DNA of 64,000 bases from Whitmania pigra (lineage: Eukaryota > Annelida > Clitellata > Hirudinida > Haemopidae). Made by a program: the position numbers and the translations under genes. The notes under the pieces were generated by a model. The model saw only the letters and a list, made by a program, of their open reading frames with translations. It did no database searches and had not been told where the DNA came from. The stretch is from NCBI GenBank assembly GCA_021613335.1, contig JAJTWR010000032.1, positions 1,191,001-1,255,000 on the forward strand, read 5' to 3'. Each line of letters begins with the position of its first letter. Within the stretch, counting starts at the first letter, position 1. Positions 1-64,000 of the stretch are shown piece after piece.

Positions 1-300
1 TGATGTCAGGGGGTAAAGAGTTCCAGGGTTTGACGACTCGGTTGATGAAGAAGTGTTGCCTGTGTTTGGTGGAACATTGTTCTTGTCGTAGACAAAGGAG
101 ATGACCGCGAGTTCTTGAAGTAAGAAACGAAGGGAATTTCGGAATTGTGCACTGAACAAGCTCGTGAACTATTTTATAGCAGAAGCATAGGTCGATGACA
201 AGCCGTCTTCAAGAGTATTGAGTCTCAGTAGCCGTAATCTGGTATGGTAGGGCAGAGATCTAAATCCGGGTATGGTTCTTGTAAAATATCTTTGGATATC
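1..300 (-). mobile_element. LINE reverse transcriptase, C-terminal remnant
   Basis: Reading the minus strand, one frame gives a run resembling the end of L2/CR1-type LINE polymerases: RLVIDLCFCYKIVHELV, then TRGHLLCLRQEQ, then FFINRVVKPWNSLPPDI. The block of hydrophobic helix, basic region and W-N-S-L-P is the usual C-terminal signature of this class. The fragment is cut by the left window edge and has frame breaks, so it is a relic. It ends near position 300, where the RING-gene tandem repeat begins. Confidence 0.7.
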
Positions 301-741
301 TGGATTTAAGAATTTTTCAAAACAGATTGCAATTCAGGAATTTCATTTTAAATTTTTCCAGAGGGGAACAAACCCTCACACAACTTGAAGAGATGACCTT
401 TTTTGGATTCTAGTCTAAAGTCAAGGAAGTGGTTGTTCAATGTAAATGAAAATTGAGAAATGTGTTTTCACTTTTTTAAATAGTATCACGTTGATGAATT
501 TAAAAACTTACCTGTTTATTTACGGAAATTTTTAAAATAATAAAATACAAATTTATTGCCATAAATTATTGATCTTTGTGAGTTACCTCGTAAACTAGCG
601 AAATTTAAGAACCTGTCGAATATAAAGGAACTATATGCACAGAGTACATTAAGAACATTCGTCTGTTATTAATCCCATATTGTTTTTATCTGCTTAAATC
701 TTATAAATTAAAATTTTCCTTAAAAACAAATTTAGAAAAAA

Positions 742-1620
742 ATGCGTAAAGGAAATGACGAAAGGTTAGAAGACTTACCCCATGCGGGTGAAATTTGTCA
801 TACTGCAATCGGCACTGGAGGTCCTCATCTGAATAGATATCCAAAGCAGGAACAAAGTGAAGTAAAGACTTCAAGAAAAAGAAAAATGCAAGAAAGTAAA
901 CAGAAAAAAGAAAAGAAGCCAAAAATCGAATTTGAGTGCTTAATATGTCTAGAGGTTATTAAGGGAAGATATGTGGGCAATCCGTCAGTTTGCAAACATA
1001 GCTTTTGTGTCAAGTGCATCACAGAGTGGGCGAAAAAACATGATACCTGTCCAATGGATCGCGCCAAATTTCAATTCATTAACATCGTCAAAAATTCAAA
1101 CGGAGAACTTGTGAGGCAAACCGATAGAAGAGGAAAGAAGATAACTGAAACTTATCAAGAGGCAATTCAGTCAGCTACAACAATCCTGCAACCGCAACAT
1201 TTGCATCAAGAAGCAACATCAACTCATCAAGCGGCATCTTTGGGGTCAAACGCTGAAATTATTCAGCAAGCTAGGTTTGAACTTGCGACAACTCAACTGC
1301 CAGAATTAGCAACTTTTCCGCCAAATCCAATTTTATCAGCAGTAACGCCTCACAGCAACATAACATACGTCAACAATTCAACCTTTTCGACAACAATTCA
1401 GCGGCATACGTCAATATCTCAATCACTTAGGGGACTGCTTCAACAAGTCAATGATCTAAAGAAACAATCTTTTCCGCTAAATCCAATTTTATCAGCAGTA
1501 ACGCCTCACAGCAACATAACATACGTCAACAATTCAACCTTTTCGACAACAACTCAGCGGCTTACGTCAATATCTCAATCACTTAGGGGACTGCTTCAAC
1601 AAGTCAATGATCTAAATTAA
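742..1620 (+). CDS. PHRF1-like RING-finger protein, array copy 1
   Basis: The gene encodes an intronless 292-residue protein. A lysine/arginine-rich stretch (residues 42-61) looks like a nuclear localisation signal. The RING finger follows with ligands C66, C69, C84, H86, C89, C92, C103 and D106. Asp in the last position and the following R-x-K-F-x-F segment match the RING of PHRF1 (PHD and RING finger protein 1). RING domains of this kind usually act as E3 ubiquitin ligases, so that role is inferred. The C-terminus is rich in Q, T, S and N and contains two tandem copies of a 52-residue segment starting F-P-x-N-P-I-L. There is no PHD finger, unlike the related gene at 47251. Intronless structure and tandem copies suggest a retrocopy that then amplified. 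An AATAAA-like site at 1753 could end the transcript. Confidence 0.85.
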   Translation: MRKGNDERLEDLPHAGEICHTAIGTGGPHLNRYPKQEQSEVKTSRKRKMQESKQKKEKKPKIEFECLICLEVIKGRYVGNPSVCKHSFCVKCITEWAKKHDTCPMDRAKFQFINIVKNSNGELVRQTDRRGKKITETYQEAIQSATTILQPQHLHQEATSTHQAASLGSNAEIIQQARFELATTQLPELATFPPNPILSAVTPHSNITYVNNSTFSTTIQRHTSISQSLRGLLQQVNDLKKQSFPLNPILSAVTPHSNITYVNNSTFSTTTQRLTSISQSLRGLLQQVNDLN

Positions 1621-2411
1621 CAACTCGGTCGTCCAATTCAACAATAGCTCCACGGATGTTTACAGAAGAGATAATAACTTATTAATTAACAAAATCGCGT
1701 CTTATTACCAGTTACAAACAACTTTTTCTTTTCAAATTTAGTGAATTTATTCAATAAAATCATACAAAAAGCATCTGTTAATGCAATTTATTATTTTAGT
1801 AAATTCCTATCAAGGAATGCACTTTTTCATAAACACAAACTGAAGTTTGAAGACAAAAGTCTGACCAAGTAACCTTAGATTAATTACAATTGGTTTCCAA
1901 TTAAACAGGCCTTAGAGTTGACTGCCAACTATAAATAGATCTATAAATAGGACCACAATACGATTATAAACGTTTAAGATTTTTCCAAAACAGAGTGCAA
2001 TTCAGGAACTTCATTTTAAATTTTTCCAGAGGGGAACAAACCCTCACACAACTTGAAGAGATGACCTTTTTTTTTGATTCTAGTCTAAAGTCAGGGGAGC
2101 GGTTGTTCAATGTAAATGAAAATTGAGAAATGTGTTTTCACTTTATTAAATAGTATATAGTTGATGAATTCAAAAACTTACCTGTTTATTTACGGAAATT
2201 TTTAAAATAATAAAATACAAATTTATTGCCATAAATTATTGATCTTTGTGAGTTACCTCGTAAACTAGCGAAATTTAAGAACCTGTCGAATATAAAGGAA
2301 CTATATGCACAGAGTACATTAAGAACATTCGTCTGTTATTAATCCCATATTGTTTTTATCTGCTTAAATCTTATAAATTAAAATTTTCCTTAAAAACAAA
2401 TTTAGAAAAAA

Positions 2412-3290
2412 ATGCGTAAAGGAAATGACGAAAGGTTAGAAGACTTACCCCATGCGGGTGAAATTTGTCATACTGCAATCGGCACTGGAGGTCCTCATCT
2501 GAATAGATATCCAAAGCAGGAACAAAGTGAAGTAAAGACTTCAAGAAAAAGAAAAATGCAAGAAAGTAAACAGAAAAAAGAAAAGAAGCCAAAAATCGAA
2601 TTTGAGTGCTTAATATGTCTAGAGGTTATTAAGGGAAGATATGTGGGCAATCCGTCAGTTTGCAAACATAGCTTTTGTGTCAAGTGCATCACAGAGTGGG
2701 CGAAAAAACATGATACCTGTCCAATGGATCGCGCCAAATTTCAATTCATTAACATCGTCAAAAATTCAAACGGAGAACTTGTGAGGCAAACCGATAGAAG
2801 AGGAAAGAAGATAACTGAAACTTATCAAGAGGCAATTCAGTCAGCTACAACAATCCTGCAACCGCAACATTTGCATCAAGAAGCAACATCAACTCATCAA
2901 GCGGCATCTTTGGGGTCAAACGCTGAAATTATTCAGCAAGCTAGGTTTGAACTTGCGACAACTCAACTGCCAGAATTAGCAACTTTTCCGCCAAATCCAA
3001 TTTTATCAGCAGTAACGCCTCACAGCAACATAACATACGTCAACAATTCAACCTTTTCGACAACAATTCAGCGGCATACGTCAATATCTCAATCACTTAG
3101 GGGACTGCTTCAACAAGTCAATGATCTAAAGAAACAATCTTTTCCGCCAAATCCAATTTTATCAGCAGTAACGCCTCACAGCAACATAACATACGTCAAC
3201 AATTCAACCTTTTCGACAACAACTCAGCGGCTTACGTCAATATCTCAATCACTTAGGGGACTGCTTCAACAAGTCAATGATCTAAATTAA
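2412..3290 (+). CDS. PHRF1-like RING-finger protein, array copy 2
   Basis: This is a second full copy of the 292-residue RING protein. It has the same C3HC3D ligands (C66 to D106), the same basic nuclear-signal-like stretch and the same double 52-residue C-terminal repeat. It differs from copy 1 by Pro rather than Leu at the start of the second repeat (F-P-P-N). It lies exactly one 1670-bp period downstream, with the same flanks, so any promoter is duplicated with it. Confidence 0.85.
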   Translation: MRKGNDERLEDLPHAGEICHTAIGTGGPHLNRYPKQEQSEVKTSRKRKMQESKQKKEKKPKIEFECLICLEVIKGRYVGNPSVCKHSFCVKCITEWAKKHDTCPMDRAKFQFINIVKNSNGELVRQTDRRGKKITETYQEAIQSATTILQPQHLHQEATSTHQAASLGSNAEIIQQARFELATTQLPELATFPPNPILSAVTPHSNITYVNNSTFSTTIQRHTSISQSLRGLLQQVNDLKKQSFPPNPILSAVTPHSNITYVNNSTFSTTTQRLTSISQSLRGLLQQVNDLN

Positions 3291-4081
3291 CAACTCGGTC
3301 GTCCAATTCAACAATAGCTCCACGGATGTTTACAGAAGAGATAATAACTTATTAATTAACAAAATCGCGTCTTATTACCAGTTACAAACAACTTTTTCTT
3401 TTCAAATTTAGTGAATTTATTCAATAAAATCATACAAAAAGCATCTGTTAATGCAATTTATTATTTTAGTAAATTCCTATCAAGGAATGCACTTTTTCAT
3501 AAACACAAACTGAAGTTTGAAGACAAAAGTCTGACCAAGTAACCTTAGATTAATTACAATTGGTTTCCAATTAAACAGGCCTTAGAGTTGACTGCCAACT
3601 ATAAATAGATCTATAAATAGGACCACAATACGATTATAAACGTTTAAGATTTTTCCAAAACAGAGTGCAATTCAGGAACTTCATTTTAAATTTTTCCAGA
3701 GGGGAACAAACCCTCACACAACTTGAAGAGATGACCTTTTTTTTTGATTCTAGTCTAAAGTCAGGGGAGCGGTTGTTCAATGTAAATGAAAATTGAGAAA
3801 TGTGTTTTCACTTTATTAAATAGTATATAGTTGATGAATTCAAAAACTTACCTGTTTATTTACGGAAATTTTTAAAATAATAAAATACAAATTTATTGCC
3901 ATAAATTATTGATCTTTGTGAGTTACCTCGTAAACTAGCGAAATTTAAGAACCTGTCGAATATAAAGGAACTATATGCACAGAGTACATTAAGAACATTC
4001 GTCTGTTATTAATCCCATATTGTTTTTATCTGCTTAAATCTTATAAATTAAAATTTTCCTTAAAAACAAATTTAGAAAAAA

Positions 4082-4960
4082 ATGCGTAAAGGAAATGACG
4101 AAAGGTTAGAAGACTTACCCCATGCGGGTGAAATTTGTCATACTGCAATCGGCACTGGAGGTCCTCATCTGAATAGATATCCAAAGCAGGAACAAAGTGA
4201 AGTAAAGACTTCAAGAAAAAGAAAAATGCAAGAAAGTAAACAGAAAAAAGAAAAGAAGCCAAAAATCGAATTTGAGTGCTTAATATGTCTAGAGGTTATT
4301 AAGGGAAGATATGTGGGCAATCCGTCAGTTTGCAAACATAGCTTTTGTGTCAAGTGCATCACAGAGTGGGCGAAAAAACATGATACCTGTCCAATGGATC
4401 GCGCCAAATTTCAATTCATTAACATCGTCAAAAATTCAAACGGAGAACTTGTGAGGCAAACCGATAGAAGAGGAAAGAAGATAACTGAAACTTATCAAGA
4501 GGCAATTCAGTCAGCTACAACAATCCTGCAACCGCAACATTTGCATCAAGAAGCAACATCAACTCATCAAGCGGCATCTTTGGGGTCAAACGCTGAAATT
4601 ATTCAGCAAGCTAGGTTTGAACTTGCGACAACTCAACTGCCAGAATTAGCAACTTTTCCGCCAAATCCAATTTTATCAGCAGTAACGCCTCACAGCAACA
4701 TAACATACGTCAACAATTCAACCTTTTCGACAACAATTCAGCGGCATACGTCAATATCTCAATCACTTAGGGGACTGCTTCAACAAGTCAATGATCTAAA
4801 GAAACAATCTTTTCCGCCAAATCCAATTTTATCAGCAGTAACGCCTCACAGCAACATAACATACGTCAACAATTCAACCTTTTCGACAACAACTCAGCGG
4901 CTTACGTCAATATCTCAATCACTTAGGGGACTGCTTCAACAAGTCAATGATCTAAATTAA
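4082..4960 (+). CDS. PHRF1-like RING-finger protein, array copy 3
   Basis: This third full copy appears identical in protein sequence to copy 2. All RING ligands and both C-terminal repeats are intact. The identity reaches into the spacer on both sides, which points to a very recent duplication or ongoing homogenisation. An assembly artefact is possible because the copies are so similar. Confidence 0.85.
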   Translation: MRKGNDERLEDLPHAGEICHTAIGTGGPHLNRYPKQEQSEVKTSRKRKMQESKQKKEKKPKIEFECLICLEVIKGRYVGNPSVCKHSFCVKCITEWAKKHDTCPMDRAKFQFINIVKNSNGELVRQTDRRGKKITETYQEAIQSATTILQPQHLHQEATSTHQAASLGSNAEIIQQARFELATTQLPELATFPPNPILSAVTPHSNITYVNNSTFSTTIQRHTSISQSLRGLLQQVNDLKKQSFPPNPILSAVTPHSNITYVNNSTFSTTTQRLTSISQSLRGLLQQVNDLN

Positions 4961-5751
4961 CAACTCGGTCGTCCAATTCAACAATAGCTCCACGGATGTT
5001 TACAGAAGAGATAATAACTTATTAATTAACAAAATCGCGTCTTATTACCAGTTACAAACAACTTTTTCTTTTCAAATTTAGTGAATTTATTCAATAAAAT
5101 CATACAAAAAGCATCTGTTAATGCAATTTATTATTTTAGTAAATTCCTATCAAGGAATGCACTTTTTCATAAACACAAACTGAAGTTTGAAGACAAAAGT
5201 CTGACCAAGTAACCTTAGATTAATTACAATTGGTTTCCAATTAAACAGGCCTTAGAGTTGACTGCCAACTATAAATAGATCTATAAATAGGACCACAATA
5301 CGATTATAAACGTTTAAGATTTTTCCAAAACAGAGTGCAATTCAGGAACTTCATTTTAAATTTTTCCAGAGGGGAACAAACCCTCACACAACTTGAAGAG
5401 ATGACCTTTTTTTTTGATTCTAGTCTAAAGTCAGGGGAGCGGTTGTTCAATGTAAATGAAAATTGAGAAATGTGTTTTCACTTTATTAAATAGTATATAG
5501 TTGATGAATTCAAAAACTTACCTGTTTATTTACGGAAATTTTTAAAATAATAAAATACAAATTTATTGCCATAAATTATTGATCTTTGTGAGTTACCTCG
5601 TAAACTAGCGAAATTTAAGAACCTGTCGAATATAAAGGAACTATATGCACAGAGTACATTAAGAACATTCGTCTGTTATTAATCCCATATTGTTTTTATC
5701 TGCTTAAATCTTATAAATTAAAATTTTCCTTAAAAACAAATTTAGAAAAAA

Positions 5752-6258
5752 ATGCGTAAAGGAAATGACGAAAGGTTAGAAGACTTACCCCATGCGGGTG
5801 AAATTTGTCATACTGCAATCGGCACTGGAGGTCCTCATCTGAATAGATATCCAAAGCAGGAACAAAGTGAAGTAAAGACTTCAAGAAAAAGAAAAATGCA
5901 AGAAAGTAAACAGAAAAAAGAAAAGAAGCCAAAAATCGAATTTGAGTGCTTAATATGTCTAGAGGTTATTAAGGGAAGATATGTGGGCAATCCGTCAGTT
6001 TGCAAACATAGCTTTTGTGTCAAGTGCATCACAGAGTGGGCGAAAAAACATGATACCTGTCCAATGGATCGCGCCAAATTTCAATTCATTAACATCGTCA
6101 AAAATTCAAACGGAGAACTTGTGAGGCAAACCGATAGAAGAGGAAAGAAGATAACTGAAACTTATCAAGAGGCAATTCAGTCAGCTACAACAATCCTGCA
6201 ACCGCAACATTTACAACTTTTATTTTATTGTGACTACGATTGGTTTGTTACTTCGTAA
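5752..6258 (+). CDS. Truncated PHRF1-like RING protein, array copy 4
   Basis: This copy matches the others through the RING finger and up to the Q-P-Q-H-L segment. At 6213 it runs into unrelated DNA and gains about 14 new residues before a stop, giving 168 residues. The RING itself is complete (C66 to D106), so a RING-only protein could still be made. The Q/T/S-rich tail and both 52-residue repeats are lost. The break marks the right end of the tandem array. Confidence 0.7.
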   Translation: MRKGNDERLEDLPHAGEICHTAIGTGGPHLNRYPKQEQSEVKTSRKRKMQESKQKKEKKPKIEFECLICLEVIKGRYVGNPSVCKHSFCVKCITEWAKKHDTCPMDRAKFQFINIVKNSNGELVRQTDRRGKKITETYQEAIQSATTILQPQHLQLLFYCDYDWFVTS

Positions 6259-6864
6259 TTCCGCCTAGAAATTACTTTTTACGCATGTTTTGTTAGATGT
6301 CAAACATCCAAAGCTCTCGAAATTGTAGAGTTTAAGGACAGCATGACTTAATCGAAGTTTTAAGTCCAAAATCCAAAATTAATTTTCCAATCAAATGTGG
6401 TTGCGACCAAATGAGGTCCATCTTATGTTTGAAAACATTCATACAGTAGTAAAAATATTTTACTACAAGTATTACTATTATTCTAAGCAACCTTCTTCAT
6501 TGCATATAAACTTTCTCTTAATAAAAAAATAATTACCACAAAAATTAACTTAAATGGTATTATTATTCGAGTTTCAAATGTGGGTTGTTTGGCTGGATGA
6601 ACGTGTGATATGGTCAGATCATATTAATTATGTCTTATAAAAAAAACCCCTCAAAACAGTAACAGAATGTTATCTAATATTCAAATTTATATTGACAAAA
6701 CGATTCACTTATGTTCTAGTATACTTATTTATCCATATATGGCATTATAATATTTTTAAAATCATACACAATAAATAAGTAAAATCGACTCATGAAGTTT
6801 CTGGATAGTGTCTGTTTTCTGCTGTTTCTGCTATTTTAATTTTTGTTCTTCTGAATAAATCTGT
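6259..6864. other. Intergenic, no gene seen
   Basis: This is AT-rich sequence between the array and the microsatellite. I see no open frame of note and no recognisable repeat. Confidence 0.6.
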
Positions 6865-7210
<346 letters not shown>

Positions 7211-7377
7211 TATAATAATTTGTTAAATGTTGGTTTATTTAATTAAATTTCAAATTTAATTATTTTATAAAATTACTTTCTTGAATGTATCATCTTTTAT
7301 TTCGCTAACAGGGTAAATATTAGAAGCCACACAATTTTAAAGAATCATGCTGGACATAAACGAGCTTTTTAGTAAAA

Positions 7378-8001
7378 ATGAAGAGCGAAATTTCTTCATT
7401 TAAGTCAGGTGTTGCAGATTCGGATTTATCCTTAAATCCAGAAACTACTGAGAATGAAACGGTTGACAAGGTAACAGTTGAAGATTCGAAAGAACAAAAA
7501 CAGGCCAAAGAGAACCATCGAAATGAAGACGAATGTCCCATTTGTCTCAAAGTGATGAATGAGATGAATATTGCATATCTTAAAGAATGTGGCCATAAAT
7601 TTTGCGAGCAGTGCATCACGGAATGGGCAAAAGGACACGACGCTTGTCCTTGCGATCAGGTTAAATTTCAGTTGGTGACCATCGTTAACAGACTGACAGG
7701 AGGACTCGTTAGAAACGTTGTGTCTAACATGGAAATACTGGATAGTTTTATTGTTGATGACAATACCATTGAGACTGTTACAACATATATTAAAAACAAA
7801 GTCTATTTCAAGTCCAAAACAACAACTCCTTACGGGGATATTATCAGCTCGACCGCCGCGAGTTTTGACAAAATCGATAATTTTTCAAGCGAGACCATTC
7901 GTTGTGCAGATGGCGGTGTTGTGATAACATTTGTTACCGTGAGTAATGGACTGACATCGGTAGCTAACATAATTTTTGGCTCCGAATCGAGTAGCCTATA
8001 A
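7378..8001 (+). CDS. PHRF1-like RING-finger protein (diverged paralogue)
   Basis: The gene encodes an intronless 207-residue protein. The acidic, Ser/Thr-rich N-terminus leads to a RING with ligands C53, C56, C71, H73, C76, C79, C90 and D93. This is the same C3HC3D pattern as the tandem array, and it is followed by the shared segment K-F-Q-L-V-T-I-V and a T-G-G-L-V-R motif. The C-terminal half is unlike the array proteins and has no domain I recognise. An AATAAA polyadenylation signal occurs at about 8105. An E3 ubiquitin-ligase role is inferred from the RING only. Confidence 0.8.
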   Translation: MKSEISSFKSGVADSDLSLNPETTENETVDKVTVEDSKEQKQAKENHRNEDECPICLKVMNEMNIAYLKECGHKFCEQCITEWAKGHDACPCDQVKFQLVTIVNRLTGGLVRNVVSNMEILDSFIVDDNTIETVTTYIKNKVYFKSKTTTPYGDIISSTAASFDKIDNFSSETIRCADGGVVITFVTVSNGLTSVANIIFGSESSSL

Positions 8002-8139
8002 AGACCAAAAGCACAAGATGTGTTGTAGTAATTGAAAATCTTTTAAAATACTTCGGCATACTAAACATTCTTTAAAAAAATTGAATCTCATTGTTCCGTT
8101 ATTAAATAAAAACGAGTTCTTCAATGTTTTACCCTAGCT

Positions 8140-9110
8140 CAGGGGTGGGCAACCTTTTTGCGCGTGCTGGCCAAAACCGGTAAAATCTCTGACACAAAAT
8201 TCTTCTGCGTGCCAACCAATTTTTTGAGAACATATCCATATAGTGTATGCAAAAACCTGAAGAAATAACGAAAATTCATCCCGAGCGGCAAAAACGTAGA
8301 ATACAATGACAAAATGAACTTTATTTATCTTCAAAATAACAAAAAATCCTTGAACTTATATAAAAGGTAGTCACGTAAAAATAAGAATCAGCCCGACAGA
8401 TCAGTGGGATTTCTGCTGCTGCATCGTTGATGATAGAGATTTTACATCCGGTTTATATTTAGTGACCTTTAGAGATATACAAGACCTACTGGTTTCGTCA
8501 GTCAGGCTACTCCTATTGCGAGACTTAACAAAGTTCATCATCGAGAACAAAGATTCACAAGCATATGTGGATGAAAACATGGTTAGCAATGTTGTCGCTA
8601 ACTTTTTTAAGCAGGAAATATTTTCTGGAATTGCATTCCATGTAATCAGTAGCTTGTTTTCTGCGCTTATTTCTGGTACTAGCATGTCCAATCGCTTTTT
8701 CTCGATGTTTTCCAAGTCAGCTCTAATATCAACGAATTTTTGCTTCCAAATTGAGCTACTTTGAAATTCAATCAATTGCATTTCAAAATCGCTCGTGTCG
8801 AGCCACGAAAACATATGAAGGTTTAGTTCCTCCAGTTTCATATTGTCTGGAATTTTCCTTTTCTATATGAACGTCGGCACGCTCATTCGTTAACACGCGC
8901 TGGTCCTGACTCACACTCGCGGCTGGCGCAGTACAACGTTCACAACGTGACGTCATTCATCGAAAACAGCATTTCCCCGAGAAGCTTGGCGAGGGTCATT
9001 TAACTGGAGGCGCATTTAAAGGGTAAAATGTTGATAAATGAAGGATTACAGGAGATAGTTTCGCGTGCCAGAAAAACAATGGTGGCGTGCCATGTTTGCC
9101 ATGGTTCCTT
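8140..9110 (-). mobile_element. hAT DNA transposon remnant
   Basis: The left end starts CAGGGGTGGGCAACC, a typical hAT terminal sequence, preceded by CCCTAGCT. A degraded partner (GTTTGCCATGGTTCC) sits near 9090-9108. The minus strand at 8401-8841 encodes 146 residues ending in a hAT dimerisation region: C-L-K-K-L-A-T-T-L-L-T-M-F-S-S-T-Y-A-C-E, then a short gap, then F-S-M-M-N. This resembles the GTF2IRD2/ZBED5 branch. The rest of the transposase is missing, so this is an internally deleted, non-functional copy. No clear target duplication is visible on the right. Confidence 0.75.
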
Positions 9111-9569
9111 AAGATTCTAAATACTTTTATTACTCTGAGACAAATAAAAGTTCAGTCCGTCCTTTATTCTTTTCTAAATTTAGATCAATGAAGTAAACCT
9201 AAATCTCACAAGATGAAACAAACACCTCAATTAATATTTAATTATTATAAATTTGCTGATGAATATAAAAGTACTCAAATATAATATTATGTCATCCCAC
9301 ATAGTTAATTTTTATTTTATTTTTTCAAAGTCAATGATTGATGATATTTGTTGTTTCATTTCATAAATTGAAAAAAACTGACACTAAACTTTTATTATCA
9401 TAATATAAATGTTTAAGATAAAAAGTTATTACGCTACTAAATCAAATGGATAAATTAAACAATAAATTTATTAAATATTTAATAATATAAAATTTTAGCT
9501 GTCTTTTTCAGAGAAGCTTCAAATTTTAAGATGCTTAGCTAGAATCCGTTTGTTAAGGTATTAAGGAGA
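9111..9569. other. Intergenic, upstream of RING gene
   Basis: This is AT-rich DNA with no ORF or repeat that I recognise. It presumably contains the promoter of the gene at 9570, but I see no firm TATA element close to the ATG. Confidence 0.5.
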
Positions 9570-10073
9570 ATGAGCAGTGAAAAAAATGCATTGTCATCCT
9601 TAACTGAAGAACTTTCTGGAAGAGATGAAGATTCTGGCTCAAATTTAAATTCTAAAAATGAAAACAAATTTGAAGATGAAGATTCGGGAACCATGCAAGA
9701 GGAAGTGGAAACTAAACATGAATGCGTTATTTGTTACGAACCGATTGGGGGAGAAACTTTGGGCAATCCGTCGGGATGCAAACATAACTTCTGCGTCGAA
9801 TGCATTCAAGAGTGGTGGCAAACACACGACTGGTGTCCAGTTGATCGAGTGAAATTTCAATGCTTGAACATAGTCAATCAGGAAACTGGAGAATTGGTTA
9901 AAAAATGGAAGAAAAACAAGGAAGGGCTTACTAGGCTTTCATTTTATGGAATTGGTGAACCTTCTTATGCTTCATTTAGAACCACTTCAAATGCTTTTGT
10001 TTTGGAATATTTTCACAATGATGTCCACATTGAAATAATTAATTCTAGGCCTGGTTTTACAGCTGTTCAATAA
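9570..10073 (+). CDS. PHRF1-like RING-finger protein (short paralogue)
   Basis: The gene encodes an intronless 167-residue protein. The acidic N-terminus (rich in E, D, S and N) is followed by a RING with C52, C55, C70, H72, C75, C78, C89 and D92. The motif C-P-V-D-R-V-K-F-Q-C-L-N-I-V is closest in this window to the PHRF1 RING. A conserved tail motif, T-G-E-L-V-K, matches T-G-E-L-V-R in the gene at 47251. The remaining C-terminus has no known domain. Confidence 0.8.
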   Translation: MSSEKNALSSLTEELSGRDEDSGSNLNSKNENKFEDEDSGTMQEEVETKHECVICYEPIGGETLGNPSGCKHNFCVECIQEWWQTHDWCPVDRVKFQCLNIVNQETGELVKKWKKNKEGLTRLSFYGIGEPSYASFRTTSNAFVLEYFHNDVHIEIINSRPGFTAVQ

Positions 10074-10217
10074 ATCACACCATTATTTTGTTCTTCTCAA
10101 AATCTAATTATGTTTTTATTGGAGAATTTGATTCTCTTCTCACACTTTCGATTTTATTAAAACATAGGAAAAAATATTGAATTGACATTAAAAATAATGA
10201 CATTAAAGATAATTCTA

Positions 10218-10252
10218 TTCTGTCGCCGGGCTGTTATGACGGGTCACCGAAG
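10218..10252 (+). mobile_element. Solo inverted-repeat end of GC-rich element
   Basis: The sequence TCTGTCGCCGGGCTGTTATG followed by ACGGGTCACC matches the right terminus of the element at 60029-60843. Only this end is present, so it is a fragment of the same repeat family. Confidence 0.7.
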
Positions 10253-10794
10253 AAATGCCCTAATTCAAAGGTTGACAAAAGATAATTTAATCTAGTTTTT
10301 ATGAACAGGTTATTATTGTCAGACCACTACGAGTAGTGATTGCCGCTTGAGCATTCGTGATGCCATTCACAGCACATCGGAATAATTTAATTAATGAAAT
10401 AATTTTTATTGACCAATGTCCTTGTATTTTTAATGACGTTATAAAGCAAAATCATTAAAACAAAGAAAAACGATTAATTATTTCAAATCACAAGAGAGCT
10501 TTTATCGAAAGAGTTTCTGAGTTTGATGCTCTCAGAACACGCGATTAAAAAGAACATGCTCGTCAATAGTGATCAATAGATGGCACTTTTTGAGTTAATT
10601 GTTGAGATTATATTTGTTAAATTATATTATGTTGCTTTAGAGCAATGTCATCAAAATACTTAACCTATGTGTCATTTGTCCACTACATTATATAATTTAC
10701 AATTTTTTAATTTGTGACACTATTATATATTAACGTTATCTGTTGTGGAGGCGCAATAATTAAATTTTTGCGCAATAGACAACACCAAGTATGT
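10253..10794. other. Intergenic, no gene seen
   Basis: This is AT-rich non-coding sequence with no ORF or recognisable element. Confidence 0.5.
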
Positions 10795-10990
10795 TTTCAC
10801 AAATCGAATAATTAATACCTGGAATAATCTGCCTCATTGTCTCAGCCAGCACCTATAGTCTTTTCACCTCCCTCCTCAATGAATATGTCACCTTTTCTCC
10901 TTTACCTCTCGTTTCTTTTCTTAATGTTTTGCACTCTGATAGTCATCCAAACACTTAATAAAATAAATTAAATAAATAAATAAAATATAA
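10795..10990 (+). mobile_element. LINE 3' tail
   Basis: The plus strand reads R-I-I-N-T-W-N-N-L-P-H-C-L-S, a common LINE C-terminal signature. About 120 bp later it ends in a simple AAATAAATAAATAAA tail. This looks like a severely 5'-truncated LINE insertion. Confidence 0.55.
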
Positions 10991-11129
10991 CGCCCCTGAT
11001 TTTTTTTACTTATTTCTAGTTAAATGGAAGCGGACTTTTAGCATAGAGATGATATTTTATTACAATCATATCGTTTAGATGTTAATAATCTTAATGTTTT
11101 TTCTAAGCGTTTCATAATTTTTCAACTAG

Positions 11130-11308
11130 ATTGCCCTGTTAGATTTCAATATTTCCTGGAAGGCAACAAATGCTTCAAAATGATGGTTGGCAATTGGGAT
11201 TGATATACAGGCAGACAATTGTGCAACTTTTTGCATCCTCGTTTTCATCCTGTTATTGTGGATCTCAAGAATGACTCTCTGATGTTCTCCCGTTTCTTAG
11301 AAAAAAAA
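11130..11308 (+). pseudogene. C-type lectin exon, decayed
   Basis: After an acceptor-like TTTTTCAACTAG, the frame reads C-P-V-R-F-Q-Y-F-L-E-G-N-K-C and G-N-W-D, then a stop (TGA at 11201), then L-C-N-F-L-H-P-R-F-H-P-V-I-V-D-L-K-N-D. This matches exon 2 of the lectin gene at 30437-30641. The stop replaces a conserved Trp. The exon ends at a GCAAGC, where the homologues also have a GC dinucleotide. No partner exons are nearby, because a LINE fragment follows directly. Confidence 0.8.
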
Positions 11309-11379
11309 GCAAGCATTTCTCGAGATGATACTGTTATAATATCAAAAATTTTATTGACAATAGCTCTTCTCTTTCCATA

Positions 11380-12235
11380 AATGATTTTTCTCTTGACAGA
11401 GTGTCATGTATTAGATATTTGGGAGTTTTTATTGATGAAAACTTATTTTGGATCAAACATATCTCTTACGTTCAAAATCATGTTTCTAAGAGCATTGTTG
11501 TAATTTCTAGAAATCGGCCATTTATTGACACAAAAGTTGATCTTCTGTTATAATTTTCTCTTATTAACCCTTATCTAACTTACTGCACTATAATATGGGC
11601 ATTTACTTATAACACACATTTACATCAATTGAATGTATTGCAAAAACGGATTGTGCGAAATGTTTTCTAATTATTGCCCTCATCATCAACTGCCTCTGTC
11701 TTTTCTAACAACAGTCTGTTCAATATATCACGAATTTGTAATTTACAAATTGCTCTTTTCATGTTTTCATATGATTTCAATTCTCTTCCAAAAATATTCT
11801 CTGTTTTTTTTTCAAATCAAGCACTAACTACAACAATCCTTCACACGTTCTATGTATGCAAACGAATATAGTCCGTTTTTTTTCCAAAATCCACATTTAA
11901 ATTATTCTTAATTCAATGTTGTGGCCCAAGACTTTACTCCTCCATATCTTCATCTATTAAGGATCTAACTCATTTAAACACATGCCCTTTCAATGATTAA
12001 AAATTACTTTATTTACTATTCGAAATGTCGTGCAAACAATATTGAATGAGTGAAAGTGTATAGCTTATGATTTTATATATATAACTACCTTCAGGGTCAG
12101 TCTGACAGCGGAAGCGTGTCCTTTCTTAAGGCTGGCTCTTTTGGTTTATTTGAATTTATTTGCTTTCGATTTTTGTTTTTTTCTGTATATACAACGGCTT
12201 GATTGTTTGGTTTAATAAACTCATAAACAAAAAAA
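11380..12235 (+). mobile_element. LINE C-terminal fragment
   Basis: The plus strand reads R-Y-L-G-V-F-I-D-E-N-L-F-W-I-K-H-I-S, then L-I-N-P-Y-L-T-Y-C-T-I-I-W-A and L-N-V-L-Q-K-R-I-V-R. This is the classic C-terminal region of a CR1/jockey-group LINE polymerase. Stops and frameshifts interrupt it. The stretch after about 11880 is probably the 3' UTR, ending in a TTTAATAAACTC-like segment near 12220. Confidence 0.75.
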
Positions 12236-12240
12236 AATAA

Positions 12241-13151
12241 TATGAATTATTGTAATAATAATGGTGATGATGATGATGTTAATAACAACAGCAGCAACAA
12301 CAACAACAATAATGAACTTTTCCATCGGTGTGACTGGTGACATTAAATTGTCAGTCAATTACATGGACTTTTTCGAGGATTTGATTCTTTTATCCTTCAC
12401 GGATATTGGAATGAAAAGGCTTCTGAAATAAGTTGAGGGATCTTTGGCAAAAGTATTAAGCGAATATCGGCAATGGTGGGGCAGACCAAGACTAATGAGG
12501 ATGATTGATACGTTGTAAGATAACAACGCAATTCTCTGCAAATACAGAAAGTTCGGAAAAGTATAAGGACCCGCAGCCAAGAAACAACTGAAATACGAAA
12601 CTGCGGCAAGTTTGTTTGATGGATATAGGCTTCAATCGTTTTCCCAAGAATTCCCCTAATTAGTGATTGGATAATGGACGGTCAATTCAGGATGCCCCCA
12701 AGCAAATACATACAATGTATTATAGTCAGGGATGCCGTCCTCCTGGCAAATCTTAGGATTTCAAGGTACCATCCAGAGATGAATACTAATACCAGAGATT
12801 TTAAATATTCGTTGAGGTTTGTATCGTCTGTGATCGAGCTTAAACATTTGTTTGGCTGAGAAAATAAGCATAAAAAACAAAATGTAAATAAATAATAATA
12901 ACAATAAAAAAATTGTTATAACAACATCAACATTTCTTTATCATTTTGTTAGATTAGATAAAGTTCACGATACATACTGGACGCTTCAGTCTTTACATTA
13001 ACAATACTCACAATCAATTACAATTCCAGCAATTTCATTGGAGCAATTTCATTATTAAGGCGTAGTTCTACTTTTGAAGCCCGTAACACCATGGGGACCA
13101 AATTCTTTAACATATTTAAGTAGCCATTGCATGCCATGTGGCTATAAATAT
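12241..13151. other. Microsatellite then intergenic DNA
   Basis: A short mixed repeat (GAT)n/(AAC)n lies at 12260-12312. The rest, to the LTR element, shows no convincing gene. A broken plus-strand frame near 12440-12560 (R-Q-W-W-G-R-P-R-L-M) is too weak to assign. Confidence 0.5.
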
Positions 13152-13428
13152 TGAAATAACCTGGGGTCCGGGAACTAGTAAGTTTTAGAGTAAGTTTATT
13201 AAGCAAGTATTCAGTTAACTGAACTGAATAATCAAAGGTAAATGCGCCAAGGATATGAAGAGCTTTAGAACTGAAAGTTGTACTGAGATGTTGTTGGCCT
13301 CTTTGTGTGTCATAAAGTAGATACGACTACGTACAAAAAGATAATGAATATTACCCCAAATATAATTACATTTAAATTAATTATTCTCGGCAATATAATT
13401 TTAAAAATTTATTGCCAAGTTTACAACA
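13152..13428 (-). repeat. LTR (3' LTR of copy 1)
   Basis: This 277-bp repeat differs at several sites from its partner at 14856. For example it has an extra G in CCTGGGG and a changed block near 13370. It is therefore older or less homogenised than the other three LTRs. Confidence 0.88.
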
Positions 13429-14734
13429 TTGCACCCTTCTTAAATTTGTTCGTCCCGAACAAGCTGCTCCCCGTGATACTTCGCCTGTCGGCGATGTTTG
13501 CCACCTTCATTTTTACTCTCGGGACACAATCTCTCACATGGTGTTTATGCACTGCCATAATCGTGTCAATGCAAGCCCGTCCTCCTCCGGTATCTACACA
13601 ATAACGCTTGATGAAAAAGATCAGCAAGACGAACAACAGTACTAAAGGCTCGCCCTGAGTCTTCGACGACCTCCGAAGGCCAGAAAGCCCGCCCTTACTG
13701 AGAACTCCACAAATGAACTCCTCAGATATCGATCCAACCTTATCAACCACGTACTCACGACCTCCGAGTACCTCACCGTCAACATCTCCACTCTCAGTTA
13801 CAATGACATCCGTAGCTCCAACCTCCACGACATCCACAGCTGAATCGAATTCGGAAACCCCCAACTCAAGTCGATCGCCACTGCTCTCCAGGTCCATTCC
13901 CTCCACTGATTCCTCAACGCGAGGAAGCTCCACTCTAGTCTCTACCAAAGGCCCTCCCCCAATTATTTCTTCGGTTTTCTCCACAACCGACACCAACGAG
14001 GCAATCGTGCACGGAACTGGTTCATCGGGTACTGACGTGACTTCTTTGGAGTTTGCCAAAATTTCCTTCAGCTCACCGTTGTCCTCATTCCCAACATTTA
14101 TGGGTAGCTCCACTATTGGACTGCCCCCGTCAACCACAAAACTGCCCTCACTCTCCTCAGCACCGTTCTCCTCCCTCAGCTCCTTCCCCGACTCCTCACT
14201 CCATGGAAGAAACACTTTGCTTCCCAAAGTTCCTGCATCCACAATTTCCTCGGTCTCTTTCCCAACCGAAACCAGTGTGGCAATCGGGTGCATCGCTGAA
14301 GTTTTAACTGGCATGTTGCTTCTGGTGCCTGCTGGAGTCTCCTCTGGTTGACAGCTAGTGGCAGCCTTGTCGAAGGAAACCTCAGTTAATTTCTCCTGAA
14401 GCTCCATTTCAGGAATCGAAGATTCTTTGATAGGTTTTCTTGTGGCGCTTTTTAATTTCCTGATTCTAATTTCCTCCTCTGCCAAGAAATTCATCACTCG
14501 CTGCTGTTGCTCGCTTAAGTCGACACCAAGCTTGGCCAACAATTGTATATAGCCATGGTCTTCAAATTCGTATTCGTCCACCTCATAACCATTGTCGATT
14601 ATCCAAGTCTCAAGCCGTTCCATAAGTTCTTCCGTCTTCCCTTTAGGGTCCAACTTTCTTACCCTGAGTTCTCGCCTCAATTCGTAAACATTTAACTCTT
14701 CCAATACCTTGATAGTGAACATTTTTGATCTCAC
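13421..14734 (-). CDS. SAP-domain ORF of LTR element, copy 1
   Basis: The 437-residue ORF is the only coding sequence in the element. Residues about 10-44 (L-E-E-L-N-V-Y-E-L-R-R-E-L, then G-K-T-E-E-L-M-E-R-L) form a SAP helix-extension-helix, a DNA/chromatin-binding fold that is also seen at the start of some Gag proteins. The middle is acidic and Ser/Glu/Val-rich with no known domain. A hydrophobic segment (L-V-L-L-F-V-L-L-I-F-F-I) near residue 365 could be a membrane helix. The final residues overlap the LTR by a few bases. I infer a Gag-like or accessory role. An antisense 212-residue frame over it is a shadow of this biased composition. Confidence 0.7.
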   Translation of the reverse strand: MRSKMFTIKVLEELNVYELRRELRVRKLDPKGKTEELMERLETWIIDNGYEVDEYEFEDHGYIQLLAKLGVDLSEQQQRVMNFLAEEEIRIRKLKSATRKPIKESSIPEMELQEKLTEVSFDKAATSCQPEETPAGTRSNMPVKTSAMHPIATLVSVGKETEEIVDAGTLGSKVFLPWSEESGKELREENGAEESEGSFVVDGGSPIVELPINVGNEDNGELKEILANSKEVTSVPDEPVPCTIASLVSVVEKTEEIIGGGPLVETRVELPRVEESVEGMDLESSGDRLELGVSEFDSAVDVVEVGATDVIVTESGDVDGEVLGGREYVVDKVGSISEEFICGVLSKGGLSGLRRSSKTQGEPLVLLFVLLIFFIKRYCVDTGGGRACIDTIMAVHKHHVRDCVPRVKMKVANIADRRSITGSSLFGTNKFKKGAML

Positions 14735-14855
14735 TCAGCTTATCCTTCGATCTTACTTGCTTTCACCTTAACCGCTCTTAACTTTACCAGATTACGAATC
14801 CCAAAGGTTTCTCGACAATCACAATGGCCCTTGGAAATCCCACTCCTGACACCAA

Positions 14856-15132
14856 TGAAATAACCTGGGTCCGGGAACTAGTAAGTTTTAGAGTAAGTTT
14901 ATTAAGCAAGTATTCAGTTAACTGAACTGAATAATCGAAGGTAAGTGCGACAAGGATATGAAGAACTATAGAACTGAAAGTTGTACTGAGATGTTGTTGG
15001 CCTCTTTGTGTGTCATAAAGTAGATACGACTACGTACAAAAAGATAATGAATATTACCCCAAATATAATTAGACTCAAATCTAATTATTCTCGGCAATAT
15101 AATTTTAAACATTTATTGCCAAGTTTACAACA
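14856..15132 (-). repeat. LTR (5' LTR of copy 1)
   Basis: This 277-bp LTR is nearly identical to the LTRs of copy 2. Its right neighbour starts ATAT, the same four bases as those before 13152. Confidence 0.88.
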
Positions 15133-15159
15133 ATATAATATAGATGATTTTCCCTCAGC

Positions 15160-15426
15160 AACATTCAGCTATGTGTTCTCTGCGAAATTGACATGTTTTG
15201 ACATGTTTTTGACATGTTTTACATTGAATTTATCACCATATATTGTGACCCTCAATGTAATTGTTATCATAATTTCTTAAATTATAAAACTATTGCTCCA
15301 AAACGCTAATGCATGTTTTCAAATAGTTAATTTAACATCAGAATTAACTGGGTTTTTTGCTGCTTAAATTTGAAACAATTTTTGTGAATAATGTTATCAA
15401 CGTTTCTCCAAACTTTTAGAAAATAG
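15160..15426 (+). mobile_element. LINE-associated repeat, left part
   Basis: This stretch matches 33950-34191 (shared TTCTCTGCGAAA, ACATGTTTTGACATG and GGGTTTTTTGCTGCTTAAAT blocks). It is cut off from its continuation at 17408 by the second LTR element. Confidence 0.75.
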
Positions 15427-17407
15427 TGAAATAACCTGGGTCCGGGAACTAGTAAGTTTTAGAGTAAGTTTATTAAGCAAGTATTCAGTTAACTGAACTG
15501 AATAATCGAAGGTAAGTGCGCCAAGGATATGAAGAACTATAGAACTGAAAGTTGTACTGAGATGTTGTTGGCCTCTTTGTCTGTCATAAAGTAGATACGA
15601 CTACGTACAAAAAGATAATGAATATTACCCCAAATATAATTAGACTCAAATCTAATTATTCTCGGCAATATAATTTTAAACATTTATTACCAAGTTTACA
15701 ACATTGCACACTTCTTAAATTTGTTCGTCCCGAACAAGCTGCTCCCCGTGATACTTCGCCTGTCGGCGATGTTTGCCACCTTCATTTTTACTCTCGGGAC
15801 ACAATCTCTCACATGGTGTTTATGCACTGCCATAATCGTGTCAATGCAAGCCCGTCCTCCTCCGGTATCTACACAATAACGCTTGATGAAAAAGATCAGC
15901 AAGACGAACAACAGTACTAAAGGCTCGCCCTGAGTCTTCGACGACCTCCGAAGGCCAGAAAGCCCGCCCTTACTGAGAACTCCACAAATGAACTCCTCAG
16001 ATATCGATCCAACCTTATCAACCACGTACTCAAGACCGCCGAGTACCTTACCGTCAACATCTCCACTCTCAGTTACAATGACATCCGTAGCTCCAACCTC
16101 CACGACATCCACAGCTGAATCGAATTCGGAAACCCCCAACTCAAGTCGATCGCCACTGCTCTCCAGGTCCATTCCCTCCACTGATTCCTCAACGCGAGGA
16201 GGCTCCACTCTAGTCTCTACCAAAGGCCCTCCCCCAATTATTTCTTCGGTTTTCTCCACAACCGACACCAACGAGGCAATCGTGCACGGAACTGGTTCAT
16301 CGGGTACTGACGTGACTTCTTTGGAGTTTGCCAAAATTTCCTTCAGCTCACCGTTGTCCTCATTCCCAACATTTATGGGTAGCTCCACTATTGGACTGCC
16401 CCCGTCAACCACAAAACTGCCCTCACTCTCCTCAGCACCGTTCTCCTCCCTCAGCTCCTTCCCCGACTCCTCACTCCATGGAAGAAACACTTTGCTTCCC
16501 AAAGTTCCTGCATCCACAATTTTCTCGGTCTCTTTCCCAACCGAAACCAGTGTGGCAATCGGGTGCATCGCTGAAGTTTTAACTGGCATGTTGCTTCTGG
16601 TGCCTGCTGGAGTCTCCTCTGGTTGACAGCTAGTGGCAGCCTTGTCGAAGGAAACCTCAGTTAATTTCTCCTGAAACTCCATTTCAGGAATCGAAGATTC
16701 TTTGATAGGTTTTCTTGTGGCGCTTTTTAATTTCCTGATTCTAATTTCCTCCTCTGCCAAGAAATTCATCACTCGCTGCTGTTGCTCGCTTAAGTCGGCA
16801 CCAAGCTTGGCCAACAATTGTATATAGCCATGGTCTTCAAATTCGTATTCGTCCACCTCATAACCATTGTCGATTATCCAAGTCTCAAGCCGTTCCATAA
16901 GTTCTTCCGTCTTCCCTTTAGGGTCCAACTTTCTTACCCTGAGTTCTCGCCTCAATTCGTAAACATTTAACTCTTCCAATACCTTGATAGTGAACATTTT
17001 TGATCTCACTCAGCTTATCCTTCGATCTTACTTGCTTTCACCTTAACCGCTCTTAACTTTACCAGATTACGAATCCCAAAGGTTTCTCGACAATCACAAT
17101 GGCCCTTGGAAATCCCACTCCTGACACCAATGAAATAACCTGGGTCCGGGAACTAGTAAGTTTTAGAGTAAGTTTATTAAGCAAGTATTCAGTTAACTGA
17201 ACTGAATAATCGAAGGTAAGTGCGACAAGGATATGAAGAACTATAGAACTGAAAGTTGTACTGAGATGTTGTTGGCCTCTTTGTGTGTCATAAAGTAGAT
17301 ACGACTACGTACAAAAAGATAATGAATATTACCCCAAATATAATTAGACTCAAATCTAATTATTCTCGGCAATATAATTTTAAACATTTATTGCCAAGTT
17401 TACAACA
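15427..17407 (-). mobile_element. Compact LTR retrotransposon copy 2 (1981 bp)
   Basis: It has the same length and structure as copy 1: LTRs at 15427-15703 and 17131-17407, and a primer-binding site at 17112-17129. It is flanked on both sides by ATAG, a 4-bp target duplication. The paralogous repeat at 34188-34191 shows a single ATAG with no insertion, which is the empty site. Only about 295 bp separate the two copies. Confidence 0.92.
15696..17009 (-). CDS. SAP-domain ORF of LTR element, copy 2
   Basis: The 437-residue ORF is almost the same as the one at 13421-14734, with only scattered substitutions (for example Val to Ala in the segment after the SAP domain, and Leu to Pro in an acidic stretch). 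The SAP domain and the hydrophobic segment are unchanged. That both copies keep an open frame of equal length suggests either recent insertion or selection on the protein. Confidence 0.7.
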   Translation of the reverse strand: MRSKMFTIKVLEELNVYELRRELRVRKLDPKGKTEELMERLETWIIDNGYEVDEYEFEDHGYIQLLAKLGADLSEQQQRVMNFLAEEEIRIRKLKSATRKPIKESSIPEMEFQEKLTEVSFDKAATSCQPEETPAGTRSNMPVKTSAMHPIATLVSVGKETEKIVDAGTLGSKVFLPWSEESGKELREENGAEESEGSFVVDGGSPIVELPINVGNEDNGELKEILANSKEVTSVPDEPVPCTIASLVSVVEKTEEIIGGGPLVETRVEPPRVEESVEGMDLESSGDRLELGVSEFDSAVDVVEVGATDVIVTESGDVDGKVLGGLEYVVDKVGSISEEFICGVLSKGGLSGLRRSSKTQGEPLVLLFVLLIFFIKRYCVDTGGGRACIDTIMAVHKHHVRDCVPRVKMKVANIADRRSITGSSLFGTNKFKKCAML

Positions 17408-18210
17408 ATAGTTTGCTTTACGAAGCGCTTTTGGTCGATGCTGTGATTTGTGAAAGACACGCTGATAAAAAAGATTTCTAATGCGGCGGCATGAAAAAAA
17501 TCATAAATTTCAGCAGTAAAATAAATTTTGTGCATCCAAAGAAATTTAAATTGTAGATTAAAATAGTGATGGTCATGTTTGAGCTTGCTGATCACCAATA
17601 GTTCTATTGTTTTATGTATTTTTCATTTGTTGGGCATATTTGATTGAACATATCGAATATGTGCAGAAAAGATTTACCAAATCCATTGCAGCAGTTCGAA
17701 ACCACTATCTCATCCGTCTCAAACTTCTCGGACTCTTCAACGACGGCGCATTATTTTAGAACCTTTTGAAATGCATTAAATTTTCTTATTAACACATGAC
17801 ACGTGGTCCTATCTTAAAACTACACTCAGACATATGCACAATGGCCCCACAAAATTCTCATTTATTAATCGTTTTATAAAAATCTGGAACTCGCTTCCCG
17901 AAGAGAGGTCAGCTAGTACTTTTTCACGTTTAAAAATTTTAGTTTCGCATGACTTCAATCGCTTTTTAATTATTGTTGAACTTTTAGTTCGAGAAAATCG
18001 ATGATTTGCTTTACTGTTATATTTCTTTTGTTTCATTTTCGCTCGTCGTTGCTTTCCCACAAATGTTTCCCTCTACTTTCGTAAATGCTTTCCAAATGAA
18101 ACGCATCAAAAATTAAAAATAACGAATAACATAATTATAAAACTCCTATGAAGTATTAAAAATAAGTTTAACAGTAAACTGCTTCTACACTATTCCAGAA
18201 TATAATAGAT
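17408..18210 (+). mobile_element. LINE 3' region, copy X1
   Basis: The plus strand reads E-H-I-E-Y-V-Q-K-R-F-T-K-S-I, L-I-R-L-K-L-L-G-L, then F-I-N-R-F-I-K-I-W-N-S-L-P-E-E, the C-terminal part of a non-LTR reverse transcriptase. Frame breaks are present. Related copies lie at 28526, 33950 and 43625. It continues the repeat that starts at 15160. Confidence 0.75.
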
Positions 18211-18217
18211 ATAGTAA

Positions 18218-18255
18218 AAGATAATAATGATAATGATAATAATAATGATAATAAT

Positions 18256-18300
<45 letters not shown>

Positions 18301-18830
18301 TAAAAATAATAATAATAATAATAATAAGTTATATCTTATAAGTTATCTTTATTATATTTATCTTTATTTTAATATAATTAATTATATTAATTATAATATT
18401 ATATATAAATATATAATATAATATTATGTAATATAATATAAATAAAATAATATAATATAATATTTTATTATTATTATTTACTATTATTACTATTAATAAT
18501 ATTACTATTACTATTATTAATTAATATTATAATATAATATAATATTATTATAATAATATACCTTGATAGTGATTATTATTATAATAATATTATATTATAT
18601 TAATAATAATTAATAATATTATTATAAAATTATTGTACTAATAATAACTAATATTAATTATTATATTATAATATTATTATAAATATATATTAATATTATA
18701 TTAATTATAATTATTATAATATTAATATTAAATTATTATAATATTTTATTATTTTATTATAATAATATTAATATTAAGAACAATAATTTTATAATAATAT
18801 TATTAATAATAATTGAAATTATTGGTGTAT
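18218..18830. repeat. (TAA)n microsatellite and AT-only tract
   Basis: A TAA/AAT repeat (18218-18330) passes into about 480 bp of nearly pure A/T with many short palindromes of ATTATAAT type. It has no coding content. Confidence 0.95.
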
Positions 18831-19491
18831 TTATGTAGCATCATCGGCACTATTGTGGCAACCTTTAAGCGTCGTTCAGAGGAACCCAAAATTCTAAAGT
18901 TTAGACTTTAAACCTTATTTAATATGTTTATTCACGAAAAAACATTCAATGTTCAAAAAAAGCTCAATGTGTGAATGTTTTTCAACAAAGCCACATTAAA
19001 TATATTGAGAAATATACGGTGCAAAAGAAGCGGAGTGTCCTCCCCCTCAAAATGTTTTGTTTGTAAATACTAAAAAAACATCCTAAAGAATCAGATTCGG
19101 ACAACACGACACCGTAAACAATGAAAGAAAATGTTTTCTTAGAACTGGAAAGCAGATGAGTTTCTAATTGGATTTAATAGTAAATGCCTGTTTTTAACAA
19201 AGCATAACCAGATATTATGATTTCATGTTTCACTGAACAAAGCATATTGTCTGCATTAATTTTATCCAAGCAATGAACAAAATCATGACCAAACAAACTT
19301 TATACAAGTTATTTCATAGTTGAAATAAGTTTCATAAATCAAGTATAGAATACAACATATTTTAATTTTGTCATATGCGTAGCAGATTTGAACTTATTGA
19401 CTCGATTATAATCATTACAGAAATCTGTTTCAAAGACAAAGTTAAACTAATAATTAGAAAGTTTTATTCCATTCGAATTGAGTTAAAATTC

Positions 19492-20753
19492 TCAAATCAA
19501 GTCCAATTCGCAGAGGACGCACTGAAATCCAGAGCAACGGACATCATCTATTCCGATACTGTACACTAATATCACACAATAAATTATGCCATCTTCAGGA
19601 GAATTTGGTTCTCCAGAATTCCAAGGAGCTGTAGATTCCAATGGCATTGCGATACCTGGAAAAGGATTCCACAGGAATGGCTGTCGTTTACCGTTAATGT
19701 ACGAATTGATTCCGGCTGTCCAAAAAAGGTACCGGTCTTGATATACTGGCAGAACTGCCAAGATATTTTTGCGACTTATTTTTAACTTGTTTAATTATTT
19801 ATTATAAAAGATTCATGTGTTTTTTAAAATGCTCATTTATGTATTGCAACATAAAAAAGTAAAAAAAATAAATACAAAGTATAATGCTTTACTCTCTGCT
19901 TTGATGTAAAGAAAAAACAGTTGTGCATCATTATTGAGATTCAAAATAACAGGATGACAGCTAGGATTCAGTGCATTGCATGCTGTTCTGGCCATGGACC
20001 AATTCCAATTGCCAATAAGGGTTTCGACACACTTGTTGCCTTCAACTAAATATGTAAATCCTTTTGGACAATCTGTTGATAAATCAGCTAAAATACATTA
20101 ATATTAATCATTTTATTTAACTAATTCAAGGTACCCTATGTCAATTAATTTTTTTTAAATTTATTCAATTCTGATCTTATTTATTTCACCAAAAATACTT
20201 TGTCATGCCTAAGGGCTAAATGTGAAGTTGTGTCTAAAAACCAAAACCAAAAATCCAAAAAAGGTACAGGTCTGGATATATTAGTAAAACTCCAATTGAT
20301 TGGAGATATTTGCAATAAATATTTGAATACATTTCGTAAATTGAGGTTTTTAAGTAATGTTGGAATAAACAGAACTCATGCTTACATGATGTAATGAACA
20401 TGAACAACTACATACAATTGAGACATTTTTGAAATCAATTAAGATTTAAAACTAACCCGTTATTGATTGGTAACCTATGCATTCTTTACTGGGGAAGCTA
20501 ATGTAATCCTACCGAATGACATCTTGATAAACAGAACATTTTCTCTCCGCCAAGAGATACTTGAAACTCCTGCACTTGTCCCTAAGCATAATTTGACAGA
20601 ATGAGAAGCCTTCGATGATAGATCTAGTCGAAGTTTCATAAACAACTGAGTTTTTGAATATGTTCCCTTTTGAATTTGAAAGTACGTTTCGTATGATGAT
20701 TGATATATCACTGATACAATTAACATCATTCTTATAACGCTTATCAACCTCAT
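19492..20753 (-). pseudogene. PAN + C-type lectin gene, broken copy
   Basis: Three exons correspond to those of the gene at 36020-37271: exon 1 20457-20753, exon 2 19893-20072, exon 3 19492-19754. Splice sites are kept and exon 2 has the same length (180 nt). Exon 1 lacks 19 nt at about 20643, which removes the first PAN cysteine and shifts the frame. It also has TAG in place of a Tyr codon in D-V-I-R-Y-D (20509-20511). Exon 3 still encodes the lectin core with an E-P-N triplet. The gene is therefore dead unless an unseen start rescues it. Confidence 0.85.
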
Positions 20754-21339
20754 TATGTATTTTTTTAACAAATTGAACTTTGGTGTTTACTGAATGAAGC
20801 AGGAGAATAATTTTAAAGTATTTGTACTTCAACTCAACACTGTTAAAATACCATTACTGGAATGATTGGCTGAAATAAATAAAAATCAATTGCGCGAATA
20901 TGCAAGCTACGTATATTCACGGCACTTTTCTTTTAAAGGATGACTACTACATACAGCGTACACAAACTATCAATAACAAACTAAATAAGAAATTTCTTAC
21001 AAATATCCTATTTATGTAATGTGTAATATTTACCACAAAACCCTACTTTGAAATTCATGGAATGTCCGACTGATCAAAAGAATCGATTTACTAACAAAAA
21101 TATTCAAAGTCATTAGATAATATTCTACAGAGTAACCACAACAATTGAATAGAATGAAAATGCATATTTTATAATAACTACAAAATTACACTGCAATTGC
21201 CAAATAAAATTTCCATTGCCTTGCATAGATATAATTGAGATTTCTGAATTTTATAATTTTATAACTTGTTGGAATGTTCAGTTGAATGATGATTTGAGTT
21301 ACACAATAGGATTTGTTAGTGGTTTTTTGTTTGGATTTT

Positions 21340-21630
21340 AAACAACGGAGATTGTTGGGCAATGTAATTGAAGCAATTATCTTAACGGGAAAAGGAGAAG
21401 GATTAACAGTTTCTATTTCCACGGATACCCCTTTTAAGTTCAAGAGATTTCAATTTCCAGTAAGACTTTCATTCTCGATAACTGTAAACAAATCACAAGG
21501 GCAATCTATTAAATATTGTGGAGTGGACTTAAGATCTCACGGTTCACCCAAATATTTATTTATTCTTGCTCCAGGGGACAAACTAAAAATGTTGTTTATA
21601 ACCAAGTATTGCGTTAATTCATATTATTAA
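21340..21630 (+). mobile_element. Helitron helicase C-terminal fragment
   Basis: The frame reads L-L-G-N-V-I-E-A-I-I-L-T-G-K-G-E-G, then F-K-F-K-R-F-Q-F-P-V-R-L-S-F-S-I-T, then V-N-K-S-Q-G-Q-S. This is the conserved end of Pif1-type helicases of Helitrons. The S-H-G-Q-L-Y-V-A segment has been lost by a small deletion, which can be seen by comparison with 46606-46920. A short hairpin, ATTACC...GGTAAT, lies at about 21674-21695. Confidence 0.8.
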
Positions 21631-21689
21631 AAAGGTTTCATACTATACCTGAAGTTTATTCATTTGCAAATCTATTACCGGGCAAAAGA

Positions 21690-23560
21690 TGGTAATAATT
21701 TATTTATTAAGTGCCACATGCATAGCGTCAGAGACGCCTTGTGTCTTCACTGTCCCATGAAGTCCTGAAGAGGTGGGTCTTCAGGTGACGCTTGAATGGG
21801 ATGGCTGGGCTCTGATGGTGGGGGGGGGAGTCTGTTCCAGACAGCTGGAGAGATATACGGGAAGCCACTTTTTGAAAGGATGATCTATGTACCGGTTGGT
21901 GAAGTTGATTGGTTGACGATGAGCGAAAACCAGGTTTTTGACGGCGATCTAATAGGTGATGGAAATAAGATGGGTTGGATGTTGTTAGAGTTTGATATGT
22001 CATGGTGGCAATTTTGAAAGTGATACGACTATGAATCGGCAATTTCTTCAGACAGTCCGTGCTACTGAGTATAGGGTTGAGGAGAACAAGCTTGGCAGGC
22101 TTGTTTTGGACGCGTTAATTAAAGAAGCAGATGTGCCATAAAGAAGAGAGTTGCAATAGTCTAGGCGAAAGAGAATAAGGCATGCAAGGGCGGAAGTTAT
22201 ATCAACGGAAAGTAGCGGAGGGATGAGCCGAAACGCCCAGATGAGATGATTGCAAGATTAGATAATAAAAGCGTAATGTTTTTTAAAGGTGAGGTGTGAT
22301 TCAAAAATAACACCGATGAGCTTGAGAGTAGTAAAAGGAAGGAGGGTGCCAGCGACGGTTATGGAAAGAGGAGGCGACAGAGTTTTCAGGCGAGCAGGTG
22401 TGCCAATGAACATAATTTCAGATTTATGAGAATTAAGTTGGATGGCACTTTCACAGATTTTCGAGTTGATCTGAGATACTATGGCTGGAGAGAATAGAGA
22501 AAAGACTTGTTTCATGGAAGGATATATTGAAGTTATGAACAATGTTAGACAAAGGTGAAGTATAGGTTGTGAAAAGCAAAGGTTCAAAGACAAAACCTTG
22601 AGAAACACCGGCAAGTAGTTTAACTGGAGGGGAGGAGTGATTGCCGAGTTTGATATATTGGGTTCTGTTGGAAAGGTAAGATTATAGCCAGGAGAGTGCA
22701 TGGCCATCAATTCCAAAGTCAGACTGGAGTCTCTCCAACAATATCTGGTCATTTATGGTATGAAAGGCAGGCGAGAGGTCGAGGCCGACTATCACAGCAA
22801 TTGCCCCTGCCACAGATGTCGGTGAGATTATTGAAGATGTGTGAAAAAGCTGTTTCTGTAGAAAAACCAGGTCTGTAGGCAGATTAGAGTGTAGAAAAAG
22901 CAGAAGATGCTGTGATATGAAAGCGAATTCTGGACAAAATGAGTCTTTCAAGCAGTTTAGACATAGTAGAGAGGATGGAGATAGGTCTGTAATTGGTAGG
23001 CGAGCTTGAATCGAGGTTAGGCCTTTTTAGAAGAGTAAAGACTTGGGCCAAACTTGGGACAAAGAAAGGTTTGCTTGTTTACAGAGTCAGTGTCGAAATT
23101 GCTGATTAGGAGTTCTTCAGAGAAGCAAAGAGGTCCTCAAAAAAAGTCCCAGTTGATCCTTCTGATGCTGCGGCGATGAATGATACGGGTGAGGTTTGTC
23201 AAAGGAGATATTGCAGGAGATGAGGTGATGATCAGAGTAGGTGACTTCATTTATTTCTATGCTTGAGATGAGGCTATCGTGTGATGATGGGGTGATGAGC
23301 AGGTCTAGCGTGTAGCTTTGGGAATGAGTTGGAGAAGTTACATGGAGGAGTCCATGGAAGTCGATCAATTTTCGAAGTTGTTGGACTTCAATTCATGACG
23401 GTGAATGATAGCGAGGCTGTACATGATGCATCCAGGGGCATCGGACGGTATCCAAGTTTCAGCCAAAATAAACATGTCATCGAGAAGACGTCGCATCGCG
23501 CATGCTATTTTTTATTATGGCGGCCTTTTTAACATCCGATCTTAAATTAAGTAGGCCAAG
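21690..23560 (-). mobile_element. L2-like LINE, degenerate copy 1
   Basis: On the minus strand, endonuclease-like sequence (Y-T-L-D-L-L-I-T, then S-D-H-H-L-I-S-C-N-I) lies at 23117-23368. Reverse-transcriptase sequence follows at 22682-22870 (G-L-D-L-S-P-A-F-H-T-I), and C-terminal sequence at 21728-22042 (S-R-I-T-F-K-I-A-T-M-T-Y; F-K-R-H-L-K-T-H-L-F). These fit L2/CR1-type LINEs. The frame is broken many times. The copy at 37960-39030 retains another subset of the element. Confidence 0.8.
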
Positions 23561-24650
23561 TTTCAAATAGGTCTGGCATCTACAGGCTTAGAAGTTGCAA
23601 CTTGAAGTGAGTTTTAGAGCGAACTCGTCGGGAGCTCCATATTTTATGAAAAATTAATTTTCTCACCGCTCTGATGACTTTCAAACATTCTATTGAGAAG
23701 TTCTTCTCGAGTATATGAAGCAAGAGCCATGTAGAATCTTCGCTTGGTTTGACTATGATCCAAGAGAACAGCGAAAACACAAAAAACACGTGGTGCGTTT
23801 TCGCCAACGAGCGATAATAACGACACCAACGCTTAGTGATATGTATGGTTTGCTGCTCAAAATATGCCCAGTAAAACCAATTAAGTGTTCACATGTCTCA
23901 ATGGCTGCTGGTAAAGCAAAATGTGAGTCTTTGCTTCTTCATCATTTGCAATGTGGAGTTCCACGTTGTTGAGTGGAGCTATCTTGTGTCAAAGACTCAG
24001 ATTCCTGGTTAAGTTTGCTTTGTTTAGTTGCCTGAAATAACCAACAATTATTCATTAGATATAGTAACCAAAAATCAAATACGAAAGATGTAATATTATA
24101 TTGAAGAGAATCTTTAATCAGACTACAACAAAGCCATTTTGGACGCAAAGCACTTACAATTTATAACAATCAAAGATTACTTTCTATGGAACTTTATTTT
24201 CAAAAATTATTTCCATGCTATTCAACCGTATCCACATTACTTTTATTCAAAATTTACAATTTAAACAATAAAACAATAATTTAATTTGCTTTATCGTGCA
24301 TCGCATCTAACCTAGCATGCAAAGGATGATTTCCTGAAGTCTATTGAGTAAACAAGACAAAAAAACAAGAAATCGTCAGAGAGGCCGGGGAGTTGTTCTG
24401 GAATATTCTGCTGCAGAACAATAGTGCAGGATAATAGGTCGGAGAACTGACAAAGATGCTATTGTATGAAGCACGCTTGCAATGCTAATCACCTTATATT
24501 ATTTCACTAATTATTAGGATTTCCAATTCAAATCTAAATGGGAAAGACCCCGAAAATTTGAGAATTTATTGTAAAAAAATAAAATTGATATTACATAACG
24601 ACGTATTTAAATTTGGTAATTATTTTATCAGCTTCATTTTATCAACCGTC
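23561..24650. other. Duplicated non-coding stretch
   Basis: The sequence matches 39030-40060. A short minus-strand frame, M-A-L-A-S-Y-T-R-E, near 23700 is shared by both copies and may be the 5' part of the adjacent LINE. I see no gene. Confidence 0.45.
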
Positions 24651-24689
24651 AGGAGAAATATCCTTCTTTGTCCAAAAAACAACATATTC

Positions 24690-26265
24690 AGGCAATCCTT
24701 TAATCAAAACCAGCACACTTAATTTATGAAATATCATCCAGATCACCAATTGAATGCTTCAAATTCTGCTCTAAAGTGATCGCAAGAGTTTTAAGTATGA
24801 TAAGCAAAGAAAATTCTGTTCACTTTAAAAGGATGTTATTCGCAGTGTTGTAAAAATTACCTCATTTCGGTAACTAGTTACAAGTAAAAGTAATACCTCA
24901 AAAAGCTACTTAAGTATAAGTAAGAGTATTGTCTCAAAAATTTACTCAAGTAAAAGTTAAAAGTTACAGCGTCTAAAGGTTACTTTTAAGTAAAAATTAC
25001 AAGTAACTTTGATGCCGCCATTATTGTGATCATACATCATTCCGTATTATTTAAAAGAAATTGTTTCTCTTATCGTTAAAACAATTACTGGTATTAACTG
25101 CTAGTACTAACAGTCATTAAGTAATAACATTTGAACTAATGCATTCTTTTGGTGTTTTTATTATTTATTACATTACAATCACAAATTTTTGTTAATTTTT
25201 AACATAACGAAGTCCTCGAATAGTTTGTCACTCATTATGGTCCTTCAGCTGTTCTTTGTCATACCAGAAGAGCTGAATAAACGTTCAACAGCTGCACTAG
25301 CTGGCAGAGGAGTGTTCAACTGGATAAATAATTTCTTCAGGGTATCGCTTCCAGTAATAATGTTCATGTCATCTGATCGGTCTCGAAGATACTGCATCAG
25401 AATATCAGTTGACCTTGTGCAATTGAAGAAACTGTCTTCAATACTGTCAGCATCAGATGAACGAGAGCTCAAAGCTCGTCCATCTTTGGTGCATTAGAAG
25501 ATGCTATTTTGGCTACCAGTTTCTCATCAAGCTTGACAATCGTTAGCAACAGATATACCATATTCCTTAACTTCTGTTGGATGCATGCGTTCCACGTGCT
25601 TCTTCAAGTTAGATGAAGAACCTTCATATGCTGAACATGTAGTTTTTGTTTCTGTTGGCAGAGTAGGCATGCATACTTATATGATTTTCCTTTGATTGAA
25701 ATCTGAACATTTTGTTCAAATACGGCCACGGACTATCTTCACCCTTGTTCCTCTTATCTTCGCTAACGACACTAAAAATGGCTTCAAATGAATCCATACT
25801 ACGATATATTAAATCTTATATTATTATATGTATATATATTATTATATATTAAAAAAGCTTCGGTATGACTAATCAACAATTTCCGATTTAAAACAAAAAC
25901 GACCGGCGATAACCACAATAACAAAAGAGCGATGATCGGGAAGGGGAAGGTTCTCGAACGAACCAAAGAATAACAATCTAGAATTTAAATTTTTTTTTAA
26001 ATAAATTAAACTAATTTAAAATGTTATTTATGTTACTTTGTAACGTCTTGCTCCAAAAAGGTAACAAATTAAAAGTATGACCAAAAATAGTAATTTGTTA
26101 CAAGTAAGAGTACAAAAATTTTTTTGTAATTGTTACAAGTAAAAATTACCAAAAATTGTAATTAATTACAGTAACGAATTACATGTAATTCGATACTGCA
26201 CAACACTGGTTATTCGTCATGATTATGTCAGTGGATTTGCCAGGTTAGGAAATAATGCAGATATT
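24690..26265 (+). pseudogene. PAN-type exon, split by hAT insertion
   Basis: The plus strand encodes Y-E-I-S-S-R-S-P-I-E-C-F-K-F-C, and later K-F-C-S-L-stop-K-D-V-I-R, then H-D-Y-V-S-G-F-A-R-L. This matches the PAN-like module of the lectin genes (D-V-I-R-Y-D-Y). The hAT element at 24843-26208 sits inside the D-V-I-R codons. A stop codon and a frame change show that the exon is decayed. The copy at 40090-40300 lacks the insertion. Confidence 0.7.
24843..26208 (-). mobile_element. hAT transposon, internally deleted copy 1
   Basis: The 1366-bp element begins CAGTGTTGT and ends ACAACACTG. It is flanked by the perfect 8-bp duplication GTTATTCG (24835-24842 and 26209-26216). Both subterminal regions carry many TTAC/GTAA motifs. 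The minus strand holds a transposase start at 25797, a frame-shifted BED-type zinc finger (L-L-C-Q-Q, then S-N-L-K-K-H-V-E-R-M-H) and the C-terminal dimerisation domain at 25245-25472 (L-P-A-S-A-A-V-E-R-L-F-S). The catalytic core is missing, so the element depended on another transposase. Confidence 0.95.
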
Positions 26266-26279
26266 AAAAATTTTAAAAA

Positions 26280-27560
26280 TGTATTACTATTTGTTGCCAT
26301 TGATAAATTTAATAAAATACTTCCATTCATTCCATTTCAATATCAACAGTCATCTTTCCAAATTCCATCAATACTAAAGTTAATTGATAGCGCTTTCACC
26401 ACCTAAACAATTTATGGACATTTTATGGAGTTTTATTATGTCAACCAACTTTTGTGAGCCATACAATAAAATTATTTTCTGGATAAGAAATGATAGCTAC
26501 AAAATATTATTAAAAACATTTGAGTTGCACTCACTTCGTTAGATGAATAATATCAGTTAATTTAATAAAATTAACAAAAAATCGATTTAAGCAACTGGCA
26601 TGATAAGCATGCAAAATGCCATAAATGTCGACTACAATTTTTTTTTGGCTAAATAAAATTGGCCCTTCATAAAACTTATAAAACATATAACTTTTAACAA
26701 CTATTGAGCTACATATGCCTGTTTAGTTGTGAGAAGCGTTGATGAGGCTGATAGCCACGAACATGTTTCCTTGTTTGACAGACAACCTTGTTATGTTATC
26801 TCAGGAAAATTTTGATGTTTTTGATCTGGAGTTGTTGCATGCAAAGTTTAATCGTTACATTCTTGGGTACAACATGGCACATCTAGAGCATTAAGGTACT
26901 TCCAAGTGGATCCCGAGCCACAAAAGTTTGAGAATATCTGTTCTAAGAAGTGGCATAAATTTTCGCAATATTTTTTATTGCACGGAGCATCATATTGCAT
27001 TAATTGATTTGTTTCGCTTATTATCGATCAATATTTTGCAATAGTTACATTAAATTCACTCCGACTGTTCTATGTGCGTCATTATGTGAAAAGAAATATC
27101 TTTCCACCTTCAAAAGGGAATTTATTCGAGCAATTTTCTGCAGCCAAACCGTACTCCATATTATGATATTAGTGAATCTATCAAAGAAAGCCATGTTGGA
27201 AAGTTTACATGTTAGCTTAAAATTCATTAAGTCTTGATAGATTAAATAATTTTTTTTAAATACCTGATATTTTAAGGCGTGGAGACAACGTGGTACATTT
27301 TATTATATAATTAAATAATTATACTTGCCAAGGACGTGAAAGAATAAAGAAAAGCACAGACGGTCAAGGAAATCCTCCCTTTTCCAAGCAATTCCACTCC
27401 TCAAGAAACGGTAAACAGTCGAATAGGGACCTCCGGAAGACTCGATGTCCTAGTTTCATTTCAACAGAAGTTTTAGTTTTTGAAGTTTTATTTACGATCT
27501 AAAGTTTTATTTCCTGGACCCTCCTGTTCCTTCAGTTTCTGCTAATAATATAAAGAACAA
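26280..27560. other. Intergenic, partly duplicated
   Basis: The part 26217-26450 matches 40251-40490. The remainder is AT-rich with no recognisable gene. Confidence 0.5.
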
Positions 27561-27639
27561 TTCATTATTTCAGGTTCAAAGCAGTTACAGTGACCAGTGC
27601 CATGGCTCTCAATTGACATACCATTGATTCAGACCACTA

Positions 27640-28430
27640 AAATCGACCACCACAAATTTGCTGGAGTGTGTTTATGACTGGACTACTTCACAGCAACGAC
27701 GTCAGCAAACAGACATAATTTATTTCGACTTTCAAAAAGCCTTTGATTCTGTAATACATACAAAATTACTCAACAAAGTTAAATTGTATGATATTATCAT
27801 ATTATTGTTTCGGTGGCTTTCCGTTTCAAAGAAAATAGCATGTCCTCATAAATGACTCAATATACTGTGAAGTTAACGTTACCAGTGGTGTGACACAGGG
27901 AAGTGTTTTAGGCCCTACTCAGTTTCTAATCTACATCAATGACGTAGTCAACTCCCTACCTAAGGATATCACAATTAAACTATTTGCTGACGATATTGAA
28001 ATTAAAAAATCACTGTCAATGGATGATTATATTCTTCAGAGGGCATCAACTTATTCACTACTACTAGGAGCAGGAAGTGGCAACTAAACCTAGCCAAGGA
28101 AAAATGCTTAAATTGTTTAATTAAAACTAGTTCCAGGAATGGAATCTGTCCAGCAATATTGCATTGATGACATCTTGCTCACCACAGTTGATAAAACCAG
28201 AAATTTTGGCGTCACCATAGATTCAGACTTGAAATTCCGACTTCACATTGACGACAGCACACACAAGGCTGCAATCCGTTCAAGACTAATTCTCAAATCA
28301 TTCACATGTAGGGACAACTCTTCTTACCAAAGCTTTCTGTGTCAGACCAATCCTTGAGTACAGCTGTCAGGTATGGAACCCTCACCATAAATACCTGAGG
28401 TAGAACATTGAAAAAATCAAAACACGTAGA
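27640..28430 (+). mobile_element. LINE reverse transcriptase fragment
   Basis: Broken frames read D-I-I-Y-F-D-F-Q-K-A-F-D-S-V, then V-T-Q-G-S-V-L-G-P-T-Q-F-L-I-Y-I-N-D, then I-K-L-F-A-D-D-I. These are reverse-transcriptase motifs, including the catalytic A-D-D. A later frame has N-F-G-V-T-I-D-S-D-L-K-F. Several frameshifts make it non-functional. Confidence 0.85.
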
Positions 28431-28439
28431 AATTTATTA

Positions 28440-29130
28440 TAGTAATTATTATTATGGTAAGATAATAATTATTTTATTTATTTTATCTGTTTATCATTTG
28501 TTAATCTATTAAATTTATCTCTTAAAATTGTTTTATTTTGTTAAAAATTGCGATGGTCATGCTTAAGTTTTGCGCTGATCAGCATTTCAGTTGTAAACCA
28601 TCTAGTTCTATTGTTTTATGTGTTTTTCATTTGTTGAGCATATTTGATTGAACATATCGAATACGTGCAGAAAAGATTTACCAAATCCATTGCAGCAGTT
28701 CGAAACCACTACTATCTCATCCGTCTCAAACTTCTCGGACTCTTCAACGACGACGCATTATTTTAGATTATTGTTTCAAAATTTTGCACGGTTTTGCCAA
28801 AACCTTTTGAAATGCATTAAATGTTCTTATTAACGCATGACACGTGGTCATATCTTAAAACTACAAGCAGACATATGCAAAATAGACGCCACAAAATTCT
28901 CATTTATTAATCGTTTTATAAAAATCTGGAACTCGATCCCCAAAGAGATAATGTCAGCAGGTATGTTTTCATGTTTTAAAAGTTTTGTTTCGCATGCTGA
29001 CTTCAATCGCTTTTTAATTGTTGTTGACTGAAATTCGAGAAAATCGATGATTTGCTCGACTGCTATATTTCTTTTGTTTCATTTTCGATCGTCGTTGATT
29101 TCCCACAAATGTTTTCCTCCACTTTCGTAA
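28440..29130 (+). mobile_element. LINE 3' region, copy X3
   Basis: It shares E-H-I-E-Y-V-Q-K-R-F-T-K-S-I and F-I-N-R-F-I-K-I-W-N-S-I-P-K-E with copies at 17408, 33950 and 43625. The left part (TTAATCTATTAAATTTATCTC near 28505-28522) is the empty-site equivalent of the hAT insertion at 42248. Confidence 0.75.
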
Positions 29131-29338
29131 AATACAATAACTCAGTACGCCAGTAACTCAACCTTAACCAACATAACAACAACCAAAAGTGAACGCTCAT
29201 TCAACTACGGCGTCACAGATCAAAACAGTGCAGTTTTGCAGGAAAACATTGAACTTGAAGAGTGTCGTCATGCAACGTTGTCATGTGAAAAAGCAAAGCC
29301 ATTTGATCAATCGATACTGCCGTCATCATCAATTGCGC

Positions 29339-29345
29339 TATAAAA
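29339..29345 (+). promoter_or_regulatory. TATA box of lectin gene
   Basis: TATAAAA lies 58 bp before the proposed ATG, a plausible core-promoter distance. The 44-kb copy has lost it. Confidence 0.5.
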
Positions 29346-29402
29346 CAGATTACTCGCGAGTAACGTGATGTCAATATCAAAAACCTATTGATTATCTTAA
29401 AC

Positions 29403-30946
29403 ATGAAATTATACGTAATGCATATATCTTCAGTAAATAACGTAAATTCTATGATCTACTCAATCATTCTTATGACAGTATGGTGGTCTTTATGTTATAG
29501 CACGTCAAGCGAAATTTCTGTTCGTCTTCAGAAAAAGTCCTATTCGAATATCAATCTGTGCAAAAGTGGTACTCCGATTTATGAAAGATCAGCCAGGTCA
29601 GCGATCGAATGTTTCAGATTTTGTCAAATTCAACTTGGAAACAATTGCAAGAGCTTCAGATATATACAAAGAGAATCAAAATATCAAGATCTTTATCAAG
29701 ATGTCATTCATTATGACTACAATGAAAATGCTAATGGGACGTGCAAAGGCTACCAGATTATGCCCGGCAAGATCTTATAATTTTTTTATTGAACCGAACA
29801 TAGATAGATATTAGAGTATGTTTATTTAGATATACATACAGAAATTTAGTTTAAAAAATTGTTGAAATTAGAAAAATTATCTCAAGATTTAGTTTGAAGG
29901 GATTGATAGGCTGCTGTTTAGACAAACTATTTTACAGTTTACATTAAGTTCATGTGATTTCGGTCATCTAAATGGAAGTTTCATTATTATTATTATTATA
30001 TATAAATTATAATATTCTACCTTTGGTAATTTAGAAGGTTGAAAATGTAAATCAATATGCAATGTTAAAAAGTTATAACATTTCCTGAATTACCAACTGA
30101 ATTACGAATTGTTTCTAGCGTTGAGAACAAAGCAGATTTAGGCCGATTCACTGCATACTGCATCTCATTCTGAGTCACTCGAGATCAAATTTAATAAGCA
30201 TTTAAAATAAAATTTAAAAAATAAAACACCTGCAAAGTATGATGGATTCCTCTGATGATTTATTTTTATATAACTCGTATTAACAAGCCGGTTAATTAAT
30301 TTCCAGTTTGTTTCACTTCCAAGTAAACAAATATATGTAAATTATTTATGCTATAAAGAAAAATCTTTTATTTTTACATTAATGTAATTAAATTATTGGC
30401 TCATCTGTTTAGTTGTTTCATTTCTTTAAAAACCAGATTGTCCTAGTGGGTTTAAATATTTACTCGAAGGAAACAAATGCGTGAAATTGATTGTTGGCAA
30501 TTGGGATTGGTACAAAGCCAAACAAATGTGCAACTCTTTGCATCCTCGTTCTCATCTTGTTATTGTGGATCTCAAGAATGATTCTCTGCTGTTCTCTCGT
30601 TTCTTAGAGAAAGAAAGCAAGTATTTCTCTCCAATGTCTTGGTTGATCGAATTTAAATTAATTGTATTCAATTTTTTGATCAGTTTTCCCAAACAGCCCT
30701 GGATATAATACATACTGGTGTGCTGGCCTCAGTCCTTACATAAACGGATCCCGAGGAAGGTTCCAATGGAGTCTCTTTCCAGGTGTTGTTCAACCGTTGA
30801 AAGCCACAACACCTTGGTATCCTGGAGAACCTAATTCTTATTCATTTTCATATGAAAATTGTATTCATTTGAGATACATGACCGATTTAAATGATTGTGA
30901 TTGCTGGATACAGATGTGTGTTCTCTGTGAAATTGATATGAATTGA
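29403..30946 (+). CDS. Secreted PAN-like + C-type lectin protein
   Basis: The three-exon model is 29403-29766, 30437-30641 and 30697-30946. Phases 1 then 2 agree and give 272 residues. Exon 1 encodes a hydrophobic signal segment (M-I-Y-S-I-I-L-M-T-V-W-W-S-L) and a PAN/Apple-like cysteine module (L-C-K-S-G-T-P, A-I-E-C-F-R-F-C, C-K-S-F-R-Y). Exons 2 and 3 encode a C-type lectin domain (L-L-E-G-N-K-C, G-N-W-D-W, W-Y-P-G-E-P-N, V-L-C-E-I). The E-P-N triplet usually marks mannose-type, calcium-dependent sugar binding. The second half-site is L-N-D rather than W-N-D, so binding is uncertain. The first intron uses a GC donor, and the second intron is only 55 bp. A role in recognition or immunity is inferred. 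Confidence 0.75.
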
Positions 30947-30949
30947 TTT

Positions 30950-31330
30950 TTGTTATTGTTATGATTAGATTCAATTACATTTGCTTAAAGTGAACGCGAG
31001 TTCTCTAGCTTCTAATAACTTTACATCTTTTATGAGAATTTGTTTTGTTTAATTGGCATTGACAATGATAAATTGTAATTAGACCTAAAAATCAACAATG
31101 TTCAGAATATTCAAGAACCTGATAAGAGAACCGTTAGGAATGTAGTTCTGCTAGTCAGGCCTGTATTTAGGGGGAGGTTCAAACCCCCAGAAATATTACA
31201 AAAAGATTTTATTTGTAAATTTTATTGACTTTTATTACAAAATAAAATCATTACAAAACAACCTTTATTTATTATTATTATTATTATTATTATAATTTGA
31301 TTTTGTGTTTGATTTTGAAAAATAAAAAAA
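30950..31330. other. 3' flank and short TTA repeat
   Basis: This is non-coding DNA after the lectin gene, with a short (TTA)n tract at 31266-31292. No gene is visible. Confidence 0.5.
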
Positions 31331-31344
31331 AAATTAATTGTTTG

Positions 31345-31846
31345 GACGAATGCACCATGGCGCACAAGAAAGCTATCGAAAGCCTTGACATTACTCTTAG
31401 AGATTTGTGGAGAAATAACATCTTGATGGGAGGAACTCTGTTACTCCTCTGAGGATATTTCCGTCAAACTCTGCCCGTCATATCAAAGTTAACACCGGCC
31501 GATGAAATCCATGCATGTTTAAAACATTCATTTTTGTGGAGACATGTGCAAAAGATTACTTTAAAGCAAAACATGAGAATACACCTTGGAGATGACGGTG
31601 CTCAACATTTTTCAAACAAACTACTGGATATTGGAAATGGTAGATTAAATGTCAATTCTTCAGGGAATATTCAACTCTTATCAGATTTTTGTAACCTGGT
31701 TTCTACAGTAGCAGAATTAATTGATGCATTTTATCTAACGGTTTGCACAAGCTATGAACATTCAAACTGGTTGCAAGAGAGGGCCATTCTTGCTGCCAAA
31801 AATGTTCATGAAATCAACAATAAAATTATGTCAACGTTACCAGGTC
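31345..31846 (+). mobile_element. Helitron helicase, central fragment
   Basis: Reading E-C-T-M-A-H-K-K-A-I-E-S-L-D, then M-G-G-T-L-L-L-L-stop-G-Y-F-R-Q-T-L-P-V-I, then [10 protein letters not shown] and L-L-D-I-G-N-G, the frame follows the Pif1-like helicase of Helitrons. A TGA (31451-31453) replaces the serine of the usual L-S-G-D-F-R-Q motif. The fragment ends near 31846, where LINE sequence continues in the same frame. Confidence 0.85.
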
Positions 31847-32877
31847 CATACATAACAGTTGGTGAACACTTTGGAACAAGTGATCATCAAGTTGTCAGAT
31901 GGAACATTTATTTAGACAACGAGGATTTAAAAAAAGAGAACCTAGATTCTAAAAACTTTTTTAAGGCTGACTATGACAAAATACGGAATGAGTTAGAGAA
32001 AACAAACTTAGCTAAAAAAATAGAATTTGCTACTGTAGAAGAAGCTTGGGCAATAATCAAGAAAGAGCTAAAACTAGTTGTGGATAAATATATCCCAAGC
32101 AGAGGCAGAACTCAGAAAAGACAGCCATGGCTTACGAAGCAGGTCATCAAATGCAAAAGAGCTAAGTATAAAGCATGGAAGAAATTACAAGGAATGACAA
32201 AAATAAAATCTGGAGAGGAAAAAGAGCTTAAGGATTTAAAACAAAAATATCAGAAACAGAGAAATGCATCAAACAGAATTAATAAAAAAGCATTACTAGA
32301 ATATGAGAACAAATTAGCAAAGAATGTTAAAAGTGATAGCAAGAGCTTTTTCAGATACGTTAGATGTAAACAAAAAGTAAGGGACAAAATTGGACCATTA
32401 CAAAATAGTGAGGGGCAAACAGTTGATTCAGTAGAGGAAACAGCCAATATATTAAATAGCTACTTCAGTTCAGTTTTTACTAAGGAAACGATAGGGAATA
32501 TACCAGAACTGCCAAGGAGAATCCAAGAGATTGAGATAAAGTTAGATACAGTAAACTTCTCAAAAACAGGGGTAATTAAGCAACTGGAAAATTTGAAAGT
32601 AGACAAGAGCCCTGGCATAGACAACCTACATCCTAAACTACTATATGAGACAAGAACAGCTATAGGCGAAGCATTGGCAATCTTATTTGTCAAATCGTTT
32701 GACTCAGGAACAATACCAAGAGATTGGAAAGATGCAATAGTAGTTCCTCTATTCAAAAAGGGAAGTAGGAGTTTGCCATCCAACTACAGGCCAGTAAGCT
32801 TAACTTCTACAGTTTGCAAGGTAATGGAAAGAATGATCAAAGAGGCTGTATCAACTTTTTTGGAAGAAACGATGTGA
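31534..32877 (+). CDS. Chimeric Helitron-LINE open frame
   Basis: A single 447-codon frame joins about 104 codons of Helitron helicase to about 340 codons of LINE endonuclease/reverse transcriptase without a stop. It most likely arose when a 5'-truncated LINE inserted in frame. It is not expected to be a working gene: both halves are incomplete and the frame ends by frameshift inside the polymerase. It is listed because an automated gene finder would call it as one protein. Confidence 0.6.
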
Positions 32878-33640
32878 TTGGAAAGAGCCAACAGGGTTTT
32901 ACTAAGAACAGATCGTGTCTTGATCTACTTGAGTTTTTTGAAGAAATTTATGAGTGGGTTGATCATGACAAGGCTGTAGATGTAGTGTACCTAGACTTCG
33001 CAAAAGCATTTGATAAGGTGCCCCATCAAAGGCTTCAAAAAAAGCTCAGTGCATGTGGGATTGAAGGCAAACTATTACATTGGTTTACAAACTGGTTGAC
33101 ATATAGGAGACAGAAGGTAGGCATGGGAGGAATTTATTCAGAATGGCAACCAGTACTTAGCGACGTCCCACAAGGATCGGTGCTTGGACCTGTACTGTTC
33201 TGCATATACATAAATGATCTGGATGATGGCAAGATCTAAGTTATCCAAGTTTGCTGACGACACCAAAGTAGCAAGAAGTGTCAGCAAGCAAGAAGATGTA
33301 GATACACTTCAGGAAGATCTTAAAAAGTTATTCAAATGTTCTCTTTATCATTCCAAGTACTCTGTTTGCTTTTTTAGCAACTTCCATGCACTGTTGAGAT
33401 GCTTTTCCGTTGTTCTGCATTATTACCCAAGATCCCTTTCATGATTAGACTGCTCCAGAATGCTTCCTCCAAATACATATTCAACTTTCGTGTTTTTGCA
33501 TGCCATATGCATAATGGAGCATCTGCCAATCTTCTGCCCATTTGAATAATTTGTTAAAGTCTTCCTTAAGTATACCCAGTGTTTCAGTGCAAATTCATTT
33601 ATCAAAAATGATAAACGGAACCAACTCACCACAAACAGGG
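31846..33640 (+). mobile_element. CR1/Rex-like LINE with inverted end
   Basis: From 31846 the frame reads F-G-T-S-D-H-Q-V-V (endonuclease end), then [13 protein letters not shown] and [10 protein letters not shown] frameshift near 32870 is followed by [14 protein letters not shown] and [11 protein letters not shown], and another near 33235 by K-F-A-D-D-T-K-V. At about 33337 the strand flips: 33338-33632 on the minus strand continues the same polymerase (L-F-K-W-A-E-D-W-Q-M, E-R-D-L-G, K-K-A-N-R-V-L-G-M-I-K). This internal inversion fits twin priming during insertion. Confidence 0.85.
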
Positions 33641-33949
33641 CTACAAAACTGGTTTTTATTCCCCAAAACTTAAAGCTGTAAGCTTCTTCAGAAGGTAACT
33701 ACAACTCTGTAGCAGAAGACTATTTGGTGAAATGGACTCAGAACTTGATTTAAATTAGCACTGTTGCTCTTGTTTTTTTATTATTTTTTACTTATGTTGC
33801 AATAAACTTGTTTAACTAATCATGAACCATCACTTTTCAACAAATTTAAAAAAAACAAAAAAAAACATAAAAAACAATAAAAAAACCATAAAAAAAAAAC
33901 TCATAAAAAACTCGGACCAAAAAAAACATGTTTTTTTACATCTCTAGTT
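33640..33949. other. A-rich tract and possible retroelement 3' end
   Basis: A stretch at 33650-33700, read on the minus strand, contains TTCTGAAGAAGCTTACAGC, resembling 3' ends of some Penelope-like or LINE elements. An A-rich run at 33843-33930 follows. Assignment is weak. Confidence 0.35.
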
Positions 33950-35075
33950 CAGCTGCGTTCTCTGCGAAACTCACATGTTTTGACATGTTTTGCTCTTTAT
34001 CTCCATCTGCTGTGACCCGCAATGTCATTGTTATCATAATTTCTTAAATTTTAAAACTATTGCTTTAAAAAGATAATGCATGTTTTCAAATTATTAATTT
34101 AATCAAAATTACCTGGGTTTTTTGCTGCTTAAATTTGAAACAATTTTTGGAAATATTGTTATCAACGTTTTTATAAACTTTTAGAAAATAGTTAGTTTTA
34201 CAAAGCGCTTTTGATCAATGCTGTTTGTGATTTTTGAAAGACACGTTAATAGAAAAGACTTTTATTGAGGCAGCATGAAAAGCATAAAATTTCAGAGATA
34301 AACTAAATTTTGTGCATCCAAAGAAATTTAAATTATAGGTTAAAATTACGATGGTCATGTTTGAGCTTGCGCTGATTAGCATTTCAGTTGTTTTAAACCA
34401 TCTAGTTCTTTTAGTTGTTTTATGTATTTTTCATTTGATGAGTATATTTGATTGAACATATCGAATATGTGCAGAGAAGATTTATCAAATCCATTCCAGT
34501 TCCAGACCACCACTATCTCATCCGTCTCAAACTTCTCGGACTTCCAACTCTTCAACGACGACACATTATTTTAGATTTATATTTCAAAATTTTGCACGGA
34601 TTTGCCAAAACCTTTTGAATTGCTTTAAATTTTCTTATTAACACATGACACGTGGTCATATCGTAAAACTACAATCAGACATGTGCAGAATCGACGCCAA
34701 ATTATTCTCATTTATTAGTCGTTTTAAAAAAATCTGGAACTCGCCTCTCGAAGAGAGGTCAGCTGGTACTTTTTCACGTTTTAAAACTTTAGTTTCGCGT
34801 GCTGACTTCAATCGATTTATAATTGTTGTGGACTGAGATTCGAGAAAATCGATGATTTGCTTTACTGTTATATTTCTTTTGTTTCATTTTCGCTCGTCGT
34901 TGCTTTCCCACGAATGTTTCCCTCTACTTTCGTAAATGCTTTCCAAATAAAACGAATCGATAATGTAAAAATAACGAATAACATAATTATAAAACTCCTA
35001 AGAAGTATTAAAAATAAGTTTAACATTGAACTGCTTCAACAATATTCCAGAATGTACTGGAGTGCAATGGTATGT
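33950..35075 (+). mobile_element. LINE 3' region, copy X2 (with empty site)
   Basis: This is the most complete of the four related copies: E-H-I-E-Y-V-Q-R-R-F-I-K-S-I, then L-K-L-L-G-L-P-T-L-Q-R-R-H-I, then L-D-L-Y-F-K-I-L-H-G-F-A-K. The uninterrupted ATAG at 34188-34191 is the pre-insertion state of the LTR element at 15427. Confidence 0.78.
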
Positions 35076-35080
35076 AAGAT

Positions 35081-35322
<242 letters not shown>

Positions 35323-36019
35323 AACTTCAATTAGTAGTATATTTATGTAGCACCATCGGTAATATGGCGGCAACTTTTAGTTGTTCGCAGGAATCCAAAA
35401 TTCTAAAGTTTAGACTTTAAACCTTATTTATTATGTTTATTCAGGAAAAAACATTCAATGTTCAAAAAAAAGCTCAATGTTCGAATGTCTTTCAACAAAG
35501 CCACATTAAATATATTGAGAAATATACGATGCAAAATAAGTGGCGTGAAAAAGTGTCGTTTGTGATGGTGTTTAAATAAGAAATCAATGATTCAGACAAT
35601 ATGATACTGTAAACAATGAAAGTAAATATATTTTCTTAAAACTCGAAAGCAGATGAGTTTCTAATTGGATTTAATAGTAAATGCCTGTTTTCAACAAAAC
35701 ATAACCAGAAATTATGATTTTATGGACCACTGAACAAAGCATATCGTCTGCATTAATTTTATCCAAGCAGTAAACAAAATCATTATCAAACAAACTTTAT
35801 ACAAGTTAACTCATAGTTGAAATAAGTTTAATTCATAAACCAAGTATAAAACTTATTGATTATTATTATTATTATTAATTTTGTCATGAGCGCAGCAGAT
35901 TTAAACTTATTGGCTCGATTACAGTCATTACAGAAATCTGCTTCAAAAACAAAGATTCAACAACAATTGCTAAACTAATAAATAGATAGTTTTATTCCAT
36001 TCGAATTAAGTTAAAATTC

Positions 36020-37271
36020 TCAAATCAAGTCCAATTCGCAGAGGGCGCAACCCAATCGAGAGCAATAATCATCATCTAATCCGATGTTGTACACGAAATC
36101 CATACAATAAATTTTGCCATCTTCAGGAAAACTTGGTTCTCCATAACTCCAAGGAGTTGTTGATTCCAATTGTTGCGTGACACCTGGAAAAGGATTCCAT
36201 AGGAATGTCCGCTTCCCGTTAATGTAGGAATTGATTCCGGATGACCAAAATACGTCCCATCCTAGATTTATTGGATTCGTGCAATATGGTAGAACTGCCA
36301 AAATATTTTTGCGACTTATTTTTAGCTTGTTTGATTATCTATTGTAAAAGATTCATGTGTTTGTTTAAAATGCTTATTTATGAATTGAAACATGAAAAAG
36401 TAAAAAAATACAAATTATAATGCTTTACTCTCTGCTTGAATGTAAAGAGAAAACAGTTGTTCATCATTCTTGAGATTCAAAATAACAGGATGACAGCTAG
36501 GATTCAGTGCATTGCATGCTGTTCTGGCCATGGACCAATTCCAATTTCCAATAAGTGTTTTGACACACTTGTTGCCTTCAACTAAATATGTAAATCCTTT
36601 TGGACAATCTGTTGATAAATCAGCCAAAATTAATATTAATCATTTTATTTAACTAACTCAAGGTACCCTGTGTCAATTAATTTTCTTTTATTTTGATTCT
36701 GATCTTATTTATTTCACTAAAAATACCTTGTCATGCCTAAGGGCTTAATGTGAAGTTGTGTCTAAAAACCAAAACGATTGGAGATATTTATCTTTTTTAT
36801 CTCAAACTTTGCAATAAATAATTAAATACATCTCGTAAATTGAGGCTTTTAAGTAATGTTGGAATAAACAGAACTCATGCTAACATGATGTAATGAACAT
36901 GAACAACTACATACAATTGAGACATTTTTGAAATCAATTAAGATTTAAAACTAACCCGTTATTGATTGGTAACCTATGCATTCTTTACTGGGGAAGCTAA
37001 TGTAATCATACCGAATGACATCTTGATAAACAGAACATTTTCTCTCCGCCAAGAGATACTTGAAACTCCTGCACTTGTCCCTAAGCATAATTTGACAGAA
37101 TGAGAAGCATTCGATGATAGATCTAGTCGAAGTTTCATAAACTGGAGTGCTGCTTTTACACAACTGAGTTTTTGAATATGTTCCCTTTTGAATTTGAAAG
37201 TACGTTTCGTATGATGATTGATATATCACTGATACAATTAGCATCATTCTTATAACGCTTATCAACCTCAT
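36020..37271 (-). CDS. Secreted PAN-like + C-type lectin protein
   Basis: The exons, in transcript order, are 36956-37271, 36429-36608 and 36020-36294. Phases agree and give 256 residues. The start M-R-L-I-S-V-I-R-M-M-L-I-V-S gives a signal peptide. The PAN-like module has L-C-K-S-S-T-P, I-I-E-C-F-S-F-C, K-C-R-S-F-K-Y and R-K-C-S-V-Y. The lectin domain runs from C-P-K-G-F-T-Y-L-V-E-G-N-K-C to P-W-S-Y-G-E-P-S and A-L-C-E-L-D-L-I. E-P-S replaces the sugar-binding E-P-N that is still present in the broken copy at 19492, so specificity may have changed. Both introns have GT donors (GTTAGT, GTAAAG) and AG acceptors. An upstream in-frame Met at 37349 is possible but would put a non-signal stretch first. 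Confidence 0.82.
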
Positions 37272-37959
37272 TATGTATTTTTTAACAAATTGAACTTTGG
37301 TGTTTACTGAATGAAGCAGGAGAATAATTTTAAAGTATTTGTACTTCAACTCAACACTGTTAAAATACCATTACTGGAATGATTGGCTGAAATAAATAAA
37401 AATCAATTGCGCGAATATGCAAGCTACGTACCACTCGCGGCACTTTTCTTTTAAAGGATGACTACTACATACAGCGTGCGCTATACCAAACTATCAATAA
37501 CAAACTAAATAAGAAATTTCTTACAAATATCCTATTTATGTAATATGTAATATTTACCACAAAACCCTACTTTGAAATTCATGGAATGTCCGACTGATCA
37601 AAAGAATCGATTTACTAATTAAAATAGTCAAAGTCATTATATAATATTCTACAGAGTAACCACAAAAAATGAATAGAATGAAAATACATATTTTATAATA
37701 TCACTAAATAACTAAAAAATTACACTGTAGTTGCCAAATAAAATTTCCATGCAAGGCAATTGAGATATTTGAATTTTATAATTTTATGGCTTGTTGGAAT
37801 GTGCCATTGAATGATGATTTGAGTTACACAATAGGTTTTGTTAGTTGTTTCTTGTTTAGATTTTAAACAACGGAGGTTTGTTTTATTTCGACAACTAATT
37901 GAAATACGTAGCGTCGACTCATCAAAACTTTTCAATGGCACTAGGCTTTGTATAAAAAG

Positions 37960-39030
37960 TTATAATACGCTCTAGTATTTTTTGAAATGAAGAGTGGGGA
38001 AAGTATCGAGAAAAGATGACTTGTTGGGCAGTGAGCGAATAAGCTTAAGAACCTCTTCCGAAAACGCAGGTTATTGGACTGAGATTGGGTTGCCTGAGAA
38101 TTGCATGGCTGGAAAAGATGAGATTTTGATGAGGCGAGGGTGTTGGCGATTGATTCGTGGATTTTGGTAATTTTCGAGATGAAAAAAGTTAAAAGAATTG
38201 ACCAAGTTTGAGCAATCAAATCGGTCTAATATTGAAGAGGTTAGGAAGCAGCTTGTAAAGAGAGCGCCATCAGATTTAAGTTTTTCCTTGATGGAGGAGG
38301 ACCTAGAGTTTAGGATGGCAATCTGGCTGTTTCTATGGCAGACTTGTAGAGATGCTTGGCGACGTCATTGCGTTGACGAAGATAGCGACGTTCCAATCGC
38401 CGACAGGCTCCATTTGCCGCGATTGCTTCATGAGAGAGCTGGTAGTTAGGCTGGTGACTCAAATGAAAAACTGATTGGGGCGTGTCTGTTAAGGAGCTCC
38501 TCTAGCGATTTACGGACTTCTGCAGCGAAGCCGGCAGTGTCGAAATTGCTGATTAGGAGTTCTTCAGAGAAGCAAAGAAGGTCTTCCTCAAAAATGCCCC
38601 AGTTGATCCTTCTGAGGCTGCGGCGATGAATGATACGGGTGAGGTTTGTCAAAGGAGATATTGCAGGAGATGAGGTGATGATCAGAGTAAGTGACTTCAT
38701 TTATTTCTATGCTTGAGATGAGGCTATCGTGTGATGGTGGGGTGATGAGCAGGTCTAGCGTGTGGCCTTGGGAATGAGTTGGAGAAGTTACATGGAGGAG
38801 TCCATGGGAGTCGATCAATTTTTCTAGGTGTTGTTGGACTTCAATTCGTGACGGTGAATGACAGCGAGGCTGTGTATGATGCATCCAGGGACGCCGGACG
38901 GATATATCCAAGTTTCAGCCAAAATAAACATGTCATCGAGAAGACGTCCCATCGCGCATGCTATTTTTTATTAGGTCGGCCTTTTTAGCAGACGACCTTA
39001 AATTAAGTAGGCCAAGTTTCAAATAGGTCT
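37960..39030 (-). mobile_element. L2-like LINE, degenerate copy 2
   Basis: The minus strand shows the endonuclease end (T-L-D-L-L-I-T, S-D-H-H-L-I-S-C-N-I) at 38588-38911. Downstream there is linker sequence (R-R-L-E-R-R-Y-L-R-Q-R-N-D) that copy 1 lacks. The reverse-transcriptase core is deleted. Together the two copies show that different internal deletions occurred after the segmental duplication. Confidence 0.75.
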
Positions 39031-40089
39031 GGCATCTACAGGCTTAGAAGTTGCAACTTGAAGTGAGTTTTAAAGCGAACTCGTCGAGAGCTCCATACTT
39101 TATGAAAAATTAATTTTCTCACCGCTCTGATGACTTTCAAACATTCTATTGAAAAGTTGTTCTCGAGTATATGAAGCAAGAGCCATGTAGAAACCAGGTC
39201 TTCGCTGTGTTTGACTATAATCAAATAAACAAACAAACAAAACAAAAAAACACGTGGTGCGTTTTCACCAACGAGCGATAATAACGACACTAACGCCGAG
39301 CGAAATGTATGGTCAAAATATGCCCAGTAAGAGCAAATAAGTGTTCACAAGGCACATGGTTGTTTGTGATCACTTACAACGTGTAGAAAAAGTGGAGCTA
39401 TCTTGTATCATAGACTCAGATTCCTAGTTGAGTTTGCTTTGTTCAGTTGCCTGAAATGACCAACAATTATTCAATATAGTAACAAAAATCATATTCGAAA
39501 AATGTTATATTGGCGAAACTTCTATCAGAATACAACAAAGAAAAGTACTTTATAAAAATATTACTTTTTATGGAAATTATTTAAAAAAAATTATTTCCAT
39601 GCAATGCAACCTCATCCACATTACTTTTATTCAAAATTTACAATTTAAACAATAAAACAATAATTTAATTTGCGTTATCGTGCATCGCATCTAACCTAGC
39701 GTGCAAAGGACGATTTCCTGAAGTCTATTGAGTAAGCAAGACAAAAAACCAAGAAATCGTTAAAGAGGTCGGGGATTTGTTTTGGAATGTTCTGCTGCAG
39801 AACAATAAAGCAGGATAATAGATCGGTGAACTGACTTCCACAAAGGTGCTATTGTATGAAGTTATCATCGCTTATAATGCTAATCACCTTATAATTTTTC
39901 ACTGATTATTAGAATTTCCATTTCAAATCTAATTGGAAAAGACCCTGACGATTTGAGAATTCATTGTAAAAAAAAATAAAATTGGTATTACACAATTGCG
40001 TTTTTAAATTTAGTAATTATTTTATCAGCTTCATTTTATCAACCGTCAGGAGAAATATCCTTCTTTCTCCAAAAAGCAACATATTCAGG

Positions 40090-40300
40090 TAATCCTTTAA
40101 TCGAAACCAGCACACCAAATTTATGAATATCATACAGATCCCCAATTGAATGCTTCAAATTCTGCTCCAAAGTGATCGCAAGAGTTTTAAGTATGATAAG
40201 CAAAGAAAATTCTGTTCACTTCACAAGAATGTTATTCGTTATGATTCCAATGAATATGTCAGTGGAATTGCCAGGTTAGGAAATAATGCAGATATTAAAA
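40090..40300 (+). pseudogene. PAN-type exon, uninterrupted copy
   Basis: The plus strand reads P-I-E-C-F-K-F-C-like codons in a shifted frame, then K-F-C-S-L-H-K-N-V-I-R-Y-D-S-N-E-Y-V-S-G-I. This is the paralogue of the exon split at 24843 and is the empty site for that hAT insertion. A one-base shift upstream breaks the frame. Confidence 0.65.
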
Positions 40301-40710
40301 ATTAAAAAAAAAATGTATTACTATTTGTTGCCATTGATAAATTTAATAAAATACTTCCATTCGTTCCTTTTCAATATCAAAAGTCATCTTCCCAAATTCC
40401 AACTATAATAAAATCAATTGACGGCGCTTTCACCACCTAAAAAATTTATGGACATTTTATGGAGTTTTATTGTGACAACCAACTTTTGTGTTCCCTGTTC
40501 TTAAAGATACCCAAATATGTTGACTTATGACCTATTTTTAAAATCATTCAACATCTCAAATTCCAACCGAAGTATCTTGTTTGTCAATTTTATTTTTATC
40601 TATATGCTTCCTTTTTAATAGTTATGTCCCTATAATGAATAATTGTCAATAACAATTCCATCCATAATTTTTGTCGCCAAGTCGTACATTAAGTTTGCTT
40701 TCATTTCAGG

Positions 40711-41060
40711 TATAAAAGGACGAAGCTTCAAAAATTGTGAAGCCGTTTAATGAAAATTAGCATTAAATATAAATTTTAAAATAATTTCATACTCACAAGT
40801 AACTCTAATGCAATGAGATGTTTGTGTGCGTGTTGTACAGTGTTTTACTTTTGTGTATTAGGACACTATTGTGCAAGTCATCAAAAGAAATAATCTTTCG
40901 CGTTCAAAAGGAAACTTATTCCAACTTTATGAAAACATTGTATGCCAATTTTTGAAATATCAGCCAGATACTCAATTGAGTGTTTCAAATTCTGTCAAAT
41001 TATGCTTGAAATCAGTAATTGATTTTTTACGAGTATTGTTGACGACATTATTGAGTCTTA
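40711..41060 (+). pseudogene. Degenerate PAN exon with TATA box
   Basis: TATAAAAG at 40711 is followed by ATG at 40813 and a Cys-rich hydrophobic stretch (M-R-C-L-C-A-C-C-T-V-F-Y-F-C-V-L). After frame changes, Y-S-I-E-C-F-K-F-C-Q-I-M-L appears, the PAN-module signature of the neighbouring lectin genes. No lectin exons follow, so it is a relic or a very short secreted product. Confidence 0.55.
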
Positions 41061-41099
41061 TGCTCATTTGAGTGTTACCTAGCATGCAAGCATAACTCG

Positions 41100-42190
41100 C
41101 ACAATGTTTATTGATTTCGATATCTTTGGACGGTTTCCAGAAGTCTAATGAACAAGCGAGATAAAAACGTTTAGGAAAAGTTGATAAGTTGGGTTGAAAT
41201 TTGAAAAATGGTCTGAATGCTTTTAAATACTATGCTTAATGGCAATGATACTAACAGACAATGTTGAGAGCAAAATACATCAAATGAATATTAGAAAACT
41301 GAACGTATGGAAAGAGCTTCATCACCATGGTTACAACCTAAGAAATTACTTAGATTTCACTCGATTTCGCAAATTTATTTTAATTGAAATTAAAGAAACA
41401 TGCAGAAACTGATGAAATGCAAAAATGCACAATTTTTTATATTGTATATATTGCATATTGTTTATTTTTGTTTGGTTTTCTATACATTTTATTAATTCTT
41501 TAATCCTACTGTTAATTTGTGGATCATACTTGAGAGCGGAAGCATTTCGTATCGTTAAGACTGACCCTTGAGTTATATCATTCTGGTTCCTTTTGTGGCT
41601 TATATGTTTGTGTTTAATGTTTTTTGTTGAATACAATTTACCCAAATTAATAAATAAAAAAGTATATAGTGATTTATTTCACTTATAAATAATTGTGCAT
41701 TATTATTTACAAGTTATTTGAATAATTTAGTAAAATTTAATTTAATTACGACAGAACATGACTTATCATGTTTATCACGAAGTTTAAGAATCTGACAGAT
41801 AAATAATGAAAACTGTTCTTTTAATTCAAGCATTCTGTCCTAAATAATTTCATAAATATCACAAGTAGCACTCAATAATCTATGACTATCGAATGTTTAT
41901 TTTTATTTTTAATCTTTAAAAGTTTTTCAATTCTTTTAACATACAAAAATTAAACATATTAATGCCAAAATTTTGTAACATTATTCTTAGTTCCTTTAAA
42001 TTTTTGTTTTTTTTTTGTAAAATACGTTTACCACTGATTGCGATTTGCAGGATATAATGCCATTAAAAGAGTCCTTTCACCATTTTAAAAATCAAAATCA
42101 AGTTATTTTCAGAAATCTCCCTTTTCATGCGTTTTTTTATTATTTTGCTAAAATTAATTTGCAGCAAATCATTTATTAACTCGTTGACGA
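41100..42190. other. Intergenic, no gene seen
   Basis: This is AT-rich non-coding DNA. The first 100 bp resemble part of the block near 24300 and 39690. Confidence 0.5.
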
Positions 42191-42247
42191 TAAGATAATA
42201 ATTAATCTATTTTATCGGCTTATCATTTGTTAATCTTTTAAATTTAC

Positions 42248-43616
42248 CAGTGTTGTAAAAATTACCTCATTTCGGTAACTAGTTACAAGTAAAAGTAATA
42301 CCTCAAAAACTACTTAAGTATAAGTAAGAGTATTGTCTCAAAAATTTACTCAAGTAAAAGTTAAAAGTTACAGGGTCTAAAAGTTACTTTTAAGTAAAAA
42401 TTACAAATAACTTTGATGCCGCCATTATTGTGATCATACATCATTCCGTATTATTTAAAAGGAATTGTTTCTCTTATCGTTAAAACAATTACTGGTATTA
42501 ACTGCTAGTACTAAAAGTCATTAAGTAATAACATTTGAACTAATGCATTCTTTTGGTGTTTTTATTATTTATTACATTACAATCACAATCACAAATTTTT
42601 TTTTAATTTTTAACATAACTAAGTCCTCGAATAGTTTGTCACTCATTATGGTCCTTCAGCTGTTCTTTGTCATACCAGCAGAGCTGAATAAACGTTCAAC
42701 AGCTGCACTAGCTGGCAGAGGAGTGTTCAACTGGATAAATAAATTCTTCAGGGTATCGCTTCCAGTAATAATGTTCATGTCATCTGATCGGTCTCGAAGA
42801 TACTGCATCAGAATATCAGTTGACCTTGTGCAATTGAAGAAACTGTCTTCAATACTGTCAGCATCAGATGAACGAGAGCTCAAAGCTCGTCCATCTTTAC
42901 TGCATTAGAAGATGCTATTTTGGCTACCAGTTTCTCATCAAGCTTGACAATCGTTGGCAACAGATATCCCATATTCCTTAACTTCTGTTGGATGCATGCG
43001 TTCCACGTGCTTCTTCAAGTTAGATGAAGAACCTTCATATGCTGAACATGTAGTTTTTGTTTCTGTTGGCAGAGTAGGCATGCATACTTCTATGAATTTC
43101 CTTTGATTGAAATCTGAACATTTTGTTCAAATACGGCCACGGACTATCTTCACCCTTGTTCCCCTTATCTTCGCTAACGACACTAAAAATGGCTTCAAAT
43201 GAATCCATACTACGATATATTAAATCTTATATTATTATATGTATATAATATTATATATTAAAAAAGCTTCGGTATGACTAATCAACAATTTCCGATTTAA
43301 AACAAAAACGACCGGCGATAACCACAATAACAAAAGAACGATGATCGGAAAGAGGAAGGTTCTCGAACGAACCAAAGAATAACAATCTAGAATTTAAATT
43401 TTTTTTAAATAAATTAAACTAATTTAAAATGTTATTTATGTTACTTTGTAACGTCTTGCGCCAAAAAGGTAACGAATTAAAAGTATGACCAAAAATAGTA
43501 ATTTGTTACAAGTAAGAGTACAAAATTTTTTTTGTAACTGTTACAAGTAAAAATTACCAAAAAATGTAATTAATTACAGTAACGAATTACATGTAATTCG
43601 ATACTGCACAACACTT
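42248..43616 (-). mobile_element. hAT transposon, internally deleted copy 2
   Basis: The 1369-bp element belongs to the same family as 24843-26208 and is nearly identical to it. It starts CAGTGTTGT and ends ACAACACTT (last base changed). It is flanked by the 8-bp duplication AAATTTAC (42240-42247 and 43617-43624). The minus strand again carries the transposase start (43208), a BED-finger remnant and the dimerisation domain (42656-42883). The paralogous DNA near 28515 is uninserted. Confidence 0.95.
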
Positions 43617-43624
43617 AAATTTAC

Positions 43625-44225
43625 CTCTTAAAAATGTTTTATTTTGTTAAAAATTGCGATGGTCATGTTTGAGTTTTGCGCTGATCAGCATTTCAGTTGT
43701 TTCAAACCATCTAGTTCTATTGTTTTATTTATTTTTCATTTGTTGGGTATATTTGATTGAACATATCGAATATGTGCGGAGAAGATTTACCAAATCCATT
43801 GCAGCAGTTCGAAACCACCACTATCTCATCCGTCTCAAACTTCTCGGACTCTTCAACAACGACGCATTATTTTAGATTAATGTTTCAAAATATTGCACTG
43901 ACTTGCCAAAATCTTTTGAAATGCATTAAATGTTTTTATTAACGCATGACACGTGGTCATATCTTAAAACTACGAGCAGACATATGCAAAATAGACGCCA
44001 CAAAATTCTCATTTATTAATCGTTTTATAAAAATCTGGAACTCGATCCCCAAAGAGATAATGTCAGCAGGTATGTTTTCACGTTTTAAAAGTTTTGTTTC
44101 GCATGCTGACTTCAATCGCTTGTTAATTGTTGTTCACTGAAATTCGAGAAAATCGATGATTTGCTCGACTGCTATATTTCTTTTGTTTCATTTTCGATCG
44201 TCGTTGATTTCCCATGAATGTTTTC
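43625..44225 (+). mobile_element. LINE 3' region, copy X4
   Basis: E-H-I-E-Y-V-R-R-R-F-T-K-S-I, L-I-R-L-K-L-L-G-L-F and F-I-N-R-F-I-K-I-W-N-S-I-P-K-E are seen in broken frames. It is closest to the copy at 28440. Confidence 0.75.
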
Positions 44226-44324
44226 CTCTAATTTCGTAAAATACAAGCCGCCAGTAACTTAACGATAACCAACATAACAACAACTAAAAGTGAACGCTCG
44301 TTCAAATACGGCATCATAACACAA

Positions 44325-45255
44325 AATGCATCTTTGCAGGAATTACCGAAAACAATGAACTTGAAGAGTCAAAGAACCAGGTCAACGATCGAATGTTTCA
44401 GATTTTGTCAAATTCTACTTGGAAACAATTGCAAGAGCTTCAGATATATACGAAGAGAATCAAGATGTCACTCGTTATGACTACAACGAAAATATTAATG
44501 GAACATGCAAAGGCTACCAGTTTATGCCCGGCAAGATCTTATAATTTTTTTATTAAACCGAATATAGATATAGATTAGACTATGTTTATTTAGATGTATA
44601 TACAGGAATTTAGTTTAACAAATTGTTGAAATCAGAAAAATTATCTCAAGATTTAGTTCGAAGGGATTGATAGGCTGCTGTTTAGACAATCTATTTTACA
44701 GTTTACATTAAGTTTATGTGATTTCGGTCATCTAAATGGAAGTTTCATTATTATTAATTAGAATATTTTACCTTTGGTAATTTATAAGGTTGAAAATGTA
44801 AATCAATATGTAATGTTAAAAAGTTATAAACATTTCCTGAATTACCAACTGAATTACGAATTGTTTCTAGAGCATACACAGGGTTGCGAACAAAACAGAT
44901 TTAGGCCGATTCACTGCATCAGTGCATCTCATTCTGAGCCACTCGAGATAAAATTTAATAAACATTTAAAATAAAATTTAAAAAATAAAACACCTGCAAA
45001 GTATGATGGATTCCTCTGATGATTTATTTTTACATAACTCGTATTAACAAGCCGGTTAATTAATTTCCAGTTTGTTTCACTTCCAAGTAAACAAATATAT
45101 GTAAATTATTTATGCTATAAAAGAAAAATCTTTTATTTTTACATTATTGTAATTAAATTATTGGCTAGTTGTTTCATTTCTTTAAAAACCAGATTGTCTT
45201 AGTGGATTTAAATATTTACTAGAAGGAAACAAATGCGTCAAATTGATTGTTTATT
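44325..45255 (+). pseudogene. PAN + C-type lectin gene, truncated copy
   Basis: Remains of exon 1 (T-I-E-C-F-R-F-C-Q-I-L-L-G-N-N-C-K-S-F-R-Y) lack the signal peptide and are frameshifted near the end. The GC-type donor context (CCCGGCAAG) is retained. Exon 2 starts at 45193 (C-L-S-G-F-K-Y-L-L-E-G-N-K-C) but after about 60 nt is replaced by Helitron sequence. It is a dead copy of the gene at 29403. Confidence 0.8.
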
Positions 45256-45453
45256 TCACTAAAGATTACTTTAAAGCAAAACATGAGAGTACATCTTGGA
45301 AATGATGGTGCTCAACATTTTTCAGACTACTGGATATTGGAGTAGAGAAATTAAATGTCAATATTCAACTCTCACCAAATTTTTAGAAACCTGGTTTCTA
45401 CATTAGCAGAATTAATTGATGCCATTTATCCAACGGTTTCCACAAACTATAAA
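45256..45453 (+). mobile_element. Helitron helicase, central fragment (copy 2)
   Basis: The sequence AAGATTACTTTAAAGCAAAA and what follows matches 31550-31760 of the other Helitron fragment, with several frame breaks. It is cut by the hAT element that begins near 45454. Confidence 0.75.
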
Positions 45454-46600
45454 CATGGTTCGTACAGGTCCTAAAATGTCCTAAATTTCCGAAATTCGCT
45501 TTTTTAGTACTAAAAAGTCCTAAAAAAGGGAAGGAGGCCCTAAAAAATAAAAAAAAAGTCCTAAAAAATGATAAAGGTTAAAAAAATAATAATAATGTTC
45601 AATAAGTTTTATTGAAATAACAATTAGCGTGAAATCGGTCCCTTTGTTCTTGCGGTCTAATTGTTCTAGCCTCACCCAATTAAGTTTCCTGTTACGTTCG
45701 TTCGCTTGTCTGTTTGATTCTTTAAGTTTTGATAGCACTATCAATCATGCCTGGATAGTGTTTTCAATAGCAAATGGATAGACAATGAAGAATGGAGTTG
45801 GTTGAGAACAGTGATGGGCAAATCAAATCGCGATTTCGGCAAGGTTACGATTCGATTTGAACATTATGGTATTCAATTTTGGTCTCCGAGATTTTGATTT
45901 TATTCTATTTGCATTTTTGTTCGATTCGATTTGAAAAGTAAATCGAATCTCCAGATTTGAGGAGCAGCCGTTCATTTGAACCAATTATAGGAGTAAAATT
46001 CCACTACTTTGATGAAGGCTTTCAGCTGAAAACAAAGACGGCTGTATACAGACATACATTTTGGGTCAAAACACACAGGAAAAAATATTTGTGCAGCTTT
46101 TGAAGAGTCAGAGTATGGAATGCAGAGCATTGACATTGGATATGTTGTTACTGAAAATGCCAGAAACCTGCTTAAAGACTTCACAACATTTTCAGAGGAA
46201 GCTGCCAGGTTTGCGTTTGAGTGTACGGAAGATAAAAGTGAAATGAGAGAACGTGATGAGGCTTCAGAGCTATTGAATGACATTGATGAAATTTTGGGCA
46301 GCTAAGGGTCACCGCTTTCCGAAACTACAACGACTTGCTCGTAGACTTCTAAGCGTCCTGGCATCACCTGGAAGTGTGGAGAGACTGTTTTCAATTTCAG
46401 GTGCTTTTGTCTATGCGAGAAGAAATCGATTGTCAGCGTCAACTGCGGAATCACTGTTGCTGTTGAGAGAACATAGAACTGACTTAAACTGGGTTTAATG
46501 ATTTTTTTAAAACGGTAATAAAACTGTCATAAATGAATGTTGGCTGTTGATTTCATTGTGTTGTTTTTCTCAAAAAAAATTTGCAGTAGGCTTTTTGTTA
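45454..46600 (+). mobile_element. hAT transposon remnant
   Basis: The left end carries GGTTCGTACAGGTCCTAAAA and repeated TCCTAAAAA motifs, typical of a widespread hAT group. The plus strand at 46277-46498 encodes a dimerisation domain (R-F-P-K-L-Q-R-L-A-R, then G-S-V-E-R-L-F-S-I-S-G-A, then R-R-N-R-L-S). Upstream frames near 46060-46300 add fragments of the same protein. It sits between two pieces of Helitron, so it probably inserted into that element. The right end is not precisely defined. Confidence 0.75.
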
Positions 46601-46605
46601 AAAAA

Positions 46606-46925
46606 ATTGTTGGGCAATGTAATTGAAGCAATTATCTTAATGGGAAAAGGAGAAGGATTAACAGTTTTTATTCCACGGATATTCCTTTTAACTTCAAAAG
46701 ATTGCAATTTCCAGTGAGACATGCATTCTCGATAACAATAAACTTTGTCACAGGGGCAATCTATTAAATACTGTGGAGTGGACTTGAGATCTCCGTGTTT
46801 TTCCCACGGACAACTTTATGTTGCATGCTCAAGGTTAGGTTCACCCAACTATTTATTTATTCTTGCTCCAGGAGGTCAAACTAAAAATGTTTATGACCAA
46901 GTATTGTAATAATTCATATTAATAA
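46606..46925 (+). mobile_element. Helitron helicase C-terminal fragment (copy 2)
   Basis: L-L-G-N-V-I-E-A-I-I-L-M-G-K-G-E-G is followed, after frameshifts, by S-Q-G-Q-S-I-K-Y-C-G-V-D-L, F-S-H-G-Q-L-Y-V-A-C-S-R and L-A-P-G-G-Q-T-K-N-V. It retains the S-H-G-Q-L-Y-V-A-C-S-R motif lost from the copy at 21340. Confidence 0.85.
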
Positions 46926-47250
46926 CAATATTTTACATTATACATGAAATCATGGTATGACGACGAGCCTTGTCTCAACTTAAATACGGAAAAGAATGAC
47001 ATCAACCCAGTCAGAATTATGTAAAACGCTTGACATTTTGTTTGGCAGAAGTTGATAACGCAAAAAATGATTTGAAACAAATGCAGAATAAATATACAGA
47101 GTGCAAGTTAAAGAGTAATAATATTTTAAATTTTGCGTAATTAATAAAATTATTCACGATCTTTCTGAGTCTCGAGTCAACGGCAAAGAGAAATTTGAGT
47201 AAATATGGTTTTAAGAAACAATATCGAAATAAACCGCCTCTTTAGAAAAA

Positions 47251-48318
47251 ATGAATTGCTTGAATAATGCCGACACAGCAACTGTAAAACCAATCGAAGA
47301 AGTTTTAAAATTTTCAGTTCATATTCTGAGTTCTGATCCAGACGTAAATGAACAAGTTGCAGTGAAGACTTCACGAAAAAGGACCAAAAAGCAGGACAGA
47401 GTGGCAAAGGAAGCAAAAATCGAGTGCGGCATCTGCCTCGACGAAATCAAAGAAAGTAATGCAGGTAAGCCATCTGGATGTAGTCACATGTTTTGCGTGA
47501 AATGCATCACAAAATGGGCACAATCTCACGACACATGTCCTTACGATCGGATAAAATTTCATTTTTTGACCATCATCAACAAGAAAACTGGTGAACTGGT
47601 GAGACAAGTAGAGAAAAAAGAGAAGAAACCAAAAACCACTAAAAGCAGAACAAGCCGAAGAACGGTGAGATCTGAGTCAAACCCAAACCTAAATGCTTTC
47701 ACAAATAGAGCTGAGAGAACACCCCTTAACCCTTTCCCTGACCGTAACCAAAACTCTAATCTTAATTCTAGCCATTGCAGGACATGCATGTCTTATGAAC
47801 ATCCGGATATGATGGTAACCTGTGACACATGCTTGTCTCGATTTCATATGGAATGTTTGAGTAATGCCAACGATGTCGAGGCTGACGAATGGTCATGCAG
47901 AACCTGCCGGTCGTTGGGGGGATCGGACTCGAAAGAGCACCTCGTAATGCGGAATGCAGCAGTAAGAAGAAGAGTACTCCAACACTACAGAACTCACAAT
48001 CAAATGCTCTTTGCAGCTGGCAACGGTAGCGTCTTGGCTAACATCAGCAGTAGACCCTCGAACACAAACGGATATTCAGCTACCACCAGTGCATCTTCAA
48101 CTGTCGTCAACAAAAGGTTCACCGTCAACACTAAACTTCCTCAACAACCGTTTCAGCGAGAACATCGCCAGCCTGAAGGATTTGAGGCAGCTCAACCTCG
48201 GGACATTCTCTTTGAAATAATGAGATCCCAAGAAATGTTATTTGGACAAGTCAAATATCAAAGCACACATCCATTGATTAAACATCATCTTCCGAGATAT
48301 TCAAAAAACAAAAATTAA
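47251..48318 (+). CDS. PHRF1-like RING + PHD protein
   Basis: The gene encodes an intronless 355-residue protein. A basic stretch (residues 40-56) may be a nuclear signal. The RING has C59, C62, C77, H79, C82, C85, C96 and D99 (C3HC3D). A PHD finger follows with C176, C179, C191, C194, H199, C202, C216 and C219. RING followed by PHD is the order in PHRF1, a nuclear E3 ligase that also reads histones, but PHRF1 is far longer (over 1,500 residues in vertebrates), so this is a compact relative. The C-terminus is polar and without known domains. It is the only family member here with the PHD and may be closest to the ancestor of the RING-only genes. A polyadenylation signal lies just after the stop (AATAAA near 48333). 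Confidence 0.88.
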   Translation: MNCLNNADTATVKPIEEVLKFSVHILSSDPDVNEQVAVKTSRKRTKKQDRVAKEAKIECGICLDEIKESNAGKPSGCSHMFCVKCITKWAQSHDTCPYDRIKFHFLTIINKKTGELVRQVEKKEKKPKTTKSRTSRRTVRSESNPNLNAFTNRAERTPLNPFPDRNQNSNLNSSHCRTCMSYEHPDMMVTCDTCLSRFHMECLSNANDVEADEWSCRTCRSLGGSDSKEHLVMRNAAVRRRVLQHYRTHNQMLFAAGNGSVLANISSRPSNTNGYSATTSASSTVVNKRFTVNTKLPQQPFQREHRQPEGFEAAQPRDILFEIMRSQEMLFGQVKYQSTHPLIKHHLPRYSKNKN

Positions 48319-48349
48319 TGTTTTAATTTCTTAATAAAAGGGAATCGTT

Positions 48350-49250
48350 TTGAAAATGTTGTCATGTTTTCATGATAACGTTTAGTATTATGTTTCGGCG
48401 ACATTAAAGCATTTCAGTATGTTCTGGAACTCTCTTCATCTCTTCAACCATCACCATCAAAGACACTCGAGGAAGAAAATAATCCAAAATACTGGAAGTA
48501 TCGAGGCCTTTGTGACCCTGCACTACAGAAATTTATTATTAATTAATTATTATACTACGATGCGTTTGTTCTTTATTGAACTTTCTTAAGACAAGTTTTG
48601 TTTGAATTGGTAAATTCTTGAAATGAATTTTTGGTTTTGAATTTGTTTAAAAATATTACGCACATTGCTTGACTTTTACCTCTTTTTTTGCTGACATTCT
48701 GATTTCAATAGTGAAATTTAAAAATGATGTTAATAACCTAATAAACTGTGACTGGATTCCACAAAAAAAAAATACTAATTACTGTAGGCTTTTCAAAATT
48801 ACAAAATTTACTAAACTTTTAAAACTAATCGGCCTCTTCTAGACATTTGGTTAGGTTTGGATATCATAGGTGTGTTCGGCTCGTGAAAGAAAGTTGTCCA
48901 TTACGCTCGTTGTTGAGATATTATCGATGATCATGCAAGAAAGTATGAACGTTCATTAAATTGATTAATTACATTCTCTCACGAAGCTGTTGTCTCAGAT
49001 TTAAAGGGAAGCCATTTTTAAATCTCAGCTTCTCAATCGAACCGTTGAAACTACGGGAGTTAGATATTTTTTAAATTGAATGCTTAGAAATTCAAAACCC
49101 ATTTTGAACTCATAGAAAAGTTTATATGGTTAATCTCGAGATGATATGTACCTCAAGTAATTCTAATGTTATTTACACTTTTTTATGGAATTGTTTTATT
49201 ATAAAACTATTACATATTATTACTATAATAAAAATTATACATTATACATT
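48350..49250. other. Intergenic, no gene seen
   Basis: This AT-rich spacer lies between the RING-PHD gene and the secreted-protein cluster. No ORF or repeat is recognised. Confidence 0.5.
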
Positions 49251-49252
49251 AG

Positions 49253-49260
49253 TATAAAAG
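49253..49260 (+). promoter_or_regulatory. TATA box of secreted gene A
   Basis: TATAAAAG stands 43 bp before the ATG at 49303. This fits a short 5' UTR. Confidence 0.5.
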
Positions 49261-49302
49261 TATTTTTTTCAACCAGGACATAAAACAAGTTGCTTTGAAA
49301 AT

Positions 49303-50946
49303 ATGAAAATCATTACTTGTTGGTTCGCCTTGATGTTACTTACCTCTAGCAGAGCAGGTTGTGACTATTAATTATAAATAAATAATAGAAAAATATAGAA
49401 CGTTTGAAAATATTTATTTGCATATTCACAATAATTATTATTTATTCTGATTTAAATATCCACAATAATAAAGCAAATCCACAAAATAAGCAATTTTAAA
49501 CAATTTGAATCCTTTGTATTTTGAAACACGATGCAGCAGAAATTTATAGCAAATTTGCAATAAATTTAGTTTATTATAATAATACCAAATTTAATTATCA
49601 CAACATTAAACTGCAATTACAATTTTCAAATTTTTATTTCTTTTTTTAACAGATCAATGTTCCCAAAAGTCTCATAACGTTGGTCTGTTCCTTAAATGCA
49701 TTGTTCCTTCGTTAAAGAGGTTTACACACGTTCATTCAGACACACAATTTTATAAAGAACCTCGCCCTGTCGATTGCAAGTAATATTTTGATTGATTCAT
49801 CTTTGAAATTCCATGAAAAACATTTTCTGAAGAAACAATGAGATTGTTAATTAGTCGAATTACTTATTTTGTGACATTTAAAAAAAAAAAAAAACAAATT
49901 GGTCAACAAATAATTTTTCAACTTATTTAGATCTTCCTATACAAATACAAAGGAATGTATTGAATCAAATGGAGGGTTTTGCAAAGACCAAAATGAAATT
50001 CCTGAACTAATGCTGGAGTTTCTCGAAAGGTTTTGCAAAGCAGCCAATGGTGATTTCAACGTTGTTTATTTGTTCTTTGCATGGCTGTATCCGTCAAACG
50101 TCGATATTTTCATTTTATAACTTTCTCACGCTGCCAGTATAAACAATTTTTCATTTTCCCAAAATTTTTCACAGTTTGTAGAAGGTCTGTACCAAAATAG
50201 CAAAGGGGCATGACAATAATAGCAAAATTCGGAAATTTAAAGAATTTAATTAACGTAATTGATATTACATCGCAGAATACGCCACCCTCGACGTCTTGAA
50301 AATCACGCAAGATCTTGTCGATGCCAGTCGAATGTTCGACACTTATGGTCTTGCTCGATCATGCTTTCACGAAGCAGGTCACAGTGAAACACTTCTTCTC
50401 AGATGCATTTTGAGTCCAATTATGTGCAAAGGAAGTTAAGTTGTTGGTGATGTTCGACTTAAGTACTTCAACTTGGATGAATTATTAGCTACATTCAAAT
50501 TGGATGAATTATTAAGTACATTAAGTACATTCAGAGGAATAAACTCTTAAGTGCATTGACTTTAATACCATTTCCAGGTTGATTGAGGATATGTATGTGT
50601 GCCTGGTGTCAAGTTGGCGGGGAAAAAGCTGGGCTGAAGAGTTTAAGGATGATCTTGATTTTTTCCTGGAGAACGTTCACATCAAAATCAGAGAGGGTTA
50701 GTATAAGGTTTGCAAGCTAATTTAGAAATCAAAATTTAAATCCACTTTTTAATAAAAATTTCATTTATAATTAATTCTAGAATATTGCAAAAGATTTAGA
50801 ATTTTTATAATAAATTTTATTTTTAATGTATTTGAAAAGTCTTTGTTAATTTCTGGTTTAATTTCTTTTTAGATCCATTTTGTACCAGCAGGCTGACACT
50901 CCCGAACATGATGTGCAAAGTGCTTGAAAATAATTACATTAATTAA
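49303..50946 (+). CDS. Secreted Cys-containing protein A, unknown family
   Basis: The six-exon model is 49303-49357, 49653-49779, 49931-50049, 50276-50402, 50578-50696 and 50873-50946. Reading phases agree throughout and give 188 residues. Exon 1 is a signal peptide (M-K-I-I-T-C-W-F-A-L-M-L-L). The mature part starts D-Q-C-S and has spaced cysteines, including G-G-F-C-K-D-Q-N, R-S-C-F-H-E-A and a final D-P-F-C-T-S-R-L. Genes B and C share exon lengths, phases and cysteine positions. One junction is odd: after 50402 the intron begins AT instead of GT, so this donor is either non-canonical or dead. If unspliced, the protein would stop at 50439. No domain is recognised, and its function is unknown. 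Confidence 0.7.
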
Positions 50947-51637
50947 TATAAATTATACTTTACGTATTGATGTATTTTACAAAATATTATCTATTTACAG
51001 CTTGCCACTTTTTGTTAATGATCATGGTGATAATATTATTCATTCGACAGGCAAATGCAAAGACACATAAAAGTAAAGACACAGATTTGTAGAAGCTACT
51101 TTGTAACTTGTGATTTACTCTCTCAAATAAATGCGAACCATTTTGAAACTAAAACTTGTTAATAGGTGTTAGGGTTACATTTAATCTAACAACATTTATT
51201 TAATTGAGTATATTGAATTATATCGAGAGGATTAAAAAGTACCTTGAGAATGTTTGATTAATCAGCATTTAGACAAAAACTTCAAAAATCTGATATTTTT
51301 AATTATGTTATATTTTCAAAAAGTTGATCTTCATAATTTTGGAACAACATATTTATCAATGACGTTTAGTATATATTATTAAAACGAAGCAATAATAGCA
51401 CAACTATTCTAAAGTTGTTTCCAAACATTAATTAACATCTCCTTAGTCGCTGCAAGCCATCACATCTGTTTACGATGTGTACAAAGTTCAAATAACATTA
51501 ATTAACAAACAGCTCATCTCAACCTTTAACTTTTAATTTATTAGGGTTTTGTATAAAATAACATACAACTGTGATTGGGGTGATTAAGTTCTTAATTTCT
51601 GAATGTTATTTTAGTTGTATTTTTGTTGTTGTTGGAA

Positions 51638-53379
51638 ATGAAAGTCATACTTGTAGTTGCGTTTGTGCTGCTTTCAAACTGTTTAGCCAAAGGTTAGTGA
51701 CATATTTGGATGTTCTGTTAATGAAAAATAATAGTAATTATTACGATTATGATGATGATGATGATGATGGTAACCAAAATATTTCTTGTAATTTTTCCAA
51801 AATTTACTTGTGAAATGGAGCCCAGGATTAAATTATTGGTTTGATTCATTTTGAATAAAGATATTATTTTCAGATGTCAAGAGTAATTTTTATACTGGTA
51901 AGATTCGAAAATTCGTCTGAATTGTGATTAAAGCTTAAAAATGCTGTTGATTTCTAATAAATAGTAAATAAACAGAAACAACATGTTTTAGTAAAATCGA
52001 GCTTGGGTTTTTTTGTGTGATACACCTCCTAACAGCTTGTATTCTGGGAATTAGGAATTAGCGTGACAATATTAAAACAAATCTTAATTGACTAATTGGA
52101 CTAATTGGATAACTGCACAGATATCTGCTCAAAGGAACGCGATCACAACCGTATCATCCTGAGGAAGTGCATAATACCAAAACTGTACGAGTTGGCTTAC
52201 CTGAACTATGGACTTGCTTATGGAAGCACAGACAAACTTCAGAAGTCTCTCTGCAGGCAGGATGCATGGCAAAACATTCCATATTTCCACGACAATTATT
52301 CACTTGTTCCGATTTGTTTTATTACGGTTATAATTTGTAAATACGTACGTTATCCAAGCAAAAATTTTTAATTTGTAGTTTTCTATTTATCGGGACCCAT
52401 TATTCTGAAAAATAATAATTATATCAATAAGCTATCCATCGAATTTTTAAATATTACCTACTTAATACATAATAAATTAACCTGGACAGCATTCAAGAAC
52501 TAATTTATCTCCATTTATGTTATGTCCATTTGATCAACCAGCGACATCGGCAAACAGTTTTCATGTGTCGACGACATGGGTGGTTTCTGCCAAGATCAGG
52601 ATCATTTTGGACCAAACATCTTGATGTATTTGAACCACTTGTGCAGAAATCCAGAAGGTAATCCATTGCATTATTTTAATTTAATTTATTTAAAAATTAA
52701 ATAAAACATTAAAAACGATGTTTCAAACTAAGACGAAAGCTTTCTCGACAGATTTCTCAATGCTTCACCAAGTCGTTCAGCAATTGATTTCTCTCAGTAG
52801 CGATCAAATAACCGCCATCAACAATGACATCAATCCGTGCCTGAAAGAAGCCAATCACGATGTATATTTGGACAGTTGCTTGTTTGGGTCACAACACTGC
52901 GAGTCCAGGTCGGTTCATCCGGATGTTGATGATTTTGTTTTCAGGTGCATTTACCTGAAAAATAACTCATTGAATCATAGCAAAAAGCACCAAAACCTAC
53001 ATTAAGTTTGAGTCAGTGTAATATTACCACATTTGTTTATCTGAATTCTTGTTATTTTTGAGTTTTACTAATATTTGTTATACCATAAACTCATTTCCAG
53101 TTACAAATTCATGGATTTTGAAGACAATTACATCTGCGTAATGTCTGCTTTGCAAGCCATCCAAGGATTAAACATGGATGAAGTCATTAAAACCACAAGT
53201 CTGGCTATCAAAATACTAAAATTGGAAATTGGAGAAGGTGATTTGAAAGAATTTGTTTTTAAATGTATTTTTATCTCTTCAGTAACATTCCATTAAAAGT
53301 AAGCTTTGACAAATCATTCTCCGCAGATCCATTTTGTAACAGCAAACTTAGCATTGCTAAAAGACTCTGCCGGACTTAG
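51638..53379 (+). CDS. Secreted Cys-containing protein B, unknown family
   Basis: The seven-exon model is 51638-51692, 51874-51897, 52121-52256, 52542-52657, 52740-52944, 53101-53237 and 53327-53379. All phases fit and give 241 residues. The signal peptide is M-K-V-I-L-V-V-A-F-V-L-L-S. A 24-nt mini-exon (D-V-K-S-N-F-Y-T) is absent from A and C. Shared blocks are D-I-C-S, G-G-F-C-Q-D-Q-D, L-C-R, N-Y-I-C-V-M-S-A-L and D-P-F-C-N-S-K-L. The exon ending at 52256 uses a GC donor. For exon 5 the acceptor is uncertain: 52740 keeps the frame, while the position homologous to gene C (52733) would shift it. A TATA-like TATAAAATA lies at about 51553. Function is unknown. Confidence 0.72.
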
Positions 53380-54356
53380 ATGCTTCCAGTCGAGGGAAAT
53401 GGTCTGTAAAGACATAAACATACAGTTCATTAACATATCAAACAATCTAAATAAATGATTACCTCAAACAACATAATTAATTGGTTATGAGCTGTTTCTA
53501 AATCTTTTAATAGAAGAACATGTATAAGTTCTTCAGTTATACTCCAATTTCGTGAATATTGATTTTATGACAAAGCTTCTGGTGTTGGAAATTTCTGCAA
53601 CGTTCAATGAGAATTATTTGAGAGTTTCATTCGATACAACGACATTTGTTTATTAAAATCAAATATTAAAAACTTTGTGTTAAAAACTTCAACGTGCTCA
53701 ATTGCATTTAAAAGCATTAAAAATTCTGCTTAAAAATGTTGAAAGTAACAAAAACATGGAGTACCTGTAATAATGATTCACAGTTCAATGAGTACTAACA
53801 GACCTTTCACGTCTGTTTTTTTTTTATTTCACATAATTTTGCATGTTTTGGCAATTTGTTTTTTGCTATCAACGTTTTAGTTTGTCGTTTGTCATGTTTT
53901 TTAAACATTACTTTGCATCATCAATTTCAAGTGGATCGATGCAAATGTCAAAAGTTCTCATTTATAAACTGAACGCTAATGATCTTTAGCTAGGTCCCTT
54001 CAGGTGAATATTACTCTATTAATTATAATATATATTATTTTAATTATGATAATTACATATATTCTATATGGTTGACTGAAAATATATTCTGATTAACGGT
54101 AATACTTTGAAAGAACGTTTATAATAGTTAATACTAAGGTTAAGTTTAACTTTTGGAGTGGGGTTAAGGTTATAGATACAATTTAAGAGTTTGGGTTGGA
54201 GCTACTTATAAAATCGAAGCATTAAAGTGGTCTCAATTGTTTTTGCTATTTTATTTATTATTTTATAAAAATACTTATTATTATAACCATAATTATTATA
54301 GCAGTGACACTGCTATATTGCTAGATTTTACATAACTACTTTTACCAAGTTGAACA
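53380..54356. other. Spacer, duplicated at 57211-58060
   Basis: This is non-coding DNA between genes B and C. Most of it recurs at 57211-58060 with small deletions, as part of a duplication of the B-C boundary. TATAAAAT at 54208 may serve gene C. Confidence 0.6.
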
Positions 54357-55124
54357 ATGATGATCGCTTTCATCTGGATGGCTTTTTCTGTTCTTTGTTC
54401 AGATGCTGCAGGTAATTAAATATTTTTAGTATTTGTTGCTGCGCAATGTAATTTTAAAAATAAAATTATTTCTCGAGTTTTAGAATTGCTTTTCTTGTAA
54501 TAAACCTTAAAATCATAATTTTATCTCTTCAATTTAGTTTATTAATATTTAATAGTAATAATATGTAATAAGATCATAAAAACATTGGTTTTAAAAACAT
54601 GAATTTGTTTTACAGATCCATGTTCCAATCCCTCCCACGACTTTCATGTTGTAGAAAAGTGCGTTCTGCCACTTGCCAAAAAATTCTTTCCTTTGTACTT
54701 CTCCCCCTATGACGTCAAACCTACGGAAATTTTGGTTTGCAAGTACGTAATTTTTAGTAATAATATAATTAATAAATTAAATGTGATTAGAAATATATAT
54801 TGGATATAATTGTCGCATGAGCTCAATTTGACTTCATTGAACAGATAAATACAATAATCTCATTACAGGCCTCAAACGGAGAAGGCTCTTCCATGCTTTA
54901 CAAAAAATCAGGGATTGTGTAAAAATGAAAACAGAAGGTTGCTGGATATTTTTGGAAGAACTTGTTTATTCGGAAAAAGCGAGTATATCCGAATAACTTT
55001 GAGTAAAAATTTCACTTTAGAAATGACAATAACAATTCCGAAAATTGGTTCATATTTATATAATATTTATTACAGGCCGATTGAATTTCGGGTACTGCAA
55101 TTTGTAGAGAATGAATATTTGTAA
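54357..55124 (+). CDS. Secreted Cys-containing protein C, 5' exons
   Basis: Exons are 54357-54411 (signal peptide M-M-I-A-F-I-W-M-A-F-S-V-L-C), 54616-54742 and 54869 onward. Exons 1 and 2 have exactly the lengths of gene A (55 and 127 nt) and the same phases. The mature part starts D-P-C-S and includes E-K-C-V-L-P and G-L-C-K-N-E-N. The donor expected after about 54974 is missing (GGAA in place of GT). As read, exon 3 runs on to a stop at 55122-55124 and would give a short secreted protein. The downstream exons at 55683 and 56114 are the natural partners if splicing still occurs. Confidence 0.6.
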
Positions 55125-55680
55125 GAAATTTAGTAAATAAAATCAATTTAAATTAAGGTATTTATTTTTATTTTACTTATTTACGTTTTATTTAAATAAA
55201 TATAGCATAAATTAAATAACATATTTAGCATTATTTAAAGTAAAATTTATTTATTTCTGTTTCAGCCGAAACTAAGTTTTATTTTTGGACCTGTTTCGGC
55301 TGATGTAAAAAAATCACTTTTGGTCGGTCTGTAATGCAATCATGTTATGCTTAATGTAAAAACGTATTTCGTGCCAGTTTCGATCCACTGATGGTTTTCT
55401 AAATTTGTACTTGTATTTAGCCGATTTTTTGAGTGCCTTATGTATCCGAATAGGATGTGAAGGCACTTCTTAATCGATCCAACATTTACGTAGCGGGCCC
55501 CTACCCGAGGGCGCTCCCTGGCGGTGCGAGCTGGGTTGCGAGCATGACGAGCAACGACAGTTGTTTTCAATGCCATTCGCAGTTTCTCTGAGCCAACCCG
55601 CACGCCTTACAAAGCGGTGACAAATTTTTTAATGTCATTTTAATGAAAGTTAAAGTAAGCAAGTTATTTTTTATAATCTC
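55125..55680. other. Insert-like stretch with GC-rich patch
   Basis: AT-rich DNA is followed by a hairpin (55262-55303) and a GC-richer patch at 55490-55570 unlike its surroundings. It lies between gene C exon 3 and its next homologous exon, so it is probably an insertion. No coding sequence is supported. Confidence 0.45.
55262..55303. repeat. 11-bp inverted repeat (hairpin)
   Basis: TCAGCCGAAAC (55262-55272) and its exact reverse complement GTTTCGGCTGA (55293-55303) flank a 20-nt spacer. Confidence 0.8.
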
Positions 55681-55682
55681 AG

Positions 55683-56214
55683 ACGAAAAGATTGTTGGGC
55701 TGGTGAATCTTATGAGAAAATGCTTCATTGACCTGAATAGTACTCCTTTATTTAATTGCTTCACAAGCCCAAATTGCCAGGAAAAGCTTAGTAATTTATT
55801 AAGTATTATGTAAATTATTATAAAATATTGTAAACATTAATTATTACAATAAGCAATAACATTATAATAAACATTTTAAAAAAATAAACATAAACAAAAT
55901 AATTTATTAATATTATTTTATTATTATTATTATTAAGTTTATATTATAGTGTTTTACATTATTACATAGATGTTTTATTATGCTATAAAGTAATGTCTAC
56001 TTCAATATAATATTATGTAATATTAATTTACAAGAAATATATATGTATACATATTATAGCCACATAAAAGATTGGTTAAATAATTAATATTTAAGCTTAT
56101 CAATCAATTTCAGAGATTTTAATGCTTTTACCAACTGTATTCTTACGAGATGGAGGGAATAGTGAAACCTCCGAAACTTTGTCTTAAAGAATCTGATGCA
56201 GATGCAAAAATTAG
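55683..56214 (+). pseudogene. Gene C downstream exons, decayed
   Basis: After CTCAG, the frame at 55683 reads D-E-K-I-V-G-L-V-N-L-M-R-K-C and S-P-N-C-Q-E-K, homologous to exon 5 of gene B. A second block at 56114-56214 reads D-F-N-A-F-T-N-C-I-L-T-R-W and meets TAG at about 56160. The donor after the first block is not GT at the expected place. These lesions suggest that gene C is losing its 3' half. Confidence 0.55.
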
Positions 56215-56883
56215 GTAAGTATCCACAAAGGTGACAAATCAACAACCAATTTGCAAACGAAAATCCATGAAAATGTTTTTTCTTCCAACAGAAAAAAGAA
56301 GTTTTGTTTGATTTTCTATCAAGATTGACACCATTTATTAAAACTATTCATTAATAGATATTAATGAAATAATAATATTAATAATAATAATAACAATGGA
56401 AGAAACTACGAATAATCGTTTGACTGGAAGTTTGTGACTACAATCCAAGTTGGATAATATTAACAAAATGTAAAATATTAATAGATTCATTTTTATTCCT
56501 AACATAAAAATTATCGTCTTTGATAATGATTTTAATTCTCTGAATATCTCAAAATTTCTTCACTAAATCGCCTTGCAAAATACGGAATAAGCAATGCAAG
56601 TTTGGTTTAAGGACATTTAAGAGGTTGAATTTTTTTACTTGTAAATTATATATTAAATATTATAGATTGTTTTCATAATTCCATCTCAAATATTAACGTA
56701 GAAAGATATCTTTCTTTGGAAGCTTTTGTACTTTTCTGTGAATTTCATGAATAAATGGCTTAAGAAATCATTTAAGCTTCTACATTTCATTTTACGAAAT
56801 AATGAGGCACAACTCATAACTCCTAAAATCTCCAATTATAACTTAGATTTTGATTATTTATGATTATTTAAGATAAAGATTAA
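56215..56883. other. Intron or intergenic DNA
   Basis: This is AT-rich sequence with a short (AAT)n tract near 56375. No gene is visible. Confidence 0.5.
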
Positions 56884-58090
56884 CGAGTTGGCTTACCTAA
56901 ACGTTGGGCTTTCTATTGGAGAAAATGAAATATTATTACTTTTGAGTTATACTAATATTTGTTTTACCATCAACCCAATTTCAGTAACAAATTCATTGCT
57001 AATTACATATGCCATATATCATATATCATTAAAGCCACAATTTGGCGACCAAATTAGAAATTGGAGAAGTTGATTTGAAATAAATTATACATTCTTATCT
57101 CTCAACTAACATTCCATTACTATTCAAATGTAAACTTTGACCAATCATTCTCCGCAGATCCATTTTGTAACAGCAAACTTAGCATTGCTAAAAGACTCTG
57201 CCGGACTTAGATGCTTCCAGTCGAGGGAAATGGTCTGTAAAGACATAAACATACAGTTCATTAACATATCAAACAATCTAAATAGATGATCACCTCAAAC
57301 AACATAATTAATTGGTTATGAGATGTTTCTAAATCTCTTAATAGAAGAACATGTATAAGTTCTTCAGTTACACTCCAATTTCTTGAAAGCGTACAACGAG
57401 AATTATTTGAGAATTTCACTCTATTCAACGACATTTGTTTTATTAAATTCAAAAATTAAAAACTTTGTGTTAAAAACTTCAACATGCTCATTTGCATTCA
57501 AAAAAAAAATTAAAAATTCTGCTTAAAAATGTTCAAAGTAACAAAACATGGAGTACATGTAATATTGATTCACAGTTCAATAAATACTAACATACATGCA
57601 ATCGCACAATATTGCATTGAAAGGCAAATTTTTATATCCTCGAGGTTTTATTCTGTCGTTTGTCATGTTTTTAAACATTATTTTGAACCATAAATTTGAA
57701 TTGGATCGATGCAATCCAAATTTCTCATTTATGAATTAAACTGCTCCTCGAAGTAAGGCCTTCTCGGGTAAATATTATCGTATCGTTGAAGATAAAATAA
57801 TTTGTTTAACCTAATGTGTTGCAATGTTAGAGGGTTAGTATAAAAGTTATTACCAAAGTTAAATTTAAGTTACTTATAATTTAAGTAAAATTAAGGTTAA
57901 CTTTTGGATAGCGGTTAGGTTAAAGATATCGATATATTTAATTATAGATATAATTTGATTGTTATTTATTATAACAGTGATACGGTTTATATTTCGCTAG
58001 ATTATACATAACTATATTCTCGCTCTAGTGATTACTGTCTATGTTATTTGTACAGTTGCTACAGACAATTAAACCTTTTTTAATATTTGT
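56884..58090 (+). pseudogene. Broken duplicate of B 3' end and C 5' end
   Basis: E-L-A-Y-L-N-V-G-L at 56888 echoes gene B exon 3 (E-L-A-Y-L-N-Y-G-L). Sequence from 56945 follows 53060 onward with deletions in exon 6. The terminal exon D-P-F-C-N-S-K-L...R-T at 57158-57210 looks identical to gene B's at 53327-53379. The spacer and a ruined exon 1 (near 58020-58070) follow. The perfect terminal exon could still serve gene C as its last exon. Confidence 0.7.
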
Positions 58091-58324
58091 GGCTACACTA
58101 TTATAAATTTATTTATATTAATTATTATTAATTTTATTAGTAATTAGGGCAGTTAATAATGGCTAAACTTACCTCAAACTTTATGGCTAAAGTTATAAAA
58201 TCAAATAACATTTATAAATATTTTCAAAGGAAAACCTAAAAAAAAAGATTTCGCATTACAAAATGATGAGGCACAACTCAAATGCTTAAAAAACTTTAAA
58301 TAAAGCCATGATTTTTAAAATTTC

Positions 58325-58560
58325 ATTTTCTATTTCCATGTTGATTCAGGATACCTAGCAAAACCGACAGATTTTGGACAGCTGTTAGCAACTTCTTCGC
58401 AAGTTCAAGAGCCAGCTGAAGACCTATCTTATCAGGATATCCATACATGGACCAAGGCGCTTTTGATGCTATGCTTAAGGCGCCATTGAAATGAACTATT
58501 ATTATTCGACTTCCTTTCAAATGTTTCAGGAATGGAATCCATAGGTTAAATACAACATAT
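58325..58560 (-). pseudogene. Possible short-chain dehydrogenase relic
   Basis: A minus-strand frame contains P-F-L-K-H-L-K-G-S-R-I-I-I-V, then S-K-A-P-W-S-M-Y-G, then L-Q-L-A-L-E-L-A-K-K, reminiscent of the central part of SDR enzymes near their Y-x-x-x-K active site. The K spacing is wrong and the frame shifts before a C-P-K-S-V-G-F-A-R-Y-P-E-S-T-W run. No flanking exons were found. The call is weak. Confidence 0.3.
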
Positions 58561-58701
58561 GGCAACTTCATAGATGTTTGGTGTCGGTTTGAAAAATAAA
58601 AGATTTTTACAAATGTGTAAACAAACACTCGTAAATTTATTGAAAACGAAAGCCAAAAACTATTGCAACTACGAAATTCTGTGGAATAAGCTAATTAAAT
58701 C

Positions 58702-59758
58702 CTATTCTTCTTCTGAAAGTACATCAGTTTTCCTTCTAACCACCTCCACAGCAACACAATCAAATCTTCCATCAACCAGGTAAGTTTCAGTTGCCTTCTT
58801 CATCAACTCCTGATTCATTTTCTCATTCTTCAATTCGTTGAACGCTGTTTTCGAGTCGGTTTTGAGTTGATTGGTGCCATTATCGGGAACTCCAGATTCG
58901 TGGAAAGTAGCACTGCAGGAGATGATGGACATGAAGCTCTTCTGGAACTTCTTGCCAATGAGGCAATAGATGATGAAGTTGATGGTGGAGTTGACTGTCA
59001 ACATGGCATTGCTCAGTTCGTTGATGTAGCGGAGAATCTGTTCAGGCGATTTCAAAGACATTCAATGGTTCAATCAATCAATCAAATTATCAGACATTCA
59101 ATCTGGATTAATCTAAAAGAATGTTTCTTTTAGTAGTATGAGTCGAAATGAATAAAATGAAATGTTTAATAAATAAAATCATTTTTAGGTAGAAATAATG
59201 CAATACTAAAAATAATGAATTAATGGTGACGTATTAAATAAATTGGCATTTCATGATTTTTAAACTTCTGAACGCTCGCCCTAAAAACTTACCTTACAAT
59301 AAGAACTTTAAATTAAAAATATTTTTTAGAATTTCTTAAATATTTGAACTATTTTAATTTAAAGAATTTCAAACAAAATAAATTATTTTGTAACAAATCT
59401 ATTTTAATAACCTGCTAGCGCTTGTTTTGGAGATGGCGACAATGATAACGTTATTTTTTTAATTTTATTTCTTAAAAATATTAAAATGCGTACCTAGAAA
59501 TCCTTCCTTAATCTCAGGAAATATTTTATTTTATTTTTATATTGAATTTTATTTCTTAAAAATATTAAAATGCATACATAGAAATCCTTCCTTAATCTCA
59601 TAAAAATATTCCAGAAAAAAGTTTTATTCCAGGAAAAGAGGAAAATATTCAACGCAGATTAATATAATACCTCTAAAGTTTATCTTTATTTTTAACTTAA
59701 TACCATCAAAGCCGTGATAAAGATAAATCGTAACTTCTTGTTGAAATAATAATAATAA

Positions 59759-59825
<67 letters not shown>

Positions 59826-59866
59826 ATAATAATAATAATATAATAATAATATATAATAATAATAAT

Positions 59867-59918
<52 letters not shown>

Positions 59919-59926
59919 ATAATAAT

Positions 59927-60002
<76 letters not shown>

Positions 60003-60872
60003 AATAATCATAATAATAATAATAATAATGGCACCCCGTCATAACAGCCCGGCGACAGAATAGCCCCGACAAAACAGCCCCGTCAAAACAGCCCTGTCAC
60101 CAGGGTCGGACTGGCTTAAAAAACCGGCCCGGGAAATTTTATTTAACTCCTAGTTTGATCAACTTAAACATAAGAAACACTAGAGTCTAAAATTTTTATT
60201 CACTATTAACTATTATAACAGCTTTTTATTGTTTCACAGGTCGATGCTAAAACATCAATGATTTTATTGTTATTGATTCTTGGAAAAGAGTCTTTCTCAC
60301 AAGACATCAGCATGAATGATCTTGATGAAAACGACCTCTCACAAGCAACTTGTGATGAGGATAATGTCAACACAAATTTGTAAGCCAGATACAAATTTGA
60401 ATAAGCAAGACTATGCAAATTAAACTTCTGGAGAACAATAATAACAACAAACAATACTCAAAACGGTCAAAGCATTCAAGCCACTAATTTCGAATTAAAT
60501 TTTGATTCAGTTTCACAACATTTTTTAAAAATACTTTGACATGGAGTTATCGTGGGGCTATAATGACGGGGCTATTTTTTCGCCGGGCTATTTTGTCGCC
60601 GGGTTGTTTTGTCCTGGGCTATTTTGTCGCCGGGCTTTTTTGACGGGGCTATTTTGACGGGGCCGTTTTGACGGGGCTATTTTGTCTTGGGCTATTTTGA
60701 CGCCGGGCTGTTTCGACGGGGCTGTTTTGTCGGGGCGGTTTTGTCGGGGCTGTTTTGTCTTGAGCTATTTTGACGCCGGGCTATTTTGACGGGGCTGTTT
60801 TGTCGGGGTTATTCTGTCGCCGGGCTGTTATGACGGGTCACCAATAATAATAATAATATAATAATAATAATA

Positions 60873-60940
<68 letters not shown>

Positions 60941-60959
60941 TAATAATATAATAATAATA

Positions 60960-60992
<33 letters not shown>

Positions 60993-63900
60993 TTCAAAAC
61001 TTTAAGAACATTTATTTTGAATTAAAACTTTTGTAAGTGAAATTATAAAATTATTTATTTAAGTCATTCCATTTTCTATCTTCCATTCTGATCATTAATG
61101 TTTTTCTTATATTTATATGTTTCAATGTCTCTCATGTTTAAGAGATGCTGTTTTCCTATTGTTTTTTTCAAAATAATTGCCACTTGTAATTATTGATGAG
61201 AGATGCAATTGTAATAATATAAAATATAAAAAATACATAAAACAATATGCTCCAGTTAATTAATCATACATTTTTTTTAACTCTTTCGCGATTAAATTAT
61301 TAGACCTTCAAGCAATTATTTTTCTTGAACATTCTTATTTCGTTGTATTTTAATTTCTTTGTTCTCTTTGAATGACTTTACATTTACTTTCAAATAGTAA
61401 ATAAAAGACATAATTAATATTTTACTTTTGCATTTATTCATTTATTTTATTTTATTATGCAGATTTTCAAGAACTAAGTGACGCACAAATACACAAATAA
61501 TACTAACCAGACCGCTGAAAATCACAAGAATATCAGTAAAATTATTTTCGATTTAAAAGTTTGAATTGAAAATGAGAGTTGTGAAGATGTATTCTTATTT
61601 ATTAACTTCAAACCAAACTAAACAAAAAGTAGAATTTCTTCCCACAAAATCGGGAAGGCAACAGGGAAGCGAATTCAAGAATTGGCTTCATTTTGACAAA
61701 TGTTCTCTCAGGGAAATCTTATTTATGAGTCTGGTTTGTAAAATCTGTTTTAAAAAACGTAAAAAAAAGTCTTCTTTAATTATTATTTTTAAAATATTCA
61801 TAATTTCTTTATTTACTCTTTTTAACGTTTATTTATCTAATTAAAATCTTTTCTTATGTTTTCAATACCAATCAATATAGAGGAATCATCATTTTCTGTA
61901 GAATGACATTTCGTCTTTTCTTGTCAAAATAACCGAATTTATTTCAATAATAAACACGAAACATCGTTAATAACAACCTTATTCATAATTCTTAAAGTTT
62001 TCTTTGAAGATAGTTTTTTGCATAAAAGAAAATAGAAAAGAAATTGTTGGACAGCATGAAACATTGCTCAGCTGGCATCAAAACGTGCTCAAGAGGAGCG
62101 TGTTTCCGTCCCTGTTGAGTGGTTTTCAGTCCTGGCAAACAGGTACAAAAAACGAAAGACGCTCTGAAGCACGTGGCGCCAAATAAATAATCTAATCTGA
62201 AAGCAACTCCATGCGAATCAAGAACCATTGCCGAGTGCATTTAGGAACGAAATGGAGAAAGGAGTAACAAGAAAACCTGAAGGTTGAGATGAATGTTGTG
62301 GTTGAACTCCATAATGGTGACTGCCACTCTGACTCCCAATGCCGGTATTTGACAGATGATGAAAACTGTAACAACAACGACTAGCATCACTGTGATGTTC
62401 TCCTTGTGTTGTACTCGTCTGCTCAGCATGTCCCTTCTTCTCTTGCGCACCTGGGAAATGATTAACGTAATTATTACTTCATATTTAATATTTAATAGCC
62501 GCGCCATATTTAACATTAAATCTTGTATTAAAGTTTTATTAAAATATTTTTGTATAATAAATAATAATGTGTGTTGATGAAGGAATTTGAAAATGAGAAA
62601 TATCCAGGAGGCATTGTAATGAGGAGACCAAACAATGAGAAAATATTTTTTCTTCAATTAAATAAGATGAAACTTTTACAATCTAAGTTTGACATTGAAA
62701 TAAAAATTTAAAAAAAATAAATAATTATAAAATGAAACAAAATAAAAAATTATTGTTTGACAATTTGGAAGAATTTTAATGAACATTCGAGATTTTCTCT
62801 AAAATGCATCTCAACATTTCTGAACAAATATTTCCGAGAATTTTTACTCAGCGGATTATAAGAATGAAAAAAATGAGAAAAAGAATTAGTCTCCATCGAG
62901 TGTATTTTCATTATTTTTTAATGATTAAATATTTAAAGTGAGTAGTTGGTAAAACTTGAAACAATAATTAAATTTATTTTCGAAGAATCTGGAAAATTGT
63001 TCTTGATTTGGGAAAAAGAAAAGAACATTGACCCGGCTTAAAAGAACCACAGCAACGACATTGCATCCTAAATCATGGGCCACTATTGAAATGCGTGGCG
63101 ATAGAGTGGGAAAGTAAAAGCGAAAATAATATTGAATTATAGTATAGGAATTATAGGATTATATTTATAACTTATAAAATCAGGCACAATTGGAAATTAT
63201 AAACAAATATTCTATTGAATATATAAAAATTATCTACTTTAAAAAGAAAACTATTTACTTTGCAGGTGTTGCTAGTACGTTGTATTTATTGAAGCATGTA
63301 TTGCAATATTGAGAAATTACTTCATTCTATAAGTATTCTGTGAATTTCTATTAAATATTACAAAAAATCTTTAAAATATCCTAGCAACAAACCAGCTCCA
63401 TTACCGAATCATAACTCAAAAAGTTTGCAATCAAAGAACTGCTAACTTTCAGCCACAATTAGGAACTGTTTTTTTTGCCCTATTCATTATGTTAGTCTGA
63501 GTACAATAGTAAAATAGTTAATGCTAATAATTATTTTAATGCTAATAATTATTTTAATGTTAATAATTATTTTAGTTAAACATTTCAATTAACTACTAAT
63601 ACTACTAAGCATTGCCCTCAAATCCTTTTCGGATATACATGGCATTAAAAAACGGCCAAAATACAAGTCAACAAATGAACTTTGTTCAAAATGTCCACAG
63701 ACCTTCCTGAGGTCTGATATGAGCCTCCAGTTGAAGTAGAGCAGCAGTAAAAGAGGACCAAATGACCTGAAGACGAAGTAGAAGATGGTCTTGTAAAAGA
63801 GAAAGTACAACTTGTTGAATCTGAAGTCTGTCCTCACTGTTCTTGTGATGTAACTGACAGGTTCCGCCCTTGTCATCGTATGGTTTGACTCCTCTGATTG

Positions 63901-64000
63901 CTCAGTCTCTTTGCCATCGGTTGGATGAAATTTGAATTCCTGGAAAAAGTCGGAAACTTCAATCAATGTGGAATGATTCTCTGCCTGCGGTGAAAAGCCA
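58702..64000 (-). CDS. FMRFamide-receptor-like GPCR, 3' half (partial)
   Basis: Exons, in transcript order, are 63703-64000 (open at the window edge), 62277-62450 and 58702-59037. Both junctions are phase 0 with GT-AG borders. The first exon holds a long extracellular loop 2 and membrane helix 5 (K-T-I-F-Y-F-V-F-R-S-F-G-P-L-L-L-L-L-Y-F). The second holds the basic loop 3 (R-K-R-R-R-D-M-L) and helix 6 (N-I-T-V-M-L-V-V-V-V-T-V-F-I-I-C-Q-I-P). The third holds helix 7 (S-N-A-M-L-T-V-N-S-T-I-N-F-I-I-Y-C), followed by G-K-K-F and a Ser/Lys/Glu-rich tail. N-S-T-I-N-F-I-I-Y is the form of N-P-x-x-Y seen in FMRFamide receptors. The ligand is unproven. Helices 1-4 lie beyond the window. Confidence 0.85.
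59745..60028. repeat. (TAA)n microsatellite, left part
   Basis: About 284 bp of AAT repeats. It was probably continuous with the tract at 60844 before the element at 60029 inserted. Confidence 0.97.
60029..60843. mobile_element. GC-rich inverted-repeat element inside microsatellite
   Basis: The left end TGGCACCCCGTCATAACAGC and the reverse complement of the right end, TGGTGACCCGTCATAACAGC, match and continue for over 50 bp. The right arm (about 60545-60840) is a tandem array of short GGGCTATTTTGTCGCC-like units. Inside, at 60103, begins a hAT-like end (CAGGGTCGGACTGGC). The minus strand at 60206-60454 encodes a hAT dimerisation fragment (S-S-S-Q-V-A-C-E-R-S-F-S). The structure may be a hAT fragment nested in a foldback-type element. 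A target duplication cannot be tested within TAA repeats. Confidence 0.8.
60844..60992. repeat. (TAA)n microsatellite, right part
   Basis: About 150 bp of AAT repeats directly follow the inverted-repeat element. Confidence 0.97.
62451..63702 (-). other. GPCR intron between helix 5 and helix 6 exons
   Basis: This 1.25-kb AT-rich intron has a donor GTCTGT at its upstream end and a CCCAG acceptor before the helix 6 exon. A 25-bp motif, TTAATGCTAATAATTATTTT, is repeated at about 63520-63560. No other gene is seen. Confidence 0.7.

What the first reader, a model, noticed from the sequence alone, without database searches (positions are those of the whole stretch)
49303..58090. Unrecognised multi-exon secreted protein family in a local cluster
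Genes A (49303), B (51638) and C (54357) share a 55-nt signal-peptide exon, a mature start D-x-C-S, a middle G-G-F-C or G-L-C block, junction phases 1-2-1-2-1, and a short last exon starting D-P-F-C. Phases close perfectly in A (188 residues) and B (241). The proteins diverge strongly outside the cysteines, as expected for fast-evolving secreted effectors or recognition proteins. I recognise no domain. Absence from databases is not shown.
Basis: partly seen in the sequence, partly recalled or inferred. Interest (0 to 1): 0.8.

Follow-up and report, generated by a model that had tools for sequence, protein, structure and literature searches.

The report
Small leech secreted cysteine-rich gene cluster
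In a leech genome, a few neighbouring genes appear to encode an undescribed family of short, secreted, cysteine-rich proteins; two copies look usable, the others are decayed, and their job is unknown.

Summary
The observation largely holds. The window is leech DNA (Hirudin and Antistasin family matches). Genes A and B each have a 55-nt signal exon, five more exons, phases 1-2-1-2-1, D-x-C-S, G-G-F-C and a D-P-F-C last exon, and are homologous along their length (23% identity, E 1.6e-18). Corrections: the all-GT-AG models most like the paralog have 213 residues (A) and 211 or 213 (B), not 188 and 241, and each lacks one of 12 aligned cysteines; keeping all 12 needs a TT donor in A or a GC donor in B. 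C has exons 1-3 only: it leaves the conserved frame and carries a dispersed repeat; the D-P-F-C copy at 57158 belongs to a decayed duplicate of B. No meaningful match was found in Pfam, PDB or 5.8 billion predicted proteins, and no convincing paralog elsewhere in the genome, but these searches are weak for spliced, divergent genes. Best reading: a small lineage-restricted secreted family under birth-and-death evolution, probably a disulphide-held, mainly helical binding protein, perhaps built from two six-cysteine halves. No expression evidence. Modest interest.

The parts
49303..49357 (+). A exon 1, signal-peptide exon, 55 nt
   Evidence: Open from ATG, GT donor, phase 1; hydropathy of residues 3-15 is 2.02; no signal-peptide predictor was available
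49653..49779 (+). A exon 2 (3 Cys)
   Evidence: AG-GT borders; A-B exon 2 above all 1000 shuffles
49931..50049 (+). A exon 3 (3 Cys, GGFC)
   Evidence: AG-GT borders; A-B exon 3 above all 1000 shuffles
50276..50435 (+). A exon 4; ends at 50423 with a GT donor (2 Cys kept) or at 50435 where the next bases are TT (3 Cys kept)
50578..50696 (+). A exon 5 (1 Cys)
   Evidence: AG-GT borders; 3 of 1000 shuffles reach the A-B score
50873..50946 (+). A exon 6 with stop (DPFC, 2 Cys)
   Evidence: A-B exon 6 above all 1000 shuffles; AATAAA at 51126 seen by eye
51638..51692 (+). B exon 1, signal-peptide exon, 55 nt
   Evidence: hydropathy 2.73
52121..52256 (+). B exon 2; ends at 52244 with a GT donor (2 Cys kept), or at 52256 or 52263 with a GC donor (3 Cys kept)
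52542..52657 (+). B exon 3 (3 Cys, GGFC); the best GC model starts it at 52558
52752..52908 (+). B exon 4 (3 Cys); an alternative GT end at 52902
53101..53237 (+). B exon 5 (1 Cys)
53327..53379 (+). B exon 6 with stop (DPFC, 2 Cys)
   Evidence: AATAAA at 53450 seen by eye
54357..54411 (+). C exon 1, signal-peptide exon, 55 nt
   Evidence: hydropathy 2.16
54616..54742 (+). C exon 2 (3 Cys)
   Evidence: AG-GT borders; A-C exon 2 above all 1000 shuffles
54869..54982 (+). C exon 3 (3 Cys, QGLC); its GT donor lies one base off the conserved phase
55392..55611 (.). Dispersed repeat inserted in C between exon 3 and the exon-4-like stretch (approximate ends)
   Evidence: 39 further copies scored among 1130 candidates in the genome
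55683..55813 (+). C exon-4-like stretch (3 Cys) running into a stop
   Evidence: translation; 3 of 1000 shuffles reach the A-C exon 4 score
56883..57741 (+). Decayed duplicate of B, with an exon 6 copy at 57158
   Evidence: 76% to 53042-53974 overall, 97% over the 262 nt 57126-57387
57874..58126 (+). Decayed remnants of a C copy (promoter side and exon 1 region)
   Evidence: 74-83% to pieces of 54119-54470

Best explanation
A small tandem family of secreted, disulphide-rich leech proteins. A and B are probably usable genes; C and a further B-C copy downstream are decayed, so the cluster evolves by duplication and loss. Shown: signal-like first exon, shared exon plan and phases, whole-length homology, aligned cysteines, decayed copies. 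Inferred: the chain is secreted; disulphides (six if all 12 cysteines are used) hold a mainly helical protein; it acts outside cells by binding another molecule rather than as an enzyme, since little beyond the cysteines is kept. Also inferred, weakly: it arose by doubling of a six-cysteine module (exons 2+3, then 4+5+6). The target is unknown.
For: A-B E 1.6e-18 over 219 columns, A-C E 4.6e-12. Same-numbered exons match in 5 of 6 cases; score beyond shuffles even with Cys masked; identity by codon position 0.42, 0.57, 0.36 over 182 aligned codons (the protein-guided alignment favours positions 1 and 2). Cys gaps nearly equal: A 12-25-9-7-17-33-13-6-10-34-10, B 13-27-8-7-17-33-12-6-14-36-10, on the 12-Cys borders. 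Exon 4 piece modelled mostly helical, pLDDT 73. Two halves: a profile of exon 2 ranks the three exon 4 peptides first among 10 other exon peptides; B exon 2 with A exon 4 scores 38, above all 58 other unlike exon pairs (maximum 35).
Against: No expression evidence of any kind. With GT-AG borders only, A and B each keep 11 cysteines, an odd number, and the 12-Cys borders need TT or GC donors; similarity scores do not clearly favour those (172 for TT A with GC-52256 B, against 174-176 for GT-AG B and 166 for GT-AG A; 178 for B with GC at 52263). Two halves: hhalign finds nothing; the B exon 4 score is reached by 194 of 1000 shuffles and the reverse profile misses C exon 2; five of nine exon 2-exon 4 pairs are at shuffle fractions above 0.1. 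The exon 2 piece model is poor (pLDDT 56). The binding role is not tested.
Confidence: 0.5

Rival explanations
1. A and B are salivary proteins that act on the host's blood or immune system during feeding.
For: Leech host; secreted-looking, cysteine-rich, clustered, divergent. In passages of PMC7191736 most salivary-cell ortholog clusters matched hypothetical proteins and part had no known identity.
Against: No salivary expression shown. No Pfam match to any family, so none to named leech anticoagulant domains. Many secreted leech proteins are not salivary.
Confidence: 0.2
2. They are distant members of a described secreted cysteine-rich family (for example the nematode DUF19/T20D4.11-like or insect haemolymph DUF1397 families), diverged beyond profile detection.
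For: Similar general look: secreted, about 200 residues, many cysteines, helical tendency. That DUF19 holds about 12 cysteines is recalled, from no call.
Against: No Pfam match at E 1 or, but for DUF4657 at 0.23, at E 10. HMMER's filters drop most weak matches. The genome-wide DUF19 search was silent, but so were its controls, so it shows nothing.
Confidence: 0.2
3. The whole cluster is decaying: none of the copies makes a working protein now.
For: C and the downstream copies are decayed. The borders that would keep all 12 cysteines lack GT in A and in B.
Against: Open GT-AG models of A and B exist with the conserved phases, and whole-length A-B similarity at only 23% identity means frames stayed open over long divergence.
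Confidence: 0.2
4. Chance: unrelated open stretches joined by eye.
For: Thousands of GT-AG models stay open.
Against: A-B E 1.6e-18 and A-C E 4.6e-12; 0 of 1000 shuffles reach the mature A-B score.
Confidence: 0.02

Closest known systems
DUF19 / T20D4.11-like domain (Pfam PF01579)
   Same: Secreted, cysteine-rich, about 12 cysteines (the family's features are recalled, from no call)
   Different: No profile match; its own conserved spacing was not compared
Granulin / leech progranulin
   Same: Repeats with 12 conserved cysteines in leech progranulin (PMC10671345, passages)
   Different: Leech progranulin has pairs of consecutive cysteines (PMC6476756, passages); here the smallest gap between mature cysteines is 6 residues, and no Pfam match
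Antistasin-type leech inhibitors (Pfam PF02822)
   Same: Secreted leech cysteine-rich proteins, some with internal repeats (PMC10671345, passages)
   Different: No Pfam match in A, B or C, while the same genome has 85 matching places elsewhere
Hirudin (Pfam PF00713)
   Same: Secreted leech protein with cysteines
   Different: No Pfam match; about 64 model positions against about 195 mature residues

Membership tests
DUF19 (PF01579) | Match to the Pfam profile | tested here: not met
   No match for A, B part, C part at E 1 nor for the three members at E 10
DUF19 (PF01579) | Same fold and disulphide pattern | not testable with these tools
   Spliced proteins were not handed to structure prediction; no family structure compared
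Granulin | Consecutive cysteine pairs | tested here: not met
   Smallest gap between mature cysteines is 6 residues in A and B
Antistasin (PF02822) | Match to the Pfam profile | tested here: not met
Hirudin (PF00713) | Match to the Pfam profile | tested here: not met
Secreted cysteine-rich protein (general kind) | N-terminal signal peptide | tested here: inconclusive
   Hydrophobic first exons in A, B, C (hydropathy 2.02, 2.73, 2.16); no predictor run
Secreted cysteine-rich protein (general kind) | Even, conserved set of cysteines | tested here: inconclusive
   12 of 12 align on TT/GC borders, 11 each on GT-AG borders
Secreted cysteine-rich protein (general kind) | Expression | not testable with these tools
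   No RNA or proteome data on hand

The most novel reading that the evidence does not exclude
A leech-specific secreted protein family with its own fold, made by doubling a two-exon six-cysteine module, turning over quickly by tandem duplication and decay, and recruited to saliva or body fluid as a binding protein.
Probability: 0.15. Interest if true: 0.5.

Novelty: new member of a known kind. Interest (0 to 1): 0.3.

Why it matters
Leech secreted proteins are usually found by homology to known families. A family without a known domain would be missed that way. If A or B is made in salivary cells it is a candidate for a new activity; if not, it is one more lineage-restricted secreted family, a common kind. 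The cluster also shows duplication and decay caught at several stages within 9 kb.

Tried and rejected
Other family members. Protein searches of the genome with B (7 places), C (5) and the first 100 residues of A (3) found only this cluster, except one place on contig C39 (E 2.66 with C), rejected because its aligned stretch lacks the conserved cysteines and no neighbouring exon matches. The first look of that tool needs close similarity, so divergent paralogs could be missed. A degenerate pattern for the GGFC block gave 10 places (control 0): A, B and 8 others. Of the 8 I fetched and compared 5; none has convincing neighbouring exons. 3 were not fetched; two of these bear the same 21 letters as a fetched one. 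A pattern for the DPFC exon gave 23 places against 13 for the reversed control: three exact ones in this cluster, the other 20 with 2 or 3 mismatches, not followed. 100 kb on each side held nothing better than E 1.9.

Species. Assembly figures in passages of three leech papers did not equal 178,173,256 bases in 381 contigs. COX1 gave four places that read without stops in the bacterial code, so probably bacterial; no help.

Rfam: nothing at 47000-60000 up to E 0.1. No tRNA in the window. Paper searches listed nothing that I recognised as this family; they match words, in an open-licence library, and I saw listings and passages only.

Full report
Host. The window is G000:C20:1191001-1255000 of a genome of 178,173,256 bases in 381 contigs. 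Pfam Antistasin matches 85 places and Hirudin one, over its cut-off. I viewed part of the hirudin locus. The 14 controls were silent for both, but the eight controls named are all prokaryotes, so they say little. That these families together point to a leech is general knowledge.

Gene models. A: 49303-49357, 49653-49779, 49931-50049, 50276-50423 (or 50435), 50578-50696, 50873-50946. B: 51638-51692, 52121-52244 (or 52256, 52263), 52542-52657 (or from 52558), 52752-52908 (or 52902), 53101-53237, 53327-53379. Phases are 1-2-1-2-1 in both.

Borders. Open phases alone prove little: 6,480 (A) and 38,400 (B) six-exon GT-AG models stay open within the limits scanned. I ranked models by global similarity to the paralog. 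A with a TT donor against B with GC at 52256 scores 172. The best GT-AG A scores 166 (213 aa, 11 Cys) against that B. The best GT-AG B models score 176 (211 aa) and 174 (213 aa), 11 Cys each, against TT A. With GC allowed at B intron 2 (67,174 models) the best scores 178 (212 aa, 12 Cys, exon 2 to 52263). The differences are a few points, so similarity does not settle the borders; RNA must. An even number of cysteines favours the 12-Cys borders as an argument, not a test.

Homology. A-B 23.3% over 219 columns, E 1.6e-18; A-C 30.2% over 96 columns, E 4.6e-12; B-C E 0.013. By exon, the A-B score is above all 1000 shuffles for exons 2, 3 and 6; 3 of 1000 reach exon 5, 45 exon 4 and 151 exon 1. 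So exon 1 is shared in length and kind rather than in letters. A exon 4 scores higher with B exon 2 (38) than with B exon 4 (29).

Two halves. Exons 2+3 hold six cysteines and exons 4+5+6 six more (12-Cys borders), and each half has a phase-2 intron after its third cysteine. A profile of exon 2 ranks A4 (4.9), C4 (3.9) and B4 (0.4) first among 10 other exon peptides, of which two got no score. Free shuffles reaching the score: 0, 14 and 194 of 1000; with cysteines fixed: 3, 19 and 217. The reverse profile scores B2 5.5 (8 of 1000 reach it) and A2 1.3 (124 of 1000, tied with C3), and misses C2. Of nine exon 2-exon 4 pairs, one has a shuffle fraction of 0.001, two are below 0.02, one is 0.0285 and five are above 0.1; of six exon 3 against exon 5+6 pairs one is at 0.008 and five are above 0.07. 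hhalign finds nothing. I rate the doubling as suggestive.

C and downstream copies. C exons 1-3 have GT-AG borders up to exon 3. The GT after exon 3 is one base off the conserved phase. A repeat at about 55392-55611 has 39 further copies among the 40 places scored of 1130 candidates. The exon-4-like stretch at 55683 ends in a stop. Pieces of B and C recur at 56883-58126: 76% over 53042-53974, 82% over a 38-nt piece of exon 2, and 74-83% over three pieces near the start of C. One 262-nt stretch around exon 6 is 97% alike, far above its surroundings; gene conversion or a later partial copy would explain it. I found no exon 5 or 6 for C other than these B-copy remnants.

Known families. Pfam: none at E 1 for A, the first 102 residues of B and the first 98 of C; at E 10, for the three members of A1, one stray match to DUF4657 at 0.23. 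PDB: one match at E 0.037 to a UDP-L-rhamnose synthase, read as chance. 5.8 billion proteins: nothing at E 10. The same database holds a 67% relative, on a 2.2-Mb ENA contig, of the neighbouring single-exon RING-PHD gene, so a related animal is in it; but I infer that spliced genes are not properly predicted there.

Structure. Exon pieces only: exon 4, helices 2-32, 37-45 and 47-50, pLDDT 73, pTM 0.42; exon 2, one helix 9-28, pLDDT 56. This supports a helical tendency and no more; no fold search was run.

Verdict. A real but small, apparently undescribed secreted family in a leech; ordinary in kind; expression and target unproven.

Noticed in passing
window 736-6258 (+): Four tandem copies of a RING-finger ORF at a spacing of 1670 bases (736, 2406, 4076, 5746); the first three have 294 residues and are nearly identical, the fourth is cut short; RING by Pfam for the first copy.
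   Followed up: partly
window 13421-14734 and 15696-17009 (-): Two nearly identical 437-residue ORFs 2275 bases apart; weak SAP-domain match below the curated cut-off for the first.
   Followed up: partly
window 36951-37370 (-), 20475-20853 (-), 29364-29780 (+): PAN-domain ORF at 36951-37370, over the Pfam cut-off; the other two look alike by eye, and 29364-29780 had no Pfam match at 0.01.
   Followed up: partly
window 57126-57387 against 53295-53556: 97% identity over 262 nt around B exon 6 inside a duplicate that is otherwise about 76% alike.
   Followed up: partly
window 55392-55611: Short GC-richer dispersed repeat with 39 other scored copies (1130 candidates) and no Rfam match; perhaps a SINE-like element.
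   Followed up: partly
window 47233-48318 (+): Single-exon RING plus PHD protein with a 67% relative in the protein database.
   Followed up: partly
window 58702-62657 (-): Probable rhodopsin-type GPCR exons; the 62241-62657 ORF matches 7tm_1 below the curated cut-off, the 58702-59061 ORF has no match.
   Followed up: no
window 8401-8862 (-): hAT transposase C-terminal piece, over the Pfam cut-off.
   Followed up: no
G000 contigs C115, C49, C360, C47: Four COX1 matches that read without stops in the bacterial code; probably bacterial contigs or symbionts in the assembly.
   Followed up: no
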